Part shown: piece by piece, positions 1 to 64,000 of the stretch
Numbering within the stretch: the stretch's first letter is position 1
Layout of the letters: the number at the start of each line of letters is the position of its first letter
Assembly: GCF_003850565.1 (NCBI RefSeq)
Contig: NZ_CP027706.1
Location: 5,394,001 to 5,458,000 of the forward strand
DNA: 64,000 nucleotides
Direction: 5' to 3'
Origin: Pseudomonas sessilinigenes
GTDB taxonomy: Bacteria > Pseudomonadota > Gammaproteobacteria > Pseudomonadales > Pseudomonadaceae
The notes under the pieces: model-generated
What the model saw: the letters and a program-made list of their open reading frames with translations, nothing else
What the model was told of the DNA's origin: nothing
The model's database searches: none
Translations under genes and position numbers: made by a program

Positions 1-862
1 TGAGCAACTGCACGAAACGGTCCCTGACGTTGCTCGCCACATAGAGATGGTCTGGTGCGATGCAGGTTTGCCCGGCATTGAGAAACTTGCCCCAGGTAAT
101 GGTTTTTACAGCCATTTCAAGATCGGCGCTTTCATCGATGATGGTCGGTGACTTACCGCCCAGTTCAAGGGTCACGCTAGTCAGATGCTCTGCCGCCGCC
201 CGCATGACCACCTTGCCAATGGTTGGGGAACCGGTGAAAAAGGAGTGATCGAAGGGCAGGGCCAGCAACTCGCTTGCCACCGAAGCGTCACCTTCCAAAA
301 TGGCGACTTCGCTTTCATCGAAAGCATCACGGATGATCTCCACCATGACTGCCGATAGGTTCGGTGTAAGCTCCGAGGTCTTGATGATCACCGTATTACC
401 GGATGCGATGGCCGGGACCAGTGGTCCGAATGTCAGAGTTAGAGGGTAGTTCCAGGGCGAAATGATCAGGCAGCGTCCCCGTGGCTCGTACCGCACCGAG
501 GCCGAGGTGCCTAGCATCAATGCAGTTGAGGGAACGCGCTTCGGCTTGAGCCACTTTTTTAGGTGCTTACAGGTATGGCTGATTTCCATGATGACCGTCA
601 GTATCTCGGTCATTTCCACTTCTATATCAGGCTTGCCGAAGTCCGCCGCACCCGCCGCAATAATCTGGTCGTGGCGAATCTCAATAGCCTTGCGCAGGCG
701 GCGTAATTTGCGGATGCGTTGTTCAACGGTAGATTCTCGAAGTTTTAGAGCCGTATTACGTTGAGCGCTGAATATTCGCTGGATGTCTGCGCTTTGCGCA
801 TTCACGACTGGGAGGGCCAGAGGGCGGGTAGGGGCTTGGACGGGCACAGACAGAGTCTCCAT
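1..862 (-). CDS. Aldehyde dehydrogenase, 5' part (runs off the left edge)
   Basis: Reading the minus strand from an ATG at 862 gives an uninterrupted frame of 287 codons to the window edge. It carries NAD(P)-dependent aldehyde dehydrogenase hallmarks: ISPWNYPL (cofactor region, about residue 139), the VTLELGGKSP motif with the general-base Glu, and FLNAGQTCIAPDHLYV with the catalytic Cys. The N-terminus lacks a signal peptide, so the enzyme should be cytosolic, oxidising an aldehyde to an acid. The QTCIAPDHLYV form resembles coniferyl or long-chain aldehyde dehydrogenases, but the substrate cannot be fixed. It is divergent from the enoyl-CoA hydratase at 1057, which suggests shared use in aromatic or fatty-acid catabolism. 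The start is not backed by a clear ribosome binding site. Confidence 0.9.
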   Translation of the reverse strand, partial: METLSVPVQAPTRPLALPVVNAQSADIQRIFSAQRNTALKLRESTVEQRIRKLRRLRKAIEIRHDQIIAAGAADFGKPDIEVEMTEILTVIMEISHTCKHLKKWLKPKRVPSTALMLGTSASVRYEPRGRCLIISPWNYPLTLTFGPLVPAIASGNTVIIKTSELTPNLSAVMVEIIRDAFDESEVAILEGDASVASELLALPFDHSFFTGSPTIGKVVMRAAAEHLTSVTLELGGKSPTIIDESADLEMAVKTITWGKFLNAGQTCIAPDHLYVASNVRDRFVQLL

Positions 863-1056
863 GGTTATTTTTTTGTGGAGATTTTTGTGGGCGCTGGGGC
901 GCAGTTGCCCGGTCACTATGGGGCAGTCCGTGTTTGGAGGATTCGTCATAAAGGACTAAAAGGTGGATTCAATCCCAAGTGGTCAAATCCAACCTTAAGG
1001 TTGGGCAGGTGATCTATTTCTAGCGCTAGGCTGCGACGAGAACTTTCCTTTCACTC

Positions 1057-1857
1057 ATGGATCTCGCGATGTCACGCCCTGTCGATTACCAGTTCGATGC
1101 CGTCTCCCGTAGTGCAACTCTGACGTTCAACCGCCCGGGTGTACTCAATGCTATTGATGTCGAAACTGCACGATCATTCTGCGAAGCCGTGCTACAGGCT
1201 ACCGCGCAGGCTGGTATCCGCCTGATTGTCATTCGTGGGGCTGGGCGCGCCTTCGTGGCAGGGGGGGACTTGCAGCGGTTCGCCGACGATTTCGATTACG
1301 CAGATCGGGTGGTCAATCATTTGCTGGACCCTCTTCACTCAGCAATCCTGGCGCTCCATACCACGCCAGCATTAGTTCTTGCATGCGTGCATGGTGTAGT
1401 GGCGGGGGCAGGGCTGAGCCTGATGTTGGGATGCGACCTGGTCCTCGCGGCTGAAGATACTCGTCTGTTACTGGCCTATAACAAAGTGGCGGCAGCTCCC
1501 GATTGTGGTGGGACTTTTTTTCTGCCAAGACGTATCGGCACAGGAGCGGCAATGCAACTGATGGTGGGCAGTGGCGAGTTGACTGCACAAGAGGCTCGGG
1601 CCATGAACTTGCTGAACTGGTGTGTTCCTGCGCATGAGCTACAGGAGCGTCTGGAAAGCTTGAGTGCAGAGATCCTCTCTGGACCAAGTCATGCCTATGG
1701 TCGTTATAAAGAGCTGATAAGGAGCGCTCCTGCTGAATTACAGGCTCACCTGGAGCGAGAGCGAATAGCTTTTTGTGCTGCAACCAAGACCAAGGACTTC
1801 AGGGAAGGCGTAACTGCCTTTCTCACGCGTCGGGCACCGGTTTTTTTGGGCTGTTAG
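1057..1857 (+). CDS. Enoyl-CoA hydratase/isomerase family protein (crotonase fold)
   Basis: 266 residues, the usual crotonase length. The N-terminal LTFNRPGVLNAID, the oxyanion-hole segment GRAFVAGGDLQRF (about residue 70) and the second helix HGVVAGAGLSLMLGCDLVLA are the family signature. Gly-Gly-Asp supplies the first oxyanion amide. At the position where hydratases carry the catalytic Glu pair the sequence reads AAPDCGGTFFLPRRIG, so Asp-Cys replaces part of the usual motif and the reaction may be isomerisation or hydrolysis rather than hydration. It is cytosolic. It is transcribed divergently from the aldehyde dehydrogenase, across about 190 bases. An internal ATG at 1069 is an equally possible start; neither has a strong Shine-Dalgarno. 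Confidence 0.85.
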   Translation: MDLAMSRPVDYQFDAVSRSATLTFNRPGVLNAIDVETARSFCEAVLQATAQAGIRLIVIRGAGRAFVAGGDLQRFADDFDYADRVVNHLLDPLHSAILALHTTPALVLACVHGVVAGAGLSLMLGCDLVLAAEDTRLLLAYNKVAAAPDCGGTFFLPRRIGTGAAMQLMVGSGELTAQEARAMNLLNWCVPAHELQERLESLSAEILSGPSHAYGRYKELIRSAPAELQAHLERERIAFCAATKTKDFREGVTAFLTRRAPVFLGC

Positions 1858-1937
1858 TTGCTGATTCACGTCGAAGGGAGGCGGGTGGAACCTGCGCAGC
1901 ACACGTGGGCGTAACGCGCCTCCCGATCGCTTGCAGA

Positions 1938-2098
1938 TCAGATTGACAGGCAAACCTTACCGAAGTGTTTGCCCGCAGCCTGATGTCGGAAAGCCTCAGC
2001 GATGTCGTCCAGCGCAAACGTCCTATCAATCATAGGCTTCATACCCATCACATTGATCGCGCGGACCATAGCGATTGGGCGAAGACGTTTCACAAGCA
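1938..2098 (-). pseudogene. 3' remnant of a zinc-type alcohol dehydrogenase/quinone oxidoreductase
   Basis: The minus strand from about 2098 to a TGA at 1938 encodes about 50 residues, including KPMIDRTFALDDIAEAFRH and GKHFGKVCLSI. This is the characteristic C-terminal tail of medium-chain zinc-type dehydrogenases (KPVID..F.. and a G.HFGK.. end). The Rossmann and catalytic parts are absent upstream, and no continuing frame is visible beyond 2100, so this is a gene scrap, probably left by deletion. It points to past loss of a catabolic gene next to the enoyl-CoA hydratase and aldehyde dehydrogenase. Confidence 0.7.
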
Positions 2099-2565
2099 AA
2101 CGGCGAGCACGTTAGATACGACTGAGCTGCCCCGACTTACGCTTGGACTGCCTTCGGTACGATAGGCATACCCCGCCTGGTCATTTGAACCAGGAGCCCA
2201 TGGCAGTCCCAGGAAGAACACGTAGTTGCTGTCGAGAAGTTTATTCCCAGTGCCGACGGTCCGTCTGGTGTAAATAAACACGCGGCATTCTGGCTCCTAC
2301 TGAAACCGGTCGATCGCCTTCTAGCGCTTCGTGGGCGAGTCGCTACTAACCAAGGTGATGTGACCGATCAACGACATGGCCACCCATTCACTCACATTCA
2401 AGCCAGCACCGATAAGCCTCGCCAGCGTTGGCTGAATTAACGCCATGCTGACTATCACTTAGCAATCTGTAATATTTATTACGTTTAACGTAATATAATA
2501 TTGTCAAATTGAAAATAATGTCGGATAAGATTTAATTATCAGATCTAATCACATGGAGGCAGGGC
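2099..2565. other. Gene-free stretch upstream of the KfrA-like gene
   Basis: No convincing gene was found. The last 100 bases (about 2455-2550) are strongly AT-rich, with repeated TAATAT/TTAATT runs and a partial dyad around 2484-2500, as expected for a promoter or operator region of an autoregulated KfrA-like gene. GGAGG at 2555-2559 is the ribosome binding site for the ATG at 2566. Confidence 0.5.
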
Positions 2566-3561
2566 ATGGCGGTAGGCGTACCGGAAAACGACGTATTCGC
2601 TGCGGCGGACGCTGTGCTGGCGCGTGGCGAGCGACCGACGGTGGAACGGGTGCGCCTGGAGCTGGGCCGTGGCAGTCCGGCACGGGTCGGCGCGCTGCTC
2701 GATCAGTGGTGGGAACAGCTGGCCGGGCGCCTGCGCGGCGAGACCCGCCTGCCCGGGCTGCCGACGGAAGTGGCCCAAGCCTTTGTCGCCATCTGGCAGC
2801 AGGCGACGCTACTGGCCCAAGGCGTGGCAGAACAGGCGCTGGCGGCGCAACGCCAAGTGTTGATGGAGGAACGCGAGCAGTTGGCCGCGGAACAGGAGCA
2901 ACTGCGTCAGGAGGCGGTACGCGGGCGCTTGCTGGCCGCTGAGGCCGTCGCCGCGCGCCAGGCCATAGAGATACGCTTGGGCGATCTGGAGCAATTGCTG
3001 GAGCAGCGCCTGACGCAGATCGATGATCTACGCCAGCAGCGCGAGCAACAGGGGAGCCAAGTAGATGAGGCGCGCCAGGACGCCGTTGCGCTCCGCCAGC
3101 AGTTACAGGACTCCCGGGCTCAAGCTGAACAACTGCGCCTCGACCAAGAGCACTACACCAAGGACGTGGAGAACCGAGCCTTCCGGGAAATCGATCGTGC
3201 TCGTGAAGAAACTAAAGGACTGGCGGCCCAGCTCAAGGAGGCTAATACGCAACTCCTGCTCACTCACCAGGCCTTGCAGACCAGCCAGACTGCTTTGACC
3301 GAAGCCCGTGAGCAAGGCGCCGAAACCCGGGCGCAGGCCACAGCACTACGCCCACAGGTGGAGCAGTGGCGCCAGGTGGCCGCGCAGGCGGAGGAGCAAT
3401 TGCAGGCAGTGCAACAGCGCCTGCAGGTTACTCAAACCGAACTGGGCACCGTGCGGGAGCACGCCGCAGCGGCGCAGGCGCGGGCCGAGACCCTCGAACA
3501 GCATTTGAAGCAGCTTGAGCGGCCGACGCGCGCGCGCAAAGCGCCCAGCAAGGACCGATGA
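2566..3561 (+). CDS. KfrA-like DNA-binding coiled-coil protein
   Basis: 331 residues. The first 75 form a compact domain (DVFAAADAVLARGERPTVERVRLELGRGSPARV) typical of the KfrA N-terminal DNA-binding region, which reads as a helix-turn-helix. From about residue 85 to 320 the protein is an almost uninterrupted Gln/Glu/Arg/Ala-rich coiled coil with heptad spacing, ending in a basic tail (RPTRARKAPSKDR). KfrA proteins are known from broad-host-range plasmids, where they bind DNA, repress their own promoter and form filaments supporting partition; chromosomal copies are common in Pseudomonas accessory regions. GGAGG lies 6 bases before the ATG. No partition partner (parA/parB) is nearby. Confidence 0.85.
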   Translation: MAVGVPENDVFAAADAVLARGERPTVERVRLELGRGSPARVGALLDQWWEQLAGRLRGETRLPGLPTEVAQAFVAIWQQATLLAQGVAEQALAAQRQVLMEEREQLAAEQEQLRQEAVRGRLLAAEAVAARQAIEIRLGDLEQLLEQRLTQIDDLRQQREQQGSQVDEARQDAVALRQQLQDSRAQAEQLRLDQEHYTKDVENRAFREIDRAREETKGLAAQLKEANTQLLLTHQALQTSQTALTEAREQGAETRAQATALRPQVEQWRQVAAQAEEQLQAVQQRLQVTQTELGTVREHAAAAQARAETLEQHLKQLERPTRARKAPSKDR

Positions 3562-3949
3562 CGACCGCGAGTGGTGCTTTCGAGGGTGGTTGATAAGGCG
3601 TGATCCGTGACCAGCTGTGCGCATTCACTCATCACACTGAAGCGCCACTGCCAAGTTGCTCGGGGCGCTGAGATAGCCAACGCTACAGCGTTTTTAGCGA
3701 GCGATGATTCAAGCTTCGCCCACGAAACTGAGCTGTTCGTGGATGGTGGTCAGACCTAGATGGGGGTAAGGGATAGTAAGTAGCCTGCTCGGCGAGGAGG
3801 TGACTTCCATCTTCGCGCCTTTCGACCTTGGTGGCCTACGCGCGCCGCGGCTAACACGCTTAGCTGACATGTGAGTAATGGTTGTGCCGTAATGGCTTTT
3901 GGCCTTGCCTGCGGTTAAGCTGCTGGTACCTCTTTTATCAAGGACGACT
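3562..3949. other. Gene-free stretch between the KfrA-like and lipoprotein genes
   Basis: About 390 bases with no gene I can support. A 98-codon minus-strand frame (3709-4005) overlaps the following lipoprotein and has an unremarkable, Ser/Arg-rich composition, so I do not treat it as real. AAGGACG at 3940-3946 just before the ATG at 3950 is the probable ribosome binding site of the next gene. Confidence 0.4.
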
Positions 3950-4318
3950 ATGAAAAAGCTCATTGCTGTAATCGGTATGTGCTTTGTATTCGGTGGTTGT
4001 GCCACGTCACACTACACTGCTGGTCGGGATTTCTCGTCGGCCAATGTCGCCAGCATTACTAAGGGCAAGACGACGACAACTGAGCTGAAGTCGCTCTTCG
4101 GTGAGCCCTACACTAAGAATGCTGTCAGCGAGACTGACGAGAAGTGGATCTATACCTATACCAACGGTTCAGCGCACGCTCAGAGCTACGTGGTGACGAT
4201 GAAAGTGACGACAACAGGCACCCAGAAGACGCTTGACGTGCTCATCCGCAACAACGTGGTAATTAACTACACATTTAGCGAAGGCCCGGCACCAGGCATT
4301 ACAACAGCAACTAACTGA
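3950..4318 (+). CDS. Small BamE/OmlA-like outer-membrane lipoprotein
   Basis: 122 residues starting at the ATG at 3950, preceded by AAGGACG. MKKLIAVIGMCFVFGGCATS is a classic lipoprotein signal with a lipobox ending in Cys17, so the mature protein should be lipidated; residue +2 is Ala, which favours outer-membrane sorting. The rest (ITKGKTTTTELKSLFGEPY, then DEKWIYTYTNG) follows the SmpA/OmlA pattern of two helices and a three-stranded sheet. True BamE proteins serve the outer-membrane assembly complex, but this one lies in accessory DNA and is shorter and Thr-rich, so it is better called a BamE-fold lipoprotein of unknown role. Confidence 0.8.
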   Translation: MKKLIAVIGMCFVFGGCATSHYTAGRDFSSANVASITKGKTTTTELKSLFGEPYTKNAVSETDEKWIYTYTNGSAHAQSYVVTMKVTTTGTQKTLDVLIRNNVVINYTFSEGPAPGITTATN

Positions 4319-4391
4319 GATAGCCGCTGCGCCGGTAGAACTCCGGCGTGGTTAGGGACATCATGCTGAGAGAAACCCTGAATTGAACAGA

Positions 4392-5543
4392 ATGTATGCC
4401 TATGTAGATGAGTCTGGAAATCACGACCTAGACACATCAAAAGGTGGAAGTTCGGGCTTCTTCGTGGTGTGTGCAGTGATTGTCCGTGAGCAATTCCTGG
4501 ACAGCGCCTATGAGGGCGCTGAAACACTCAGAGAGCGTCACTTCCAGACGGGGGAAATCAAGTCCAGTAAGGTCAAACCCCAGGACACCAAACGTCGCGT
4601 TCGGATCTTGAATGACATGGCAGAGCTTCCGCTTAAGCTCTATTTTGCCGTCGTAGACAAGTCCCAGGTTTACAAGGATGGAGGTCTACGTTTCAAAAAG
4701 TCGTTCATCAAGCATGTCAATGGTCTACTATTCAGCAACTGCCATAATCTGCAGATGATCGTCGACGAGCATGGGGGAGCAGAGTTTCAGGAGAGTTTGA
4801 AAGGCTATGTTGAAGACAGGTATGTGGATGACCTGTTCGGCGATGCCCAAGCTTTTCAGACAAAATCCAGCAAGGACGATGTACTAATTCAGGTCGCCGA
4901 CTTCTTCGCCGGATCTGTTGCCCAGATCTACGAAGGAAAGGCTGAAGAGGATGTGGTACGGATCTATAAGAGGATTCTTCGCGAGCTTACCTTGGGCCTG
5001 CTGGAATGGCCCCTTAAGTATCAAACACTGCTATCGCCCCCATCGGATGAACCCGGATTCGCCGACTACCAGATCCATCAGGAAGCTCTTCGACAAGCCG
5101 GCCGATTCATCGAAAAAGTGGGAAATCATCCAGATGAAGACGAGCATTTACAACTCACGATCTTGGACTATCTGAGGTTCCAAAGTGAGTTCGTCACGAA
5201 AGACTACATCACTACGGCTGAGATCAAAACACATCTCGGAGAGAGAGGATTCGGCGATCTGCCAGAACAGAGAATCAGGTCGAGCGGAATTGCGAAACTT
5301 CGAGATGCCGGCGTCATTATCACGAGTGCTGCCACCGGATACAAAATCCCCCAGACCAGGGCAGACATTAATGACTTCTTGGAAATGGCATCAGGCGTGA
5401 TCGTTCCGCTGTTGGAGCGTGTCAGAAAAGCCCGGGAGGTCTATCTGCTAAGCAGCGGAGGGACGTACGACATTGTGACAGCCGCCAACCTTACTGAGCT
5501 TGCCAAGCTGCTCACTTCGCTTGAGGCATTCGCCAGCAATTGA
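4392..5543 (+). CDS. DUF3800 domain protein with a C-terminal winged-helix-like region
   Basis: About 383 residues. The N-terminal YAYVDESGN motif, a later DEHGGAEF and the DDVLIQVADFFAGSV segment mark DUF3800, which is thought to adopt an RNase H-like fold with acidic active-site residues. Residues from about 245 onward (TAEIKTHLGERGFGDLPEQR..KLRDAGVIITSAATGYKIP) read as a winged-helix domain, so the protein may couple nuclease-like and DNA-reading functions. DUF3800 genes are frequent in mobile and defence-associated regions; no function is proven here. A TTG at 4383 in the same frame is an alternative start and has the better-placed upstream GAGAG. Confidence 0.75.
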   Translation: MYAYVDESGNHDLDTSKGGSSGFFVVCAVIVREQFLDSAYEGAETLRERHFQTGEIKSSKVKPQDTKRRVRILNDMAELPLKLYFAVVDKSQVYKDGGLRFKKSFIKHVNGLLFSNCHNLQMIVDEHGGAEFQESLKGYVEDRYVDDLFGDAQAFQTKSSKDDVLIQVADFFAGSVAQIYEGKAEEDVVRIYKRILRELTLGLLEWPLKYQTLLSPPSDEPGFADYQIHQEALRQAGRFIEKVGNHPDEDEHLQLTILDYLRFQSEFVTKDYITTAEIKTHLGERGFGDLPEQRIRSSGIAKLRDAGVIITSAATGYKIPQTRADINDFLEMASGVIVPLLERVRKAREVYLLSSGGTYDIVTAANLTELAKLLTSLEAFASN

Positions 5544-5775
5544 GCTGCTTGGCGAAGAGGCGAATAACAGGCATACCTAAAAATTGGTGGTATGTTCAAG
5601 GACAGGTTACTCCGTGGCAGCTCTAAACCTTGCAATGCCGGCTGCTCGCTACCGAGGTTGAAGGATTGCCGGCACTCATGGTAATCGCTGCCAAAGGCTC
5701 AATAGGCATTTTTGTTTATTAATTCGCTTGCTGCGGTGAGGGTGAAAACCAGGGCCGCGCTTCAATATCGATAAA

Positions 5776-5970
5776 TCATCGGGACGTAGGATCGTTCGGC
5801 TTCGGCCTCAATACTATCGAACCGTTAACAACCTCAATGGTGAGCACGTCGCCAACGCCTAGCCCTAACTGGGTAAGTAGATCAGTCGGCAAGTCGATAA
5901 TACAATCGCCGCTCCCATCCTTAGTATCTTGACATTTCACTGTCCAACGTTCGTATTTGTTCACGGTCAC
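5776..5970 (-). CDS. AbrB/MazE-type small DNA-binding protein (possible antitoxin)
   Basis: 64 residues from a GTG start whose GTGA overlaps the stop of the upstream gene, implying translational coupling. The core CIIDLPTDLLTQLGLGVGDVLTIEVVNGSIVLRPK is the swapped-hairpin AbrB fold: the family pattern is P..L...LGL..GD.L.....G.I.L.P. Such proteins are typically autoregulatory antitoxins of type II modules. The gene next to it is not a recognisable MazF, RelE or PIN toxin, so the toxin partner, if any, would be an unrecognised type. Confidence 0.75.
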   Translation of the reverse strand: MTVNKYERWTVKCQDTKDGSGDCIIDLPTDLLTQLGLGVGDVLTIEVVNGSIVLRPKPNDPTSR

Positions 5971-6224
5971 TCCACTGCCTTGACTGCATTATCACGATCG
6001 CCGCTCACTCCCGTGAGTATGCCCACAGGTTCAGCATGCGCACCTAAAGCGTCAGCTTTTAGAGAGGTTTTCCCCTCCGTGGTGCCTGTTTTTCGGAGGT
6101 CAATATTGCTTCTGGACTCCGCTATCGTTGGCTCTCTCGAAGGAATTTGGTATGTGACCAAGCCATGCCCGCTTTCAAAGACATTAGTCGTGGCCAGGCG
6201 TCTAGCTACGAAGATCACGCTCAC
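5967..6224 (-). CDS. Small hypothetical protein coupled to the AbrB-type gene
   Basis: 85 residues (MSVIFVARRLATTNVFESGH...) with no motif I recognise, no signal peptide and no membrane segment. It overlaps the upstream gene (6202-6654) by 23 bases and its stop overlaps the GTG of the AbrB-type gene, so the three genes form a tight minus-strand operon. That arrangement is the main reason to accept it. The composition is polar and mildly basic at the start. It could be a small toxin-like component or simply a spurious frame. Confidence 0.4.
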   Translation of the reverse strand: MSVIFVARRLATTNVFESGHGLVTYQIPSREPTIAESRSNIDLRKTGTTEGKTSLKADALGAHAEPVGILTGVSGDRDNAVKAVE

Positions 6225-6654
6225 CTGAAAATAGGACTCTGAAAGGCTTCAAATTCGCATCAGCATCGTCTCGTAACGAGTAGGTCACCCCACCAGCGAC
6301 TTCATAAACGAAAAAGTGCGACCCGTCTCGGGGATCCATAACGATCCCAGCCATCGTCAGAGGCTCCATCAGCCAGATAGATTGGCCATTCATATGGGGA
6401 GGTGTAACCAGCTGAACCTGCTCGACCCACATACGATTTGACTGCGCGTCGATAAACTGCTTGAGCTCGTGAACGTGGTACATCATAAGCATGCTGGCGT
6501 AATTTTCCCGGCCAGCCCTGCGCACTACTTGGAGGTAAAACCAAGGCAGTAGCAGTTCCTGCTCAACGAAGCTCCAAACTCGCTGGCCATCATGCGAGTT
6601 GGCAGCATCGGGCGTTTCGAAGGTGATTTCAGTCCTTGGGTAGGTGGTAAACAT
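6202..6654 (-). CDS. Hypothetical protein, first gene of a three-gene operon
   Basis: 150 residues (MFTTYPRTEITFETPDAANSH...). It shows an aromatic-rich central part (VEQELLLPWFYLQVVRRAGRENY, then MMYHVHELKQFIDAQSN) and a beta-rich C-terminal half; no known catalytic motif is visible. It is cytosolic by appearance. It is transcribed divergently from the XRE regulator at 6703 with only 48 bases between them, so the regulator probably controls it. I do not recognise the family. Confidence 0.6.
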   Translation of the reverse strand: MFTTYPRTEITFETPDAANSHDGQRVWSFVEQELLLPWFYLQVVRRAGRENYASMLMMYHVHELKQFIDAQSNRMWVEQVQLVTPPHMNGQSIWLMEPLTMAGIVMDPRDGSHFFVYEVAGGVTYSLRDDADANLKPFRVLFSGERDLRS

Positions 6655-6702
6655 AGCGAACCTCGAAAATGAACACTATAGATTGTAGTCCTATAAGATT
6701 CG

Positions 6703-7056
6703 ATGGCGCCTCATCGTTCCTTTTGCGGGATCAGCAAATTGGAACTCAATATCGCGTTCGGCCGAGCGCTGAAACAGATCCGAAGCAGTAAAAATCTTAC
6801 TCAAGAAGATTTTGCTACTGTAAGTAGTCGCACCTACCTCAGCACGCTGGAGCGAGGCCTCAAAAGCCCAACGTTAGAAAAGGTGGACCAGCTAGCGGGA
6901 GCTTTAGACGTGCACCCGCTCAGCATTCTTGTCGCCACATACGTCGGTAAAGAAAGTCATCAGGACGTTGAGGCTCTGTTTCAGACAATCAGAGATGAAT
7001 TGTGCTCAGTAAGAATCTTTGAAGGGGGACGCTCATCGCCACGGAAGGACCTTTAA
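6703..7056 (+). CDS. XRE-family helix-turn-helix regulator
   Basis: 117 residues. The segment GRALKQIRSSKNLTQEDFATVSSRTYLSTLERGLKSPTLEKVDQLAGALDVHPLSILV is a full Cro/C1-type helix-turn-helix of five helices, with the recognition helix in SSRTYLSTLERG. It binds DNA as a dimer and, given the 48-base divergent spacing, most likely represses both itself and the three-gene operon starting at 6654. The C-terminal 40 residues have no recognised domain. The first 15 residues may not be translated if an internal TTG is used. Confidence 0.85.
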   Translation: MAPHRSFCGISKLELNIAFGRALKQIRSSKNLTQEDFATVSSRTYLSTLERGLKSPTLEKVDQLAGALDVHPLSILVATYVGKESHQDVEALFQTIRDELCSVRIFEGGRSSPRKDL

Positions 7057-7275
7057 GCCTTTCCAGTGTGAGAGTCTCAGGCTAGGCCCACACGCCGGGG
7101 GCCATCAAACCAAAGCGCCACGGGAAGCGCTATCAGCTTCCGAAGTTTGGAACTAACCAAGAAGAGCAGGGGGAGGGAAGGGAGGGCTTCGGTAACGCGC
7201 AGCCCTTGATTCAAGTGCACATACGCCTGGTACCGTCACGAGTGTGAGTGACCTCACGAAGCTCATGGAGGATCC

Positions 7276-7749
7276 TTATTGATAGATCCCCAGTTCAACG
7301 CGTTCCAGGTAGTTCTCGACAACCTGAAACCCGACTGGATTACCCGCCAGATCAAGAGGGGTATTATCGTCAAAACGCCGGCAGGGTTTAGCTAGCCATT
7401 CTTCAGCAAGCTGCAAGGCGCCAAAAACAGTCGTTGCGTGTTCCAGTACCTTTGCGTATTGAAAGGCTATCGCGCTCTGGAGGGAACTCAGTCGACCGGT
7501 CGTCGATTCGACGCCTTTACCTTGCTTAGTTCGACCTAGCTTACCAGTGATACGTTCGATGAGTTTCGATGACAAATAAAGCTCGGAAAGCGCGATCATT
7601 GCTTGGACGTCTTTCAGTGCAAAACCTTCCCTCACGAGCAAAAAAATATGGAGCTCGCTAAGCTCCTCAATTTTGGCATGAGTAAGATATTCCGTCGGTT
7701 TATGAACCAGCGGCGTCGAGATAGCTGTCTGGGCAGTTGGAGGTGCCAT
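7276..7749 (-). CDS. ParS/MbcA/Xre-type antitoxin (DUF2384), unpaired
   Basis: 157 residues. The C-terminal half, HATTVFGALQLAEEWLAKPCRRFDDNTPLDLAGNPVGFQVVENYLERVELGIYQ, is the DUF2384 signature shared by ParS, MbcA and RES-associated antitoxins (A..VFG..E.A..WL..P...L.G..PLDL..T..G...V...L.RIE.G.Y). These bind DNA and neutralise a RES-domain toxin encoded just downstream. Downstream here (7057-7275) there is no room for a RES toxin, so this is an orphan antitoxin or the survivor of a broken module. Confidence 0.8.
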   Translation of the reverse strand: MAPPTAQTAISTPLVHKPTEYLTHAKIEELSELHIFLLVREGFALKDVQAMIALSELYLSSKLIERITGKLGRTKQGKGVESTTGRLSSLQSAIAFQYAKVLEHATTVFGALQLAEEWLAKPCRRFDDNTPLDLAGNPVGFQVVENYLERVELGIYQ

Positions 7750-7878
7750 AAAACTCTCACATTGCAGGTGGCCGATCGAGATAGCCTAGCCCGATTCGAT
7801 ATTAAGCGCAGGGTCATCTTCTGAGTGGAACGCGAAGCACTGCTTGAACAGCCTTCGTCACTTGATGCAACGTCGGTC

Positions 7879-8040
7879 GTATGGGCTTACGCCACCAGCC
7901 CGTTTTGCGCGGGGCCGGCGAACATGCGTGTAATTTCCTGCCGGACTGGAAGGGCAAGCTGATCTACGATGATTTCGGCGGCGAGACTAGGCCAGCCTCG
8001 AACTCGGCGTGACTGAAATCGACTGCATGGCCCATGCTCG
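7879..8040 (+). pseudogene. IS66-family transposase (TnpC) fragment
   Basis: Three pieces of an IS66 TnpC protein follow one another in different frames: VWAYATSPF (from 7879), AGEHACNFLPDWKGKLIYDDFGG (about 7913-7980) and ELGVTEIDCMAHAR (about 7999-8040). Order and spacing match the intact protein, but deletions and frame changes separate them. This is unambiguous debris of an insertion sequence; no terminal inverted repeats were found around it. Confidence 0.8.
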
Positions 8041-8184
8041 ATTTCATCCTAGTCGTATGGTTGTCTGTCCTGAATAATCTACTTGCGGAATATAGGGTGA
8101 ATGGAGTGATCGCATGATGCATGGGTACCAGAGCGTAACCGGCGAGGCGTAAAAAAGTGAATTTTGACAAGAAGAGGGCGCCAT

Positions 8185-8407
8185 ATGAATGTTTCTAAGA
8201 ACGCTAACGTTACGAAAACCCAAGTTGCTGATGCGGTCTCGATATTGTCAACCCGGGGCACCCCAGTTACAACAAAGTCAGTTAGAGAAATATATAGCAG
8301 AGCTCAGCGATGAGCACCTCATGAAAACCGCTAAGATCGAGCAAGAGTTAAAAAACAGTCAAGCTCGTGTTTTGCAACTTTCGCTGAAATTGGCCGGATA
8401 TAATTGA
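8185..8407 (+). pseudogene. Short KfrA-like DNA-binding gene with a frame break
   Basis: From the ATG at 8185 (AGAGGG about 7 bases upstream) a 42-residue peptide reads MNVSKNANVTKTQVADAVSILSTRG..., matching the KfrA N-terminal DNA-binding domain, and stops at 8313. The next frame continues immediately with HLMKTAKIEQELKNSQARVLQLSLKLAGYN to 8407, a coiled-coil tail of the kind expected in KfrA. The pieces look like one small gene split by a frameshift; programmed frameshifting or a sequencing error cannot be excluded. Confidence 0.5.
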
Positions 8408-8445
8408 CCGATTCAGAGCTGGATCGAAAGGGTTAGGAGCCATTC

Positions 8446-9033
8446 ATGTCTGTCGCTGAGTGTATCTCTAAGCGTATCAAACACATGCAGAGGGGCAAGC
8501 CTTTTACTAATGCAGTTTTCGTAGAGATGGGATCCCGTACCTCGGTTGATAAAGCACTGTCTCGGATGGTGCAAAGTGGCCTCCTAGAGCGCGTTACTCG
8601 CGGCGTCTATATGCGCCCTAAACTGAGTGAGTACACTGGTAAGAAGGTTCGAGCTAACCCGATAACAGTCATGGAGGCAGTCGCAAGAGCCAGGGGCGAG
8701 ACTATCCAAGTCCATGGCGCAGAGGCTGTTCGCAGACTAGGAATTAGCACTCAGATGCAGGTTCTACCCACTTACTACACCAGTGGATCGACGCGTGAAA
8801 TCAAGATAGGTAACGCGGTGGTGCGGTTGCGTCATGCATCTTGGCAACGTCTACAGCATGCTAGTAGCCAAGCAGGCATAGCCTTGACGGCTCTGTTGTA
8901 CCTTGGACAAAAAGGGGTGAATGAGCAAGCCGTCGAAAAAATTCTTAGCTCGCTTAGCGCTGAGGAGTTTAGAAAACTCATGGCCTGCAAGATGCATAAG
9001 TGGCTGCGGGAAGTATTGGCCGATTTTGCTTAG
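8446..9033 (+). CDS. AbiEi-type antitoxin (DUF6088-like), unpaired
   Basis: 195 residues. The N-terminal winged helix (SVDKALSRMVQSGLLERVTRGVYMRPK) and the following ANPITVMEAVARARGETIQVHGAEAVRRLG region are typical of type IV AbiEi antitoxins, which repress their own operon and counteract the nucleotidyltransferase toxin AbiEii. No AbiEii-like gene with a nucleotidyltransferase GS..D.D motif follows: the next 780 bases are gene-free. It is therefore an orphan antitoxin, possibly an anti-toxin guard against mobile elements. AGGAG lies just upstream of the ATG. Confidence 0.8.
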   Translation: MSVAECISKRIKHMQRGKPFTNAVFVEMGSRTSVDKALSRMVQSGLLERVTRGVYMRPKLSEYTGKKVRANPITVMEAVARARGETIQVHGAEAVRRLGISTQMQVLPTYYTSGSTREIKIGNAVVRLRHASWQRLQHASSQAGIALTALLYLGQKGVNEQAVEKILSSLSAEEFRKLMACKMHKWLREVLADFA

Positions 9034-9815
9034 GAATATATAGGCAACGTAGTTGCCTGGGCGCCTCAATGCATTTGCTCGGTTTTGATCTGAGTCAGGC
9101 AATCCGTTAGATTCCGAAACTCGGGAGGTGAAATGGGCATCTGGGCACGAGGAGAAACCATAGGGTTCACTGGTCACGTTAGTGATGGAATGGGTGTAGG
9201 TCCATTGTAGTTGGATTGAAAGCGCAAGGATCGGGTGCTGAAGGTTGGTCGTGTGGAGAGAGAATTTCGAAATTGAGCATTTTCGGGCGAGGCTGTTCTA
9301 AATTTTCGCTAAAAAACACCAAGTGCTTGCGAGTCTCATAGGAAAAGTTCCGAAATTCCGAAGTCGCGAGTCGAATCAGTGCCTTACGAGGCTCATGAAC
9401 ATTTCTGGCGTAGCACTTAATTTAACATAATATACATTATGCGAATATTCATATATCGGCTTGAGGGCCAATGGCGGCAGATTTTGAAGCCACACCTCGA
9501 TCACTCTGCTGCAGCTCACGCCTGGACCTAGACGATGTGACCAGGACAAACGAAACCCGAGCCCCTTGTTTCTGGTGACCGCCAATCCAGAGCTCCACCG
9601 GCACTGGACGAAAAATTTTCAACTGCTTGGCCCGTACCGACACCGACCGTTGCTGAACACGTCGCGGCATCTCTCGACATTCGCAACCGTTGCCAAAGAT
9701 CGAGCTGGAGAACAACTGGCTCAAGAAACTGCTGGCCAAAACCCACCGGCACATCGCACTACTGAAGGTGGGCTTTGGGTAACCGAGGCCGAGCATGAGG
9801 CGGCCTGGTAGCTTA
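9034..9815. other. Gene-free stretch, partly AT-rich
   Basis: About 780 bases with only short random frames. The part around 9415-9460 is very AT-rich (TTTAACATAATATACATTATG). Near 9699-9740 one frame reads KIELENNWLKKLLA, weakly reminiscent of an IS3-type OrfA leucine-zipper tail, but it is too short to call. I see no supportable gene. Confidence 0.4.
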
Positions 9816-10397
9816 TCAGCTACAACGCTTTCTAAATTCCTGCACGCTGGCAACTGCTGAGTTCAACGTTATTTCTCTATATTTGTAGTACTTAATTTCT
9901 TGTGCCTGGGAGGCCCCGACATTGCCGAAATACTCTTCCCAGGCGTTACCCTCAACAAGTAAATCAGAGAGCATGGTTTTCAGGTCGTTTGCTGTCCAAA
10001 CTTCCTTGTAGCCTTTTTTAGTACCAGGGGCCGGGCTGTTATGCTTGACATAATTAACCATCATGTACTCATTCTCGTAGGCCATGAATACCGTATAGAC
10101 AATCCCCTGGTTAGGAGCTGACTGCTTGTACCAAGGGATAACGACAAAGTGGTGAACCTTTGGTTTCATGACAGCAAAGTGCCAAACAGCTGTCTCCGAG
10201 TTCGCACCAAGAAATACAATCGCGTCTTTGATTGCCTTATCCATGGAATTGTTTTTTTCAATCACTTTCCCGTCATTGTCATTTTGCGGCTTCCCGTAAA
10301 CCGCGCAGCCCATTTGAACCGGCACAGAAAAACAATCATTCAACCATTTGAGAACATCGTTATTGACTATAGCTTTAATTAGATCTTCCCCTGTCAT
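9816..10397 (-). CDS. Hypothetical protein, low-GC orphan
   Basis: 193 residues (MTGEDLIKAIVNNDVLKWLND...), Lys/Asn-rich, with clearly lower GC than the surrounding Pseudomonas genes, which suggests transfer. No signal peptide or membrane segment is evident. The middle (VWHFAVMKPKVHHFVVIPWYKQSAPNQGIVYTVFMAYENEYMMVNYVKH) looks like an antiparallel sheet and the end is helical, giving an overall alpha+beta cytosolic protein. I do not recognise a family. Stand-alone proteins of this size in such islands are sometimes immunity or effector proteins, but nothing here demonstrates that. Confidence 0.6.
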   Translation of the reverse strand: MTGEDLIKAIVNNDVLKWLNDCFSVPVQMGCAVYGKPQNDNDGKVIEKNNSMDKAIKDAIVFLGANSETAVWHFAVMKPKVHHFVVIPWYKQSAPNQGIVYTVFMAYENEYMMVNYVKHNSPAPGTKKGYKEVWTANDLKTMLSDLLVEGNAWEEYFGNVGASQAQEIKYYKYREITLNSAVASVQEFRKRCS

Positions 10398-11355
10398 ATC
10401 CCTTGGCTCCTGCCTATATATCCTGCACGTATTTATAAATGATCAAGAACATGATCCTTGGTGAGGATAGCTTCGATCTGCCCTTTATCAAATTTATTTC
10501 AGCTCGCACCTTGCTGGTTGACAGCAGATGCTTGCAGGCTGCGTATATGGAATTTCAATACCAACTTCCAAGCCAACTATAACCACTGCAGTACATTGTA
10601 AGAATCACCAAGTGAACTACCCTGCCCCTATAATTTGAATATTAAAAACAACTCAACTAAATATTCATTTAGTTGAGTTATATCAAAACCCTCAAATTTG
10701 CAGCCTCCTAACCCCTACCCTTTGAGATTCAGCGCCTGTCACTGCGCTGCTTTGCCTGCACACCTGCATGCCTTGAAAGGCACGTCCGATCCCAGTGACA
10801 TCCGGGTGTGACCAACCATTTTGTCGCAAGGGTGATTACAAAACGCTATTAGCGGCATTCGGCATTGGTCGCGCGATCAGACCTAAGGCCTTGAAATAAC
10901 GTGATCTGTAGCCCAGGGCAGACGGCCACAGGAGCATCACCAGAGTGGAGAAAACACCTGCTTGGCGCCTCCTCCCCCACCTCGACAGACGAAGAAGCGG
11001 ACCTAGACTCTCACTCGGTTTAGCCCACTGAATCATGCCCCATACGCAAAGGACATGCTGGCGGCGGCCCTGCTGTTGCCGGTGGCCACTTTGAACAGTC
11101 CCCCGGCCTTTACTAGCGCCTCGGTACAGGGCAACGCCCGGGTCGACCTGACCCTGCGTGCCTTCAGTGCCAATGATCGCAACTGGCATTGGGCACGATG
11201 GCATCGGACAACCGGCCAGCGCTGCTCAGCATTGAGCCCCTTGGGGTATCGGCCAGCAAGGTTCCACCGGAACAAGGAGGTACATGAGGCACAAACCTAG
11301 CGCGCACTGTTGATGAAGATGACCAGTTCAAATCAAACATATTGGAGTACACCTT
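10398..11355. other. Long gene-free region before the repeat-protein operon
   Basis: About 960 bases without a supportable gene; the first 290 are AT-rich, then GC rises sharply near 10700, marking the boundary between the accessory zone and the high-GC biosynthetic region. It contains the hairpin at 10650-10679. TTGGAGT at 11342-11348 is the ribosome binding site for the ATG at 11356. Confidence 0.5.
10650..10679. terminator. Perfect 13-base-pair hairpin with 4-base loop
   Basis: The arm AACTCAACTAAAT is repeated exactly in reverse complement after ATTC. There is no long T run on either side, although the 3' side on the plus strand continues TATATC. It may be a weak terminator, a protein-binding dyad, or part of a mobile-element end; it sits close to the sharp GC change. 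Confidence 0.45.
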
Positions 11356-11865
11356 ATGAACGGACACACCAATCCCTCCTTTGACGAAGCCATGCCACTG
11401 GGGGCGTCTGATGCGCAATTCATCAATGACCTGCACGAGCTACTGGAGCGCCACGGCAACCTGGATCGCTTTGGACTCTGCCTGCTGCACGATCACTTTG
11501 CGGTCGCCGAGGACGAGATTCTCCTCGAGTGCAACGACCATGATGCCCGCACCCTGCATTTGGACGTGGTCAAGCGCGGCTCGCTGCCGGAAAGCAAATT
11601 CACCAGCTGGCGCATCGGTGGCCCCCGGGCCGAGGCCCTGACGGCTTGCGCCATGGACAAATGCAAAGTCGAAGCCCTCACCGCGTGCGCCATGGACAAA
11701 TGCAAGGTCGAAGCCCTGACCGCGTGCGCCATGGACAAGTGCAAAGTCGAAGCCCTCACCGCCTGTGCCATGGATAAATGCAAGGTCGAAGCCCTGACCG
11801 CCTGCGCCATGGATAAATGCAAGGTCGAAGCCCTGACCGCTTGTGCCATGGACAAGTGCAAGTAG
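11356..11865 (+). CDS. Repeat-tailed small protein, candidate peptide precursor
   Basis: 169 residues. Residues 1 to about 90 form a folded-looking domain (ELLERHGNLDRFGLCLLHDHF, AEDEILLECND, LHLDVVKR, FTSWRI) that I take as a leader or carrier domain. From residue 92 to the stop come six tandem copies of VEALTACAMDKCK (the first with Ala at position 1), each with Cys at positions 7 and 12. Thr/Cys-containing repeats behind a conserved leader, followed by two enzyme genes, recall multi-core ribosomal peptide precursors; a metal-binding Cys array is the main alternative. The ribosome binding site TTGGAGT is 7 bases upstream. The next gene starts within the last repeat, so the genes are translationally linked. 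Function is not known. Confidence 0.85.
   Translation: MNGHTNPSFDEAMPLGASDAQFINDLHELLERHGNLDRFGLCLLHDHFAVAEDEILLECNDHDARTLHLDVVKRGSLPESKFTSWRIGGPRAEALTACAMDKCKVEALTACAMDKCKVEALTACAMDKCKVEALTACAMDKCKVEALTACAMDKCKVEALTACAMDKCK
11629..11862 (+). repeat. Six tandem 39-base repeats encoding 13-residue units
   Basis: Six in-frame 39-base units encode the same peptide VEALTACAMDKCK; only the first residue of unit 1 differs. The units differ from one another at several third codon positions (for example AAA/AAG, GAC/GAT, GCG/GCC/GCT, CTC/CTG, TGC/TGT), and every difference after the first residue is synonymous. That is what long-term selection on the peptide sequence would leave, rather than a very recent slippage expansion. 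Confidence 0.95.
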
Positions 11866-12854
11866 CCCAGGGTCCTGCCGATGGCCTGTGGCGGGCACGG
11901 GAGGCCGATCGGCTGCCGTGCTCGTCCTGGCTCGCGCAGTTTTATAGGCGACGCCATGGCGTCTTGCTCGGGTCCGGCACCGCGGCGCTGGAACTGGCAC
12001 TGCGCCAATTGGGTGCCGCCACCACCTGGCGGGTCGCGGTTCCCGCGGCCACCTGCCATCAGGTGGTCGCCGCCGTTCTCAATGTCGGCGCAGTGCCAGT
12101 AATTATCGAGAACGCCGCCGAACTGTTGCTCAGCCGCGAGGCCCTGGCCCCCCACGTCAATGGCCTGGACGCGGTCATTGCGGTCCACCAATACGGCTTG
12201 CCCTGTGACATCCCGGCCTTGCGCCGATTACTGGGCGAGCAGCTACCAATCATCGAAGACAGTGCCGGGGCCTGGGACCTCGACCGCCCCGGCGCCTCGC
12301 GGGTGATCACCTCCCTTGGCCATGGCAAGGCGCTGGACATTGGCGGCGGTGGCGCGCTGTTCGGTGACACACCGGTGGATGGCGATATCGACGTCTGGTC
12401 GCCGGGCCAGCGAGCCCGCGCTTTTCCAGCGTCGAGCCCAGCCTTGTCGATTCATGCCTTGCCGGCGTTGATGCCCGCCATCGCACGGGCCCAGGCCCGC
12501 AGCCAGCGACTGCGGCAGCAAATGCCCGGGCTGCTCGCGCGCTTGCGCGATTACGGCCTGGAACCCTGGGCCGTGGAAGGATCACCGACGCTCAACGGGC
12601 AGTTCATCCCGATCCGCACCCGTGAGCTGCCGCTGTTCGAACGCCTGCGCTACAGCCCCCATGCTGACGCCCTGGGAGTCTGTGCCCCGGCCTCGGCCGC
12701 GCTGCGCGAGCTGCCCATGCTGCGCAACCGGGGCGAGGTGGCCCAGGGACCGCAAACCAGCCTGGAGCTTCACCGCAACTGGGTCCTGCTGGACCCCCTT
12801 GCCGCCCTCGATCACCCCGGGCACCTTGATGCCTGGGCCGGAGACTCTCGATGA
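11856..12854 (+). CDS. DegT/DnrJ/EryC1-type PLP-dependent enzyme
   Basis: About 332 residues from a GTG at 11856 inside the final repeat of the upstream gene; an in-frame ATG at 11817 would add 13 residues, and no other normal start exists before the conserved fold begins. LLGSGTAALELAL is the phosphate-binding loop, IIEDSAGAWD carries the Asp that pairs with the PLP nitrogen, and SLGHGKALDIGGGGALF holds the lysine for the Schiff base. The family makes amino sugars by transamination, but short members also act on amino acids. Here it sits between the repeat protein and a kinase-like protein, with ATGA overlap to the latter, so it may modify the repeat peptide or make a small molecule joined to it (inference). 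Confidence 0.75.
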   Translation: MQVAQGPADGLWRAREADRLPCSSWLAQFYRRRHGVLLGSGTAALELALRQLGAATTWRVAVPAATCHQVVAAVLNVGAVPVIIENAAELLLSREALAPHVNGLDAVIAVHQYGLPCDIPALRRLLGEQLPIIEDSAGAWDLDRPGASRVITSLGHGKALDIGGGGALFGDTPVDGDIDVWSPGQRARAFPASSPALSIHALPALMPAIARAQARSQRLRQQMPGLLARLRDYGLEPWAVEGSPTLNGQFIPIRTRELPLFERLRYSPHADALGVCAPASAALRELPMLRNRGEVAQGPQTSLELHRNWVLLDPLAALDHPGHLDAWAGDSR

Positions 12855-14107
12855 ACAGTCCCGTCGCATTTGAACCATCCCACGACCTGGACCAGCCCTT
12901 CGCTGGCGGCCCCCGGGTGCGCCAGCTGGCCGACTACGCCGGCAGTGGCCAGGCGCTGGAGGCAGAACAGGTGCTCGGGGTGGCCAATGCGCGCGTAGTG
13001 TTCGCCAACTACCCGGCCATTCGCGCCGATTTTGACGCCCTCTGGGAGCCCGTTACGGGCCTTTCCCAGCACGCCGCCATCGACCGCTGGCTGCTACACA
13101 ACGCCGCTTATGTCTCCACTAGCCAAGCGTCGGCGCAAGGCATCAACACGCCAATCGCCCTCGACAATCGACAAGTCACGGCCTGGCGCCCGCCTCGCTA
13201 TGGCCGGGCCGCGGTGCTGTGCGTGCCGGGCAGCGAACAGGTGCTGTTCGACATCAAGGGCATCGGCGTACCGCCGGACGAAGCCCCCGTGCTGCCTAAC
13301 TCCAACGGTTTGTTGACGCTGGCCGAAGCGGTGCACGAGGTGCTGATGGAACACCTGGTGTTCGCCGCCATGAAGCATGCCGGTGGCGCAATCACACCGC
13401 TGCCGGCCTATGCCCTGATCGACCTGGGCTTCGACGCCTTGTGGCATGACGGGCGTCCGCCGGAGCCAGCGGTGCTGCTACTGCGCCGCCCCTGCACCCG
13501 CCCGCGGTGCCAATGGCAACGCTACTGGCAAGGCGCCGAACTGGCCGGGGCGCTGATGCAGGCCGAACTGCTGCTGCGGCGTTATGGCTTGACCGCCAGC
13601 AGCTGTGGCGCCGTGCGTTTCCTGGTTTGCCGGGAGAACGGCGAGGTGCAGGTACGACGCGATGACCAAGCGCTGCCGGTCAGTGACCAGGTGGCCCAAA
13701 CGCTACAACGCCTGCTGGCGGATAACGGGGATAGGCCCCTGCTGATCGATGGCGTCAACGTGCAACTGGCCGGGCCGTCCAGCACCGCGCCATTGCAATT
13801 GCAGGTGATGGACTTCGGTCGCTATCGGTTTGCCGAACATTTCGCGCATCACTTGTATGCCTGGATCGACGCCGACTACCAGAACCTCAACGGCTTGTAC
13901 CTGGCCCCGGACGACTCGCGCTACATCCAGCCCGACCCACGCGTGAGCCTGGCAAGGAGCGCCGAGGGGCCGTGCTTTGCCGAACTGCAACGCCAGGTCG
14001 CCAGCTTCCGCCAGGACGGCGAACCCCAGCGCCTGTGCCAGGCGTTGCGCGCCACCCTGGAAGAAGCCTGCCGCCCTTTGCGCAACCAGACGCCAGCCTG
14101 CCCCTGA
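12851..14107 (+). CDS. Unknown protein with kinase-like DIKG and DFG motifs
   Basis: 418 residues, cytosolic, overlapping the PLP enzyme by ATGA. I do not recognise the family. VLFDIKGIG (about residue 131) could be a nucleotide-site lysine strand, EAVHEVLMEHLVFAAMKHA (about 160) a following helix with a conserved-looking Glu, DGVNVQL (about 300) and VMDFGRYRF (about 318) a metal-binding Asn and DFG pair. This order (Lys, helix Glu, Asn, DFG) is that of protein-kinase-like folds, including SelO-type AMP-transferases. If so, it could phosphorylate or AMPylate the repeat peptide; this is inference from motif order only. Confidence 0.6.
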   Translation: MNSPVAFEPSHDLDQPFAGGPRVRQLADYAGSGQALEAEQVLGVANARVVFANYPAIRADFDALWEPVTGLSQHAAIDRWLLHNAAYVSTSQASAQGINTPIALDNRQVTAWRPPRYGRAAVLCVPGSEQVLFDIKGIGVPPDEAPVLPNSNGLLTLAEAVHEVLMEHLVFAAMKHAGGAITPLPAYALIDLGFDALWHDGRPPEPAVLLLRRPCTRPRCQWQRYWQGAELAGALMQAELLLRRYGLTASSCGAVRFLVCRENGEVQVRRDDQALPVSDQVAQTLQRLLADNGDRPLLIDGVNVQLAGPSSTAPLQLQVMDFGRYRFAEHFAHHLYAWIDADYQNLNGLYLAPDDSRYIQPDPRVSLARSAEGPCFAELQRQVASFRQDGEPQRLCQALRATLEEACRPLRNQTPACP

Positions 14108-14118
14108 TGCAGCAGCGT

Positions 14119-14132
14119 CCGTCCCGGGACGG
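14119..14132. terminator. Short perfect GC palindrome after the repeat-protein operon
   Basis: CCGTCCCGGGACGG is a perfect 14-base palindrome 12 bases after the stop at 14107. No T tract follows, so it may be a factor-dependent terminator or stabiliser, or chance. Confidence 0.35.
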
Positions 14133-14343
14133 TGCATCAGCCATGATGCCTGCTCAAAGCGTCATCCCGTTGATTTCAATCGTGAACCTGACAGCCATTT
14201 GACCACTGTCATTGTCGAATCGGCTGTATCCTGCCGATACTCGGACCTGCCATTCACCGGCGTCTACACTCGATGGCAATGCGCTGTAGGGCGTTCCCCT
14301 GGGCCATTGCTGATCATCATGGATACTTGAGAAGGACACTCAA

Positions 14344-14913
14344 ATGGTACGTGCCGTCACTATTCTCACCGAGAATTTCTCCGACTGGGAACCCGCGCTC
14401 ATCAACTCCACCGGTCGGGCCTACTATGGTTTCGACACTCGCTTCGCGGCCCCCGGCGGTAAGCAACTGACCTCATCCGGCGGAATGATCATCGTCCCGA
14501 ACCTGGCCATCGAAGCGATCGATCTGGAAGAGGTGGACTTGCTGATCGTGACCGGAGGCCCTATTTGGAAAACCGACCAGGCACCTGAGATCGAGGCACT
14601 GGTACGCTCGGCCCATGCCAAGAAGATCGTGGTGGCGGGCATCTGCGATGGCACCCGGGTCCTGGCCCAGGCGGGAGTGCTGGATCACCTGCAACATACC
14701 TCCAACTCTGCCGAGAACCTGAAGCAGGTGCATTACCGCGGGGCTGACTATTACGAGGACGTCCCCTATGCCGTTGCCGACCATGGGGTGGTCACTGCCC
14801 CTGGCAGCGCGCCTGTCAGCTTCATGGCGCAAATTCTTAACACCTTGGGCCTGAACGACCAGAAACTCGATGCCTACCTGGCCATGCACGCCGCGGAACA
14901 CATTCACTGCTGA
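14344..14913 (+). CDS. DJ-1/PfpI family protein
   Basis: 189 residues with the flavodoxin-like DJ-1 fold. LLIVTGGPIW and VVAGICDGTRVLAQAGVL give the nucleophile elbow, with the conserved Cys in GICDGT; the C-terminal part VADHGVVTAPGSAPVSFMAQIL is the usual end helix region. Members act as glyoxalases, isonitrile hydratases or stress-protective amidases; the substrate here is not evident. It is flanked by two gene-free spacers (236 and about 700 bases), so it is probably transcribed alone, and it may belong to neither adjoining cluster. GAGAAGGAC precedes the ATG. Confidence 0.8.
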   Translation: MVRAVTILTENFSDWEPALINSTGRAYYGFDTRFAAPGGKQLTSSGGMIIVPNLAIEAIDLEEVDLLIVTGGPIWKTDQAPEIEALVRSAHAKKIVVAGICDGTRVLAQAGVLDHLQHTSNSAENLKQVHYRGADYYEDVPYAVADHGVVTAPGSAPVSFMAQILNTLGLNDQKLDAYLAMHAAEHIHC

Positions 14914-15614
14914 AGAGCTTCAGCGCCCGCCTCGGATTTCCCCCGCTTCTGGTGCTACGGCCTGTTATCTGGCTGTAACACTAGAAGCATTGATTCATTC
15001 CCCCGCTACTGCCCTTGATGCTCGCTGCAGATTTTTTCGGTGGCAAAACCGCGAGCTAGAGCGTCCTGATAATTTTTTTTTACAAACAGGAAAAAACTTA
15101 CTTGCGCTTACGACATTACCTACTAAGGTTTTCCCTCGTGACATGTAGGGGTTTACCCTAGGCTCCATCAGGATGAGCTTGGAGCCGTGTCAAAGGATGC
15201 TTTATTTAGATCGCCTCAACGGCGACATTTTTCCTACCCGAGCTAAGGAATGGCTTAATGTATTTGTTTGCCGATATTGTTGTCCGGAACCTGCCAGCCC
15301 CCCTTGCAACCTTTGTCCTCAGCACCTGCGCCCATGAGCGGCTAACCGCAGTAAACGCCCCCCTCCCCCTCGGAACCCTGCCCGACATTCCGTCAGGCTC
15401 CCTCCTTTGCGCGCGCCTCAGAAACTGATCGGCCCGCTCGAGACCCCTTAAAAACCGACGCATTCCTACGACATGAGCGATTGAGACTGTCGTAGATGAA
15501 CTGTGCGTGCCCAATGACTTTCCTGCTGGTCGGGAGGAGCGTGGGCATCTGCAAATGCGCTCGCCATTGGATCGAAACCGCCGCCGGATAACCCCTGCGC
15601 GCCGAGAATCGAAC
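14914..15614. other. Long leader/promoter region of the nonribosomal peptide cluster
   Basis: About 700 bases without a supportable gene. An AT-rich block around 15068-15100 (ATTTTTTTTTACAAAC) stands out from the GC-rich surroundings and is a plausible promoter or UP-type element. The region 15466-15495 carries a dyad (listed separately). The frame of the next gene is open back to about 15507, so a longer N-terminus is possible but has no family support. Confidence 0.45.
15466..15495. promoter_or_regulatory. Dyad CTACGACA-N14-TGTCGTAG, candidate operator
   Basis: Two perfect 8-base inverted half-sites separated by 14 bases, 120 bases upstream of the first cluster gene. The centre-to-centre distance of 22 bases (two helical turns) suits a dimeric or tetrameric regulator on one face of DNA. 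No regulator gene lies inside the cluster. Confidence 0.4.
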
Positions 15615-16736
15615 ATGTCAAAAGTAACAGCTACAGGCTCGTTCAATGAGCCGCTTGAACCATCAGGCATGGTGCAAGCCCTGGCCGATGCCAGGTTCAG
15701 CGTCGAGGCCAAGGCCATGGTTGCCCAGGGCCTCTACACCGGACTTGCCCAGGAAGTTTCCACGGTCATCCCGCTCAAGGACGCCGTACTACCGGACCTG
15801 GAACCCTTGCGCCAACTACTGAACGCCGGCTGGGGCGAAGAACTGGGCCGTTACCTCAAGGTGCTCGAGGTTTGCGGGAACAGCGCTGATGAGGCCCTGC
15901 GTAAAGTCCAGATAGCTGTCAGATCCGGCACTGCGCTGTTTGCCGCCGGCCACCTCGCCACTGACAGCGGAACACAGTGTTTCCTGTCGATCCATCATGG
16001 CCTGGCCGATGAACACAGCCTGCAGATCCTGGCGCGCCTGCTGCAAGCCGAGGACAGCGATTCGGCCCTGGCACAGATGCGCCAGGGGCATGGATTCTAC
16101 GAGGCCTATGTCCAGGCCCAGGCCCGGCCCGAACAGACTGCCCCTGGAGGTTCCATCCCGATGGCGCCACCGATGACACCTGTGCGCCTGCTGCAAACCG
16201 GACGCCTGGCCTTCGACGCCCAAAGGCCGCGCATGAGCCTGCAACGCACCCTGGACGTTGCCGCCAGCAATGCCGACAAGCACCCCATGGCGACCCTGCT
16301 GGCCTGTCTGCAACGGGCTGGAGTCATCGCCGAGGGCAACACCCTGTGTTCCTCCCGTGACTGGCGCCCAGCCCAGCAACAAGACGCCATCGGCATGATG
16401 ACCGGCCTGGTCCCGCTCTCGCTCGAGCCTCTTCAAGCACCGTTGTTCCCCGGGCAAACCAGCCTTGAGGCCCGTGCTCGCCGCTGCCCAGCCGCACGCC
16501 AGGCACTGGATTGCTGCCGCACCAGCGAGCTGTTCATCAATGGCGCGGCCAAGCGCGGCATCCCGGCCTCCCAGGTGATGAGTGCCACGTTCCCGGTGGG
16601 CATCGAAATACGGCGCACGGGGCCTGCGCAGTGGTTCCTGGAGATCGAAGGGCCGTTCTGCGACGCCGCTGGCGCCACCAACCTGATCAATGAACTCGCT
16701 GATGTACTTATGGATAGGAGTGAATGGAATGACTGA
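15615..16736 (+). CDS. Free-standing condensation (C) domain protein
   Basis: 373 residues from the ATG at 15615. SIHHGLADEHSLQIL (His127, His128, Asp132) is the HHxxxD catalytic motif of nonribosomal peptide condensation domains. At 373 residues it is shorter than the usual about 450 and the C-terminal half is divergent, including VMSATFPVGIEIRR in place of the usual latch region. It should form an amide or ester bond between carrier-bound intermediates. It overlaps the next gene (carrier-thioesterase) by 8 bases, so it probably acts directly on that carrier, as a split C-T-TE terminal module working after the A-T-Cy-A-T protein. Confidence 0.8.
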   Translation: MSKVTATGSFNEPLEPSGMVQALADARFSVEAKAMVAQGLYTGLAQEVSTVIPLKDAVLPDLEPLRQLLNAGWGEELGRYLKVLEVCGNSADEALRKVQIAVRSGTALFAAGHLATDSGTQCFLSIHHGLADEHSLQILARLLQAEDSDSALAQMRQGHGFYEAYVQAQARPEQTAPGGSIPMAPPMTPVRLLQTGRLAFDAQRPRMSLQRTLDVAASNADKHPMATLLACLQRAGVIAEGNTLCSSRDWRPAQQQDAIGMMTGLVPLSLEPLQAPLFPGQTSLEARARRCPAARQALDCCRTSELFINGAAKRGIPASQVMSATFPVGIEIRRTGPAQWFLEIEGPFCDAAGATNLINELADVLMDRSEWND

Positions 16737-17730
16737 AAACATCCAGTTCGATGAACAAATCCTCGCCGATGAAGTGGCTCGCGTCTCTGCCATTTTCGCC
16801 GAGGTGCTCAAGCTGCCCCATGTGGGCCAGGCAGACAATTTCTTCAACCTCGGCGGCGACTCCTTCGACGCGATCCGGGTGATGTCGCGCTTGTCTTGCA
16901 ACCTGCCCATCGTGACGCTTTTCGAGCATCCGACGGCTACCGACCTGGCCCGGCGCATCCTCAGCGAAGCTACTCGACAAGCCGCGCGCCTGGTGTGTTT
17001 TGGCGATGCCCAGGCCGCAGCCGGAGCGACCGCCGTGGTTGCCGTGCCTTTCGGCGGCGGCGATGCCACGGCCTATCGCAACCTGTTCCAGGGCCAGCAG
17101 GAGGTACAGGTCTTCGGTGTGGATTTCGGTGACTTCGAAGTCGAGGATGCCTCGGACTTCCATGCCCTGCTCGATACCCTGGCCACTCAGATCGAAGGCA
17201 TTGGTGCCAAGCGACTGGTGATCTATGGCCATTGCGCCGGGGCAGCCACTGCCGCGTGCCTGGCCTCCAGCATGGCTGACAGCCACAAGGGATTGTCACT
17301 GGTCGTGGCCGCCTCGCGCCCGGTGCTGGATGCAGACGCGGCGATACGCGCCGCCGAAGTCACGTCCGACCAGACCTGGACCGATTACCTGCGTTCGCTG
17401 GGCGCCTTTACCGGGCTGTTGGACACCCAGGTCGAGAGCATGCTGGCACGCGGACGCAGGGACCACCTGGTCGCCTGCGAAGCCTATCGCTACCTGGCGC
17501 AGTACCCGGCACGCGACGTACCGGCACTGGTGCTGCTGGGGGATCAAGACCCGGCCACCGCCGAACCCGAAACCGTGCTGGAACACTGGAGCCAGTTCAT
17601 CGACGTCACCCAAGCCGCCACCCTGGCCGGTGGCGGGCATTACTTCGTACGCACCCACGCGCACGAAGTCGAGGAAACCGTGCTGGCGTTCGCAGCACAC
17701 AACACCAATGGAAGGGATAGCAAGCAATGA
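16729..17730 (+). CDS. Carrier protein-thioesterase didomain with Cys nucleophile
   Basis: 333 residues; start at 16729 with GGAG at 16716-16719. Residues 1-85 are a peptidyl carrier domain (FFNLGGDSFDAI, phosphopantetheine Ser45). Residues about 100-325 are an alpha/beta-hydrolase type I thioesterase: VVAVPFGGGDATAYRNL, then YGHCAGAAT with Cys169 where most have Ser, LVLLGDQDP with the Asp, and GGGHYFV with the His. Cys in this position is known from thioesterases that release strained or unusual products, for example obafluorin's beta-lactone-forming ObiF. It probably releases the product of the cluster by cyclisation or hydrolysis. Confidence 0.9.
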   Translation: MTENIQFDEQILADEVARVSAIFAEVLKLPHVGQADNFFNLGGDSFDAIRVMSRLSCNLPIVTLFEHPTATDLARRILSEATRQAARLVCFGDAQAAAGATAVVAVPFGGGDATAYRNLFQGQQEVQVFGVDFGDFEVEDASDFHALLDTLATQIEGIGAKRLVIYGHCAGAATAACLASSMADSHKGLSLVVAASRPVLDADAAIRAAEVTSDQTWTDYLRSLGAFTGLLDTQVESMLARGRRDHLVACEAYRYLAQYPARDVPALVLLGDQDPATAEPETVLEHWSQFIDVTQAATLAGGGHYFVRTHAHEVEETVLAFAAHNTNGRDSKQ

Positions 17731-19082
17731 CAGTCAATCATCAACCACTTCTCACCCAAGCCGATCTGCTCAAGCGTGGCTTGGCCGACCTGCAGGAACA
17801 TGACGCCGAACTGGCGCAGATCCTCGATGCCGAGGTCGCTCGCCAGCAGCGTACCCTGTCGCTGGTCGCCTCTTGCTGCGCAGTCAAGCCGCGCACCTTG
17901 GCAGCTTCGTCCTCCGTGCTGGTCAACGTCACCGCCGAAGGCGTGCCCGGACGCCGCTATCACGCAGGCTGCGAGAACGTGGACCTGGTCGAGTCCCTGG
18001 CGATCCAACGTGCCCGGCAACTGTTCGGTGCGCAATATGCCGGCGTCCAGTCGCACTCGGCCTCCAGCGCCAACTATTCAGTCCTCGCCGCCCTCCTGGA
18101 GCCAGGCGACACGCTGCTGGGCATGGCCCTGGACAACGGCGGCCACCTGACCCATGGCAGCCCCGTGACCTTCTCGGGCACCTATTACAACGCCATCGGC
18201 TACGGCACCACCAAGGAAGGCCTGATCGACTACGACGAAGTCCGCAGGCTGGCCCTGGAGCATCGGCCACGCCTGATCATCTGCGGCGCCACGGCCTACT
18301 CCAGGGTCGTGGATTTCGATCGTTTCCGGCGGATCGCCGATGAAGCCGGTGCCATCCTGATGGCCGACATCTCGCACATCGCCGGCCTGGTGGCGACCGG
18401 ACGCCACCCAAGCCCGATCGACGCCGCGCACGTCACCACCACCTGCACCCACAAGCAACTCGCCGGTCCCCGTGGCGGCCTGATCCTCTCGGGCCGCGAC
18501 GCCAATGAAAAGGTCCCGGGCCGCGACGTGACCTTCGCCCGAGTGCTTGAGCTGGCAGTGTTCCCCAGGATGCAAGGCGCACCGGCGGTCAACATGATGG
18601 CCGCCAAGGCCGCAGCGCTGGGTTACGCCATGACCCCCGAGTTCGATGCCGAGATGCAACGCATCCGCGACGCGGCCGACGTGATGGCCAGCGAGTTCCA
18701 GGCCCGGGATTATGAAGTGGTGGGCGGACGCAGCGAAAACCACACCATCCTGATTCGCCTGCGCGCCAACATGACCGGCGCGATTGCCGAGGCCGCGCTG
18801 GAGCACTGCGGCATCGTCGTCAACAAGAACCGTATCCCCGGGGAGACACGTTCTTCCTTCGTCACCAGCGGCCTGCGCATCGGCACCGGGGCCCTGGCCC
18901 AACGTCATATCGACGCGCAGGGCTGCCGGCAGATCGTTGACCTGCTCTGCCGGATCCTCGACCAGGTGACCCCACAGGGCGATAACGAATTCACCCTGGA
19001 CCCGGCGCTGCGCAAGCAGTTCTGTGCAGAAGCCGAGGCCCTGTGCGTGAAGTATCCGATCGCTGACTACCTGGCCAACTGA
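17727..19082 (+). CDS. Serine hydroxymethyltransferase-like PLP enzyme
   Basis: 451 residues, SHMT-fold type I PLP enzyme. GCENVDLVESLAIQRARQLFG, ADISHIAGLVATGRHPSP and TTCTHKQLAGPRGG (PLP Lys243) correspond to the SHMT core; the folate-binding details of housekeeping GlyA are altered (VNKNRIPGETRSSFVTSGLRIGT). ATGA overlap with the thioesterase gene ties it to the cluster. In other pathways such enzymes are alpha-methylserine hydroxymethyltransferases or threonine transaldolases that build beta-hydroxy amino acids, so it probably makes a non-standard amino acid for the synthetase. It is not the housekeeping glyA. Confidence 0.85.
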   Translation: MTVNHQPLLTQADLLKRGLADLQEHDAELAQILDAEVARQQRTLSLVASCCAVKPRTLAASSSVLVNVTAEGVPGRRYHAGCENVDLVESLAIQRARQLFGAQYAGVQSHSASSANYSVLAALLEPGDTLLGMALDNGGHLTHGSPVTFSGTYYNAIGYGTTKEGLIDYDEVRRLALEHRPRLIICGATAYSRVVDFDRFRRIADEAGAILMADISHIAGLVATGRHPSPIDAAHVTTTCTHKQLAGPRGGLILSGRDANEKVPGRDVTFARVLELAVFPRMQGAPAVNMMAAKAAALGYAMTPEFDAEMQRIRDAADVMASEFQARDYEVVGGRSENHTILIRLRANMTGAIAEAALEHCGIVVNKNRIPGETRSSFVTSGLRIGTGALAQRHIDAQGCRQIVDLLCRILDQVTPQGDNEFTLDPALRKQFCAEAEALCVKYPIADYLAN

Positions 19083-19169
19083 CGCCGCGGCCAGCACCCC
19101 GGCAAACATGGCACGGCGGTCCGAGGATCGCCGTGCTCGGAAAATGCGAACTCTAAGGAGAGAGAAACC

Positions 19170-19904
19170 ATGACGGACAAAATCAAGTATGTCGCCATCA
19201 ATGGCTCGGAGCGGGTGGATGGCAACAATGCCAGGGCACTGGAGTGGGCAGCCGAGTACCTGGAGAAGCAGGATGTGATCCTCGAGGTCTTTTCACTGGC
19301 CAGCGCCAAGATCGACCCCTGTGGGGCCTGCGGCGACTGCAACTTTCGCAACGAGCCTTGCGCGCAGAAGGATGACGCCGCCCGTGCCGTGCGACTCATG
19401 GAAGAGAGCGATGGCGTGATCTTTGCCTGCGCGGTCCATGGCTTTGGCGCAACCCCATTGATGTCGGCGTTCCTGGAACGGGTCGGAACCGGATTCCTGC
19501 GCCACGATCGCACCCTCACCAACAAGGTCGCCGGGGTCATGGTGACTGGCCGGCGCATGGGGCACGTGGAGGTCTACAACCAGATGCTCCAGTGCGCCCT
19601 GCTCAACCGCATGATCATGGTCGGCTACGGCTTCCCGGCGATGCTGGTGGGCGACAAGAAAGGCGAAGTCCTGGGCGACAAGGAAGGCATGGAAATGCTG
19701 CGCCGGATGCTCGATCGCATGGTCTCCATGACCCGCCTGCTGCGCGAGCACGAACGGCTCACAGGCCAGCCGGTACTGCAGGTCTCGGTGCCCGGGGAGC
19801 GCCATCGCGAGGGCACGGACGGCAAGTTCTTCGTTCCGGCCAAGTCCGACATGTACCAGGCCAAGGCCGCCCAGCACTGCAACTTCGATGTGGTTGGCGA
19901 CTGA
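19170..19904 (+). CDS. Iron-sulfur flavoprotein (NADPH-dependent FMN reductase fold)
   Basis: 244 residues. The N-terminus IKYVAINGSERVDGNNARAL is the FMN-phosphate loop of the flavodoxin-like NAD(P)H:FMN reductase fold. CGACGDCNFRNEPC gives four cysteines (51, 54, 57, 64) in the compact CX2CX2CX6C spacing of Isf-type iron-sulfur flavoproteins, which bind a 4Fe-4S cluster and FMN. HGFGATPLMSAFLERVG matches the family's substrate-side segment. AAGGAGAG precedes the ATG. In the cluster it could reduce or oxidise a ring intermediate or nitro/quinone group; the exact redox step is unknown. Confidence 0.85.
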   Translation: MTDKIKYVAINGSERVDGNNARALEWAAEYLEKQDVILEVFSLASAKIDPCGACGDCNFRNEPCAQKDDAARAVRLMEESDGVIFACAVHGFGATPLMSAFLERVGTGFLRHDRTLTNKVAGVMVTGRRMGHVEVYNQMLQCALLNRMIMVGYGFPAMLVGDKKGEVLGDKEGMEMLRRMLDRMVSMTRLLREHERLTGQPVLQVSVPGERHREGTDGKFFVPAKSDMYQAKAAQHCNFDVVGD

Positions 19905-19943
19905 GCTGCGTAGCGCAACGGCACAATAGCTATCGAGAATCTT

Positions 19944-21062
19944 ATGAGCATTAGAACGACCTGCGTTGGCCTCACCGACGCCCTCCTGCGGGACTGGATC
20001 GTAGCGGAACACTTCGAGCGCCTGGCGGATGCAACGGTGGCACAGATTGCCCAGGCCTATGTCGGAGTCTACTCGGCCCGACCGACCAGTTGGCTGGCAG
20101 TCATGGCGCGCAATCGCAACCTCGATCGCAAGGCGGTACTGGCCATGGAAAACGCCAGCGACCTGCTACGAATCCCCGGCATGCGACGCTCCAAGTTCCT
20201 GCTTCCCGGCGAACTGGCGGCCAAGGTCTTCGCCGCCACCCGCTTGCCCCTGGCCAACCACGAATGGCGCCTGCGGGACGTCGGGCTCGGCCTGGACGAT
20301 TACCGGCGACTGCTACCGGCACTGGTCGCGCTGGGCACCCGCGCCACCCTGAACCTGTCAGACATCGGCAAACAACTGGACCTGCCGGGGCCCCAGGCCC
20401 GTGCGGTGACATCGGTCGCCGCCTATGACGGCGCGCTGGTGCGTGTCCCGGCGACGAACCAATGGTCCAGCCGCTGGCTTTACTCCGCCGCTCCGGAAGG
20501 CTTGTTGCCCGGTGATGGCGTCCCCCTGGACCGCGACCAGCTGCAGCGCGATCTGGCCGCGCGCTACCTCGAGCACTACGGACCGGTCACCGTCGATGAC
20601 CTGGCCTGGTGGCTCGGGGTTTCGAAGGAAACCGCACGCACGCTGCTTCAAGCCTGCGCAGCCTGCCAGATCGCCGACCAGATGTGGCACAGCCAGGCGG
20701 GACTGGCACGTCTTGAACAATTCATCCAAAGCACCACCTCCCCGGCAAGCGCGCAGATTCGCTTCCTGCCGGCCTGGGACCCCCTGGTAATGGGTTATGC
20801 CCCGGGTTCGAGGCAGCGCGCCTGCCTGGGGCTGGAACGGGTCGGCGGCTACGACTCGGCCGGGAACGGCCGGCCGGTGGTGCTCATCGGCGGCCGCGCG
20901 GTCGCCACCTGGAACACCGCGGCCAAGGGCAGCAAGCGCTCCCTTAGCATCGATGCCTCGACACTCGCCGACCAGGAGCGCGAAGCCGTACTTGAAGCGG
21001 CCTCGCTACTGGCGCAACAGATCGGGGCTTTTCATGAAATCCAGAACACAACAACAGCGTGA
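19944..21062 (+). CDS. AlkZ/AlkX-like winged-helix DNA glycosylase family protein (HTH_42), probable self-resistance
   Basis: 372 residues. The C-terminal RFLPAWDPLVMGYAPGSRQR...GRPVVLIGGRAVATWN is the hallmark of the HTH_42 (DUF1006) family, which includes AlkX/YcaQ and AlkZ DNA glycosylases that remove bulky or crosslinked bases. Tandem winged helices occupy the N-terminal and central parts (VTVDDLAWWLGVSKETARTLL). The usual catalytic QxQ or QxD near residues 35-40 is not clear: the sequence reads VAQIAQAYVGVYS. AlkZ protects azinomycin producers from their own DNA-alkylating product, and relatives occur in other genotoxin clusters, so its place in this operon suggests the same role. Substrate and activity are inference. 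Confidence 0.75.
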   Translation: MSIRTTCVGLTDALLRDWIVAEHFERLADATVAQIAQAYVGVYSARPTSWLAVMARNRNLDRKAVLAMENASDLLRIPGMRRSKFLLPGELAAKVFAATRLPLANHEWRLRDVGLGLDDYRRLLPALVALGTRATLNLSDIGKQLDLPGPQARAVTSVAAYDGALVRVPATNQWSSRWLYSAAPEGLLPGDGVPLDRDQLQRDLAARYLEHYGPVTVDDLAWWLGVSKETARTLLQACAACQIADQMWHSQAGLARLEQFIQSTTSPASAQIRFLPAWDPLVMGYAPGSRQRACLGLERVGGYDSAGNGRPVVLIGGRAVATWNTAAKGSKRSLSIDASTLADQEREAVLEAASLLAQQIGAFHEIQNTTTA

Positions 21063-21084
21063 CAACAGGGAAGGCACGAACAAG

Positions 21085-24000
21085 ATGAGGGACGACATGA
21101 CATCACTACCCCCCGAAGCACCAGCGCTGCCAGGCAACGAGCGCAGCCTGTGGGACGCGTTCGCAAGCCCGGCGGCCGGACAACCGGCCAGCGACACCCG
21201 GGAGCAGGAAGACCTTGCCCTGCCCCCTGGCCTGGCGGCCAGCATGAACGACCTGACAACGGTCGCTGCGATCCTGGGCTCGCTGCTCAGCCCCGAAGGC
21301 CGAGTCGTCCTGGGAGTCCACGCAGACGGCAAGTCATTGCAGCTGGGCGTCGATGGCACCGCTCTGAACCTGGCAGAAGATGCCCGGGCCTATATCGCCC
21401 AGTTGCGCGCTGACGCCGAAGCGGCCCAGGGCGAGCCAGCCGTGCGCGCCGACATCGAGATCAGCGATGGCACCCACCTGCCACAGGCGCAATCCCCGGT
21501 CTGGCTACTGGTGCAGGAAGGTCGCTGCCAGCTATCGGTACGCAGCGATCGCATGACACCGGCCATGCGCCTGGAACTGCTTGAGCTGGTGCACTTCGCC
21601 TGCGCCCGGGTACTCGATCCCAAGGCCCTGCCGGCGGCTGCGCTGCAGCCTGCCTGCCCGGTTCCTGAGGAAACCGCCCCCCGTGAATTTCTCGTGGAGC
21701 GCATCTACCGCCATGTACAGAGCAAGCCGTCGGCGGTGGCGATCGTGGACGACAACAGCGGCCGTAGCCTGACCTACGCCGAGCTCTGGGACGCCTCCGA
21801 GGCGCTGGTCCAGCACATCCGCGAACGCGTCACTTCCCGCCGCTCGAGCCCGCGCCTGGCGCTGTTCCTGGAGCGCGGCTGGCAACACCTGGCCTCGATC
21901 ATCGCTGTGCAGCGCATGGGGGGCACCTGCGTACTGATCGACCCGGCCCACCCCGATGAACGCATCCGCGCCTTTATCGAAGAATGCACTCCGCATGCGG
22001 TCCTGACCGCTGGCAGCACCAGCGAACGGGCCCGGGACCTGGTGACCTATCCGCAGTTGGATATCGACAAGGTGCAGGTACGCCCCAGCCACGTCGACTG
22101 GGAACATGGCAAGTGGGTCGAGACGACCAACGAAGCCTGCTTTATCGCCGGCACCTCCGGCAGCACCGGGCGGCCCAAGGCCGTGTGCCTGTCCTATCGC
22201 GGGATGGCCGCTACCCTGGATGCCATTATCGAACAGGCCGGGCTGGACGAGCACAGTCGCGGCTCCTGGCTGTCGTCGCCGGGCTACGGAATGGTCGAGG
22301 TCGATCCGTTGCCGGTCCTGTGCGCTGGCGGCACCGTCTGCATTCCGGGCCCGCAGGTGCTGCAGGACGTCAACCTGCTGGCACGCTGGCTGCTCGAAGG
22401 CGACATGAACCATACCCTGGCCATGACCTCCATCGCCGAAGCGCTGTGGGCCACGGGAATCCGCACCGGCCTGCGCACCATGCTGATCGCCGGTGAACGC
22501 TGCAAGCAATGGCCACCCACCGACCTGGGCTATCGGGTGATCAATGTCTATGGTTCGGCAGAGGCGGCGGTGGTTTCCATCGAAGACCTGAGTGCCCCGC
22601 GCCGCACCCTGCTGCCCTCGGTAGGACGGGCGATTCCCGGCGCCCAGATGTACGTGGTCGACCGCCATGGCCAGCAACTGGCGGCGCGTTGCGTGGGCGA
22701 GCTGATCATCACCGGCGAGACGCTGTCGGTGGGCTACGTGAACCCCGAGGACACGAAGAAAGCGTTTCGTGGCAACACCCTGGATACCACGTCCCCCCTG
22801 CAATACAGCACCGGCGATCGGGCACGGATGGCCGCCGATGGCACCGTGGAAATCTTCGGACGCACCGACTCGGTGGTCAAGATCCGCGGACATCGGGTCG
22901 ACCTGACCGAGCTGGAGATCACCGCGCTGCAAGTACCGGGCGTGGTGAAGGCCGCGGCCAACTGCTTGAGCAACGACCTGGGCGCGACCCTGGCCTTGTT
23001 CCTGGAGCTGGCGCCGGACGCCGTGGAGGTGGTCGCCCAGGTGCGCAAGCACCTGGCCACCCGCCTGCACCCGGCCGCGCAGCCTGGCCAGATCGTGACC
23101 GGCGCCCTGCCCCTGGGACGCAACGGCAAGGTCGACTACAGCGCACTGCAGGTCGGCCCCATCGAACGCGATGCGAACCAGACCCTGTTTGTCCCGGTGA
23201 CCCAGGCAGACCACGCCGTACGTGATTGCTGGCTGGCCTGGACGCTGTGCGAAGAAGCGACCCTGGAGTCGAGCTTCTTCGACGCCGGCGGCGACTCCCT
23301 GCGCGCCTTGCGCATGGTCGGCGAGCTGGCCTGCAAGCACGGCATCCATGTACAGATGGGGGCATTCCTCGAGGAGCCGGTACTGGCGAACCTGGTCCGC
23401 CTGGCCAACGCCTCGCGTGATACCCAGTTGCCGAAGTTCGAGCACCTGCCGGCACAGCAGCAACTGCTGCCATTCGAACTCAATGAAAGCCAGCAGGCCT
23501 TGTGGATCGGCCGCGGCTCGTTCTACGACTACGGCGGCGTCGGTTGCCAGGGCTACTTCGAGTGGGAAGTCGAAGCCCTGGATCGCGAGCGCTTCACCCG
23601 GGCCGTGGGCTTGCTGGTCGAGCGCCATCCGATGCTGCGCATGACCATCGACGCCAGCGGTCGCCAGAGTATCGGCGATGTCGACGGGACCCAGGCGGTG
23701 GAGTTCGTCGACCTGAGCGCCATGGAGGCAGACCAGATCGAACTCGAGATCGATCGGGTCCGTGAACGCATGGCCAACGAAGAAATCGGCACCACCCAGT
23801 GGCCGCTGTTCCAGTTCCGCATCAGCCGCATCAGCGCCGCCACCAGTCGCGTGCACCTGTGCATCGACATGCTGATCGCCGACGCCTGGTCGATTTTCCA
23901 GGTGATCATCCCTGACCTGATCGACCTCTACCTGGAGGACGAGCCGCAGTTGCCGGTGCTCCAGACCAGCTTCCACGACTACGTCGCTTATCGCCAACTG

Positions 24001-26598
24001 GTGCTCAAGAGCGCCCAGTACCAGGCCGATCGCGAATACTGGCTGGACAAGATCAACCATCTGCCGGCGGCACCGCGCCTGCCGCAGCTGGAGCCGGGAG
24101 AGTTCGAGGGCCAGTCGCGCTTCGAACGGCACGAAGGCACTCTCGCCGTCGCTGCCTGGGAACGACTCCAGGCCAAGGCCCAGGCCCGCAACATCTCGCC
24201 ATCCGGGGTGGTTGCACTGGCCTTGTGCGAAGTGTTGCGCTGCTGGAGCGAAGAGGATCGGTTCACCCTGAACTTCCCGGTCTCCGACCGGATGCCGGTC
24301 AGCGCCGATATCGACCAGGTCGTCGGGGACTTCACCAATACCCTGCTGGTGCCCTACGAAACCGCCGCCGGCGATACCCTGGAAGCTCGCGGCCAGCAAT
24401 TGCAAGGCGCCATCTGGCAGGCGCTGGACCACCGGCTGTTCAACGGCGTCGAAGTGCTGCGCGAGTTGGCCCGGGTCCGGCGCAGCGGCGGTGCGCCGCT
24501 GATGCCAATCGTCCTCACCAGCCTGCTCGGACACCCCGGGCGCCACGACGCGGCCCGTCTTGGCCAGGAAGTCTACGGCGTTTCGCAGACGCCCCAGGTC
24601 ACCCTGGATGTGCAGCTGCGCGAGTCCGAAGGCACCTTGTACTTCAAATGGGACTACCTCACCGGGGTCATTCGCCCCGAGGTTGTGGAAGCGATGTTCG
24701 GTGCCTTCTGCACCCTGTTGCAGCAATTGGCGGACGACAGCGAGATCTGGCAACGCACCTGGCTCGACCTGCGCCCTGGTGCACAGATCGAAGTGCGCGA
24801 CGCGGTGAACGCGACCCAGGCCCCTGTACCGCCCGTCCATCTGCGTGACCTGCTGCTGGCACGGGTTGCCGAGCGCGCCGAAGAAGTCGCCGTCATCGAT
24901 ACCCTGGGCAGCTACAGCTGGGGCGAGATCGGCCGGGCCGCGACCCGGATCGCCGCGATGATCCAGCAAGCCCATACGCCTGGCGAGCGCTTCGTCGGGA
25001 TCGTGCTGCCCAAGGGCAGCGGGCACTACGCGGCCGTCTACGGCTGCTTGCTGGCCGGGGTCGGTTATGTACCGGTGGATATCGACCTGCCGTCCGAGCG
25101 TATCCGCTCGGTGTTGTCCCAGGCTGGGGTGACCACGGTCATCGCAGGCGCCGATACCCAGTTGCCCGAGCAGGTACAGCGACTGGTGCTGGCGGAGCAG
25201 GACCTGCGCGCCTGGGCCCAGCAGCACACTGACCTGGCACTGGCGCCGCTGGCGGCGGACTACTCGCCGTACGTGATCTTCACCTCCGGCTCCACCGGCA
25301 ACCCCAAGGGCGTCGAGATTCCCGAGGTGGCGGTGGTCAACCATGTGTACGACGTCGTCGAGCGCTTCGGCCTGGACGCCTCAGCCCGCCACCTGGCCAC
25401 AGCCGCGCTGCATTTCGACATGTCGGTCTTCGATATCTTCGGCCCCCTGCTGCATGGCGGCTCGGTGGTGGTGCCCGCCCAGGCGGCAGGGCCCGACCCG
25501 GATGCCTGGCTACGCCTGCAGCGTCGCCACGGCGTGACGTTCTGGGCTTGCGTGCCGGCCATCATGGACCTGCTGTGCAGCGTTGCAGAGACCGCGCGCA
25601 GCTTCTCGGCGGTGGAGTCGCTGGCCAACATCGTCATGGCGGGCGACTGGATCCCCATGCCGTTGCTGCCACGGGCCAGGGCGCTGTATCCGCAGGCGCG
25701 GCTGTACTCCTGCGGCGGCCCTACCGAGACCACCAACTGGTCGGTGCTGCACGAGATCGACGAGCAGGAAGGCCAACTGGTGCGTTCGGTGATCTACGGC
25801 GCACCAATGCGCAACTCGGCTTATCACATCATCGCCGGCGACTGGACCGATTGCCCGGACTGGGTTCCCGGGGAAATGCTGGTGGAAAGCGATATCTCCC
25901 TGGCCTGCGGCTACATCGGCCAACCGGAGCTGACCCGCAAGGCCTTTGTCCAGCATCCGCGCAGCGGGCGACGCATGTACCGCACCGGCGACCTGGGACG
26001 CTACCTGCCCAACGGTGAGATCGAGATCCTGGGGCGTATCGACAACCAGATCAAACTCAACGGCCTGCGTATCGAGCTGGGTGAAATCGAGAGCGTGGCC
26101 GAGTCCTGCCCCGGCGTCTCGCGAGCCTGCGCCGTAGCGCTGCCGGGCCCGGACGGGCATCCCAAACAGATCGCCCTGGTGTATGTCGGCGAGCCGGACC
26201 TGGCCTCGGCAATCACCCAGGCCCTGACCCTGCGGCTGCCTGCCTACATGGTGCCGAAGTCTGTCCAGCCGCTGACCCAATTGCCCCTGTCGAAGAACGG
26301 CAAGGTGGATGTACTTGCCCTGCGTGAACTCCTGAGGAATGACATGAAAGACTCCAATAGCAAGACTCCGCAAACCATCCTGCGCACCGTGATCCGAGTC
26401 ATCGCCAGTCATCTGGAGGAGCCGGTGGTACTGCCCGAGGACAACTTCTTCGACCTGGGCGGCGATTCGCTGTCGGCGATGAAGATCAAGATCGAACTCG
26501 AGTCCCAGCTGTCCATCGCCGTTCCCCTGGAAAACCTCATGCTCACCGAGACCATCAGTGAGTTCGCCAGCAGCCTGAACGCGGGGAGCCAGCCATGA
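21085..26598 (+). CDS. Nonribosomal peptide synthetase, A-T-Cy-A-T
   Basis: About 1837 residues from ATG 21085 (GGGAAGG 10 bases upstream; ATG 21097 also possible). Order: unassigned N-terminal 200 residues; A1 (about 200-700, AGTSGSTGRPK); carrier T1 (FFDAGGDSL, about 735); heterocyclisation domain (about 796-1235) with DMLIADAWS (the DxxxxD motif of Cy domains replacing HHxxxD), VVGDFTNTLL and SQTPQVTLD; A2 (about 1260-1730, FTSGSTGNPKG); T2 (FFDLGGDSL, about 1787). A1 has Gly where alpha-amino-acid-activating domains have Asp235, implying an aryl or other non-alpha-amino substrate. A2 has HFDMSVFDIFG, similar to Cys-activating domains. The Cy domain should join them and close a thiazoline or oxazoline. 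No methyltransferase, epimerase or thioesterase is present; release needs the downstream carrier-thioesterase. Confidence 0.9.
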   Translation: MRDDMTSLPPEAPALPGNERSLWDAFASPAAGQPASDTREQEDLALPPGLAASMNDLTTVAAILGSLLSPEGRVVLGVHADGKSLQLGVDGTALNLAEDARAYIAQLRADAEAAQGEPAVRADIEISDGTHLPQAQSPVWLLVQEGRCQLSVRSDRMTPAMRLELLELVHFACARVLDPKALPAAALQPACPVPEETAPREFLVERIYRHVQSKPSAVAIVDDNSGRSLTYAELWDASEALVQHIRERVTSRRSSPRLALFLERGWQHLASIIAVQRMGGTCVLIDPAHPDERIRAFIEECTPHAVLTAGSTSERARDLVTYPQLDIDKVQVRPSHVDWEHGKWVETTNEACFIAGTSGSTGRPKAVCLSYRGMAATLDAIIEQAGLDEHSRGSWLSSPGYGMVEVDPLPVLCAGGTVCIPGPQVLQDVNLLARWLLEGDMNHTLAMTSIAEALWATGIRTGLRTMLIAGERCKQWPPTDLGYRVINVYGSAEAAVVSIEDLSAPRRTLLPSVGRAIPGAQMYVVDRHGQQLAARCVGELIITGETLSVGYVNPEDTKKAFRGNTLDTTSPLQYSTGDRARMAADGTVEIFGRTDSVVKIRGHRVDLTELEITALQVPGVVKAAANCLSNDLGATLALFLELAPDAVEVVAQVRKHLATRLHPAAQPGQIVTGALPLGRNGKVDYSALQVGPIERDANQTLFVPVTQADHAVRDCWLAWTLCEEATLESSFFDAGGDSLRALRMVGELACKHGIHVQMGAFLEEPVLANLVRLANASRDTQLPKFEHLPAQQQLLPFELNESQQALWIGRGSFYDYGGVGCQGYFEWEVEALDRERFTRAVGLLVERHPMLRMTIDASGRQSIGDVDGTQAVEFVDLSAMEADQIELEIDRVRERMANEEIGTTQWPLFQFRISRISAATSRVHLCIDMLIADAWSIFQVIIPDLIDLYLEDEPQLPVLQTSFHDYVAYRQLVLKSAQYQADREYWLDKINHLPAAPRLPQLEPGEFEGQSRFERHEGTLAVAAWERLQAKAQARNISPSGVVALALCEVLRCWSEEDRFTLNFPVSDRMPVSADIDQVVGDFTNTLLVPYETAAGDTLEARGQQLQGAIWQALDHRLFNGVEVLRELARVRRSGGAPLMPIVLTSLLGHPGRHDAARLGQEVYGVSQTPQVTLDVQLRESEGTLYFKWDYLTGVIRPEVVEAMFGAFCTLLQQLADDSEIWQRTWLDLRPGAQIEVRDAVNATQAPVPPVHLRDLLLARVAERAEEVAVIDTLGSYSWGEIGRAATRIAAMIQQAHTPGERFVGIVLPKGSGHYAAVYGCLLAGVGYVPVDIDLPSERIRSVLSQAGVTTVIAGADTQLPEQVQRLVLAEQDLRAWAQQHTDLALAPLAADYSPYVIFTSGSTGNPKGVEIPEVAVVNHVYDVVERFGLDASARHLATAALHFDMSVFDIFGPLLHGGSVVVPAQAAGPDPDAWLRLQRRHGVTFWACVPAIMDLLCSVAETARSFSAVESLANIVMAGDWIPMPLLPRARALYPQARLYSCGGPTETTNWSVLHEIDEQEGQLVRSVIYGAPMRNSAYHIIAGDWTDCPDWVPGEMLVESDISLACGYIGQPELTRKAFVQHPRSGRRMYRTGDLGRYLPNGEIEILGRIDNQIKLNGLRIELGEIESVAESCPGVSRACAVALPGPDGHPKQIALVYVGEPDLASAITQALTLRLPAYMVPKSVQPLTQLPLSKNGKVDVLALRELLRNDMKDSNSKTPQTILRTVIRVIASHLEEPVVLPEDNFFDLGGDSLSAMKIKIELESQLSIAVPLENLMLTETISEFASSLNAGSQP

Positions 26599-27920
26599 TC
26601 AAGGACGCCCTGCACCAGCAATGGCTGGACGATGTGGACGCTTATCTGGAGGGGCGTACCACGCCACAGGAACTGGAGACCAAGGGGCAGTCGCGGGCCC
26701 GGGAAGTCTTGGACTATGTCCAGGAGCGCTCGGCATTCTATGCCGGGCACCTGCGCTCGCAAGCCGGCAGCCCCAGTGCCCTGCCGGCGCTGGATGGCGT
26801 TCCCTTCACCACCAAGGATGACCTGCGCTGCGTGGGCCGCTCGGTTTGCAGCCTGCCATTCGACCAGATCGCGGTGTACTACGAGACCACCGGGACCACC
26901 GGGCTGCCGACCCCCTGCCCTCGGGCCGCGATCGATGTCGAGACCAGTGGAGCCTATGTACAGAAGGCCGTCGCCGACCTGTACCAATCGACCTTCGGCA
27001 CCACCAACGCCCTGACGGCGATCATGGGTCCGTCGGAGTTGTATGCGTTCGGCGATACCTATGGCGAAGTCTGCCGCAACCTGGGGATTCCCTATGTGCG
27101 GCTGTGGCCGGAAAGCCCACGGGTCGGCCTGGCCAAGGCCGCCCAGTTGATCAGCGACCTGGGCGTACGCTCGCTGATTTGCTCGCCCGCCGTGGCCCTG
27201 GCCCTGGCCCGCCTCTATGTAAGCCAGGGCATCGATCCGCGCGAGACCGCAGTAGGCCAGATCATGGTGCTGGGCGAGCTGTGCACGCCACAGATGCTGA
27301 GCAATATCGCCCGGGTCTGGAACGCCCATTGCACCCATGGCCTGTACGGCTCCCAGGAAGCCCATGCGGTGGCCACCGGCTGCGCCAACGGCAACCTGCA
27401 CTTCTCCGAAACCAACTACCTGGCGGAGATTCTCCCGGTCCCGGGCATGGAGGGCGATGTGGGTGAGCTGTGCCTGACGATGCTCGTGCCCGGGGCCAAG
27501 CCACTGATCCGCTATCGCACCGGCGACCTGGCGCGGCTGCATTCGGCCGAGGAATGCGGGTGCGGCAATCGCTCCCGTTGCCTGCGGGTCTTTGGTCGGG
27601 TGGGTGATGTGATGACCCTGGGCGGTCGCCAGGTGGTGCCGGCACTGATCGAATCGGCGGTGCTGGGTGCCGCCGAGTGGGTCTCTGGCTACGAAGTCAA
27701 GATCCGCACCGCCAGCGATGGCAGTGACCATGTCGAGGTATCGATGGTGGCGGGTATCGGCGAGCGCTCGGTGGCCCAGGTACAGGAACAGATGGCCAGC
27801 CAGTTCGGCACCTCGGTCCAGTTGCAACTGGAACAGAGCCTGGACCCACGGACCGAGACCGGGGCCTACATCTCCTGGAAGCACGCCCGTATCCGCGACC
27901 AACGGGAGTCGGCCCTGTGA
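26595..27920 (+). CDS. PaaK-like free-standing adenylating enzyme
   Basis: 441 residues, overlapping the synthetase stop by ATGA. YYETTGTTGLPTPCPR is the P-loop of the phenylacetate-CoA ligase group, YGSQEAHAV the substrate-pocket motif, and IRYRTGDLARL with FGRVGDVMTLGGRQVVP the AMP-ribose and hinge motifs. A cysteine cluster (ECGCGNRSRC) follows the TGDL motif, as in many PaaK-type enzymes. It activates an aromatic or other carboxylate with ATP and hands it to CoA or a carrier protein. With anthranilate synthase genes directly behind it, anthranilate or a derivative is the likely substrate, and the free carrier in 16729-17730 or T1 a possible acceptor (inference). Confidence 0.85.
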   Translation: MIKDALHQQWLDDVDAYLEGRTTPQELETKGQSRAREVLDYVQERSAFYAGHLRSQAGSPSALPALDGVPFTTKDDLRCVGRSVCSLPFDQIAVYYETTGTTGLPTPCPRAAIDVETSGAYVQKAVADLYQSTFGTTNALTAIMGPSELYAFGDTYGEVCRNLGIPYVRLWPESPRVGLAKAAQLISDLGVRSLICSPAVALALARLYVSQGIDPRETAVGQIMVLGELCTPQMLSNIARVWNAHCTHGLYGSQEAHAVATGCANGNLHFSETNYLAEILPVPGMEGDVGELCLTMLVPGAKPLIRYRTGDLARLHSAEECGCGNRSRCLRVFGRVGDVMTLGGRQVVPALIESAVLGAAEWVSGYEVKIRTASDGSDHVEVSMVAGIGERSVAQVQEQMASQFGTSVQLQLEQSLDPRTETGAYISWKHARIRDQRESAL

Positions 27921-29317
27921 GTTCATTACAAGCCATCCCCCTGTGGAGCGTGGAGCATCACGAGGTCGCCGACGCAGCGCCGGTCGCCCGGGTGCGCCGC
28001 GGCTTGCTCGGGCTCTATCCCTGCCCGGCGCTGTTCGAGACCGGTGCGGGCTTCCTGCCGGTCGACGGCAACCAGACCACCTTCATGATCGACCTTCTGT
28101 TGGAGTTCAAGCTGGTCAATGGTGCCTGGCATCTGTCGGCCAGCGAGCCCTTCGAATGGGCCCTGGCGGCCTGCGAGCAGGTACTCAACGATCCACAGTC
28201 GAGCCTGTGCGAACGCCTGCGGCGCGTGGCCCAGACCCTGGCGCTGCCTGAGGGTTTTCCACTGGTACTGGCCCTGGGCTACAGCGCCGCGCGCTTCGTC
28301 GAGAACCTGCCAGGAATGGCCATCGAGCAGGATGTGCCGGAAGTGCTGGTACGGGTCTACCGGCATGTGGTCCGCTACGAAGCCCCTCAAGGCCCGGCGC
28401 AGATCGATGTGCTCAACGCCGACGCGAATACGGGTGCGGACCTTGAGGCCCTGTTCGAGGTGCTTCGCCAGCCGCCTGCGGCATCGGCGCCTGGCCTCGC
28501 CGTGGACAGCGCCGTGGTCGAGGATGTCACCGATCGCGAAGGGTTCTGCGCGGCCGTTTCCCGGGCCAAGGAGTACATCCGTTCTGGTGATATCTACCAG
28601 GTGCAGCTGTGTCGCCGGGCGGTCTCGAATGCGTCGATCGCCCCGGTGGATCTCTACGAACGCCTGGCATCGGTCAACCCGGCGCCCTACATGTACTACC
28701 TGGACCTTGCCGACCTGCATGTCGTGTCATCGAGCCCCGAGCTGATGATCCGCCTCCAGGACGGCGTGGCCCAGGTCCGCCCCATCGCCGGGACCATGAG
28801 TCGGGGGGACCTGCGTGGCAACGCGCTGGACAAGATTCCCAAGGAAGCCGCCGAGCACCTGATGCTCGTGGACCTGGCGCGCAACGACCTGGCTCGCTGC
28901 GCCGTCCCCGGGGGCGTGCAGGTGAGCTCGTTCATGCAGCAGGATACCTATGGGTCCCTGCTGCACCTGGTCTCGACCGTGGAAACCCGGGTGCGCGAGC
29001 ACTGCGATGTCTGGGACCTGATCGTGGCCAACTTCCCGGCGGGCACCATGACCGGTGCCCCCAAGGTCCGGGCCATGGAGATCATCGCCGAACTGGAAGG
29101 CACCACTCGCGGGCTCTACACCGGTTGTGCCGGCTACATCACCGGGGCCAACAGCGCGGTGCTGGCGCTGACGATCCGTACGATCGTCGGTAATGCCGGG
29201 CACTACGTACTGCAGGCTGCCGCCGGAGTCGTCGCCGACTCCCGGGCCGAGGACGAATGGAACGAGGCGGGAGCGAAGATCCGTTCGTTTTCCCGAGCGA
29301 TGGGGGCCTGCGCATGA
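27917..29317 (+). CDS. Anthranilate synthase component I-like chorismate enzyme
   Basis: 466 residues, GTG start with GTGA overlap to the preceding stop. Chorismate-binding signatures: SGDIYQVQLCRRAV, VVSSSPELMIRL, RPIAGTMSRG, LMLVDLARNDLARC, FPAGTMTGAPKVRAMEII, and a C-terminal AAAGVVADSRAEDEW. The Ala in PIAGT fits anthranilate-type synthases; aminodeoxychorismate synthases have Lys there (PIKGT). It works with the next gene to make anthranilate (or 2-amino-2-deoxyisochorismate) from chorismate and glutamine for the pathway. Because it is separate from the housekeeping trp genes, it should supply a dedicated precursor pool, perhaps free of tryptophan feedback. Confidence 0.9.
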   Translation: MSSLQAIPLWSVEHHEVADAAPVARVRRGLLGLYPCPALFETGAGFLPVDGNQTTFMIDLLLEFKLVNGAWHLSASEPFEWALAACEQVLNDPQSSLCERLRRVAQTLALPEGFPLVLALGYSAARFVENLPGMAIEQDVPEVLVRVYRHVVRYEAPQGPAQIDVLNADANTGADLEALFEVLRQPPAASAPGLAVDSAVVEDVTDREGFCAAVSRAKEYIRSGDIYQVQLCRRAVSNASIAPVDLYERLASVNPAPYMYYLDLADLHVVSSSPELMIRLQDGVAQVRPIAGTMSRGDLRGNALDKIPKEAAEHLMLVDLARNDLARCAVPGGVQVSSFMQQDTYGSLLHLVSTVETRVREHCDVWDLIVANFPAGTMTGAPKVRAMEIIAELEGTTRGLYTGCAGYITGANSAVLALTIRTIVGNAGHYVLQAAAGVVADSRAEDEWNEAGAKIRSFSRAMGACA

Positions 29318-29898
29318 AAGTGATGCTAATCGACGCCTTCGACAGCTTCGTCTATGTCATCGAGCAGTACTATTCGGCCGCCGGTGCGCAGACCAAGGTC
29401 GTTCGCGTCAACGACGACCCGCTTGCCCACTATCGGCAGTGGCAACCGCAGTTGCTGGTCCTGGGACCCGGCCCGGGTACTCCCGAGGACCATGGTTACC
29501 CGCAGATAATTCGTGCGATGGATGAACAGCAGGCTATTTTTGGTGTCTGCCTGGGGCACCAGGCACTGGGCGAACATTTTGGCTGGAAGCTCACTCGTGC
29601 GCCTACCACCGAACATGGCAAGTACGCCCAGGTCCACCACGACGCCAAGGGCATTTTCCAGGATGTGCCTTCGGCGCTCACCGTGGTGCGCTATCACTCG
29701 CTGGCGATCACCGAGCCGCCAACGCCCACCGCCCTGATGGCCACGGCCTATTCGGACGATGGCGTGAACATGGCGGCGCGGCACCGTACCCGGCCAATTG
29801 AAAGCGTGCAGTTTCACCCCGAGAGCATTGGTACCGACTACGGAATCCAAATGATCCGTAACTCGCTGGCCCTGGCCAGCGTCAACGCCATGAGCTGA
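29314..29898 (+). CDS. Anthranilate synthase component II-like glutamine amidotransferase
   Basis: 194 residues; ATG at 29314 overlaps the stop of component I. VLGPGPGTPEDHG is the oxyanion/glutamine loop, GVCLGHQALGE holds the catalytic Cys, and VQFHPESIGTDYG the His-Glu of the triad. It supplies ammonia from glutamine to component I through a channel. All three triad residues are intact. It is cytosolic and functions only as a complex with the product of the preceding gene. Confidence 0.93.
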   Translation: MKVMLIDAFDSFVYVIEQYYSAAGAQTKVVRVNDDPLAHYRQWQPQLLVLGPGPGTPEDHGYPQIIRAMDEQQAIFGVCLGHQALGEHFGWKLTRAPTTEHGKYAQVHHDAKGIFQDVPSALTVVRYHSLAITEPPTPTALMATAYSDDGVNMAARHRTRPIESVQFHPESIGTDYGIQMIRNSLALASVNAMS

Positions 29899-29969
29899 TC
29901 GCTCGAGGAAAAACCTGGGTGCCGGCCGGATGCCGGCCGACACCCATTACATCTAAGGATTGGATAGAC

Positions 29970-31394
29970 ATGACTCAAACACCCGAGAATGCAACGCTCA
30001 ATGAAAAACGATGGCAGGCACTGGCTGTCATCTCGATCATCCAGCTGATCCTGCTGCTGGATGCCACCGTGGTGAACGTGGCACTGCCACGCATCAAGCA
30101 CGAACTGGGGCTCACGGATGGGTCCCTGACCTGGGTAGTCAATGCCTACCTCATCACCGCCGGATCGCTCCTGCTGCTGGGCGGACGCATCGGCGACGCC
30201 TTTGGCGTACGTCGCACCTTCCAGGTCGGCGTGGTGATCTTCGGTGCATTTTCCTTGCTGGCGACCTTCGCCCAGGATGCCACGGTGCTGATCATCAGCC
30301 GTGCCGGACAAGGGGTGGGTGAAGCCCTGGCGTCGGCCACCGGCCTGGCCATGGTGTCGCTGCTGTTTCCTTCCGGCCCTGAACGCGGCAAGGCGTTTGG
30401 CATCTGGGCGGCATTGGGCGGCCTGGGCTCGATCATCGGCGTGCTGCTGTCCGGCGTACTGACTCACTACCTGTCCTGGCGCTGGGTCTTCGGGATCAAC
30501 GTACCGGTCGTCCTGCTGCTGATCGTCGCCACCATGGTCATGATTCCCAAGTTCGCCCATCGCGTTTCCACTCCTCTGGACCTGGGCAACGCCTTGATCC
30601 TGGTGGTGGCCGTCGCCGCGACCGTCATGGCCGTGATGGGCTCCGGCGTCGAGCACCTGCCTGGACAACGGGTAGCACTCCTGGTGCTGGGCCTGCTGGG
30701 CATCGCCCTGGTACTGCGTCGTTGCAAGCGCTCGGAAAACGGCATCGTTCCTGCTCGCCTGATGACCCGCTCGCCGCGCCTGGCCGGCTACGCCATCGTG
30801 GCCATCCTGGCCGCAACCTCCGGTGCCTTGTTCTACCTGGGCGTGCTGTTGCTGCAGGAATACCTCGGCCTGAGTCCGATGCAGACTGGCCTGGCCTGGC
30901 TGCCGTTCTGCCTGGGCTTCTTCCCTGGGATCTTCCTTTGCCAGTTCGTCATGCAGCGTTGGAGCCCGCAGACCGCAGCGGTCGTGGGCCTGATGACCTC
31001 GGCAGTGGGTTTTGCCCTGTTTGCCTTTGGCGTGCCCCTGCACAGCTACTGGCTGGGCATGTTCCCCGCCATGCTGGTGACCTCCATTGGCTTTGGTTGT
31101 GTCGCACCGGTTGCACAGTCGCTGGCCACCAGTGACCTCAGTGAGGCAGACGCCGGTGCCGGCTCGGGCATCACCACCACCATCCAGCAGTTGTTCCAGG
31201 TGTTTGGCGTCAGCTCGCTGGCTGCCGTGGCCCTGGCTGTCTCCGATAACAGCGGTGCGCCGACCATTGCCGCCAACGGTTTCGTCAGCGCTTTCGCACT
31301 GTCGGCCCTGGCGATGTTCGGTGGTGCCTTGCTGATCTGGGCCGGGCGCAACGCCCTGGCTCTGGAGCCCGCCCCATCGAGCCCACAGGCATAG
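29970..31394 (+). CDS. DHA2-type MFS exporter, probable product efflux
   Basis: 474 residues, about 14 membrane segments. LDATVVNVALPRIKHELG (TM1 motif D1) and WVVNAYLITAGSLLLLGGRIGDAFGVRR (motif A) are the DHA2 drug-proton antiporter signature, with the motif C-like region in TM5. AAGGATTGGATAGAC precedes the ATG. Placed between the anthranilate synthase genes and the last condensation-like gene, it is the cluster's likely product exporter and a second self-protection element beside the DNA glycosylase-like protein. Confidence 0.9.
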   Translation: MTQTPENATLNEKRWQALAVISIIQLILLLDATVVNVALPRIKHELGLTDGSLTWVVNAYLITAGSLLLLGGRIGDAFGVRRTFQVGVVIFGAFSLLATFAQDATVLIISRAGQGVGEALASATGLAMVSLLFPSGPERGKAFGIWAALGGLGSIIGVLLSGVLTHYLSWRWVFGINVPVVLLLIVATMVMIPKFAHRVSTPLDLGNALILVVAVAATVMAVMGSGVEHLPGQRVALLVLGLLGIALVLRRCKRSENGIVPARLMTRSPRLAGYAIVAILAATSGALFYLGVLLLQEYLGLSPMQTGLAWLPFCLGFFPGIFLCQFVMQRWSPQTAAVVGLMTSAVGFALFAFGVPLHSYWLGMFPAMLVTSIGFGCVAPVAQSLATSDLSEADAGAGSGITTTIQQLFQVFGVSSLAAVALAVSDNSGAPTIAANGFVSAFALSALAMFGGALLIWAGRNALALEPAPSSPQA

Positions 31395-31403
31395 GTTATC
31401 GTC

Positions 31404-32675
31404 ATGCATCAGAACTACCTGATCCCTCCCTTCAAGGGACCACTCGCGACGCTTGGCAGTGTCGCGGGACTGCGGGAAAAATGGACCGGGGCGATGCTTG
31501 ACCAGACGGGGCGCGCCTATTGCGGCGCGCTGCGCCTGGACTTCAGCGCACAGTGTGACCAGGCACAGGTATTCGACGCCGTGGCCCAGACCCTGGCACG
31601 GCATCCGATCCTGGCGGCCCGATTCGAGATCGACGGTGAACAGTTGGTCGGCCATGCCCCGAGCGAGCCAGACTTGCGTCAAGCGTTGCGCGAGCAACTG
31701 GGCAAGGTGCAGGACGCCATCACCGATCAGGACTTCCTGGCCTATCGGGCCCGGCAGGCCTCTGAGCCGGGACTGCGCATTGCCTCGGCCGTGGACCAGG
31801 ACGGCCTGCACATCTGGATCGGCTTCTGGGTCTATACCTGCGACGGCGCATCGATTGATCTGCTGCTGGACGATATCGCCCGGCACTACCAGGGCCAGCC
31901 CCCGGTATCCGGCACCGCCTGGAACGACTATTGCCAGACCCAGCAACTGGCCGAACAGACGGTCAGCGCGGCGCAACAGCTGGAGGTCTACCCGCACACC
32001 GGCCCCTACGGGCTCGATGCACTGCGCACCAAAGGCAGTAGCGGCATGGGGCGCATGCAAAGCCTGAAGTTCACCAGCAACGTACCGCGCAGCAGGGTCC
32101 TGGCCTACGCCAAGGCTCAACGCGTGACGCCGTTCGTGCTGTTGCTGGCGATCTACCAGCGGGCCATCAGTGCCGTGAGTGGCGTGAGCACCGTGGTGAC
32201 CGGCGTGCCTTTCGCCAATCGCTCGGAAGCTGCAGCGCAGACGCTGGTGGGGCCGTTGTCCAACACGGTTCCAGTCAGCACCCGGCATGAGCCTGGCGAA
32301 CCACTGGATGCGGTGATCAAGCGTGTACAGCGGGCGGTAATCAATGCCTCGGCGCGCCAGGGCATCGAACCGGCAGCGCTGTATCCCGAGGGCATGTCGA
32401 CACGCACCGCCGGTTTCGAATTGCCGTTCGCGCAGTTGTTCAACGCCTGGAACTCGCGCAGCGCAGGCAGCCGTATCAGCCTGGGCGAGGAGCAGTGGAT
32501 GAGCTTGCAACTGTTGCCGAACGACACCTGCCGCGTGGCCTTCGAGATCACCCTGGATGAGCACACCGAGGACATCTCGGGGCGAATCGACATGGACGCC
32601 GCCGCTTATGGCGACCAGGCCGGACGGGTTATCGAGCAGATTGTCCACGACCTGCAAGGTATCCCCCACGACTGA
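31404..32675 (+). CDS. Condensation-like acyltransferase with degenerate active site
   Basis: 423 residues with the two-lobed chloramphenicol-acetyltransferase-like fold of condensation domains: VFDAVAQTLARHPILAARFEID, the central region and a C-terminal GPLSNTVPVSTR that matches the usual NT.P.R pattern. The catalytic HHxxxDG is replaced by WVYTCDG (Trp142-Val143...Asp147), so both His are lost while Asp-Gly stays. It probably does not form amide bonds in the ordinary way and may instead be a structural, docking or alternative acyl-transfer partner. It ends the cluster; a 208-base spacer follows. Confidence 0.75.
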   Translation: MHQNYLIPPFKGPLATLGSVAGLREKWTGAMLDQTGRAYCGALRLDFSAQCDQAQVFDAVAQTLARHPILAARFEIDGEQLVGHAPSEPDLRQALREQLGKVQDAITDQDFLAYRARQASEPGLRIASAVDQDGLHIWIGFWVYTCDGASIDLLLDDIARHYQGQPPVSGTAWNDYCQTQQLAEQTVSAAQQLEVYPHTGPYGLDALRTKGSSGMGRMQSLKFTSNVPRSRVLAYAKAQRVTPFVLLLAIYQRAISAVSGVSTVVTGVPFANRSEAAAQTLVGPLSNTVPVSTRHEPGEPLDAVIKRVQRAVINASARQGIEPAALYPEGMSTRTAGFELPFAQLFNAWNSRSAGSRISLGEEQWMSLQLLPNDTCRVAFEITLDEHTEDISGRIDMDAAAYGDQAGRVIEQIVHDLQGIPHD

Positions 32676-32840
32676 CCGGCCGCACCGGTAGGCAGGCAAC
32701 GAGCAGAGCGCGGATCGAGCAGTCCCGCGCCCTTCAGGGCCGCAGCGAGGCTTGCGGTCCAGTGCAGGGGTAACCTTGCATATGCTTTGCCAAAGCCAAT
32801 GACGCGCCTCTGCGCTCATCTGGCTTGACCCTCAGGGCCA

Positions 32841-32864
32841 AAGATCCCGAATATTCGGGATCTT
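32841..32864. promoter_or_regulatory. Perfect 24-base palindrome upstream of the GNAT gene
   Basis: Half-site AAGATCCCGAAT followed directly by its exact reverse complement, 20 bases before the ATG of the next gene. No T tract follows, so a dimeric regulator site is as likely as a terminator of the cluster. Confidence 0.45.
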
Positions 32865-32883
32865 CCGCTCGAGCGTACCGATC

Positions 32884-33330
32884 ATGAACCGCATACGCCC
32901 CTACCAAGCCAGTGACCTGGCGGCCTGCCTGGAGCTGTTCGACAGCAATACTCCGGCCTTCTTCGATCCGCTGGAGCGCGACGACTTCAAGCATTTCCTG
33001 GAGCACTCGCCAGGCTGTTTCCTGGTCATCGAGCGCGACCGGCAGATCGTCGCCTGCGGTGGTTATGCCATGCGCCCGGAGGATGCCACGGCCAGCCTGT
33101 GCTGGGGCATGGTCGACCAGACGCTGCATGGCCAAGGCCTGGGGCAGCAGTTGACCCAAGCCCGGCTCCTGGCCATCCGCGAGTTGGGCCAGGCCAGGAC
33201 CGTGCGCATAAGCACCAGCCAGCACAGCCAGGGCTTCTACGCCAACCTGGGCTTCGTGCCGGGCAAGATCACCACCTACGGCCACGGCCCCGGCCTTGAC
33301 TGCTGGGATATGCATTTGACGCTGGAATAG
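32884..33330 (+). CDS. GNAT-family N-acetyltransferase
   Basis: 148 residues. MNRIRPYQASDLAACLELF is the typical GNAT start, HGQGLGQQLTQARLLAI is motif A (Q/RxxGxG/A) that binds acetyl-CoA pyrophosphate, and SQGFYANLGFVPG the C-terminal motif B. It transfers an acetyl group to an amine of an unknown substrate. It is single, divergent in style from the biosynthetic cluster, and has the 24-base palindrome before its start, so it is probably separately regulated. Confidence 0.85.
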   Translation: MNRIRPYQASDLAACLELFDSNTPAFFDPLERDDFKHFLEHSPGCFLVIERDRQIVACGGYAMRPEDATASLCWGMVDQTLHGQGLGQQLTQARLLAIRELGQARTVRISTSQHSQGFYANLGFVPGKITTYGHGPGLDCWDMHLTLE

Positions 33331-33348
33331 ACGCCGGGCCCAGCGGCC

Positions 33349-34185
33349 TCAATCCCTGACGATTCCAGGTGTCCTGGGTGGTTGCCGGGTACGGTCAGGA
33401 TGGTCCCGCTCGATGAACTGGCGCAGGCCCTCCCGGGTTTCGGCCTGATGCACCGAACGGTTGAAGCACTGGGCCTCGATCTTCAAGCCTTCGGCCAGCG
33501 GCAGGCCGTAGCCACGAATGGCTGCTTCCTTGTCCGTACGCAGTGCCGGCTGCGGCAGTTGTGCCAGGGCATTGGCCAGCTCCAGGGCCCGGGCCAGCGA
33601 ATGCCCCTTGGGCACGACTTCATTGACCAGGCCAATGCGATAGGCCTCCTGGGCATCGATCACCTTGCCGGTGAGAATCAGCTCCAGCGCCCGGCCCATG
33701 CCGACGATCCGGGGCAGGCGCTGGGTCCCGCCATCCCCCAGGCCGATGTTCCAGCGCCGACAGGTCACGCCGAACGAGGCATGCTCCTCGGCGATGCGCA
33801 TGTCGGCAAAACAGGCCCACTCCAGGCCGCCGGCATAGGCCACGCCATTGACCGCGGCGATGACCGGTTTGTACAGATCGGTCCAGCGGCTGGGGCCGAT
33901 AATGCCCGGGCGCTCGCCGCGATCATGGGCGGCAACCTCCTCGGGACTGTGGGGCACCAGTTGCGCCGCCGCCTTCAGGTCGCCACCTGCGCAAAAGGCC
34001 TTGTCCCCAGTTCCGGTGATGATCGCCACCAGCGCCTGCTCGTCATCGCGAAAGCGCGTCCAGGCTTGCAGCAGTTCCAGATGGGTGACAGGCCCGATGC
34101 AATTGCGCTGTTCGGGGCGGTTGAAGCGAATCACCACCACGGGTCCATGTTGCTCGTAGGCTATTTCACTGAATGTCATGGGCAT
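33349..34185 (-). CDS. Enoyl-CoA hydratase/isomerase family protein
   Basis: 278 residues from ATG 34185 (the downstream ATG at 34179 also possible). VVVIRFNRPEQRNCIGP, DKAFCAGGDLKAA and NGVAYAGGLEWACFADMRIA are crotonase signatures; WNIGLGDGGTQRLPRIVG replaces the usual E..LGL.P.....L. The catalytic Glu of hydratases is not obvious: Glu in GGLEWAC is present, while the second site reads GDGG. It probably acts on acyl-CoAs in fatty acid, terpenoid or amino-acid breakdown. It is convergent with the GNAT gene and divergent from the AraC regulator at 34311, which may control it. Confidence 0.88.
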   Translation of the reverse strand: MPMTFSEIAYEQHGPVVVIRFNRPEQRNCIGPVTHLELLQAWTRFRDDEQALVAIITGTGDKAFCAGGDLKAAAQLVPHSPEEVAAHDRGERPGIIGPSRWTDLYKPVIAAVNGVAYAGGLEWACFADMRIAEEHASFGVTCRRWNIGLGDGGTQRLPRIVGMGRALELILTGKVIDAQEAYRIGLVNEVVPKGHSLARALELANALAQLPQPALRTDKEAAIRGYGLPLAEGLKIEAQCFNRSVHQAETREGLRQFIERDHPDRTRQPPRTPGIVRD

Positions 34186-34310
34186 GGGTTCCTTGGGTCC
34201 TGGGCCAGCATCGATTATAGGCAGCCTCAGGCATTGGCTCGGGCTGGCTGGCGCCGGGCCTCGTTCGCCGTTACGCTGCTGCCGCACCCGACCACCAAGG
34301 CTTGCCGCTC

Positions 34311-35123
34311 ATGTCTTGCTCCGCCCAGTTCTGGCGCGATCCGCACCTGCCCTACGTCGAAAGCCGTCGGGCGTGTGACAGCCGTGCCAATTACAAGGCC
34401 CATAGCCACCCCACCCTTTCCATCGGCGCGGTCGACCATGGCACGAGCCTGTTCAGCGGCGCGGCGGAGGGGCCGACACTGATTCGCTCCGGCAGCCTGG
34501 TCTGGGTTCCAGCCGGTTGCGTGCATGCCTGCAATCCTCGCCCGGGCGAAGCCTGGAGCTACCAGATGCTGCATCTGGATGCCGACTGGGTAGAGGCCAT
34601 TTGCCGGGAGCGCTCCCCTGGTCCCGGCGCACTTCGCGACCAGGTGCTGCTCAGCGATGATCCGGATCACTACCAGCGCTTCTGCCAGCTCAATGCCCTG
34701 CTGTTTTCCAACGCCAGTTGGCAAGACAAGGACGAGGCGCTGATCGAGTTCGTCGGTGACTTCTCCAGCCCCGGGCAGCCGGCGATTGCCCTGGCTGCCG
34801 ATCCTGCCCGGGCCAGTGCCGGCGTGCAGCGGGTGATCGCCCTGCTGCAACATCAGCCCCAGGCCGTGAACACCCTACAGAGCCTGGCGCACCTGGCCGG
34901 GATGAGCCGCTATCAGTTGATCCGGGCCTTTCGTGCCGCTACGGGGATGACGCCCCACGCCTACCAATTGAACCAGCGCGTCATCCAGGCCCGCGCTTGC
35001 CTACAGGTTGGCGAGCCTGCCGCGGCATTGGCCCAGCGCCTGGGCTTCGCCGACCAGGCGCACTTTCAACGGGTGTTCAAGGCCCACGTCGGCGTCACCC
35101 CCGGGCGGTACCGGAATGCTTGA
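34311..35123 (+). CDS. AraC-family transcriptional regulator
   Basis: 270 residues from ATG 34311 (an upstream TTG at 34302 is less likely). An N-terminal cupin sensing domain (residues about 1-150, with AHSHPTLSIGAVDHG and VWVPAGCVHACNP) is followed by a C-terminal double helix-turn-helix: LQSLAHLAGMSRYQLIRAFRA and ALAQRLGFADQAHFQRVFKAHVGVTPGRYR. It is probably the activator or repressor of the divergent crotonase gene; the ligand is unknown. Confidence 0.9.
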   Translation: MSCSAQFWRDPHLPYVESRRACDSRANYKAHSHPTLSIGAVDHGTSLFSGAAEGPTLIRSGSLVWVPAGCVHACNPRPGEAWSYQMLHLDADWVEAICRERSPGPGALRDQVLLSDDPDHYQRFCQLNALLFSNASWQDKDEALIEFVGDFSSPGQPAIALAADPARASAGVQRVIALLQHQPQAVNTLQSLAHLAGMSRYQLIRAFRAATGMTPHAYQLNQRVIQARACLQVGEPAAALAQRLGFADQAHFQRVFKAHVGVTPGRYRNA

Positions 35124-35128
35124 TCCCA

Positions 35129-35214
35129 GCAGGGGCGAAGCTTGCTTGCGAGGGTCGTGAACGGTAGCGCCTGTTGATTGGATAAACCCATCGCGGGCAA
35201 GCCTGGCCCCTGCA
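35129..35214. repeat. Pseudomonas REP doublet (REPIN-like)
   Basis: Two inverted REP sequences, left 35129-35153 (GCAGGGGCGAAGCTTGCTTG...) and right 35189-35214 (ending GCGGGCAAGCCTGGCCCCTG), separated by about 35 bases. The GCGGGCAAGCC core is the common Pseudomonas REP motif. Such elements, mobilised by RAYT transposases, lie between genes and may form a stable hairpin in the transcript. Confidence 0.8.
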
Positions 35215-35336
35215 TTTCCTTGACGGGTCGGCATTGCCGGCGGTACCGGGCTTGATCGACGCGCAATTTTCTTCAATACCCAAGTTCCTGGCGCACAGCA
35301 GACTTCCCGCCCTTTTGCTTGCTGGAGGTCTTGACC

Positions 35337-35966
35337 GTGATCGAACAGTTCCTGTTGGTGGCCGCTGCACATTTTCTGGCGCTACTGTCCCCCGGCCCCG
35401 ATTTCTTCCTGGTGGCCCGCATGTCCATGGCCGGCGGTTGGCGCTCGGCCACCGGCGCCTGCCTGGGCATTGCCCTGGCCAATGGCGTCTTCATCGTCCT
35501 GGCGTTTGCCGGGGTCTCGGTGTTCAGCCCCGAAGGCCAGCTGTTCCTGGTGATCCAACTGGCCGGGTGCGTTTACCTGCTGTACATGGGCTGGTTGTTT
35601 ATCCGCCATGCCGGTGCCAGCACCTTAGCCACTGTGGCTTGCGACCAGCGCTCGCAAACTGCCAGCTGGTCCCGTGGGCTGGGCATGGGGCTGGCTTCGG
35701 GCCTTCTCAACCCCAAGAACGCCCTGTTCTACGCGAGCCTGGCGTCCCTGGTCGGGGCCGGCCTGGGCAGCGGCTGGAAACTGCTCTATGGCCTGTGGAT
35801 GTTCAGTGCGGTGCTAGCCTGGGATGTGCTGGTGGCCGTGGCCATCGGCAATGATCGGGTTCGCCAGCGGTTCGCCCGGGCCCTGCCGTGGTTGGAAAGA
35901 AGCACCGGAGTGATCCTGATCCTGCTGGCCCTGGCAGTGATCGGCGCGACCTGGTTGCGGCGCTAG
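35337..35966 (+). CDS. LysE/RhtB-family amino acid exporter
   Basis: About 209 residues from GTG 35337, with GGAGG 8 bases upstream. LALLSPGPDFFLVARMS is the LysE motif with the conserved PGP, GIALANGVFIVLAFAGVS and LYMGWLFIRHA follow, and GLASGLLNPKNALFYASL is the second conserved loop. Six transmembrane segments are expected in the inner membrane. It exports an amino acid or related metabolite; threonine, homoserine and lysine types cannot be told apart. No LysR or Lrp regulator is adjacent. Confidence 0.9.
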   Translation: MIEQFLLVAAAHFLALLSPGPDFFLVARMSMAGGWRSATGACLGIALANGVFIVLAFAGVSVFSPEGQLFLVIQLAGCVYLLYMGWLFIRHAGASTLATVACDQRSQTASWSRGLGMGLASGLLNPKNALFYASLASLVGAGLGSGWKLLYGLWMFSAVLAWDVLVAVAIGNDRVRQRFARALPWLERSTGVILILLALAVIGATWLRR

Positions 35967-36124
35967 GCAGGCCAGGAAGCGCGTCGGGAGGAAAGTTACA
36001 AATCAACAACAAACCAACAATCTGCTGTCATGCCCTTAACCGATATTGTCGGACAAGCCTCAGGCCATCGGACGGAACCCCGCGCCCCTACCCTCCTCTC
36101 TATTTCACCCAAGGAGTACTCGCC

Positions 36125-36541
36125 ATGCCCCAACAACCCCGCCTGGGATGCGGCGCAGCCATCGTTCGCGATGGCCAACTACTGCTGGTCAAGCGCCTGC
36201 GGGCCCCCGAGGCCGGTCACTGGGGCCTGCCCGGTGGCAAGGTCGATTGGCTGGAGCCGGTGGAGCAAGCCATGCGCCGGGAGATCCTCGAAGAGCTGGG
36301 CTTGACGCTACAGGAGGTCAGCCTGCTCTGCGTGGTGGACCAGATCGACCCGCAATGCCAGGAGCATTGGGTCGCCCCGGTATACCTGACCTCGGCACCG
36401 GAGATGGCGCCGTGCAACCTGGAGCCGGAAAAACACAGCCAGATCGCCTGGTTCGAGCTGGACCGGCTACCGCAACCCCTGACCCAGGCCACCCGTACCG
36501 CCGTGCGCGCGCTGGTGCGCATGGCCGCGGTGGAAAGTTGA
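36125..36541 (+). CDS. Nudix hydrolase
   Basis: 138 residues from ATG 36125. The Nudix box G-X5-E-X7-REILEELG is complete (GGKVDWLEPVEQAMRREI then LEELGL), coordinating divalent metal to cleave a nucleoside diphosphate-linked moiety. The WGLPGGK start and a C-terminal KHSQIAWFELDRLPQPLT fit the MutT/ADP-ribose pyrophosphatase group; the preferred substrate is not readable. Its stop overlaps the TTG of the next gene. Confidence 0.93.
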   Translation: MPQQPRLGCGAAIVRDGQLLLVKRLRAPEAGHWGLPGGKVDWLEPVEQAMRREILEELGLTLQEVSLLCVVDQIDPQCQEHWVAPVYLTSAPEMAPCNLEPEKHSQIAWFELDRLPQPLTQATRTAVRALVRMAAVES

Positions 36542-37515
36542 GCCTCGGTATCCGCTGGGCCTGCGTCTTACTGCTGGCCGTTGCCAGCCTGGCCAGCGCC
36601 ACGCCGGAGCCCTCGGCACCGCTGCCGGCACCGCAGTACCGGCAGTTGGCCCGCCCCGACGGCTCGCGAATCGACTACTACCTGCTACAACGCAATCCCC
36701 GCCTGCCGGCGCAATCGCTGCTGGTGATCCTCCAGGGCTCGGATTGCAACAGCGTGAGCCGCATCCCCAGCATCCGGAAGTTGCTCCTGGCCATGCCCGA
36801 GGCCGATGTACTGACGGTGGAGAAGTACGGCATCGATGCAACGCTGCCCTACGACCAGGACAGCGAGCGCACGGACTGCCCGGCCCCCTACTTGCTCAAC
36901 GACAGCCCCAGCCAGCGTGTGACAGACCTGCAGGCTGTCATCGAGCACCTGCGCCAGCGGCGGGCCTACCCGCGCATCGTCGCCCTGGGAGGCAGCGAAG
37001 GTGCGGTGATCGCCCACGCCCTGGCGGCTCGTTCGCCCGCCATCGATGCCACCGTGGCGTTCAATGGGGGTGGCCGCTGGTTCCTCGATGACCTGCTGCA
37101 CAGTGTCGATAGCGCTGGTGGGGACCCGGCGCAGCAGCACCAGGCGCGCCAGGGGCTACTGGCCTTCGTCGAACAGATGCGCCGGCAACCGGCGGCCGAC
37201 GTGCAAGCCAGTGGCCATGGCAGTCGCTGGTGGCAAGAAGTGCTGGAACTGGATCAACAAGCGCTGCTACAGGCCAGCCGCGTGCCGGCGTTGATCATCC
37301 AGGCCTCGGCCGATGAGGCGGTATCGGTCAACGCAGTGACCGACCTGATCGAGCAACTGCGTCGCAACGGCCGGTCGAACCTGACATTTCGCGCCTATCC
37401 CGGCCTCGACCATCGACTGAGCGACCGCGACGGCCAGAGCCAGATGGCCGCCGTGGTGCAGGACATCGCCCTGTGGCTCAGGCAGTTGCCGACGGTCGCG
37501 GATGAGCATGGCTGA
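36538..37515 (+). CDS. Secreted alpha/beta-hydrolase
   Basis: 325 residues from a TTG at 36538 whose TTGA overlaps the stop of the Nudix gene, with GGTGGA just upstream. A cleavable signal peptide (MSLGIRWACVLLLAVASLASA) sends it to the periplasm. LLVILQGSDCN gives the oxyanion loop, ALGGSEGAVIAHALA the nucleophile elbow (Ser), ALIIQASADEAVSVN the Asp and YPGLDHRLSD the His of the triad. It is probably a peptidase-like or esterase-like hydrolase of unknown substrate. Confidence 0.8.
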   Translation: MSLGIRWACVLLLAVASLASATPEPSAPLPAPQYRQLARPDGSRIDYYLLQRNPRLPAQSLLVILQGSDCNSVSRIPSIRKLLLAMPEADVLTVEKYGIDATLPYDQDSERTDCPAPYLLNDSPSQRVTDLQAVIEHLRQRRAYPRIVALGGSEGAVIAHALAARSPAIDATVAFNGGGRWFLDDLLHSVDSAGGDPAQQHQARQGLLAFVEQMRRQPAADVQASGHGSRWWQEVLELDQQALLQASRVPALIIQASADEAVSVNAVTDLIEQLRRNGRSNLTFRAYPGLDHRLSDRDGQSQMAAVVQDIALWLRQLPTVADEHG

Positions 37516-37646
37516 GGCCGGCCACGGGCCAGCGAAGTGCGACCGATGGCCGCAGGCTTTGGTCTAATTAGCCCGCCGCGGCCCTCGTCCGTTTGTTACC
37601 ATGCGCGGGTTTTTTGCCTGTCTGGCTGTTCAAAGGGCGTTATTTC

Positions 37647-38252
37647 ATGAGTGTTTTACTGACTCGCCGCACGCTGCTCACCAGCGCCGGAGTACTCGGC
37701 CTGGGCCTGCTAGCCGGTTGCGACAACAGTCCCCGGCTGTCCTTCAAGTACGGCAAGGACCTGAGCAATCAGATCCTCGGCCGTACCTTCAAACTCACCG
37801 ATTCCCAGGGCGAAACCAAGTCGCTGTCCAGCTACCGCGGCCTGATGCCAATGATCTTCTTCGGCTTCACCCAATGCCCGGCGGTCTGCCCCACGACCCT
37901 GGCCCGGGCGGCACAGGCCAAGAAGCTGATGGGCCGCGACGGCGATCGCCTCAAGGTGGTGTTCATCACCCTGGACCCGGAACGCGACACCCCTGCCGTA
38001 CTGGATGCCTACGTCAAGGCGTTCGATCCCAGCTTCGAAGCGCTGTACGGCACCCTGGAGGAAACCGCGGCCATGGCCAAGGAGTTCGGCGTGTTCTACG
38101 AGAAGATCCCCAGCGGCGATACCTATACCCTCTCGCACACCGCCACCAGTTTTGTCTACGACTCACGGGGCACCTTGCGCCTGGGCCTGTCCCAGTCCCT
38201 CAACGCCCAGGAGTGCGCAGAAGATCTGCTCACCGTCATGGAGGTCTGTTAA
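37647..38252 (+). CDS. Sco1/SenC-family copper chaperone
   Basis: 201 residues; ATG 37647. A signal with a lipobox (GLLAGCDNS) anchors it in the membrane. The thioredoxin-like domain has FFGFTQCPAVCPTTLARA with the CxxxC copper-binding/redox pair and a distant TYTLSHTATSFVYD with the conserved His. Sco proteins deliver copper to the CuA site of cytochrome c oxidase. The stop overlaps the next gene, another copper chaperone, by one base, forming a copper-delivery pair. Confidence 0.92.
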   Translation: MSVLLTRRTLLTSAGVLGLGLLAGCDNSPRLSFKYGKDLSNQILGRTFKLTDSQGETKSLSSYRGLMPMIFFGFTQCPAVCPTTLARAAQAKKLMGRDGDRLKVVFITLDPERDTPAVLDAYVKAFDPSFEALYGTLEETAAMAKEFGVFYEKIPSGDTYTLSHTATSFVYDSRGTLRLGLSQSLNAQECAEDLLTVMEVC

Positions 38253-38761
38253 TGACTCTGCAACCCCGCCCATCCCGTCTCAAATCCGCCCTGCTGCTGG
38301 CCTCCCTGCTGGGCCTGGCCAATGCCGCCAGCGCCGCGACCCAGGTCGACAACGCCTGGGTCCGCGCCACCGTCGCCGGCCAGCACGCCAGCGGCGCCTT
38401 CATGGACATCACCGCCAGCAGCGATAGCAAGCTGGTCCAGGTGCAGTCGCCCGTGGCCAAGAACGTGCAGATCCACCAGTCGAGCATGCACAACGATGTG
38501 ATGAGCATGCAGCAAGTGGATGCCGTCGCCCTGCCGGCCGGCCAGAAGGTCAGCCTGGATACCCACGGCTACCACGTGATGCTCATGGAGCTGACCGGCC
38601 AGATCAAGGCCGGCGACAAGGTGCCACTGACGCTGATCGTGGAAAATGCCAAGGGCGAGAAGGAAAGCATCAAGGTCGATGCCGAGGCCCGCGCCCTGAA
38701 TGCGCCAGACCACGGTTCCATGGACCATGGTTCGATGGACCACAGCATGATGAAGCACTGA
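38252..38761 (+). CDS. PCuAC-type periplasmic copper chaperone
   Basis: 169 residues from ATG 38252 (TAATG overlap). After a signal peptide (LLLASLLGLANAASA), the cupredoxin-like domain shows the copper motif: His in VQIHQSSM, then Met, and a later HVMLM pair, i.e. the H(M)X10MX21HXM pattern. The C-terminus is His/Met-rich (DHGSMDHGSMDHSMMKH), which would bind extra copper. It works with Sco1 to metallate cytochrome oxidase. A rho-independent terminator follows. Confidence 0.92.
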   Translation: MTLQPRPSRLKSALLLASLLGLANAASAATQVDNAWVRATVAGQHASGAFMDITASSDSKLVQVQSPVAKNVQIHQSSMHNDVMSMQQVDAVALPAGQKVSLDTHGYHVMLMELTGQIKAGDKVPLTLIVENAKGEKESIKVDAEARALNAPDHGSMDHGSMDHSMMKH

Positions 38762-38795
38762 GGCCAGCCTCGGTCCCACACGCTGTACGGTCCTG

Positions 38796-38831
38796 AAAAA
38801 GCCGCTGCCCACACCGGGCAGCGGCTTTTTT
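38796..38831. terminator. Rho-independent terminator after the copper-chaperone operon
   Basis: Stem GCCGCTGCCC / GGGCAGCGGC (38801-38810 and 38816-38825, loop ACACC) followed by TTTTTT; a preceding AAAAA makes it bidirectional, also serving the convergent methyltransferase gene. Confidence 0.93.
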
Positions 38832-38913
38832 CATTTAGGCCACCCGGTTCCGGCGTTGCCAGGAGCGAACCTGCCTGTACCGCACAAGCTGTGCTGTAGG
38901 CAGGCGTTGTGTT

Positions 38914-39531
38914 TCAGTCAAGGCCACGCGCCAGCCACACCGTGAACCCGCAGCAATCGGGATCTTCGCTGATATGCCGGACCACCTCGAAGCCATGGGT
39001 ATCGAGCAGCGTGCAGTATTCGCCGGGATCAAGGCTGGCATGGTAGAGCGCCTCGCCCTCGAACTCACCAATGGCCTCGCCGGCTGCCGGGCCACTGGTG
39101 AACATCAGGGCGCAGCCTGGCCGGGCATGGCGCTCGAACACGGCGAACATGGCTCGCTGGTCATCGGGCGCCAGATGAAACAGGCTGTTCCAGGCCAGAA
39201 TGCCGTCGAAGTCTTCGTTCAGGGCCAGCGTGCGCATGTCGGCGTGGATCCAGCGTTGGTTGGCATGGCGCTGTTGGCACAGCTCCAGCAGCGTCGTCGA
39301 ACTGTCGACCCCGGTCAGCGCACAGCCGTTGTCGATCAGGTGGCTTGCCATGGGGTCCGCACCGCCGCACCCCAGGTCGAGTACCAGGTGGCCATCGCCC
39401 ATGAGCTGGCGAAAGCGCTGTAACCACACCCGCTCGCCTTCGAAGCCCCGGGTATGGGTGCGACGCCCCCTATCCCAAGCCTGGGCGTGGCGCTGGTACA
39501 ACTGGACGATATGGCGGGCAGAGTCATGCAT
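38914..39531 (-). CDS. Class I SAM-dependent methyltransferase
   Basis: 205 residues from ATG 39531 with GGAAG about 8 bases upstream; ATG 39546 is an alternative. LVLDLGCGGADPMASHL is SAM motif I, GVDSSTTLLELCQQR the acidic loop, and FDGILAWNSLFHL post II. The rest resembles small-molecule rather than nucleic-acid methyltransferases. No pathway partner is adjacent: MFS transporter upstream, terminator downstream. Confidence 0.88.
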   Translation of the reverse strand: MHDSARHIVQLYQRHAQAWDRGRRTHTRGFEGERVWLQRFRQLMGDGHLVLDLGCGGADPMASHLIDNGCALTGVDSSTTLLELCQQRHANQRWIHADMRTLALNEDFDGILAWNSLFHLAPDDQRAMFAVFERHARPGCALMFTSGPAAGEAIGEFEGEALYHASLDPGEYCTLLDTHGFEVVRHISEDPDCCGFTVWLARGLD

Positions 39532-39671
39532 GCATCGAACTTCCATGTGGGCAGTAAACACGACGCCGATTAAACCCTGGACAGGCAAGCATCACAATCC
39601 ACGGTTTCGGCGGCGTCCGCCTGGCGCGCCAGCCCACGCAGCTTTGTGCCGATGCGAACAATCATCGTGAG

Positions 39672-41081
39672 CTACACGCTAGGGACCGCTGCTGGTTGGC
39701 GCTGGGCCTGGCGCACCGAGACGAACAACAACAGCGACAGGCCAGCGTACAGTCCGAACAGCCAACGGGCCGCTTGGGCCGCGCCATCGCTGCCAGCGCC
39801 CAAGCCCAGGCCCGCCAGGTTGACGATCATGCCAGCCAGGGCCGCCCCCAGGGCCGTAGCCACCAGTTGCACCGTGGTGATCGAGGCGCCGGCCAGTTCC
39901 TTCTGATCCTCAGGAGCGCGCTCCAGGACCTGGGACAACAGATGGGGCCAGGCCAGGCCGATCCCCACCCCCACCGACACCATTGCCAGGCATATGGCTC
40001 CCAGGCTCACCAGGCTGGTGGCCGCTGGCATGGCCCAGAACGCCAGGAGCAGGCCGGCGACCACCATGAACGGCCCGCAGGCCACCGCCCGGGCCGCCCC
40101 TTGGGGACTGCGGCCAGAGCTGAAGAGCGCGCCCAGGGTCCAGCCTGCGGCCATCAGTGCGGCAATGTAGCCCGCCAGCAACGGCGTTTGCTGATGCAGG
40201 ACCTGGAGAAACAACGGCACGAAGACTTCGCTGGTCATGCCCACCACCAGCAACGCCATGGACAGGTACAGCGCTGCAAGGGCACTGCCCGATGCCAGGC
40301 TGCCCCTTGGCAACAGCCGCTGCGCGCTGCGGTTTTCCAGGACGCCAACCCATGCCAGCAGGCCCAGGCCGACCCCCAGCCCCACGGCGTTGTACAGCAC
40401 CGAGGTGCTGATGCTGCCGATGGAGATCGCCAGCACCGTGACCGTCAGCAGAACCAGCTGCAACCCGGGAATCGGACTGCGGGCCGCAGGCTCCTGGCGC
40501 TGGCCGGGTAGCAAGGCCATGGCCAGCAGCATGAACAGCAACGTGCAGGGAATCAGCACCCAGAACGCCGCACGCCAGGCACCATGCTCGGCAAAGACCC
40601 CGCCCACCGCCGGCCCGATCAGGGTAGCTGCGCCCCACATCGCCGAAATCAGCGCCATGGCCCGCGGCCACAGCGGCTCCTGGAACACCAGGCGGATCAT
40701 CGCGTAGGGCAAGGCGAACAACAGCCCGCCGCCCAAGCCCTGGACGCTGCGCCCGGCGATCAGCCAGGCCATGTCCTGCGCCAGCCCGCACAGGCCGCAC
40801 CCCAGCATGAAGACCAGGGCCGCCAGGGCGTAGGCAAGCTTGGGTCCCAACTTCGCCAGGACCCGGGTAGACAGGACCGAGCCGATGATCGAGGCCACCA
40901 CGAACAATGTGGTGTTCCAGGCGTAGTAATCCAGGCCGCCGATGTCCTTGACCACCGAGGGCAGCAAAGTGGTGACCAGGTAGACGTTGATTGCGTGCAG
41001 CGCGACGCCGCCGGCCAGGGCCGCGGAGCGCAACCCGTTCCTGCCCGATAGCAAGGCCGACCAACCCGTTGTCGATGCCAT
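39672..41081 (-). CDS. MFS (DHA2-like) multidrug exporter
   Basis: 469 residues from ATG 41081, about 14 membrane segments. Motif A-like segment STRVLAKLGPKLAYA and motif D YLVTTLLPSVVKDIGGLDYYAW identify a drug-proton antiporter. Gly- and Ala-rich helices run through to AQAARWLFGLYAGLSLLLFVSV. It is divergent from the Fe-S regulator at 41296, with 214 bases between them, so that regulator is a candidate controller. Confidence 0.88.
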   Translation of the reverse strand: MASTTGWSALLSGRNGLRSAALAGGVALHAINVYLVTTLLPSVVKDIGGLDYYAWNTTLFVVASIIGSVLSTRVLAKLGPKLAYALAALVFMLGCGLCGLAQDMAWLIAGRSVQGLGGGLLFALPYAMIRLVFQEPLWPRAMALISAMWGAATLIGPAVGGVFAEHGAWRAAFWVLIPCTLLFMLLAMALLPGQRQEPAARSPIPGLQLVLLTVTVLAISIGSISTSVLYNAVGLGVGLGLLAWVGVLENRSAQRLLPRGSLASGSALAALYLSMALLVVGMTSEVFVPLFLQVLHQQTPLLAGYIAALMAAGWTLGALFSSGRSPQGAARAVACGPFMVVAGLLLAFWAMPAATSLVSLGAICLAMVSVGVGIGLAWPHLLSQVLERAPEDQKELAGASITTVQLVATALGAALAGMIVNLAGLGLGAGSDGAAQAARWLFGLYAGLSLLLFVSVRQAQRQPAAVPSV

Positions 41082-41295
41082 GGTGTGTTCCTGTCTGGTT
41101 ATTCGAGAAGGCGCCAATGTATTACACAAGTATTTGCTTTGATAATTAGTTTTTTCCATGCCCCTGTTGGCCCCAGGACGATCAGGACTTGGCGATTCGC
41201 CAGGCCAAGGCTTGCAGGCCTGTTATGCTTAGCCGGTCGCCAGCCACTGGCAGGCCACCGAATTTTCCTATCCGCCTATTGGTTAATGGCCCCGC

Positions 41296-41964
41296 ATGTC
41301 TTCGATGTCCCCTCAAGCCGACAAGAAAAACCCCGGCGCCACCGCCGAGCGCATTCTGTATCTGCTCAAGACCCGTGGCCCGCTGAAAACCGCCGACCTG
41401 GCACCGTTGCTGGAGATCTCCCAGGAGGCGGCTCGCCAGCAATTGCAGAAGCTGGTGGACAGCGAACTCATCAGCGGGCAACTGATGCCGGCCCAGGGCG
41501 CAGGTCGGCCCTCGCAGAAGTGGGTCTTGACCGAACAGGCCCAGGCGCGTTTTCCCGATACCCACGCCAACCTGACCTTGCAATTGATCGACTCGATTCG
41601 CGCGGTGTATGGCGCCGACGGCGTGGAGCGCATCGTCAGCGATATGGAACGCATCAACACCGCCGAATACCTTGGCGCCTGCAGTCCATTGCCGTCCCTG
41701 GAGGCACGGGTCCGGGCGCTGGCGCAGATCCGCGAGGTAGCCGGCTACATGGCTCATGTCGAACCCGAGGGCGATGCTTGGCTGCTGATCGAAAGCCATT
41801 GCCCGATCTGCGTCGCGGCCCGGCAATGCCAGGGCTTTTGCCGCTCCGAATTGCAGGTGTTCCAGGCCGCCATCGGTGAACTGGGCCATGTGCAGCGGGT
41901 GGAGCACTTGATCACTGGCGACCGCCGCTGCGTATACCGCATCAGCGCCGTGGAGCCGCATTGA
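41296..41964 (+). CDS. DeoR-type regulator with C-terminal Fe-S cysteine cluster (SufR-like)
   Basis: 222 residues. The N-terminal winged helix reads ILYLLKTRGPLKTADLAPLLEISQEAARQQLQKLVDSELI, then a GRPSQKWVLT wing. The C-terminal half carries CPICVAARQCQGFC, a CX2CX6CX3C cluster of the kind used by SufR-type repressors to bind an Fe-S cluster and sense iron, oxygen or oxidative stress. Its stop overlaps the ATG of the following hydrolase (TGATG). Confidence 0.85.
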   Translation: MSSMSPQADKKNPGATAERILYLLKTRGPLKTADLAPLLEISQEAARQQLQKLVDSELISGQLMPAQGAGRPSQKWVLTEQAQARFPDTHANLTLQLIDSIRAVYGADGVERIVSDMERINTAEYLGACSPLPSLEARVRALAQIREVAGYMAHVEPEGDAWLLIESHCPICVAARQCQGFCRSELQVFQAAIGELGHVQRVEHLITGDRRCVYRISAVEPH

Positions 41965-43439
41965 TGGCGCCCCTGCTGTGGCGCCTGCTGAAACAGGCAG
42001 GCCTGGTGCTCGGGATCGCAGGAGTGACCCTGCTGGCCTGGCGAGCCTACGACAGTGCGGCTGGCCCGGCGCTGCAACCCTGGCACCTGCATGTGCCTCA
42101 TGAACTCGATGCTGAGCAACTCGACCGGGCAGACTGGGCCACCTGGCTCAAGGCCGAGGAGCGGGTGTTCGCCGAAGTTGAGCAACAGGTCAGCGCAACC
42201 CTCGATCCCGCCCAGGTGCCGGCCTTCAATCGCTATCGCCAGGACAGCAGGACCTACCCGCCAGCGTTCGCCACGAACTGGAACCACTCCTACATACTGC
42301 GCCCCAAAGGCCGGCCACAAGGTGTGGTGGTACTGGTGCATGGTCTTACAGACTCGCCCTACAGCCTGCGCCATGTCGCCCGTCGCTATGTCGAGCACGG
42401 CTACCTGGCCATCGGCCTGCGCTTGCCCGGTCACGGCACGGTACCCGCGGGCCTGACCGATGCGCGCTGGCAGGACTGGCTGGCCGCGACCCGCATGGCG
42501 CTACGCACCGCCCGCCAGGAAGTGCCGGCTCCGGCGCCCTTGCATATCGTTGGCTACTCCAACGGCGGCGCCCTGGCGGTCAAGTACGCCCTGGACGCCC
42601 TGGCCGATCCACGCCTGCCCCAGGCCCAGCGCCTGGTGCTGATCTCGCCAATGATCGGGGTGGCGGCGTCCGCGCGTTTTGCCGGGTTGGCCGCGTGGCC
42701 CGCAGTGTTCCCGGCCTTCAGCAAGGCGGCTTGGCTGAACCTGCGTCCAGAGTACAACCCGTTCAAGTACAACTCGTTCCCGGTCAACGGCGCACGCCAG
42801 TCCTGGTTACTCACCGATGCCCTGCAAAGCCAGTTGCTGGCCCTGGCGGAGGATCCGCGATTGGCCAACCTGCCACCGATCCTGAGCTTCCAGTCGCTGA
42901 CCGACGCCACCGTCAGCACTCGGGCGCTGGTCGATGGGTTGTACCAGCGGTTGCCAGCCAACGGCAGCGAGCTGGTGATTTTCGACCTCAACCGCGCCCG
43001 GGATTTCGAAGGCCTGCTGGACCCGGCGAGCGTCACCTCCCTGGCCGGGCTGCTGCCTCCTCCGCCCCGCCGCTACACGACGCAGGTGCTGACCAACAGT
43101 GGCAGCGCCAGCATGGCCATGGAGCTGCAGACCACCACCGCCGCCAGCGAGCACAGCACTCGCCAGCCCCTGGACCTGGCCTATCCGCTAGAAGTGTTTT
43201 CCCTGTCCCACGTGGCCCTGCCCTTCCCCCTGGATGACGCCCTGTACGGGACCCAGCCATCGACTGCCGAAGACTTCGGGGTACACCTGGGTACCGTGGC
43301 GGCCCGGGGCGAGCGTGGGGTGCTGGTCGTTCCGATGGATGAGTTGATGCGCCTGACCGCCAATCCCTTCTTTCCCTACCTGATCCAGCGCATCGAGGCG
43401 GATATAGATCATGCAACAGTTTCAGCATTGATCCGGTGA
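41964..43439 (+). CDS. Membrane-anchored alpha/beta-hydrolase
   Basis: 491 residues from ATG 41964. An N-terminal hydrophobic segment (LLKQAGLVLGIAGVTLLAW) is an uncleaved anchor or signal. VVVLVHGLTDSPYSLRHVA gives the oxyanion hole, HIVGYSNGGALAVKYAL the Ser elbow, RLPGHGTVPAG the lid start, FQSLTDATVS the Asp, and HVALPFPLDD a possible His. It resembles periplasmic esterases/lipases. It is translationally coupled to the Fe-S regulator. Confidence 0.8.
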   Translation: MAPLLWRLLKQAGLVLGIAGVTLLAWRAYDSAAGPALQPWHLHVPHELDAEQLDRADWATWLKAEERVFAEVEQQVSATLDPAQVPAFNRYRQDSRTYPPAFATNWNHSYILRPKGRPQGVVVLVHGLTDSPYSLRHVARRYVEHGYLAIGLRLPGHGTVPAGLTDARWQDWLAATRMALRTARQEVPAPAPLHIVGYSNGGALAVKYALDALADPRLPQAQRLVLISPMIGVAASARFAGLAAWPAVFPAFSKAAWLNLRPEYNPFKYNSFPVNGARQSWLLTDALQSQLLALAEDPRLANLPPILSFQSLTDATVSTRALVDGLYQRLPANGSELVIFDLNRARDFEGLLDPASVTSLAGLLPPPPRRYTTQVLTNSGSASMAMELQTTTAASEHSTRQPLDLAYPLEVFSLSHVALPFPLDDALYGTQPSTAEDFGVHLGTVAARGERGVLVVPMDELMRLTANPFFPYLIQRIEADIDHATVSALIR

Positions 43440-43520
43440 ATGACCTACTGCTAGCGTCCCGTCCCTTTCGCTCCCTTGATGCACGAGGGGGCATGACTGC
43501 CCCTCGGGCAGGGAGTGAGC

Positions 43521-44039
43521 ATGCTAATCAAGAATCGCCTCCAGGCCCTGCGCCTCGGTCTTCTTCGCCAGCGATACAGCGTTGCCTGCCTCGGTGGCGC
43601 GCTACTGCTGGCCGCCAGCCAGACCAGCCAGGGCGCCCCGCAACAGGACTATTGGTACCTGCAGACCAGCGCCTATACCCAGCACTGGAAGCATGACCCC
43701 GACCACAACAACCACCAGGACCTGGCCGGCCTGGAACGCAATTACGCCGATGGCCAGCTCTGGGGCCTGAGCACCTTTCGCAACTCCTTCTCCCAGCGCT
43801 CCTACTACGCCTATGCAGGCAAGGCCTGGGAAAACGCCAGCTGGCCGGTCTACGCCAAGCTCAGCGGCGGCCTGATCCAGGGCTACAAGGGCAAGTACAA
43901 GGACAAAATTCCACTCAACCACTTCGGCGTGGCCCCAGCCCTGATTCCGGCCATTGGCGCCCACTACGGCCCGCTCGGGACCGAGGTGGTGCTACTGGGC
44001 AGCGCCGCGATGATGGTCAACCTCGGCTACCGCTTCTGA
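43521..44039 (+). CDS. Predicted outer-membrane beta-barrel protein
   Basis: 172 residues from ATG 43521 with GGGAG 5 bases upstream. A signal peptide (YSVACLGGALLLAASQTSQG) precedes alternating aromatic/polar strands: DYWYLQTSAYTQHW, QLWGLSTFRNSFSQRSYYAYAG, VYAKLSGGLIQGYKGKY, ending in MVNLGYRF with a terminal Phe, the outer-membrane insertion signal. Relatives in Pseudomonas are often labelled sn-glycerol-3-phosphate transporter without proof; a small barrel enzyme or porin-like role is as likely. Confidence 0.75.
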   Translation: MLIKNRLQALRLGLLRQRYSVACLGGALLLAASQTSQGAPQQDYWYLQTSAYTQHWKHDPDHNNHQDLAGLERNYADGQLWGLSTFRNSFSQRSYYAYAGKAWENASWPVYAKLSGGLIQGYKGKYKDKIPLNHFGVAPALIPAIGAHYGPLGTEVVLLGSAAMMVNLGYRF

Positions 44040-44155
44040 AGCCATGCGGGGCGTATCGGTTCAGTACCCGGGCAGGTGCCTTGGCGATACTGATGGTGAC
44101 CGGCCAGGCGCCAGAGCCTGGCCGGTCACCGCTCGACTGGACGCGCCGGGCAGTC

Positions 44156-44626
44156 TTATTTTTCGTCCTCGCAACCCAGCCCCTGGCGCTGGGGCTCTTC
44201 ATCCACCAAGGTCTTGCCGGTGCGCCCCATGATCTGCCCTTGCAAGGCCCGCAGTTCACCACCGTCGAGGCGCTTGCAGCTGTTGATTTCCCAGACATCG
44301 CCGGTATTCAGGCTCACCGAGAACAACCCCCAGTACTCGGTGGCACCGGCCTTGGGATCGTTGTAGCCCAGGCTGAAATCGAAGTACCCCGGATGAGGGG
44401 GCTTGCCGCTCTCATCCTGCAGGTCGCCATCGACGAAGACTCCCGGCTTGCTCATCGGGTAGTCCTGGTGCTTGAGGGCCACCAGCAGCACCTGTTGGGC
44501 TTGTTCTCGGCTCAACCCGGTGGAGGCGATCTGGGTCGGCTGCAACGCGGATTGGGCACAGGCACTGAGCCCCGCACAGGCCAGGGACAGGCCCAGCCCC
44601 CAGGAAACGGCCGTGACCCTCAGCAT
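44156..44626 (-). CDS. Putative lipoprotein of unknown function
   Basis: 156 residues. The signal LSLACAGLSAC ends in a lipobox Cys. The mature part is alpha+beta (QAQQVLLVALKHQDYPM, FDFSLGYNDP, EYWGLFSVSLNTGDVWEINSCKRL) and ends Asp/Glu/Lys-rich. Its start overlaps the stop of the glucosaminidase gene, so they form a two-gene operon, perhaps supplying or inhibiting a peptidoglycan enzyme. Confidence 0.75.
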   Translation of the reverse strand: MLRVTAVSWGLGLSLACAGLSACAQSALQPTQIASTGLSREQAQQVLLVALKHQDYPMSKPGVFVDGDLQDESGKPPHPGYFDFSLGYNDPKAGATEYWGLFSVSLNTGDVWEINSCKRLDGGELRALQGQIMGRTGKTLVDEEPQRQGLGCEDEK

Positions 44627-45075
44627 GCCAGCCGCCCCCTGACTGCAACGATGATGTCCGCCAGGTATTTGGCGAAGCCATTGCGCCCACCCGTGGCCGC
44701 GTCCCCGCTGTTGTAGCCGCTGCGTACCAGGGCCTGGGCAAACTCCATGGGCTCACGCTTGCCCCGTACCGAACCGCCATAACGCTGGGCGAAGGACTGT
44801 GCCGATTGCTGGAATGAGGCGAACTTGGCGACCTTGATCGCCGCATTGCCCTGGGGCGACTCGGCGCCGCTCTGCAGCGGCGCCGGGGCATGCATGGAAA
44901 AATAGTTATTGAGATCCCGGGCAATCCGCCCGGTACCGTATTGGCTTTCCTGGGCAGCCAGGCCGAGGATGTTCTCCACCGGCAGGTCCAGTTGATCAGC
45001 GATTGGCTGGCACACGGCCTTGTACTTGCTGACAAAGGTCACGGCACTGATGTTGTTGCACAGTCTGGCGCTCAT
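44620..45075 (-). CDS. Glucosaminidase-domain protein
   Basis: 151 residues from ATG 45075 with GGGAAG upstream. ILGLAAQESQYGTGRIARDLNNYFSMHAPA holds the catalytic Glu of the bacteriophage/bacterial N-acetylglucosaminidase family, and later FASFQQSAQSFAQRYGGSVRG the conserved helix. No signal peptide is visible, so export may depend on another system such as a type VI apparatus or phage-type holin; the lipoprotein that follows could be an immunity or partner protein (inference). Confidence 0.75.
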   Translation of the reverse strand: MSARLCNNISAVTFVSKYKAVCQPIADQLDLPVENILGLAAQESQYGTGRIARDLNNYFSMHAPAPLQSGAESPQGNAAIKVAKFASFQQSAQSFAQRYGGSVRGKREPMEFAQALVRSGYNSGDAATGGRNGFAKYLADIIVAVRGRLAC

Positions 45076-45295
45076 CGGTCTTCCCTCATGATGTGTCAAT
45101 TCCATTTCCAGCGATTTTCCGGCGCTGAGTATAAATCAGCGCCAGGGCCTTGCCTGCGCCTTTCTTAACCTGCTCCACCCACGCTGTGGCACACATCACA
45201 GGCCATTCGGCATGAGCTCGGCCATGACAGGAATTACGCATAAATTTGACGATTTTTTCTTGTTTGCCGCTCTACATTGCGCCCAGCTTTCACCT

Positions 45296-45314
45296 GCAAA
45301 TGATTCCCATTGGT
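45296..45314 (+). promoter_or_regulatory. Fur-box-like site upstream of the ferric ABC transporter
   Basis: GCAAATGATTCCCATTGGT matches the 19-base Fur consensus at 11 of 19 positions, with the core AATGAT...CATT conserved; it lies 74 bases before the SBP start, a position where bound Fur would block transcription under iron sufficiency. Confidence 0.55.
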
Positions 45315-45387
45315 CAACGTGAAACGGCGACTTCCCAAGCCAAGGTCCGGACCGATGCCTCCAAAAAAACCAGGAGCTGCCTTCACC

Positions 45388-46401
45388 ATGGCCATTCGTA
45401 CCCCCTCTCTCTTCAAGTCCGCCCTGCTCGCCGGCGCCGTGATGGCTGCCGGGCATGCCTGGGCTGCGGATGCCGACGGCATCCTGGTCTACAACGCCCA
45501 GCATGAGGGCCTGACCAAGGCCTGGGTCGAAGGTTTTACCCGCGACACCGGGATCAAGGTCACCCTGCGCAATGGCGATGACAGCGAGATGGGCAACCAG
45601 TTGGTGCAGGAAGGCAACGCTTCCCCGGCAGACGTGTTTCTGACAGAGAACTCCCCGGCCATGGCCCTGGTGGATAACGCCGGGCTGCTGGCCAAGGTCG
45701 CGCCGACCACCCTCGAGCAGGTCGGCGCCGCTTACCGGCCGAGCCATGGCAACTGGGTGGGGATCGCAGCCCGCTCCACCGTGTTCGTCTACAACCCGAC
45801 CAAGCTCGACTCCGGCCAGTTGCCCAAGTCGCTGATGGACCTGGCAACACCGGCCTGGAAAGGCCGGTGGGCCGCCTCGCCCGCCGGGGCTGACTTCCAG
45901 GCCATCGTCAGTGCCGTCCTGGAACTCAAGGGCGAAGCCGCCACCCTGGAATGGCTCAAGGGCATCAAGGCCAATGCCAGCCTGTATCGCGGCAACAGCG
46001 CGGTGCTCAAGGCCGTCAATGCCGGCCAGGTGGACAGTGGCGTGATCTATCACTACTACAGCTTCGTCGACCAGTCCAAGACCGGGGAAAACAGCAAGAA
46101 CACCGCCCTGTACTACTTCAAGCACCAGGACCCGGGGGCTTTCGTCAGCCTTTCCGGAGGTGGCGTACTGGCCTCCAGCAAGCACCAGGAACAAGCCCAG
46201 GCCTTCCTCAAGTGGATTACCAGCAAGCAGGGCCAAGAGGTACTCAAGAGCGGTCGCTCATTCGAATATGCCGTGGGCCAGGACGCGCCATCCAATTCGC
46301 AACTGGTGCCCCTGGCCGAACTGGATGCCCCCAAGGTCGATGCCGCCAGGCTCAACAGCAAGAAAGCCGTGGACCTGATGGGCCAGGCCGGTCTCCTGTA
46401 A
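45388..46401 (+). CDS. Ferric iron ABC transporter substrate-binding protein
   Basis: 337 residues from ATG 45388. A signal peptide (LLAGAVMAAGHAWA) leads to DADGILVYNAQHEGLTKAWVEGF, the start of FbpA/AfuA-type periplasmic binding proteins. NSAVLKAVNAGQVDSGVIYHYYSF holds the Tyr pair that binds Fe(III). It delivers ferric iron to the permease encoded next, and a Fur-like box upstream fits iron-repressed control. A Pseudomonas-type hit to a phosphate or sulfate binder is excluded by the YNAQHE start. Confidence 0.88.
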   Translation: MAIRTPSLFKSALLAGAVMAAGHAWAADADGILVYNAQHEGLTKAWVEGFTRDTGIKVTLRNGDDSEMGNQLVQEGNASPADVFLTENSPAMALVDNAGLLAKVAPTTLEQVGAAYRPSHGNWVGIAARSTVFVYNPTKLDSGQLPKSLMDLATPAWKGRWAASPAGADFQAIVSAVLELKGEAATLEWLKGIKANASLYRGNSAVLKAVNAGQVDSGVIYHYYSFVDQSKTGENSKNTALYYFKHQDPGAFVSLSGGGVLASSKHQEQAQAFLKWITSKQGQEVLKSGRSFEYAVGQDAPSNSQLVPLAELDAPKVDAARLNSKKAVDLMGQAGLL

Positions 46402-46404
46402 GCC

Positions 46405-48015
46405 ATGGCCGACGACCTGTCGCTGTCCAACGCCGCCGATATCGGCAAGGCCCGGGGCACCACGCTGGCCGGCTATCGCCGTCGTGGCCTGGGCCCGGGG
46501 GCCGTGCCGTGGCTGTCGGCAACGGCCTTGCTGGTGTCGTTGCTGGCCTTGCTGCCCCTGGGGTTCGTCGTCGGTATTTCGATCCAGACCGGCTGGGCGA
46601 CCATTGCCCAATTGCTGTTGCGCCCACGGGTCTTGGAGCTGCTGTACAACACCCTGTTGCTGCTGGCCCTGACGCTGCCCTTGTGCGTGCTGCTGGGAGT
46701 GGCCCTGGCCTGGCTCACAGAGCGCACCGACCTGCCGGGGCGCCGGGCCTGGTCCCTGCTGGCGGTGGCCCCCCTGGCCGTACCGGCGTTCGTTCACAGC
46801 TATGCCTGGGTCAGCCTGCTGCCGACCCTGCATGGATTGCCGGCCGCCGTGCTGGTGTCGGTGATTGCCTATTTCCCTTTCATTTACCTACCGGTCGCTG
46901 CCTCCTTGCGCCGGCTCGACCCGGCTATCGAAGACGTTGCCGAGTCCCTGGGGCTACGGCCCTGGCCACTGTTCCTGCGGGTAGTCCTGCCACAACTGCG
47001 CCTGGCCATCGGCGGCGGTGCGTTGCTGGTGGGCCTGCACTTGCTGGCCGAGTATGGCCTCTACGCGATGATTCGCTTCGATACCTTCACCACCGCCATC
47101 TATGACCAGTTCCAGTCCACCTATAACGGACCTGCGGCCAATATGCTGGCCGGGGTGCTGGTGCTGTGCTGCCTGCTGTTGCTGACGATCGAGTCTGCCA
47201 GTCGAGGCCACGCCCGCTACGCCCGGGTCGGCTCCGGCAGCCCCAGGGCACAACGTGCCGTGCGCTTGCAGGCGATTTCGCGCTACGCCGGCCTGGGACT
47301 GACGATGCTCACCAGCCTCCTGGCCCTGGGCGTTCCCCTGTGGACCCTGGGCAAGTGGTTGCTGGCCGGCGGGATGGCCGTCTGGCAAAGCGCGGACTTG
47401 CTGCCCAGCCTGCAACAGACCCTGGTCCTGGCCAGCCTCGGCGCATTGCTGACCACCCTGGTCGCCCTGCCACTGGCCTGGTTGTCGATCCGCGCCCCGG
47501 GCCCATTGCTGCGGCTGCTGGAAAGCTGCAACTACATCAGCAGCTCCCTGCCGGGCATCGTCGTTGCCCTGGCGCTGGTGACCATCACCGTAAAATTCGC
47601 CCGGCCGCTTTACCAGACCAGCCTTTGCGTACTCCTGGCCTACGCCCTGATGTTCCTGCCCCGGGCGCTGGTCAGCTTGCGGGCCGGCATCGCCCAGGCC
47701 CCGGTGGAGCTGGAAAACATCGCTCGCAGCCTGGGCCGTGGACCGCTGCAGGCCCTGTGGTGGATCACCTTGCGCCTGGCGGCACCGGGTGCGGCGGCCG
47801 GGGCGGCGCTGGTGTTCCTGGCCATCAGCAACGAGCTGACGGCCACCCTGCTGCTGGCACCCAACGGCACCCGGACCCTGGCGACCGGGTTCTGGACCAT
47901 GACCAGCGAAATCGACTACGCCGCGGCAGCGCCCTATGCCTTGCTGATGATCGTGCTTTCACTGCCGTTGACCGGCCTTCTCTACCAACAGTCCAGGCGC
48001 AGCGCAGGCCGATGA
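46405..48015 (+). CDS. Ferric iron ABC transporter permease (fused)
   Basis: 536 residues with two copies of the binding-protein-dependent permease domain, about 12 membrane segments. The first EAA-like loop is [23 protein letters not shown] and the second [24 protein letters not shown]; each docks an ATPase subunit. This fused FbpB form is typical of iron(III) ABC systems. It is separated from the binding protein by 3 bases and overlaps the ATPase by ATGA. Confidence 0.92.
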
Positions 48016-49082
48016 ATACCCTTGAACTCCATGCAGTGCACAAATCCTTCGGCCCAGTAGCGGCGCTGACCGATATCAACCTTTGCGTACCCTCTGGCAG
48101 TCGCACGGCAATCGTCGGCCCCTCGGGCTCCGGCAAGACCACTCTTTTGCGCATGATTGCCGGTTTCGAATTCCCCGACCGCGGGCGCATTACCCTCGAC
48201 GGCCAGGTCATGGTCGATGGCCGGGGCGCGGTACCTGCCCACCAGCGCCTGATTGGCTATGTCCCGCAGGATGGCGCGCTGTTCCCGCACTTGAGCGTGG
48301 CGGCCAATGTCGGTTTCGGCCTGCCAGGGAGCCTGGACAGCAAGCGCCAGCGCATCGCTGAACTGCTGGAAATGGTCGCCCTGGAGGCCAACATGGCAAC
48401 ACGCTGGCCCCATGAGCTGTCCGGCGGCCAGCAACAACGAGTGGCCCTGGCCCGCGCCCTGGCCCAGCGCCCACGGCTGATGCTGCTCGATGAGCCCTTC
48501 TCCGCCCTGGATACCGGCTTGCGGGCCTCGATGCGCAAGACCGTCGCCCGCCTGCTGGCCGCTGCCGGAGTGACCACGGTCCTGGTTACCCACGACCAGG
48601 CCGAGGCCTTGTCCTTTGCCGATCAACTGGTGGTCATGCGCCAGGGTCGGTTGATCCAGGCCGGCCCTCCCCTGGAGCTGTACCAGCACCCGCAGGATGC
48701 GCAGACGGCGTTGTTCCTGGGCGATGCCGTGCTGTTACCGGCACACCTGGACAACGGCCTGGCCCACTGCGACCTCGGCGTGCTGCCTGTACGCGATTCG
48801 GCTGCCAGGGGCCAAGCCACGATCATGTTGCGCCCCGAACAATTGCAACTGGCTCCAGAGGCCCCGGGAAGCGGGGTCGCATCCGGTTGCGTCGCCGTGG
48901 TCAAAGATTGCGACTTCGCCGGCAACACCTGCACCCTCAATGTCGCCCTGGCCACCGCTAGCGGTGGCGAGCAGCTGCTGCCGGTACGCAATCAGGGCCC
49001 CCACCTGCCGGCCCCGGGCACTCGGGTAAGGATCTCTACCCAGGGCCTGGCGCATGTCCTGGGTGCGACAACAGCAACTTGA
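48012..49082 (+). CDS. Ferric iron ABC transporter ATPase
   Basis: 356 residues. GPSGSGKTT (Walker A), [15 protein letters not shown] (signature), [12 protein letters not shown] (Walker B) and VTHDQAEAL (H-loop) are intact. The C-terminal extension ([10 protein letters not shown], then an OB-like region to residue 350) is the TOBE-type regulatory domain of FbpC/PotA-type ATPases. It drives uptake through the fused permease. It is the last gene of the transporter operon. Confidence 0.93.
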
Positions 49083-49178
49083 GCCACGCCTTGGCGGCGC
49101 ACGCGATTGGGCCTGATACTGGCGCGATACCCGCCCATGGCGGGCGCAGTGAGCTCCACTTTGAACAAGGATTGAACA

Positions 49179-49391
49179 ATGACCGAGCCTGCCAGCGCAG
49201 CAGACGAGTACGTAATGATGCAGGCGGCCCACTGGTGCATCCGCCTGCGCGAGGACGACTGCAGCCTCGCGGAACGCCAGGCCTTCGAGGACTGGCTACT
49301 GAGCGACCCGAGCCACGCCTGTGAGTACTCCAGGATGCTGGAAGTCTGGGATCTGACCGGCCAGCTCGTCCCTGGCACGCCGGCAGCCTGA
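49179..49391 (+). CDS. Solitary FecR N-terminal (DUF4880) domain protein
   Basis: 70 residues. AAHWCIRLREDDCSLAERQAFEDWLLSDPSHACEYSRMLEVWDL matches DUF4880, the cytoplasmic N-terminal part of FecR-type anti-sigma regulators that bind extracytoplasmic sigma factors. The membrane segment and periplasmic FecR domain are missing: the protein stops after the cytoplasmic domain. It follows the ferric ABC transporter and could modulate an iron-responsive sigma factor, or be a relict. Confidence 0.8.
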   Translation: MTEPASAADEYVMMQAAHWCIRLREDDCSLAERQAFEDWLLSDPSHACEYSRMLEVWDLTGQLVPGTPAA

Positions 49392-49401
49392 GGCCGGCGG
49401 A

Positions 49402-50349
49402 TTACAGGTCGAAACGGTCGATGGCGCGACGACGTTCGTTGTCGTCGCGCAGGTCATAGCTGGCGGTGGTCTGGATATTGGTGTGGTGGGCCAGTTTCTG
49501 GGCGATCGACAGGTCATGCTCTTCGATCACCCGGGTAATGAACGAGCGACGAAAATCATGGGGCATGATCCGCACGCCCACCTCGGCTCCTCGCTGCCTG
49601 GCGATGTAGTAGATGGCATGCTTGCTGATACGTTCACGGGTGATATGGCCGCCGCGGCGAATGCGATTGAACAGGAACGGATCATCGGCCTGCCCCTCGG
49701 GCAGGCATTCGCGGCGCAAGTCGAGCCAGGCTTGCAGCTTGTGGAAGGCCCAGGCCGGCGCGTACTTGATCAACTGCTTGTTGCCCTTGGCCAGCACCTC
49801 AAGGCTGCGCTGGTCGAAGTCCACCTGGGCCAGGTCAAGGTTCACCGATTCCGACTTGCGCATGCCCGAGCCATAGAGCACCGCGATGATCGCCGCGTCA
49901 CGCACTCCCTGGGGCCGCGGATCCGCCGCGCACACACCCATCAGGTCCTGGATCAGGGAACGTCGCAGGTTACGGCCGCGCCCCAGGCGCGTGCCGGCGA
50001 TGGGCTTTACCGAACGCATCTTGAGCAGATGATCCTGGCTGATCAGGCTGGCCCGCCAGGCCTCGTTCATGACTCCGCGCAGGGCATTGACGTACAGCGA
50101 AGAGGTATTGGGGGCGTAGCCATCGCGACGCAAGGTCGCGACCAGGGCGGTGACATGCTCCGGCTGCAGCTGGTGCCAGGGGATGTCCTCAAGGTTCATG
50201 TCCTCATACCCCAGGCGGTCGGCCGCGTCCTGCAGGACGTAGCGCAGGGTCGACTGGCTGGAGGGCGCCAATCGCGCCAGGTACAGGCTCAAGGGATTGG
50301 TCGCGCCGATGTTTTCGCTGGCTTGTTCGATGGGCGCAGTCATGGACAT
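49402..50349 (-). CDS. Tyrosine recombinase/site-specific integrase
   Basis: 315 residues from ATG 50349 (ATG 50343 alternative). An N-terminal SAM-like core-binding domain (NPLSLYLARLAPSSQSTLRYVLQDA...) precedes a catalytic domain with VLYGSGMRKSES (Arg I), LEVLAKGNKQ (Lys), MPHDFRRSF (His-x-x-Arg), LAHHTNIQTTASYD (His and the Tyr nucleophile). All catalytic residues are present. It ends next to the DUF4880 gene. No attachment site or cargo is visible beside it, so it may be a chromosomal recombinase rather than an island integrase. Confidence 0.88.
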   Translation of the reverse strand: MSMTAPIEQASENIGATNPLSLYLARLAPSSQSTLRYVLQDAADRLGYEDMNLEDIPWHQLQPEHVTALVATLRRDGYAPNTSSLYVNALRGVMNEAWRASLISQDHLLKMRSVKPIAGTRLGRGRNLRRSLIQDLMGVCAADPRPQGVRDAAIIAVLYGSGMRKSESVNLDLAQVDFDQRSLEVLAKGNKQLIKYAPAWAFHKLQAWLDLRRECLPEGQADDPFLFNRIRRGGHITRERISKHAIYYIARQRGAEVGVRIMPHDFRRSFITRVIEEHDLSIAQKLAHHTNIQTTASYDLRDDNERRRAIDRFDL

Positions 50350-50788
50350 ATGTAACAAACCGGTTGCACTTGATAGCGCCTTGGCCAGTTGCGAAAAATC
50401 CCTGGGTTGCACCCTTTTCTGCTCGCCTTAAACCCGCTAAAACTGGCGGTTACAGCCAATTGATGAACAAAATTAACAAAAAACTGAACCCTGCCTGTCT
50501 GGCTCGCAGAAAAACGGACTTTTACCTTATTTTTCATATTCGTTTCACATTTTTCCGCTTAATCTCAGCCACCGACGGCCAAGGGTCTTAGTGCAGTCCT
50601 TTCGCAGGTTGCAAAGATAACACCTTGATCCACATTTACTTTTCACAAACTTAGTCTTTACTCATTTGCTGCATGGAATGCCACGCTGGCTCAATCAACT
50701 GGATGCGCCTGATGACTGCTTGACCTCCCCGCGTTCCATGAACCGTTGTTCGCTCGCTACACCCCGTATTCTGTAACCCGAGGTAACC
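50350..50788. promoter_or_regulatory. Regulatory region upstream of the arn operon
   Basis: About 440 bases, AT-rich in 50450-50640. The arn operon is generally induced by PmrA and PhoP in response to low Mg2+ and cationic peptides. A CTTAAA...CTAAAA pair near 50427-50442 resembles a PmrA box, but its spacing is one base short, so it is not claimed. AACCCGAGGTAACC precedes the arnB ATG. Confidence 0.45.
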
Positions 50789-51928
50789 ATGAACCAGGCT
50801 TTCCTTCCTTTCTCGCGCCCGAGTATTGGCGATGAAGAGGTTGCTGCTGTAGAGCAGGTTCTGCGTTCCGGCTGGATCACCACCGGCCCGAAAAACCAGG
50901 AACTCGAGCAGCTCTTCGCCGAACGTGTCGGCGCCCGCCATGCCGTGGCCTTATCCTCGGCCACCGGCGCCATGCACATCACCCTGCTGGCCTTGGGCAT
51001 CGGTCCGGGGGATGAGGTGATCACCCCCTCCCAGACCTGGGTCTCCACCGCCAACATGATCTGCCTGCTGGGTGCTACCCCGGTGTTCGTCGATGTCGAT
51101 CCCGACACCCTGATGAGCGACGCAGCCACCATCGAAGCCGCCATCACGCCCAAGACCAAGGCCATTATCCCGGTGCACTATGCCGGTGCAGCCTTCGACC
51201 TCGATCCACTGTATGCCCTGGCCGACAAGCACGGCATCGCCGTGATCGAGGACGCCGCCCACGCGGCCGGCACGACCTACCGAGGTCGTGAGATCGGTGC
51301 CCGGGGTACGGCGATCTTCTCGTTCCATGCAATCAAGAACATGACATGCGCCGAAGGCGCGATGTTCGTCAGCGACGACGAAGCCCTGGCCAACCGTGTG
51401 CGCATGCTCAAGTTCCACGGGCTGGGCGTGGATGCCTATGACCGCCTGACCCATGGTCGCAAGCCCCAGGCCCAGGTGATCGAACCCGGCTTCAAGTACA
51501 ACCTGGCGGACATGAATGCCGCCATCGCCCTGGTGCAACTGCAGCGCCTGGACCAGATCAACGCCCGCCGCGAAGTGTTGGCCAAGGCTTACCTGGAGCG
51601 TCTGGCCGGCCTGCCGGTGCAACCGCTGCACGTGCCGCAGTACCCGCAGCAGCACAGCTGGCACCTGTTCATCCTGCGCATCGACGCCGAGCGCTGCGGC
51701 CTGGATCGCGAAGCCTTCATGAAAGGCCTGCAGGAGCAGAACATCGGCACGGGTATCCACTTCATCGCCACCCACATGCATACCTATTACCGCCAGCGCT
51801 TCCCGGATGTGCACCTGCCACATACCGAATGGAACTCTGCGCGACTGTGCTCGATCCCACTGTTTCCGGACATGACACTCGACGATGTCGAGCGGGTTGC
51901 CGGCGCCATTGAAAACCTCCTGGACTGA
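50789..51928 (+). CDS. arnB: UDP-4-amino-4-deoxy-L-arabinose aminotransferase
   Basis: 379 residues, a DegT-family PLP enzyme. [33 protein letters not shown] and [14 protein letters not shown] (PLP Lys183) are the family core. It transfers the amino group from glutamate to UDP-4-ketopentose to form UDP-L-Ara4N. It is the first gene of the eight-gene operon; arnC follows after 5 bases. Confidence is high because the whole neighbourhood is the canonical arn order. Confidence 0.97.
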
Positions 51929-51933
51929 AACCC

Positions 51934-52953
51934 TTGAAACCTTATCCCATTCAGTTCGTGTCGATCGTCATCCCGGTCTACAACGAAGAACAGAGCCTTC
52001 CCGAGCTGTTGCGACGTACCGAAGCGGCTTGCCGCCTGCTCAAGCACGACTTTGAAATCGTCCTGGTGGACGACGGCAGTCGCGACGAGTCGGCGAATAT
52101 CCTGCAAGCCGCCGCGGAACGCGAAGGCAGCCCGGTGGTGGCGGTCATCCTCAATCGCAACTACGGCCAGCACGCGGCGATCATGGCCGGTTTCGAGCAG
52201 TGCCGCGGCGACGTGGTGATTACCCTCGATGCCGACCTGCAGAACCCGCCGGAGGAAATCCCGCGCCTGGTGGCCCAGGCCGAGCTCGGCTACGACGTGG
52301 TCGGCACCGTGCGCAACAACCGCCAGGACTCGGCCTTCCGCCGCTGGCCATCGAAGCTGATCAACATGGCGGTGCAACGCTCCACTGGCGTGGCCATGAG
52401 CGACTACGGCTGCATGCTGCGCGCCTACCGCCGGACCATCATCGACGCGATGCTGGCCTGTACCGAACGCAGCACCTTCATCCCGATCCTGGCCAACAGC
52501 TTCGCCCGGCACACCACCGAGGTCTTGGTGGAGCACGCCGAGCGCGAGCACGGCGACTCCAAGTACAGCCCGATGCGCCTGGTCAACCTGATGTTCGACC
52601 TGATCACCTGCATGACCACCACCCCCCTGCGCCTGCTGAGCATCATCGGTTTCAGCATGGCCGGCCTGGGTGCGTTGTTCGCCATGCTGCTGATCATCCT
52701 GCGCTTGATCTTCGGCGCCACCTGGGCCGGCGACGGTAACTTCGTGCTGTTCGCGGTGCTCTTCGTGTTCACCGGCGGCCAGTTCATCGGCATGGGTCTT
52801 CTGGGCGAATACCTGGGACGCATGTACAGCGACGTGCGGGCCCGCCCGCGCTTCTTCATCGAAAAAGTCTTGCGCAGTCAGCCGGCGGCACCCGCCCCGA
52901 CCGTGACTGTCGACGGTTTAACTTCCACCCATACTGATCAGGTTTCCCCATGA
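51934..52953 (+). CDS. arnC: Undecaprenyl-phosphate Ara4FN transferase
   Basis: 339 residues from a TTG start. The GT2 domain reads [27 protein letters not shown] and [15 protein letters not shown] (the metal-binding DxD-type residues). Two C-terminal membrane helices ([27 protein letters not shown] and [22 protein letters not shown]) anchor it in the inner membrane. It puts formylated Ara4N onto undecaprenyl phosphate. It overlaps arnA by 4 bases. Confidence 0.97.
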
Positions 52954-54956
52954 GCAATAAAGCTGTTGTCTTCGCCTACCACGATATTGGCTGTGCTGGC
53001 ATCGAAGCCCTGCTCAACGCAGGTTATGAGATCGCTGCGGTATTCACCCACGCCGATGATCCGAAGGAAAACACCTTCTACGGTTCCGTCGCACAACTGT
53101 GCGCACGCAAGGGTATTGCCGTACACGCCCCGGAAGACGCCAACCACCCGCTGTGGATCGAGCGCATTGCCAAGCTCAACCCTGACTACCTGTTCTCCTT
53201 CTACTACCGCAACCTGCTGAGCGAACAACTGCTGGCCACTGCCAGCAAGGGCGCGTTCAACCTGCACGGTTCCCTGCTGCCGCACTACCGTGGCCGCGCA
53301 CCTGCGAACTGGGTCCTGGTCAAGGGCGAAACCGAGACCGGCGTGACCCTGCACCGCATGGTCAAGCGCGCCGATGCCGGTGCGATCATCGCCCAGGAAC
53401 GCGTAGCCATCGAGCGCAGCGACACGGCGCTGAGCCTGCACCACAAGTTGCGTGACGCCGCTGCCAGCCTGCTGCGCGACACCCTGCCGGCACTGGCCCA
53501 GGGCAAGGTCAGCGAAACCGCCCAGGACGAATCCAAGGCCAGCTACTACGGTCGTCGTACCGCTGCGGACGGCAAGCTGGAGTGGAAGCGCCCAGCCGAG
53601 GAGCTGTTCAACCTGGTGCGTGCCGTGACCCAACCTTATCCAGGTGCCTTCTGCGCCGTCGGCGAACACAAGCTGATCGTCTGGAGCGCCGAAGTGGCCA
53701 AGGGCAACGAAGGCCAGGCCCCGGGCCGGGTCATCAGCGTCGATCCACTGCGCATCGCCTGTGGCGAAGACTCCCTGGTCATCACCTCCGGCCAGCGCAA
53801 CGCCAACGGCCTGTACCTGAGCGGCCCGCAACTGGCCAACGAGCTGGGCCTGGTGGACGGTTCGCTGCTGCGCGGCGCCGAGTCCGGCCGCAAGCCACGT
53901 CGTACCCGCGTACTGATCCTGGGCGTCAACGGCTTCATCGGTAACCACCTGTCCGAGCGCCTGCTGCGCGACGACAAGTACGAAGTCTATGGCCTGGACA
54001 TCGGCTGCGACGCCATCGAGCGCCTGCGCAGCCACCCGAACTTCCACTTCGTCGAAGGCGACATCAGCATTCACTCCGAGTGGATCGAGTACCACATCAA
54101 GAAGTGCGACGTGGTCCTGCCGCTGGTGGCCATCGCCACCCCGATCGAATACACCCGTAACCCACTGCGCGTATTCGAGCTGGACTTCGAAGAGAACCTG
54201 AAGCTGGTTCGCTACTGCGTGAAGTACAACAAGCGGGTGATCTTCCCGTCGACGTCGGAAGTCTATGGCATGTGCCAGGACAAGAACTTCGACGAAGACA
54301 ACTCCAACCTGATCGTCGGCCCGATCAACAAGCAGCGCTGGATCTACTCGGTCTCCAAGCAACTGCTGGACCGCGTGATCTGGGCCTACGGCGCCAAGGG
54401 CCTGAACTTCACCCTGTTCCGTCCATTCAACTGGATGGGCCCGCGCCTGGACCGCCTGGACTCGGCACGTATCGGTAGCTCCCGGGCCATTACCCAGCTG
54501 ATCCTCAACCTGGTGGAAGGCACCCCGATCCGCCTGTTCGACGGTGGCGAGCAGAAACGCTGCTTCACCGACATCGCTGACGGCATCGAGGCCCTGGCCC
54601 GCATCGTCGACAACGAAAACGATTGCTGCAACGGCCAGATCGTCAACATCGGCAACCCGGACAACGAAGCCAGCATCCGCCAGTTGGGCGAAGAGCTGCT
54701 GCGCCAGTTCGAAGCCCACCCGCTGCGTGGCAACTTCCCACCGTTCGCCGGTTTCCGCGAAGTGGAAAGCAAGGCCTTCTACGGCGCGGGCTACCAGGAC
54801 GTGGAGCACCGCAAGCCAAGCATTGAGAATGCCAAGCGCCTGCTGAACTGGGAACCGACCGTGGAAATGAGCGAAACCATCGGCAACACCCTGGACTTCT
54901 TCCTGCGCGAAGCCATGCTGGAAATCGCCGATCGCGCCAAAGAAGAAGCACGCTGA
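52950..54956 (+). CDS. arnA: Bifunctional UDP-GlcA decarboxylase/Ara4N formyltransferase
   Basis: 668 residues. The N-terminal formyltransferase has [16 protein letters not shown] (Asn and His) and RADAGAI (Asp). The C-terminal decarboxylase has [14 protein letters not shown] (NAD loop), PSTSEVYG, and [11 protein letters not shown] (Tyr...Lys). It first oxidatively decarboxylates UDP-glucuronate, then formylates UDP-Ara4N. Both halves are intact. Start overlaps arnC by ATGA. Confidence 0.98.
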
Positions 54957-55840
54957 TGCAGGCAGGTCTGCGCATTGATGTCGATACCTACCGCGGCACC
55001 CGGGAGGGGGTGCCACGGCTGCTCGAATCGCTGGATGAAGCCGGGGTCAAAGCCACGTTCTTCTTCAGCGTCGGGCCGGACAACATGGGGCGCCACCTGT
55101 GGCGCCTGATCCGTCCGCAGTTCCTCTGGAAAATGCTGCGGTCCAATGCTGCCGGCCTGTATGGCTGGGACATTCTCCTGGCCGGCACCGCCTGGCCAGG
55201 CAAACCCATTGGCCGGGACCTGGGGCACTTGATGCGCCAGGCCCTGGCTGCCGGACACGAAGTCGGCCTGCACGCCTGGGATCACCACGGCTGGCAGGCC
55301 AACACCGGGCGCTGGAGCCAGGCACAGCTGATCGAACAGATCCGCCGTGGCGTCGACAGCCTCAACGATATTCTCGGGCAAGCGGTGAGCTGCTCGGCAT
55401 CCGCCGGTTGGCGTGCCGATGAGCGGGTCATCGAAGCCAAGCAACAATTCGGTTTTCGCTACAACAGCGATTGCCGCGGCCAGAGCCTGTTCCAGCCACG
55501 TTTGGCGGACGGCGGCCTGGGCGCGCCACAGATTCCGGTAGACCTGCCGACCTTCGACGAAGTCGTCGGCCCGGTGGTCTCGAGTGCTGATTTCAACACT
55601 TTCATCCTCGACCGGTTCAAGCCAGGCAAGCTCAATGTCTACACCATCCACGCCGAAGTAGAAGGGATTCTGATGGCCAATGACTTCCGCCAGCTGCTGG
55701 CCAGTGCCAAGCAGCGCGACATTCATTTCCAGCCCCTGGGAGACATGCTCCCGGCGGACATCTCCAGCTTGCCGGCAGGCCAGGTGGTACGCGGCGCCCT
55801 GGAAGGCCGCGAAGGCTGGCTGGGAGTGCAAGGAGCATGA
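54956..55840 (+). CDS. arnD: 4-deoxy-4-formamido-L-arabinose-phosphoundecaprenol deformylase
   Basis: 294 residues, NodB-type polysaccharide deacetylase fold. [19 protein letters not shown] holds the metal Asp pair, ATFFFSVG the next strand, and [12 protein letters not shown] the His motif (HxxDH) binding zinc. It removes the formyl group from the lipid-linked sugar, trapping the flux toward lipid A. Start overlaps arnA by one base. Confidence 0.97.
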
Positions 55841-57486
55841 CCAGACGTTGGGCCCTGTCACTGCTGCTGATCGCTTTCGGCCTGTTCTACCTCCTGCCCA
55901 TGGCTACCCACGGCCTGTGGATTCCCGATGAAACCCGCTACGCGCAGATCAGCCAGGAAATGCTCCATGGCGGTCAATGGGCGTCGCCACATTTCATGGG
56001 GATTCGCTATTTCGAAAAACCGGTGGCGGGTTACTGGATGATGGCCATTGGTCAGGCCGTTTTCGGTGACAACCTGTTCGGGGTACGCGTGGCGTCAGCC
56101 CTGAGCACCGGACTGAGCGTGGTCCTGGCCTACCTGTTGGCCATGCGCTTGTGGAACGATCCGCGCAAGGCCCTGGCCAGCGCCGTGCTGTACATGAGTT
56201 TCACCGTGATGGCGCTGGTGGCGGGCTACGCCAACCTCGACCCGCAATTCACCTTCTGGGTCAACCTGAGCCTGGTTGCGCTGTGGTTCACGTTCGACTG
56301 CAAGACCTCCCGCGGGCAGCTACTGGCCTGGGTCGTCCTGGGCCTGGCCTGCGGCATGGGCTTCATGACCAAGGGATTCCTGGCCTGGTTGCTGCCAGTG
56401 TTGGTGGCCCTGCCCTACGCCATCTGGCAAAAACGCCTGAAATCGCTGCTGGTATTGGGTGGCATCGGCGTCCTCGTTGCCATCCTCATCAGCCTGCCCT
56501 GGGCCTTGGCGGTGCACGCCCAGGAACCGGACTACTGGCGTTTCTTCTTCTGGCACGAACATATTCGCCGCTTCGCCGGTGAAGATGCCCAGCATGCCTC
56601 GCCATGGTGGTACTACCTGCCATTGCTGGTGGCCTTCAGTGTGCCTTGGGTCATGCTGTTGCCTGCAACCTTCAAACAAGCCTGGAGCCAGCGACGCCTG
56701 GGCAGTAGCGGCTTCCTGCTGCTGTGGCTGGTGCTGCCACTGGCCTTCTTCAGCCTGAGCAAGGGCAAGCTGCCCGCCTATATCCTGCCGTGCCTGCTAC
56801 CGCTGGCGCTGCTGATGGGCAATACCCTGATGGATCGCCTGAGTGCCAAGCAGACACGCATCATCAGCCTCAACGGCTTGCTCAATCTGCTGGCAGGCCT
56901 GTTGGGTTTGCTGGCGCTGGTGTACTTCCAGCTGAAAAAACCGGTGTATGTGGACGAGCCGCAGCACTTGGTGCTGGTTTACGTCCTGCTGCTGGGCTGG
57001 ATCCTCAGCAACCTGCTGCAAGCCATGCGTCCGCTGACCCTGTGGGCGGCTCCAGCCCTGGGTAGTTTCCTGCTGGCGGCCCTGGCCCCGGCCGCCCTGC
57101 CCAATTCGGTGGTCTACAACAAGATTCCCGACCAATTCATCATCGATCACGTAGGTGAACTGAACGAAGCCAAGCATCTGCTGAGCAACGACCTTGGTGC
57201 GGCCTCGGCCCTGGCCTGGCGTCTGCGCCGCAGCGATGTGACCTTGTACAACACCGAGGGCGAGTTGAAATACGGCCTGGCCTATGACGATTCGGCCCAG
57301 CGCAAGGTCAACCTGGAGCAGGTCCAACCGTGGATAGCCGAGGCCCGCAAGCAAGGCTCTGTAGGCGTGGTCATGCGGGTCAAGAGCCGCGACGAGGAGC
57401 ATGAAGTCCAACTGCTGCCACCGGATGCCAAGCGTTATGCCCAGGGCAACATCGTGATTTTTATCATTCCCCAGAGCCAGCCATGA
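55837..57486 (+). CDS. arnT: Lipid A Ara4N transferase
   Basis: 549 residues, about 12 membrane segments, GT83 family. [27 protein letters not shown] holds the conserved Asp-Glu of the periplasmic loop; later [20 protein letters not shown] is the conserved membrane segment. It transfers Ara4N from undecaprenyl phosphate to lipid A phosphates, lowering negative charge and giving polymyxin resistance. Overlaps arnD and arnE by 4 bases each. Confidence 0.97.
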
Positions 57487-57827
57487 GCCTGTTGCTTCTA
57501 CTCCTGGCCTGCGGGCTGACCTGCCTGGGCCAGGTGGCACAGAAATTTGCCGTTGAAAGCTGGCGCGACCAGCCATCGACCGTGGTAGCCAAGCTGCGCT
57601 CGGGCTGGTTGTGGCTGGCCCTGTTCAGCCTCGGCCTGGGCCTGCTGGTGTGGCTGCTGGTGCTGCAGCGCATGGAGGTGGGCGTGGCCTACCCGATGCT
57701 CAGCCTGAATTTCGTGTTCATCACCCTGATCGCCCGTTTCGTGTTCCGTGAGCACATCGATCGCCGCCACTGGCTCGGTGTCGCCCTGGTGATCGGTGGC
57801 GTAGTGCTGCTGGGGCGTCACGCATGA
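57483..57827 (+). CDS. arnE: Ara4N-phosphoundecaprenol flippase subunit
   Basis: 114 residues, four membrane segments of the EamA/SMR fold: [62 protein letters not shown] and [15 protein letters not shown]. With ArnF it flips the lipid-linked sugar to the periplasmic side. It has little beyond membrane helices, as is normal for this family. Confidence 0.93.
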
Positions 57828-58237
57828 GCCGGGCCAGGGGATTCATCTTCGCCCTGGGCAGCGTGGTGCTGGTCAGTGGCGCACAACTGGCCATGCGCTG
57901 GAGCATGACTCGCCTGCCCGCGCCACAGCAGTGGCTGGACGCCCTGGGCAACGGCACAGTCGATCTGGCGGCCCTGGCCGTGGTCATCGCGGCGATCTGC
58001 GCCTATGCCCTGTCGATGCTCTGCTGGCTGCTGGCCCTGCGCGACCTGCCGCTGGGCCGGGCCTATTCGCTGTTGAGCATCAGCTATGCACTGGTCTACC
58101 TGCTAGCCGCCAGCCTGCCGCTGTTCAACGAACCTTTCACGCTTTCCAAAACCCTCGGGGTGGCCTTGGTCATCCTCGGGGTCATCACCATCAACTCTCG
58201 ATCTGCACCCGCGACAAGTCCCAGGAATACCCCATGA
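57824..58237 (+). CDS. arnF: Ara4N-phosphoundecaprenol flippase subunit
   Basis: 137 residues with four membrane segments ([77 protein letters not shown]). It is the partner of ArnE, overlapping it by ATGA. It is somewhat longer at the C-terminus than ArnE, as usual. Confidence 0.92.
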
Positions 58238-59598
58238 AAATCAGTGTATTTGGAAGTGGTTATGTCGGCCTCGTACAGGCTGCCGTGTTGGCTGAAGTCG
58301 GCCACGATGTCATCTGCATGGACATCGATGAGCAAAAGGTCAAACAGCTGCAACAAGGACACGTGAGCATCTTCGAGCCCGGGCTTGCAAGCCTGGTGAA
58401 GGAAAACCTCGAAGCCAAGCGACTGCACTTCACCAACGACGAAAAACTCGCGGTACAGCATGGCCAGGTGCTGTTCATTGCCGTTGGCACGCCGTCGAGC
58501 GAAGACGGCTCGGCCGACCTGCGCTACGTGCTGTCGGTGGGCGATGCCGTCGCCCGTCACCGTGAGCAGCCGCTGATCCTGGTGGAGAAATCCACCGTGC
58601 CAGTCGGCACCGGCGACACCCTCAAGGCCCACATCGAGAAAGCCCTGGACGGCCGTCCACTGCAATTCGATATCGTCTCCAACCCGGAATTCCTCAAGGA
58701 AGGCTCGGCGGTTTCCGACTGCCGCCGCCCGGACCGGATCATCATCGGTTGCGCCCGCGAAGAAGTACGCGACGTGATGCGCGACCTCTACGCACCGTTC
58801 AACCGCAACCATGACCGCATCATGTTCATGGACCTGCGCAGCGCCGAGCTGACCAAGTACGCCGCCAACTGCATGCTGGCGACCAAGATCAGCTTCATCA
58901 ACCAGATCGCCGAACTGGCCGAACACCTGGGCGCCGATATCGAATCGGTACGCTTGGGGATCGGCGCCGATACTCGTATCGGCTACCACTTCATCTACCC
59001 TGGCTGCGGCTATGGCGGTTCGTGCTTCCCCAAGGACATGCGCGCGCTGATCCACAGTGCCGAGCAAGCCCATTGCTCCAGCGACCTGCTGCAAGCAGTG
59101 GAAGCCATCAACGAACGGCAGAAGCACAAGCTGTTCGAGCGTATCAAGGCTTTCTACAAGGGCGACCTGAAAGGCAAGACCTTCGCCCTGTGGGGCCTGG
59201 CGTTCAAGCCCAACACCGACGACATGCGCGACGCCCCAAGCCGGGTGCTGCTCGATGCATTGTTCGCCGCCGGTGCCGAAGTCCGCGCCTTCGACCCGGA
59301 AGCCATGCAGGAAACCCAGCGCTTGTATCCGGATGAGTCTCGCCTGCTGCTGATGGGCACCCCGGAGTCGGTACTCAACGGTGCCGACGCCCTGATCATC
59401 TGCACCGAATGGCAGCAGTTCAAGGCTCCGGACTTCGACCTGATCCAACAGCGCCTCAAGGCGCCTGTGATTTTCGACGGCCGTAACCTGTATGACGCCG
59501 AACGCCTGGCGCGCAATGGCTTCACCTACTTCCCGATCGGTCGTGGCGAGTCGCGCAATCTGCCGATCCCTCATCAGCAGTGGTCCGCCGAGGCCTGA
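58234..59598 (+). CDS. ugd: UDP-glucose 6-dehydrogenase
   Basis: 454 residues. [26 protein letters not shown] is the NAD Rossmann start; [38 protein letters not shown] (catalytic Cys) and [19 protein letters not shown] follow. It oxidises UDP-glucose to UDP-glucuronate, the substrate of ArnA. Its inclusion as the last arn gene (ATGA overlap) gives the operon its own precursor supply. Confidence 0.97.
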
Positions 59599-61224
59599 AT
59601 GAACACGCACTCCAGCTCCCCTGCGAACACACTACTTTGGCAATCGTTGGGGCTGGGGCTGCTGACTTTGCTGCTGTTCTGCGTCGGCGCCGATCATCAA
59701 TCGGCGATCGGCTTCGATTCCCGTTTCTTCCTGTTCGCCAAGGAAATGCTACGCCATGGGCCGGGGTTCTTCCCCACGACCTATGGCGAGCCCTATGCCG
59801 ACTACACCAGCGCCTCGACGCTGCTGGTGTGGTTGTTCTCGCTGCCCAACGGGCAGGTCACCAGCCTCACCGCCTGGCTGCCCACGGCCATCGCCTCGGC
59901 GCTGATCGTCAGCCTGGTCTACCGGCTGCTGGCGCCCTACTCCCGTACCTGGGCCCTGCTGAGCGTCGCCCTGTTGCTGCTCAGCAACACCTTTATCAGT
60001 GAAACCCGCGCGGTCTCACTGGACCAGATGCTGGCGGCAGTTTCACTCACCGTGTTCTACCTGGGCTATGCCCACGACCATTTCGCGGCGCCCCGGCGCC
60101 TGGGCTGGATCCTGCTGTTGCTGGTGCTGGGCTTTGCCATTCGCGGCCCCATCGGCCTGGTGATCCCCACCGGCATGCTGTGCAGCTACTACCTGCTGGG
60201 CGGCCAGTGGCGTCGCTTGTTCGGCTTTGGCTTCAGCGCCCTGGGGTTGCTGGTGGCGTGCATCGCCCTGCTGCTGTGGCTGGCCAAGCTCAGTGGCGGC
60301 CAGGGTTTCGTCGACGACGTGATCCGCATGCAGTTCATGGGGCGCATGGACGGCAGCGAAGGCTCCAGCGACGTCCTCTATTACTTCACCAGTTCCCTGG
60401 GCAACTACGCCCTGGCCTATCCGCTGGCGATCCTGGCCTGGGTCGCCGTGCTGCTGTCGCGCCCGGCAGAGCCGGGGCCTGGCCTGAAGCTACTGCGCCT
60501 GTGTACCGCAGCGGCCCTGGTGGTGATGATCGGCCTGTCGATTCCCCAGGCGAAGAAGGCCCGCTACCTGTTGCCGATGCTGCCCATGGCGGCCATTGTC
60601 GCGGCCTATCCGTTCCAGGCTGGCAGCGCTCGAATCATGGCCTGGCTGCGTGGCCTGATCCAGGGCTTGTGGTTGCTGCTACCGGGCCTGCTGATGGTCG
60701 GCCTGGTGGTATTGCGGCGCAAGTTCCCCGAACAGCTCACCCACCTCACGCCGATGCTGGTGGTGCTTGGCCTGTTGCAACTGCTGTCCCTGGCCTTGCT
60801 GTTCAAGCGCCAATGGCGGGCCGTGGGCCTGGCCTACAGCGCGGTCCTGGCGGTCTGGGCTTGCTATATCGGCGTTTACGAGCCTGTCGAGCACCGGCTC
60901 TACGACACCCGCACCTTCAGCCATGCAGCCCTGCAGTTGATCGAGGCGGACCCGGCCCCGGTGATCCTCCATCGCATGGGCAAGGATGCCAAGGCGATCA
61001 AGTTCATGGTCAACCTCGACCAGGACCTGCAACCGCAATTCACCGATCAGCCCCAGGCCCTGGCCCAGATCAGCGGACCGGCGTGGATCATTCTCGATCA
61101 GAGCGACCTGTCCAGTCTTGAAGGCACGGCCCTGGCTCACCTGGAACCCGTGCTCAGTGCTCGCTTCGACAAGAACGACTTCGTCCTGCTGCACCTGCCC
61201 AAGGCGGCGACCGCGCAACCCTGA
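59599..61224 (+). CDS. GT39/ArnT-like membrane glycosyltransferase
   Basis: 541 residues, about 11-12 membrane segments. It has ArnT-like features: FDSRFFLFAKEMLRHGPGFFP (Asp in the first periplasmic loop) and SIPQAKKARYLLPMLPMAAI. It starts directly after ugd, one base past its stop, so it may be cotranscribed with the arn operon. It is probably a second sugar transferase for lipid A or another periplasmic glycan. The donor is unknown. Confidence 0.85.
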   Translation: MNTHSSSPANTLLWQSLGLGLLTLLLFCVGADHQSAIGFDSRFFLFAKEMLRHGPGFFPTTYGEPYADYTSASTLLVWLFSLPNGQVTSLTAWLPTAIASALIVSLVYRLLAPYSRTWALLSVALLLLSNTFISETRAVSLDQMLAAVSLTVFYLGYAHDHFAAPRRLGWILLLLVLGFAIRGPIGLVIPTGMLCSYYLLGGQWRRLFGFGFSALGLLVACIALLLWLAKLSGGQGFVDDVIRMQFMGRMDGSEGSSDVLYYFTSSLGNYALAYPLAILAWVAVLLSRPAEPGPGLKLLRLCTAAALVVMIGLSIPQAKKARYLLPMLPMAAIVAAYPFQAGSARIMAWLRGLIQGLWLLLPGLLMVGLVVLRRKFPEQLTHLTPMLVVLGLLQLLSLALLFKRQWRAVGLAYSAVLAVWACYIGVYEPVEHRLYDTRTFSHAALQLIEADPAPVILHRMGKDAKAIKFMVNLDQDLQPQFTDQPQALAQISGPAWIILDQSDLSSLEGTALAHLEPVLSARFDKNDFVLLHLPKAATAQP

Positions 61225-61266
61225 AGTCGTTGCGCGGCGTACCGCTGCCTCCTTACACTCGCGTCC

Positions 61267-61782
61267 ATGACGATCAATATCCGCCGGGCGCGAGTGTCCG
61301 ATGCCAATGCCCTGCCCGCTATCGAAACCAGCGCCGCCAGACTGTTTCTCCGCGATCCGCAACTGGCCTGGCTGGCCGAGGCCCCGGTGCTGGACGCCGA
61401 AGGACACCGGCGCAATATCCAGCGCCTGCCGGTCTGGGTGGCTTGCCCGGCAGAGGACCAGCCTTGCGCCTTCCTGTGCGCCGAACCCCTTGGCCACGAA
61501 CTGCACATCTGGGAAATCTCCGTAGCCAGTGATTACCAGGGTCAGGGGATCGGCAAGGCACTGTTGCAGGCGGCCATCGAACACGCCCGGCAGCAGCGAC
61601 TCAAGGCCCTGACCCTGACGACCTTCCGGCAGTTGCCATGGAACGAGCCTTTTTATCAGCGCCAGGGTTTTATCACCCTGGATGCCGGGCAATTGGGAAC
61701 ACGCCTGGAACAGGTGCTGCTCGATGAACAGCAACATGGATTGCCGGCGCTGCGCCGTTGCGCCATGCGCCTGCTGTTGTAG
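61267..61782 (+). CDS. GNAT-family N-acetyltransferase
   Basis: 171 residues. INIRRARVSDANALPAIETSAA is the family start; VASDYQGQGIGKALLQAAIEHAR is acetyl-CoA motif A, and PFYQRQGFITLD motif B. It belongs to the group acting on small molecules or protein termini; the substrate is not readable. It lies 42 bases after the glycosyltransferase. Confidence 0.87.
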   Translation: MTINIRRARVSDANALPAIETSAARLFLRDPQLAWLAEAPVLDAEGHRRNIQRLPVWVACPAEDQPCAFLCAEPLGHELHIWEISVASDYQGQGIGKALLQAAIEHARQQRLKALTLTTFRQLPWNEPFYQRQGFITLDAGQLGTRLEQVLLDEQQHGLPALRRCAMRLLL

Positions 61783-61812
61783 ACGCCATCAGCACAAGGA
61801 TCGTACGAGGCC

Positions 61813-62973
61813 ATGGCTGCCTACTCACTGATCATTCGCCGGTTGCTCATCTGCTCGCTGACCATCGTCGTCAGCCGAGCCCTGACCGGTGCCCTGCTCA
61901 CCCAGTTTCTCAGCCACAAGCTGGGCCTGGACCAGCAGGACGTAGGCTTGCTGCTGGGCATCGCGGTGTTCAGCGCCACTCTGCTCGCCCTGTACGGCGG
62001 CTACATCATCGATCGCCTGGACAAGCGCCGGCTGCTGATCCTGACCATGCTCTCCAGCGGCATCGGCTTCATATTGCTGACCTTCGCCCAGGATCTGTGG
62101 CTGACTACCGTGGTGCTGGTCCTGGTGGAAACGGCCTCGGCGCTGTTCCTGATCGGCTCCAAGGCGATCATCAGTGAATGCCTGCCCCAGGAGCAGCGAG
62201 CCCGAGTCTTTTCCCTGCGCTACACCTTGACCAACATCGGCTACGCCACCGCGCCGATGCTGGGAGTGGTGATCGCCGGCTATATGTTTCAGGCCCCGTT
62301 CCTGCTGGCCGGGGCCATTGCCCTTGGCAGCATGTGGCTGATGCGCGGCGTGGGCCGAGGTGCGGTCGACATCGGCAAGCCGCTGAGTTTCCTCACGACA
62401 CTGGCGACCCTGAAAAACGATCGCACGCTGGTCATCTTCACCGCTGGCTGCTTGCTCAGCACCATCGTCCACGGGCGTTTCACGCTCTACCTGTCGCAGT
62501 ACCTGATGGTCACCCAGGAACCTCGCCAGGCCTTGGACACCATGGCGGCGCTGCTGGCCTGTAACGCCCTGTGCGTAATCGCGCTGCAATACCAGATCGG
62601 TCGTTTTCTCAAGCGCGAGCAACTACGCTACTGGATCGCCCTGGGCACGGCCCTGTTCATGGCCGGCCTGATCGGTTTCAGCGTTGCCGACAACCTGCTG
62701 CTCTGGTGCCTGGCGATGCTGGTGTTCACCCTGGGGGAGATGATCATCTACCCGGCAGAATTCCTGTTCGTCGACACCCTGGCCCCCGAGTCCCTGCGCG
62801 GCAGCTACTACGCCGCGCAGAACCTGGCGGCGGTGGGCGGTGCCCTGAGCCCGATCATCTGCGGCTACCTGCTGACCCACAGCATCCCGGCCAGCATGTT
62901 TTATGTGTTGGCCGGCCTGAGCGCCGCCGGTGGTTGCCTGTGTTATCGCAGTGCCCGCCGCGCGGGGGTTTGA
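61813..62973 (+). CDS. MFS transporter
   Basis: 386 residues, 12 membrane segments. GGYIIDRLDKRRLLI is motif A, and the TM1-TM2 part (TIVVSRALTGALLTQFLSHKLGLDQQDVGLLLGIAVF) and the later EMIIYPAEFLFVDTLAPESLRGSYYAAQNLAAVGGALSP resemble the YdeE/MdtH-type exporters. A proton-driven exporter of unknown substrate is likely. Confidence 0.87.
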   Translation: MAAYSLIIRRLLICSLTIVVSRALTGALLTQFLSHKLGLDQQDVGLLLGIAVFSATLLALYGGYIIDRLDKRRLLILTMLSSGIGFILLTFAQDLWLTTVVLVLVETASALFLIGSKAIISECLPQEQRARVFSLRYTLTNIGYATAPMLGVVIAGYMFQAPFLLAGAIALGSMWLMRGVGRGAVDIGKPLSFLTTLATLKNDRTLVIFTAGCLLSTIVHGRFTLYLSQYLMVTQEPRQALDTMAALLACNALCVIALQYQIGRFLKREQLRYWIALGTALFMAGLIGFSVADNLLLWCLAMLVFTLGEMIIYPAEFLFVDTLAPESLRGSYYAAQNLAAVGGALSPIICGYLLTHSIPASMFYVLAGLSAAGGCLCYRSARRAGV

Positions 62974-63140
62974 GTGCAAAAAATCTGCACTTAAGCTGCA
63001 TTATTATGAATTTGCCAACCTATCGATTCCTCGGCAGACTGCGCCGGTTCCTCCCCCAAATGTTGGAACGTTCAAGGGCTTTCTGGTGATCCAGACAAGC
63101 CCTTCTTTTTGCCCGCCTGAAAATGGATCGCTTGTGTCGA

Positions 63141-63856
63141 TGTTCACCCGCTGGAAACCCGCCGCCATCAATACCCGCCCCCTGGAATGGAGTCGCGCTG
63201 CCATCGGCGTGGCCCTGGGCCCCCTGTTCAGTGTCTGGCTCTGCGCCAAGGTGTTCGGCATGCCGGTGGCCTTGCACTTGATCGGTCCCCTGGGGGCATC
63301 GGCCGTGCTGCTGTTCGCGGTATCCTCCGGCGCCCTGGCCCAACCCTGGTCGATCCTGGGGGGCTACCTGTGCGCGGCGGTGATGGCCCTGTTGGCCGCC
63401 CACTTCCTGGGGCGCAGCCTGGGCAGCGCAGGCCTGGCTGCCGGCACGGCCCTGGTGCTGATGTGCTGGCTGCGCTGCCTGCACCCACCGGCCGGTGCCC
63501 TGGCCCTGACCCTGGTGTTGGCCGACCCGGCCAGTGTCGCCCTCGACTGGCGCGAGCTGGGCCCGGTAATGTTGGCCGCGGCCAGCCTGCTGGCCAGTGC
63601 CCTGGTCTACAACAACCTGACCCGTACCCGCTATCCCAAGGGGCCGGGCGAGCCGCCGGCGGTCCTCGCCCCCGCCGGGCCCAGCGACAGCCTGGCGATC
63701 ACTGCCGTCGATCTCAAGCGGGCCCTGGAGGAAATGGAGGAGTTCTTCGATGTCACCCCCGAGGACCTGGAGCAACTGATCCACGCCAGCGAAGCGCACG
63801 CCCGCCGCCGCAGTATTGGCCAGGTGCTGTCCTCGGCCCCACAGTCGCGCCCCTGA
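63141..63856 (+). CDS. HPP-family membrane protein
   Basis: 238 residues from ATG 63141 (GTG 63135 possible). Four membrane segments run through HLIGPLGASAVLLFAV, QPWSILGGYLCAAVMALLAA, LAAGTALVLMCWLRCLHPPAGALALTLV and GPVMLAAASLLASALVYNNL; LHPPAGA is the HPP motif. HPP proteins have been linked to nitrite transport in plastids and cyanobacteria. The cytosolic C-terminal tail (about 75 residues) is a coiled acidic extension rather than CBS domains. Confidence 0.85.
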
Positions 63857-63895
63857 GCCCGTGCAGGCAGCCGCTTGCCGGCTGCCATGTTGCGC

Positions 63896-64000
63896 TCAGA
63901 CCATCGGCGACCAGCGCTGGGACCAGTCGTTATCTCTCTGGATGACCTCGCGCAAGACATCGAAAGCCTGTTGCAGCGGCTCCGAATCCCGCTCCCGGGC
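63896..64000 (-). CDS. 3' end of an unidentified gene (partial)
   Basis: The minus strand from the window edge to a TGA at 63896 encodes about 34 residues ending DSEPLQQAFDVLREVIQRDN then DWSQRWSPMV. It runs off the right edge. The LREVI helix resembles the C-terminus of some LysR-type regulators, but this is too short to name. Confidence 0.5.
   Translation of the reverse strand, partial: ARERDSEPLQQAFDVLREVIQRDNDWSQRWSPMV

Follow-up and report, generated by a model that had tools for sequence, protein, structure and literature searches.

The window analysed here is a 64,000-nucleotide stretch of the Pseudomonas sessilinigenes chromosome. The genes and features that concern us lie on its forward strand:

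11056..11281, + strand: frame-broken 3' remnant of a gene for a giant LysM protein (tblastn and nucleotide match)
11356..11865, + strand: open reading frame for a repeat protein of 169 aa, a conserved domain (aa 1-91) followed by six 13-residue units
11629..11862, + strand: the six units, [A/V]EALTACAMDKCK, 39 nt each, varying past the first codon by silent changes alone
11856..12854, + strand: DegT-type PLP enzyme, 332 aa, GTG start (Pfam DegT_DnrJ_EryC1, 1.7e-18)
12851..14107, + strand: predicted SelO-fold enzyme ('kin'), 418 aa (AlphaFold model), in ATGA overlap with the PLP gene
14344-32675, + strand: NRPS-like cluster (Pfam)

A first-pass annotation had described the repeat gene as a domain followed by six 13-residue repeats that differ only synonymously after the first residue, and both statements proved accurate. 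The domain occupies 91 residues and the units residues 92-169, unit 1 reading AEALTACAMDKCK and units 2-6 VEALTACAMDKCK. Tandem Repeats Finder scored this array (11631-11862; period 39, 5.9 copies, 89% match) at 352, and the other three rows in the window at no more than 58. Beyond the first codon, eight of 12 columns differ between the units, each time silently and at codon position 3. Random single changes in the units would be silent in approximately 20% of cases (28% with transitions weighted), so the all-silent pattern is not due to chance (probability of 8/8 approximately 3e-6 to 4e-5, a figure that takes no account of descent common to the units). The copies in G061, P. protegens FD6 and G108 have 7, 5 and 6 varying codon columns, respectively, without any amino-acid change; in P. 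chlororaphis PCL1601 amino-acid changes occur in four columns, all within the first two units. Compared across strains, as had been suggested, the number of units does vary: six in the window, G061 and G108, five in P. protegens FD6 and nine in P. chlororaphis PCL1601, with five in Aquimarina and one in Lentzea outside Pseudomonas. The unit is thus under purifying selection; its copy number changes, the unit itself hardly does. An open-access literature search for the repeat letters returned no match.

The PLP gene scores 67.4 bits against the DegT_DnrJ_EryC1 cut-off of 19.8. It begins at a GTG within the final codons of the repeat gene, overlapping the stop of the latter (GTGCAAGTAG in the window), start and length being identical in 5/5 Pseudomonas copies, and its end forms the ATGA overlap with the SelO-like gene in all five. 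Given these overlapping starts, the repeat, PLP and enzyme genes are probably translated together. The Lys of a GHGK stretch and an Asp of the PLP protein align with AHBA synthase, and the catalytic Lys is kept. Compared with G061, the repeat gene (first 93 codons), the PLP gene and the SelO-like gene of the window have dN/dS of 0.009/0.232, 0.083/0.399 and 0.107/0.566, respectively; in G108 a two-piece match interrupted by a stop inflates the values for the SelO-like gene.

The third gene encodes a protein whose AlphaFold model (pLDDT 94.4) finds its best fold matches in SelO/YdiU, predicting a SelO-type kinase-like fold. NIS siderophore synthetases (AsbB, AcsD, IucA and others) matched more weakly; these synthetases act on free small-molecule substrates. 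SelO-fold enzymes are known as protein AMPylases or UMPylases and, by way of MchC/MceJ, as factors in microcin maturation. With SelO positions assigned by motif, the nucleotide-site residues K136 (69/69), N303 (66/69) and the D-F-G aspartate D321 (69/69) are conserved in an alignment of the family (A2, n = 69: the proteins of the window and of L022 plus 67 of 80 database proteins, 13 near-identical or short ones being excluded). At the sequence level the link to SelO is weak: identity to SelO/YdiU is 12-14%, hhalign against 19 SelO sequences gave 66% over 95 columns, and none of the 69 members matched the SelO family model PF02696 at E 0.1. The enzyme belongs to an uncharacterised family without a Pfam model, and the window's genome encodes a separate ordinary SelO elsewhere. 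In G108 a stop splits the match to the enzyme gene (L066, minus strand 5151-6602) into two pieces, next to an intact repeat protein gene.

Upstream of the module, tblastn with the P. protegens giant protein matched the window at 11094-11177 and, in another frame, at 11177-11281, and nucleotide similarity to G061 begins at 11056. In G061 the giant has 3474 aa, with LysM as the sole domain above the Pfam cut-off. It is encoded ahead of the module in P. protegens FD6, in G061 and in Lentzea (there 28% identical over approximately 2800 aa); in P. chlororaphis PCL1601 the last 248 residues of the giant stand before the module at a contig edge, the rest being elsewhere in the genome; and the window and G108 retain only the 3' end. 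When 2989 residues of the giant served as query against six genomes, P. chlororaphis PCL1601 alone gave a match; the window's genome, G108, Aquimarina and two others gave none. The stretch before the module in G061 (L070:16385 to L065:13108) contains, besides the gene for the 3474-aa LysM protein, one for an endonuclease/exonuclease/phosphatase-like protein just under its Pfam cut-off and genes for proteins of 111, 310 and approximately 1199 aa, these three without a Pfam match over the cut-off.

The N-terminal part of the repeat protein had been taken for a leader. This view was not supported: in 40 of 44 genome loci the domain occurs without the motif of the units and without the enzyme in the fetched flanks, and it is more than a leader, an independent conserved domain. 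Its relatives number 118 distinct proteins, the union of 23 from a first search and 107 from a profile search. An alignment of 39 sequences shows no variation at R38, F39, G40, H45, H47, F48, E54, E58 and R65, nor at two Cys of the tail; alignment A5 comprised 69 picked relatives and the window's protein, L061-L063 were included in alignment A3, L060 and L064 served as annotation only, and L103 and L104 were outside the analysis. By their tails the 118 proteins fall into those with C-x-x-D-[KH]-C-K (16), C-x4-5-C-P (12), C-x1-4-C followed by two His (65), another Cys pair (10) or none by the pattern used (15, some with short or odd ends). The domain is rare and scattered: by profile search it was present in 3/398 Pseudomonadota genomes (the window's included) and in 1/296 genomes of the phylum of Aquimarina (Aquimarina's own), and within the genus Pseudomonas the match was convincing for 4/199 genomes (the window's, G061, G108 and G057). 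No Pfam or NCBIfam model fitted it beyond one sub-threshold match to the lysostaphin N-terminal repeats (PF25533; 23.7 bits against a cut-off of 60). An open-access literature search returned nothing on DUF6185, which neighbours the domain in Streptomyces, and the partner domain family seems to be undescribed.

Several relatives differ in arrangement or setting. Four (P0107, P0108, P0109 and P0111) carry the small domain twice in tandem with a single C-x-C tail. A relative from Parcubacteria with an ACSC tail (L054:9947-12485) lies approximately 1 kb before a gene for a radical SAM/SPASM enzyme. Motif-free members (L062:4968-5339) occur on ten Pseudomonas plasmid records, nine of them with the same identity and span; the annotation of one such record, the one consulted, places a DM13-domain gene and insertion sequences next to the member.

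Next we considered what accompanies the domain. Among the 44 loci, established by tblastn of fetched flanks that in some cases are cut by contig ends, 35 have a DUF6185 gene (Pfam-confirmed in 4 of the 35), four the SelO-like enzyme and five neither, with zero overlap. The C-x-x-D-[KH]-C-K motif was found at exactly the four enzyme loci, which span three phyla, in 1 to 9 copies; proteins of enzyme-free loci have at most a Cys pair in the tail. The loci share ancestry, and 4/44 does not amount to 44 independent trials. A division within the actinomycetes is consistent with this pattern: the Lentzea homologue, directly before the enzyme gene, ends in a single GCKEDKCK tail, and the Streptomyces proteins have C-x4-5-C-P tails. 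A homologue without tandem repeats thus does occur beside the enzyme gene, contrary to the outcome that the first-pass annotation had named as refuting its proposal, namely repeat-free homologues never found near these genes. Among the 16 database proteins with the motif, linkage information exists for six and none either way for ten: five lie on a record identical in size to that of an enzyme hit, compared with 0 of the motif-free proteins, and the record of P0001 has the same size as that of G108, where the enzyme is present but broken. Of the two overlapping genes that had been suggested to make a product from the repeats, the SelO-like gene held up as the one that constantly accompanies the motif; the PLP gene did not, being present in 2 of the 44 loci, both from Pseudomonas and both among the four with the enzyme. 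The PLP enzyme may be an accessory step added in Pseudomonas.

A lineage within the motif clade bears on which residues matter. In a leader-domain tree of 33 hand-picked sequences including the window's, in which several supports are low, the Pseudomonas L016/P0113 group is nested among motif proteins (support 0.90). This lineage has lost the repeats, the Asp and both Lys and has kept the Cys pair and the Thr; the L016 genome, the only one of the lineage tested, has no match to the SelO-like enzyme. We read it as a natural experiment in which D-K-K is not maintained without the enzyme; the motif thus tracks the enzyme, and the Thr is an unlikely modification target. The Thr had been noted earlier, along with the two Cys, as a feature of the unit, and its relevance was not borne out: some enzyme-linked cores have no Thr, and the lineage lacking the enzyme has kept it. 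Of all parts of the tail it is the Cys pair, not D-K-K, that is found most widely, including where there is no enzyme, and the element therefore has an older, enzyme-independent role.

Three known systems resemble the module in part. With SelO/YdiU (PF02696) the enzyme shares the predicted fold and the Lys, Asn and DFG Asp of the nucleotide site, and it differs in its sequence and in being paired, apparently, with an adjoining dedicated small protein. The fold does not fix the chemistry, since SelO is also described as an NADase in recent work (PMC13391479). MchC and MceJ are, according to PMC3281104, remote SelO relatives that siderophore-microcin maturation needs, and they likewise are SelO-related enzymes encoded with a ribosomal peptide. 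Unlike there, neither an HlyC-like partner (MchD/MceI) nor secretion genes were seen among the scanned neighbours, and the putative substrate tail is C-x-x-D-K-C-K, often repeated, the comparison with MchC being by description only. Multi-core RiPP precursors share a constant unit in variable copy number, a conserved N-terminal part and an operon with possible modifying enzymes; they differ in that the N-terminal domain here is widely used without motif or enzyme, and in that no classical RiPP enzyme (LanB, LanC, LanM, YcaO, radical SAM, ATP-grasp or MNIO) was found in the 24 larger Pfam-scanned ORFs between 2.5 and 35 kb of the window.

We propose, with our judgement evenly poised, that the repeat protein of 169 aa is the substrate of the SelO-fold enzyme, the two forming a substrate-enzyme pair. 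The N-terminal domain carries at least one copy of an element ending in C-x-x-D-K-C-K, and the enzyme would recognise the small domain or the unit and use ATP-Mg on each copy, likeliest at the invariant Asp-Lys(-Cys-Lys) and not at the Thr. The reaction could be a nucleotidyl transfer or an activation of the Asp carboxylate, and an activated Asp could be joined to an amine or thiol, whether Lys, Cys or an amine from outside. Repetition would provide several modification sites per polypeptide, and in Pseudomonas the PLP enzyme may, at a guess, supply the amine. The Cys pair, which relatives without the enzyme share, may in its older role perform metal or thiol chemistry, a role that modification may tune. 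Against a substrate-enzyme pair stand G108, with its broken enzyme frame and intact protein gene, the spread of the Cys pair beyond the enzyme, the weak sequence link to SelO, the shared ancestry of the loci, and scans of neighbouring genes that revealed no protease or exporter. More tentatively, the module may represent a new class, found in Pseudomonadota, Bacteroidota and Actinomycetota, in which a SelO-superfamily enzyme without a Pfam family adenylates or cross-links the Asp-Lys/Cys of C-x-x-D-K-C-K, an element that a dedicated small carrier domain bears 1 to 9 times. If true, a branch of the SelO superfamily that is so far uncharacterised would gain a defined substrate motif.

Three other readings were weighed, none of which excludes the substrate-enzyme pair or one another. 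The earlier suggestion of a metal-binding Cys array could be extended to a metal-binding or redox system, in which the small domain (invariant H-x-H, two Glu) and the C-terminal Cys pair handle a metal or Fe-S, the repeats multiply the sites and the SelO-like enzyme only regulates. We regard this, the main rival, as doubtful: the enzyme-linked tails lack the His residues and have a fixed D-K-K that a plain thiol site does not need, and in the enzyme-free L016 lineage it is D-K-K that disappears and the Cys pair that stays. Alternatively, the three genes could serve the giant LysM protein upstream as chaperone, modifier or immunity, and be leftovers in the window after its loss. The position of the giant before the module in P. 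protegens FD6, G061 and Lentzea, its terminal 248 residues in PCL1601, and the reduction to a 3' end in the window and in G108 with its broken enzyme frame all agree with such a role. It is nevertheless unlikely in our estimate, as Aquimarina has protein and enzyme with no match to the giant in its genome, and the window's three genes retain open frames and, in comparison with relatives, a dN much lower than dS (which does not date the loss).

A true multi-core product, the first-pass proposal, in which the SelO-like and PLP enzymes would modify the units before peptides are cut out and released, would account for a constant unit in variable copy number within a tight operon with two enzyme genes, and the microcins offer a precedent for SelO-like maturation. 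Nevertheless, we consider it distinctly improbable. Pfam scans around the module in the window, G061 and Aquimarina, which cover a subset of the ORFs, revealed no protease or exporter; the relatives L022, P0112 and P0117 are linked to the enzyme and have a single core; and Pseudomonas and Aquimarina have different spacers between their units.

The NRPS-like cluster downstream looks unrelated to the repeat module. It encodes a DJ-1/PfpI protein, a condensation-like protein, a carrier-thioesterase, an SHMT homologue, an FMN reductase, an AlkZ-like DNA glycosylase, an NRPS, an unmatched 441-aa protein, a chorismate-binding enzyme, an MFS protein (its gene, at 29919, is part of the cluster) and a condensation domain. 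The 14.1-33.4 kb stretch that contains it is absent from this site in G061 and P. protegens. Our guess is that the AlkZ-like glycosylase may provide self-protection against a DNA-damaging product.
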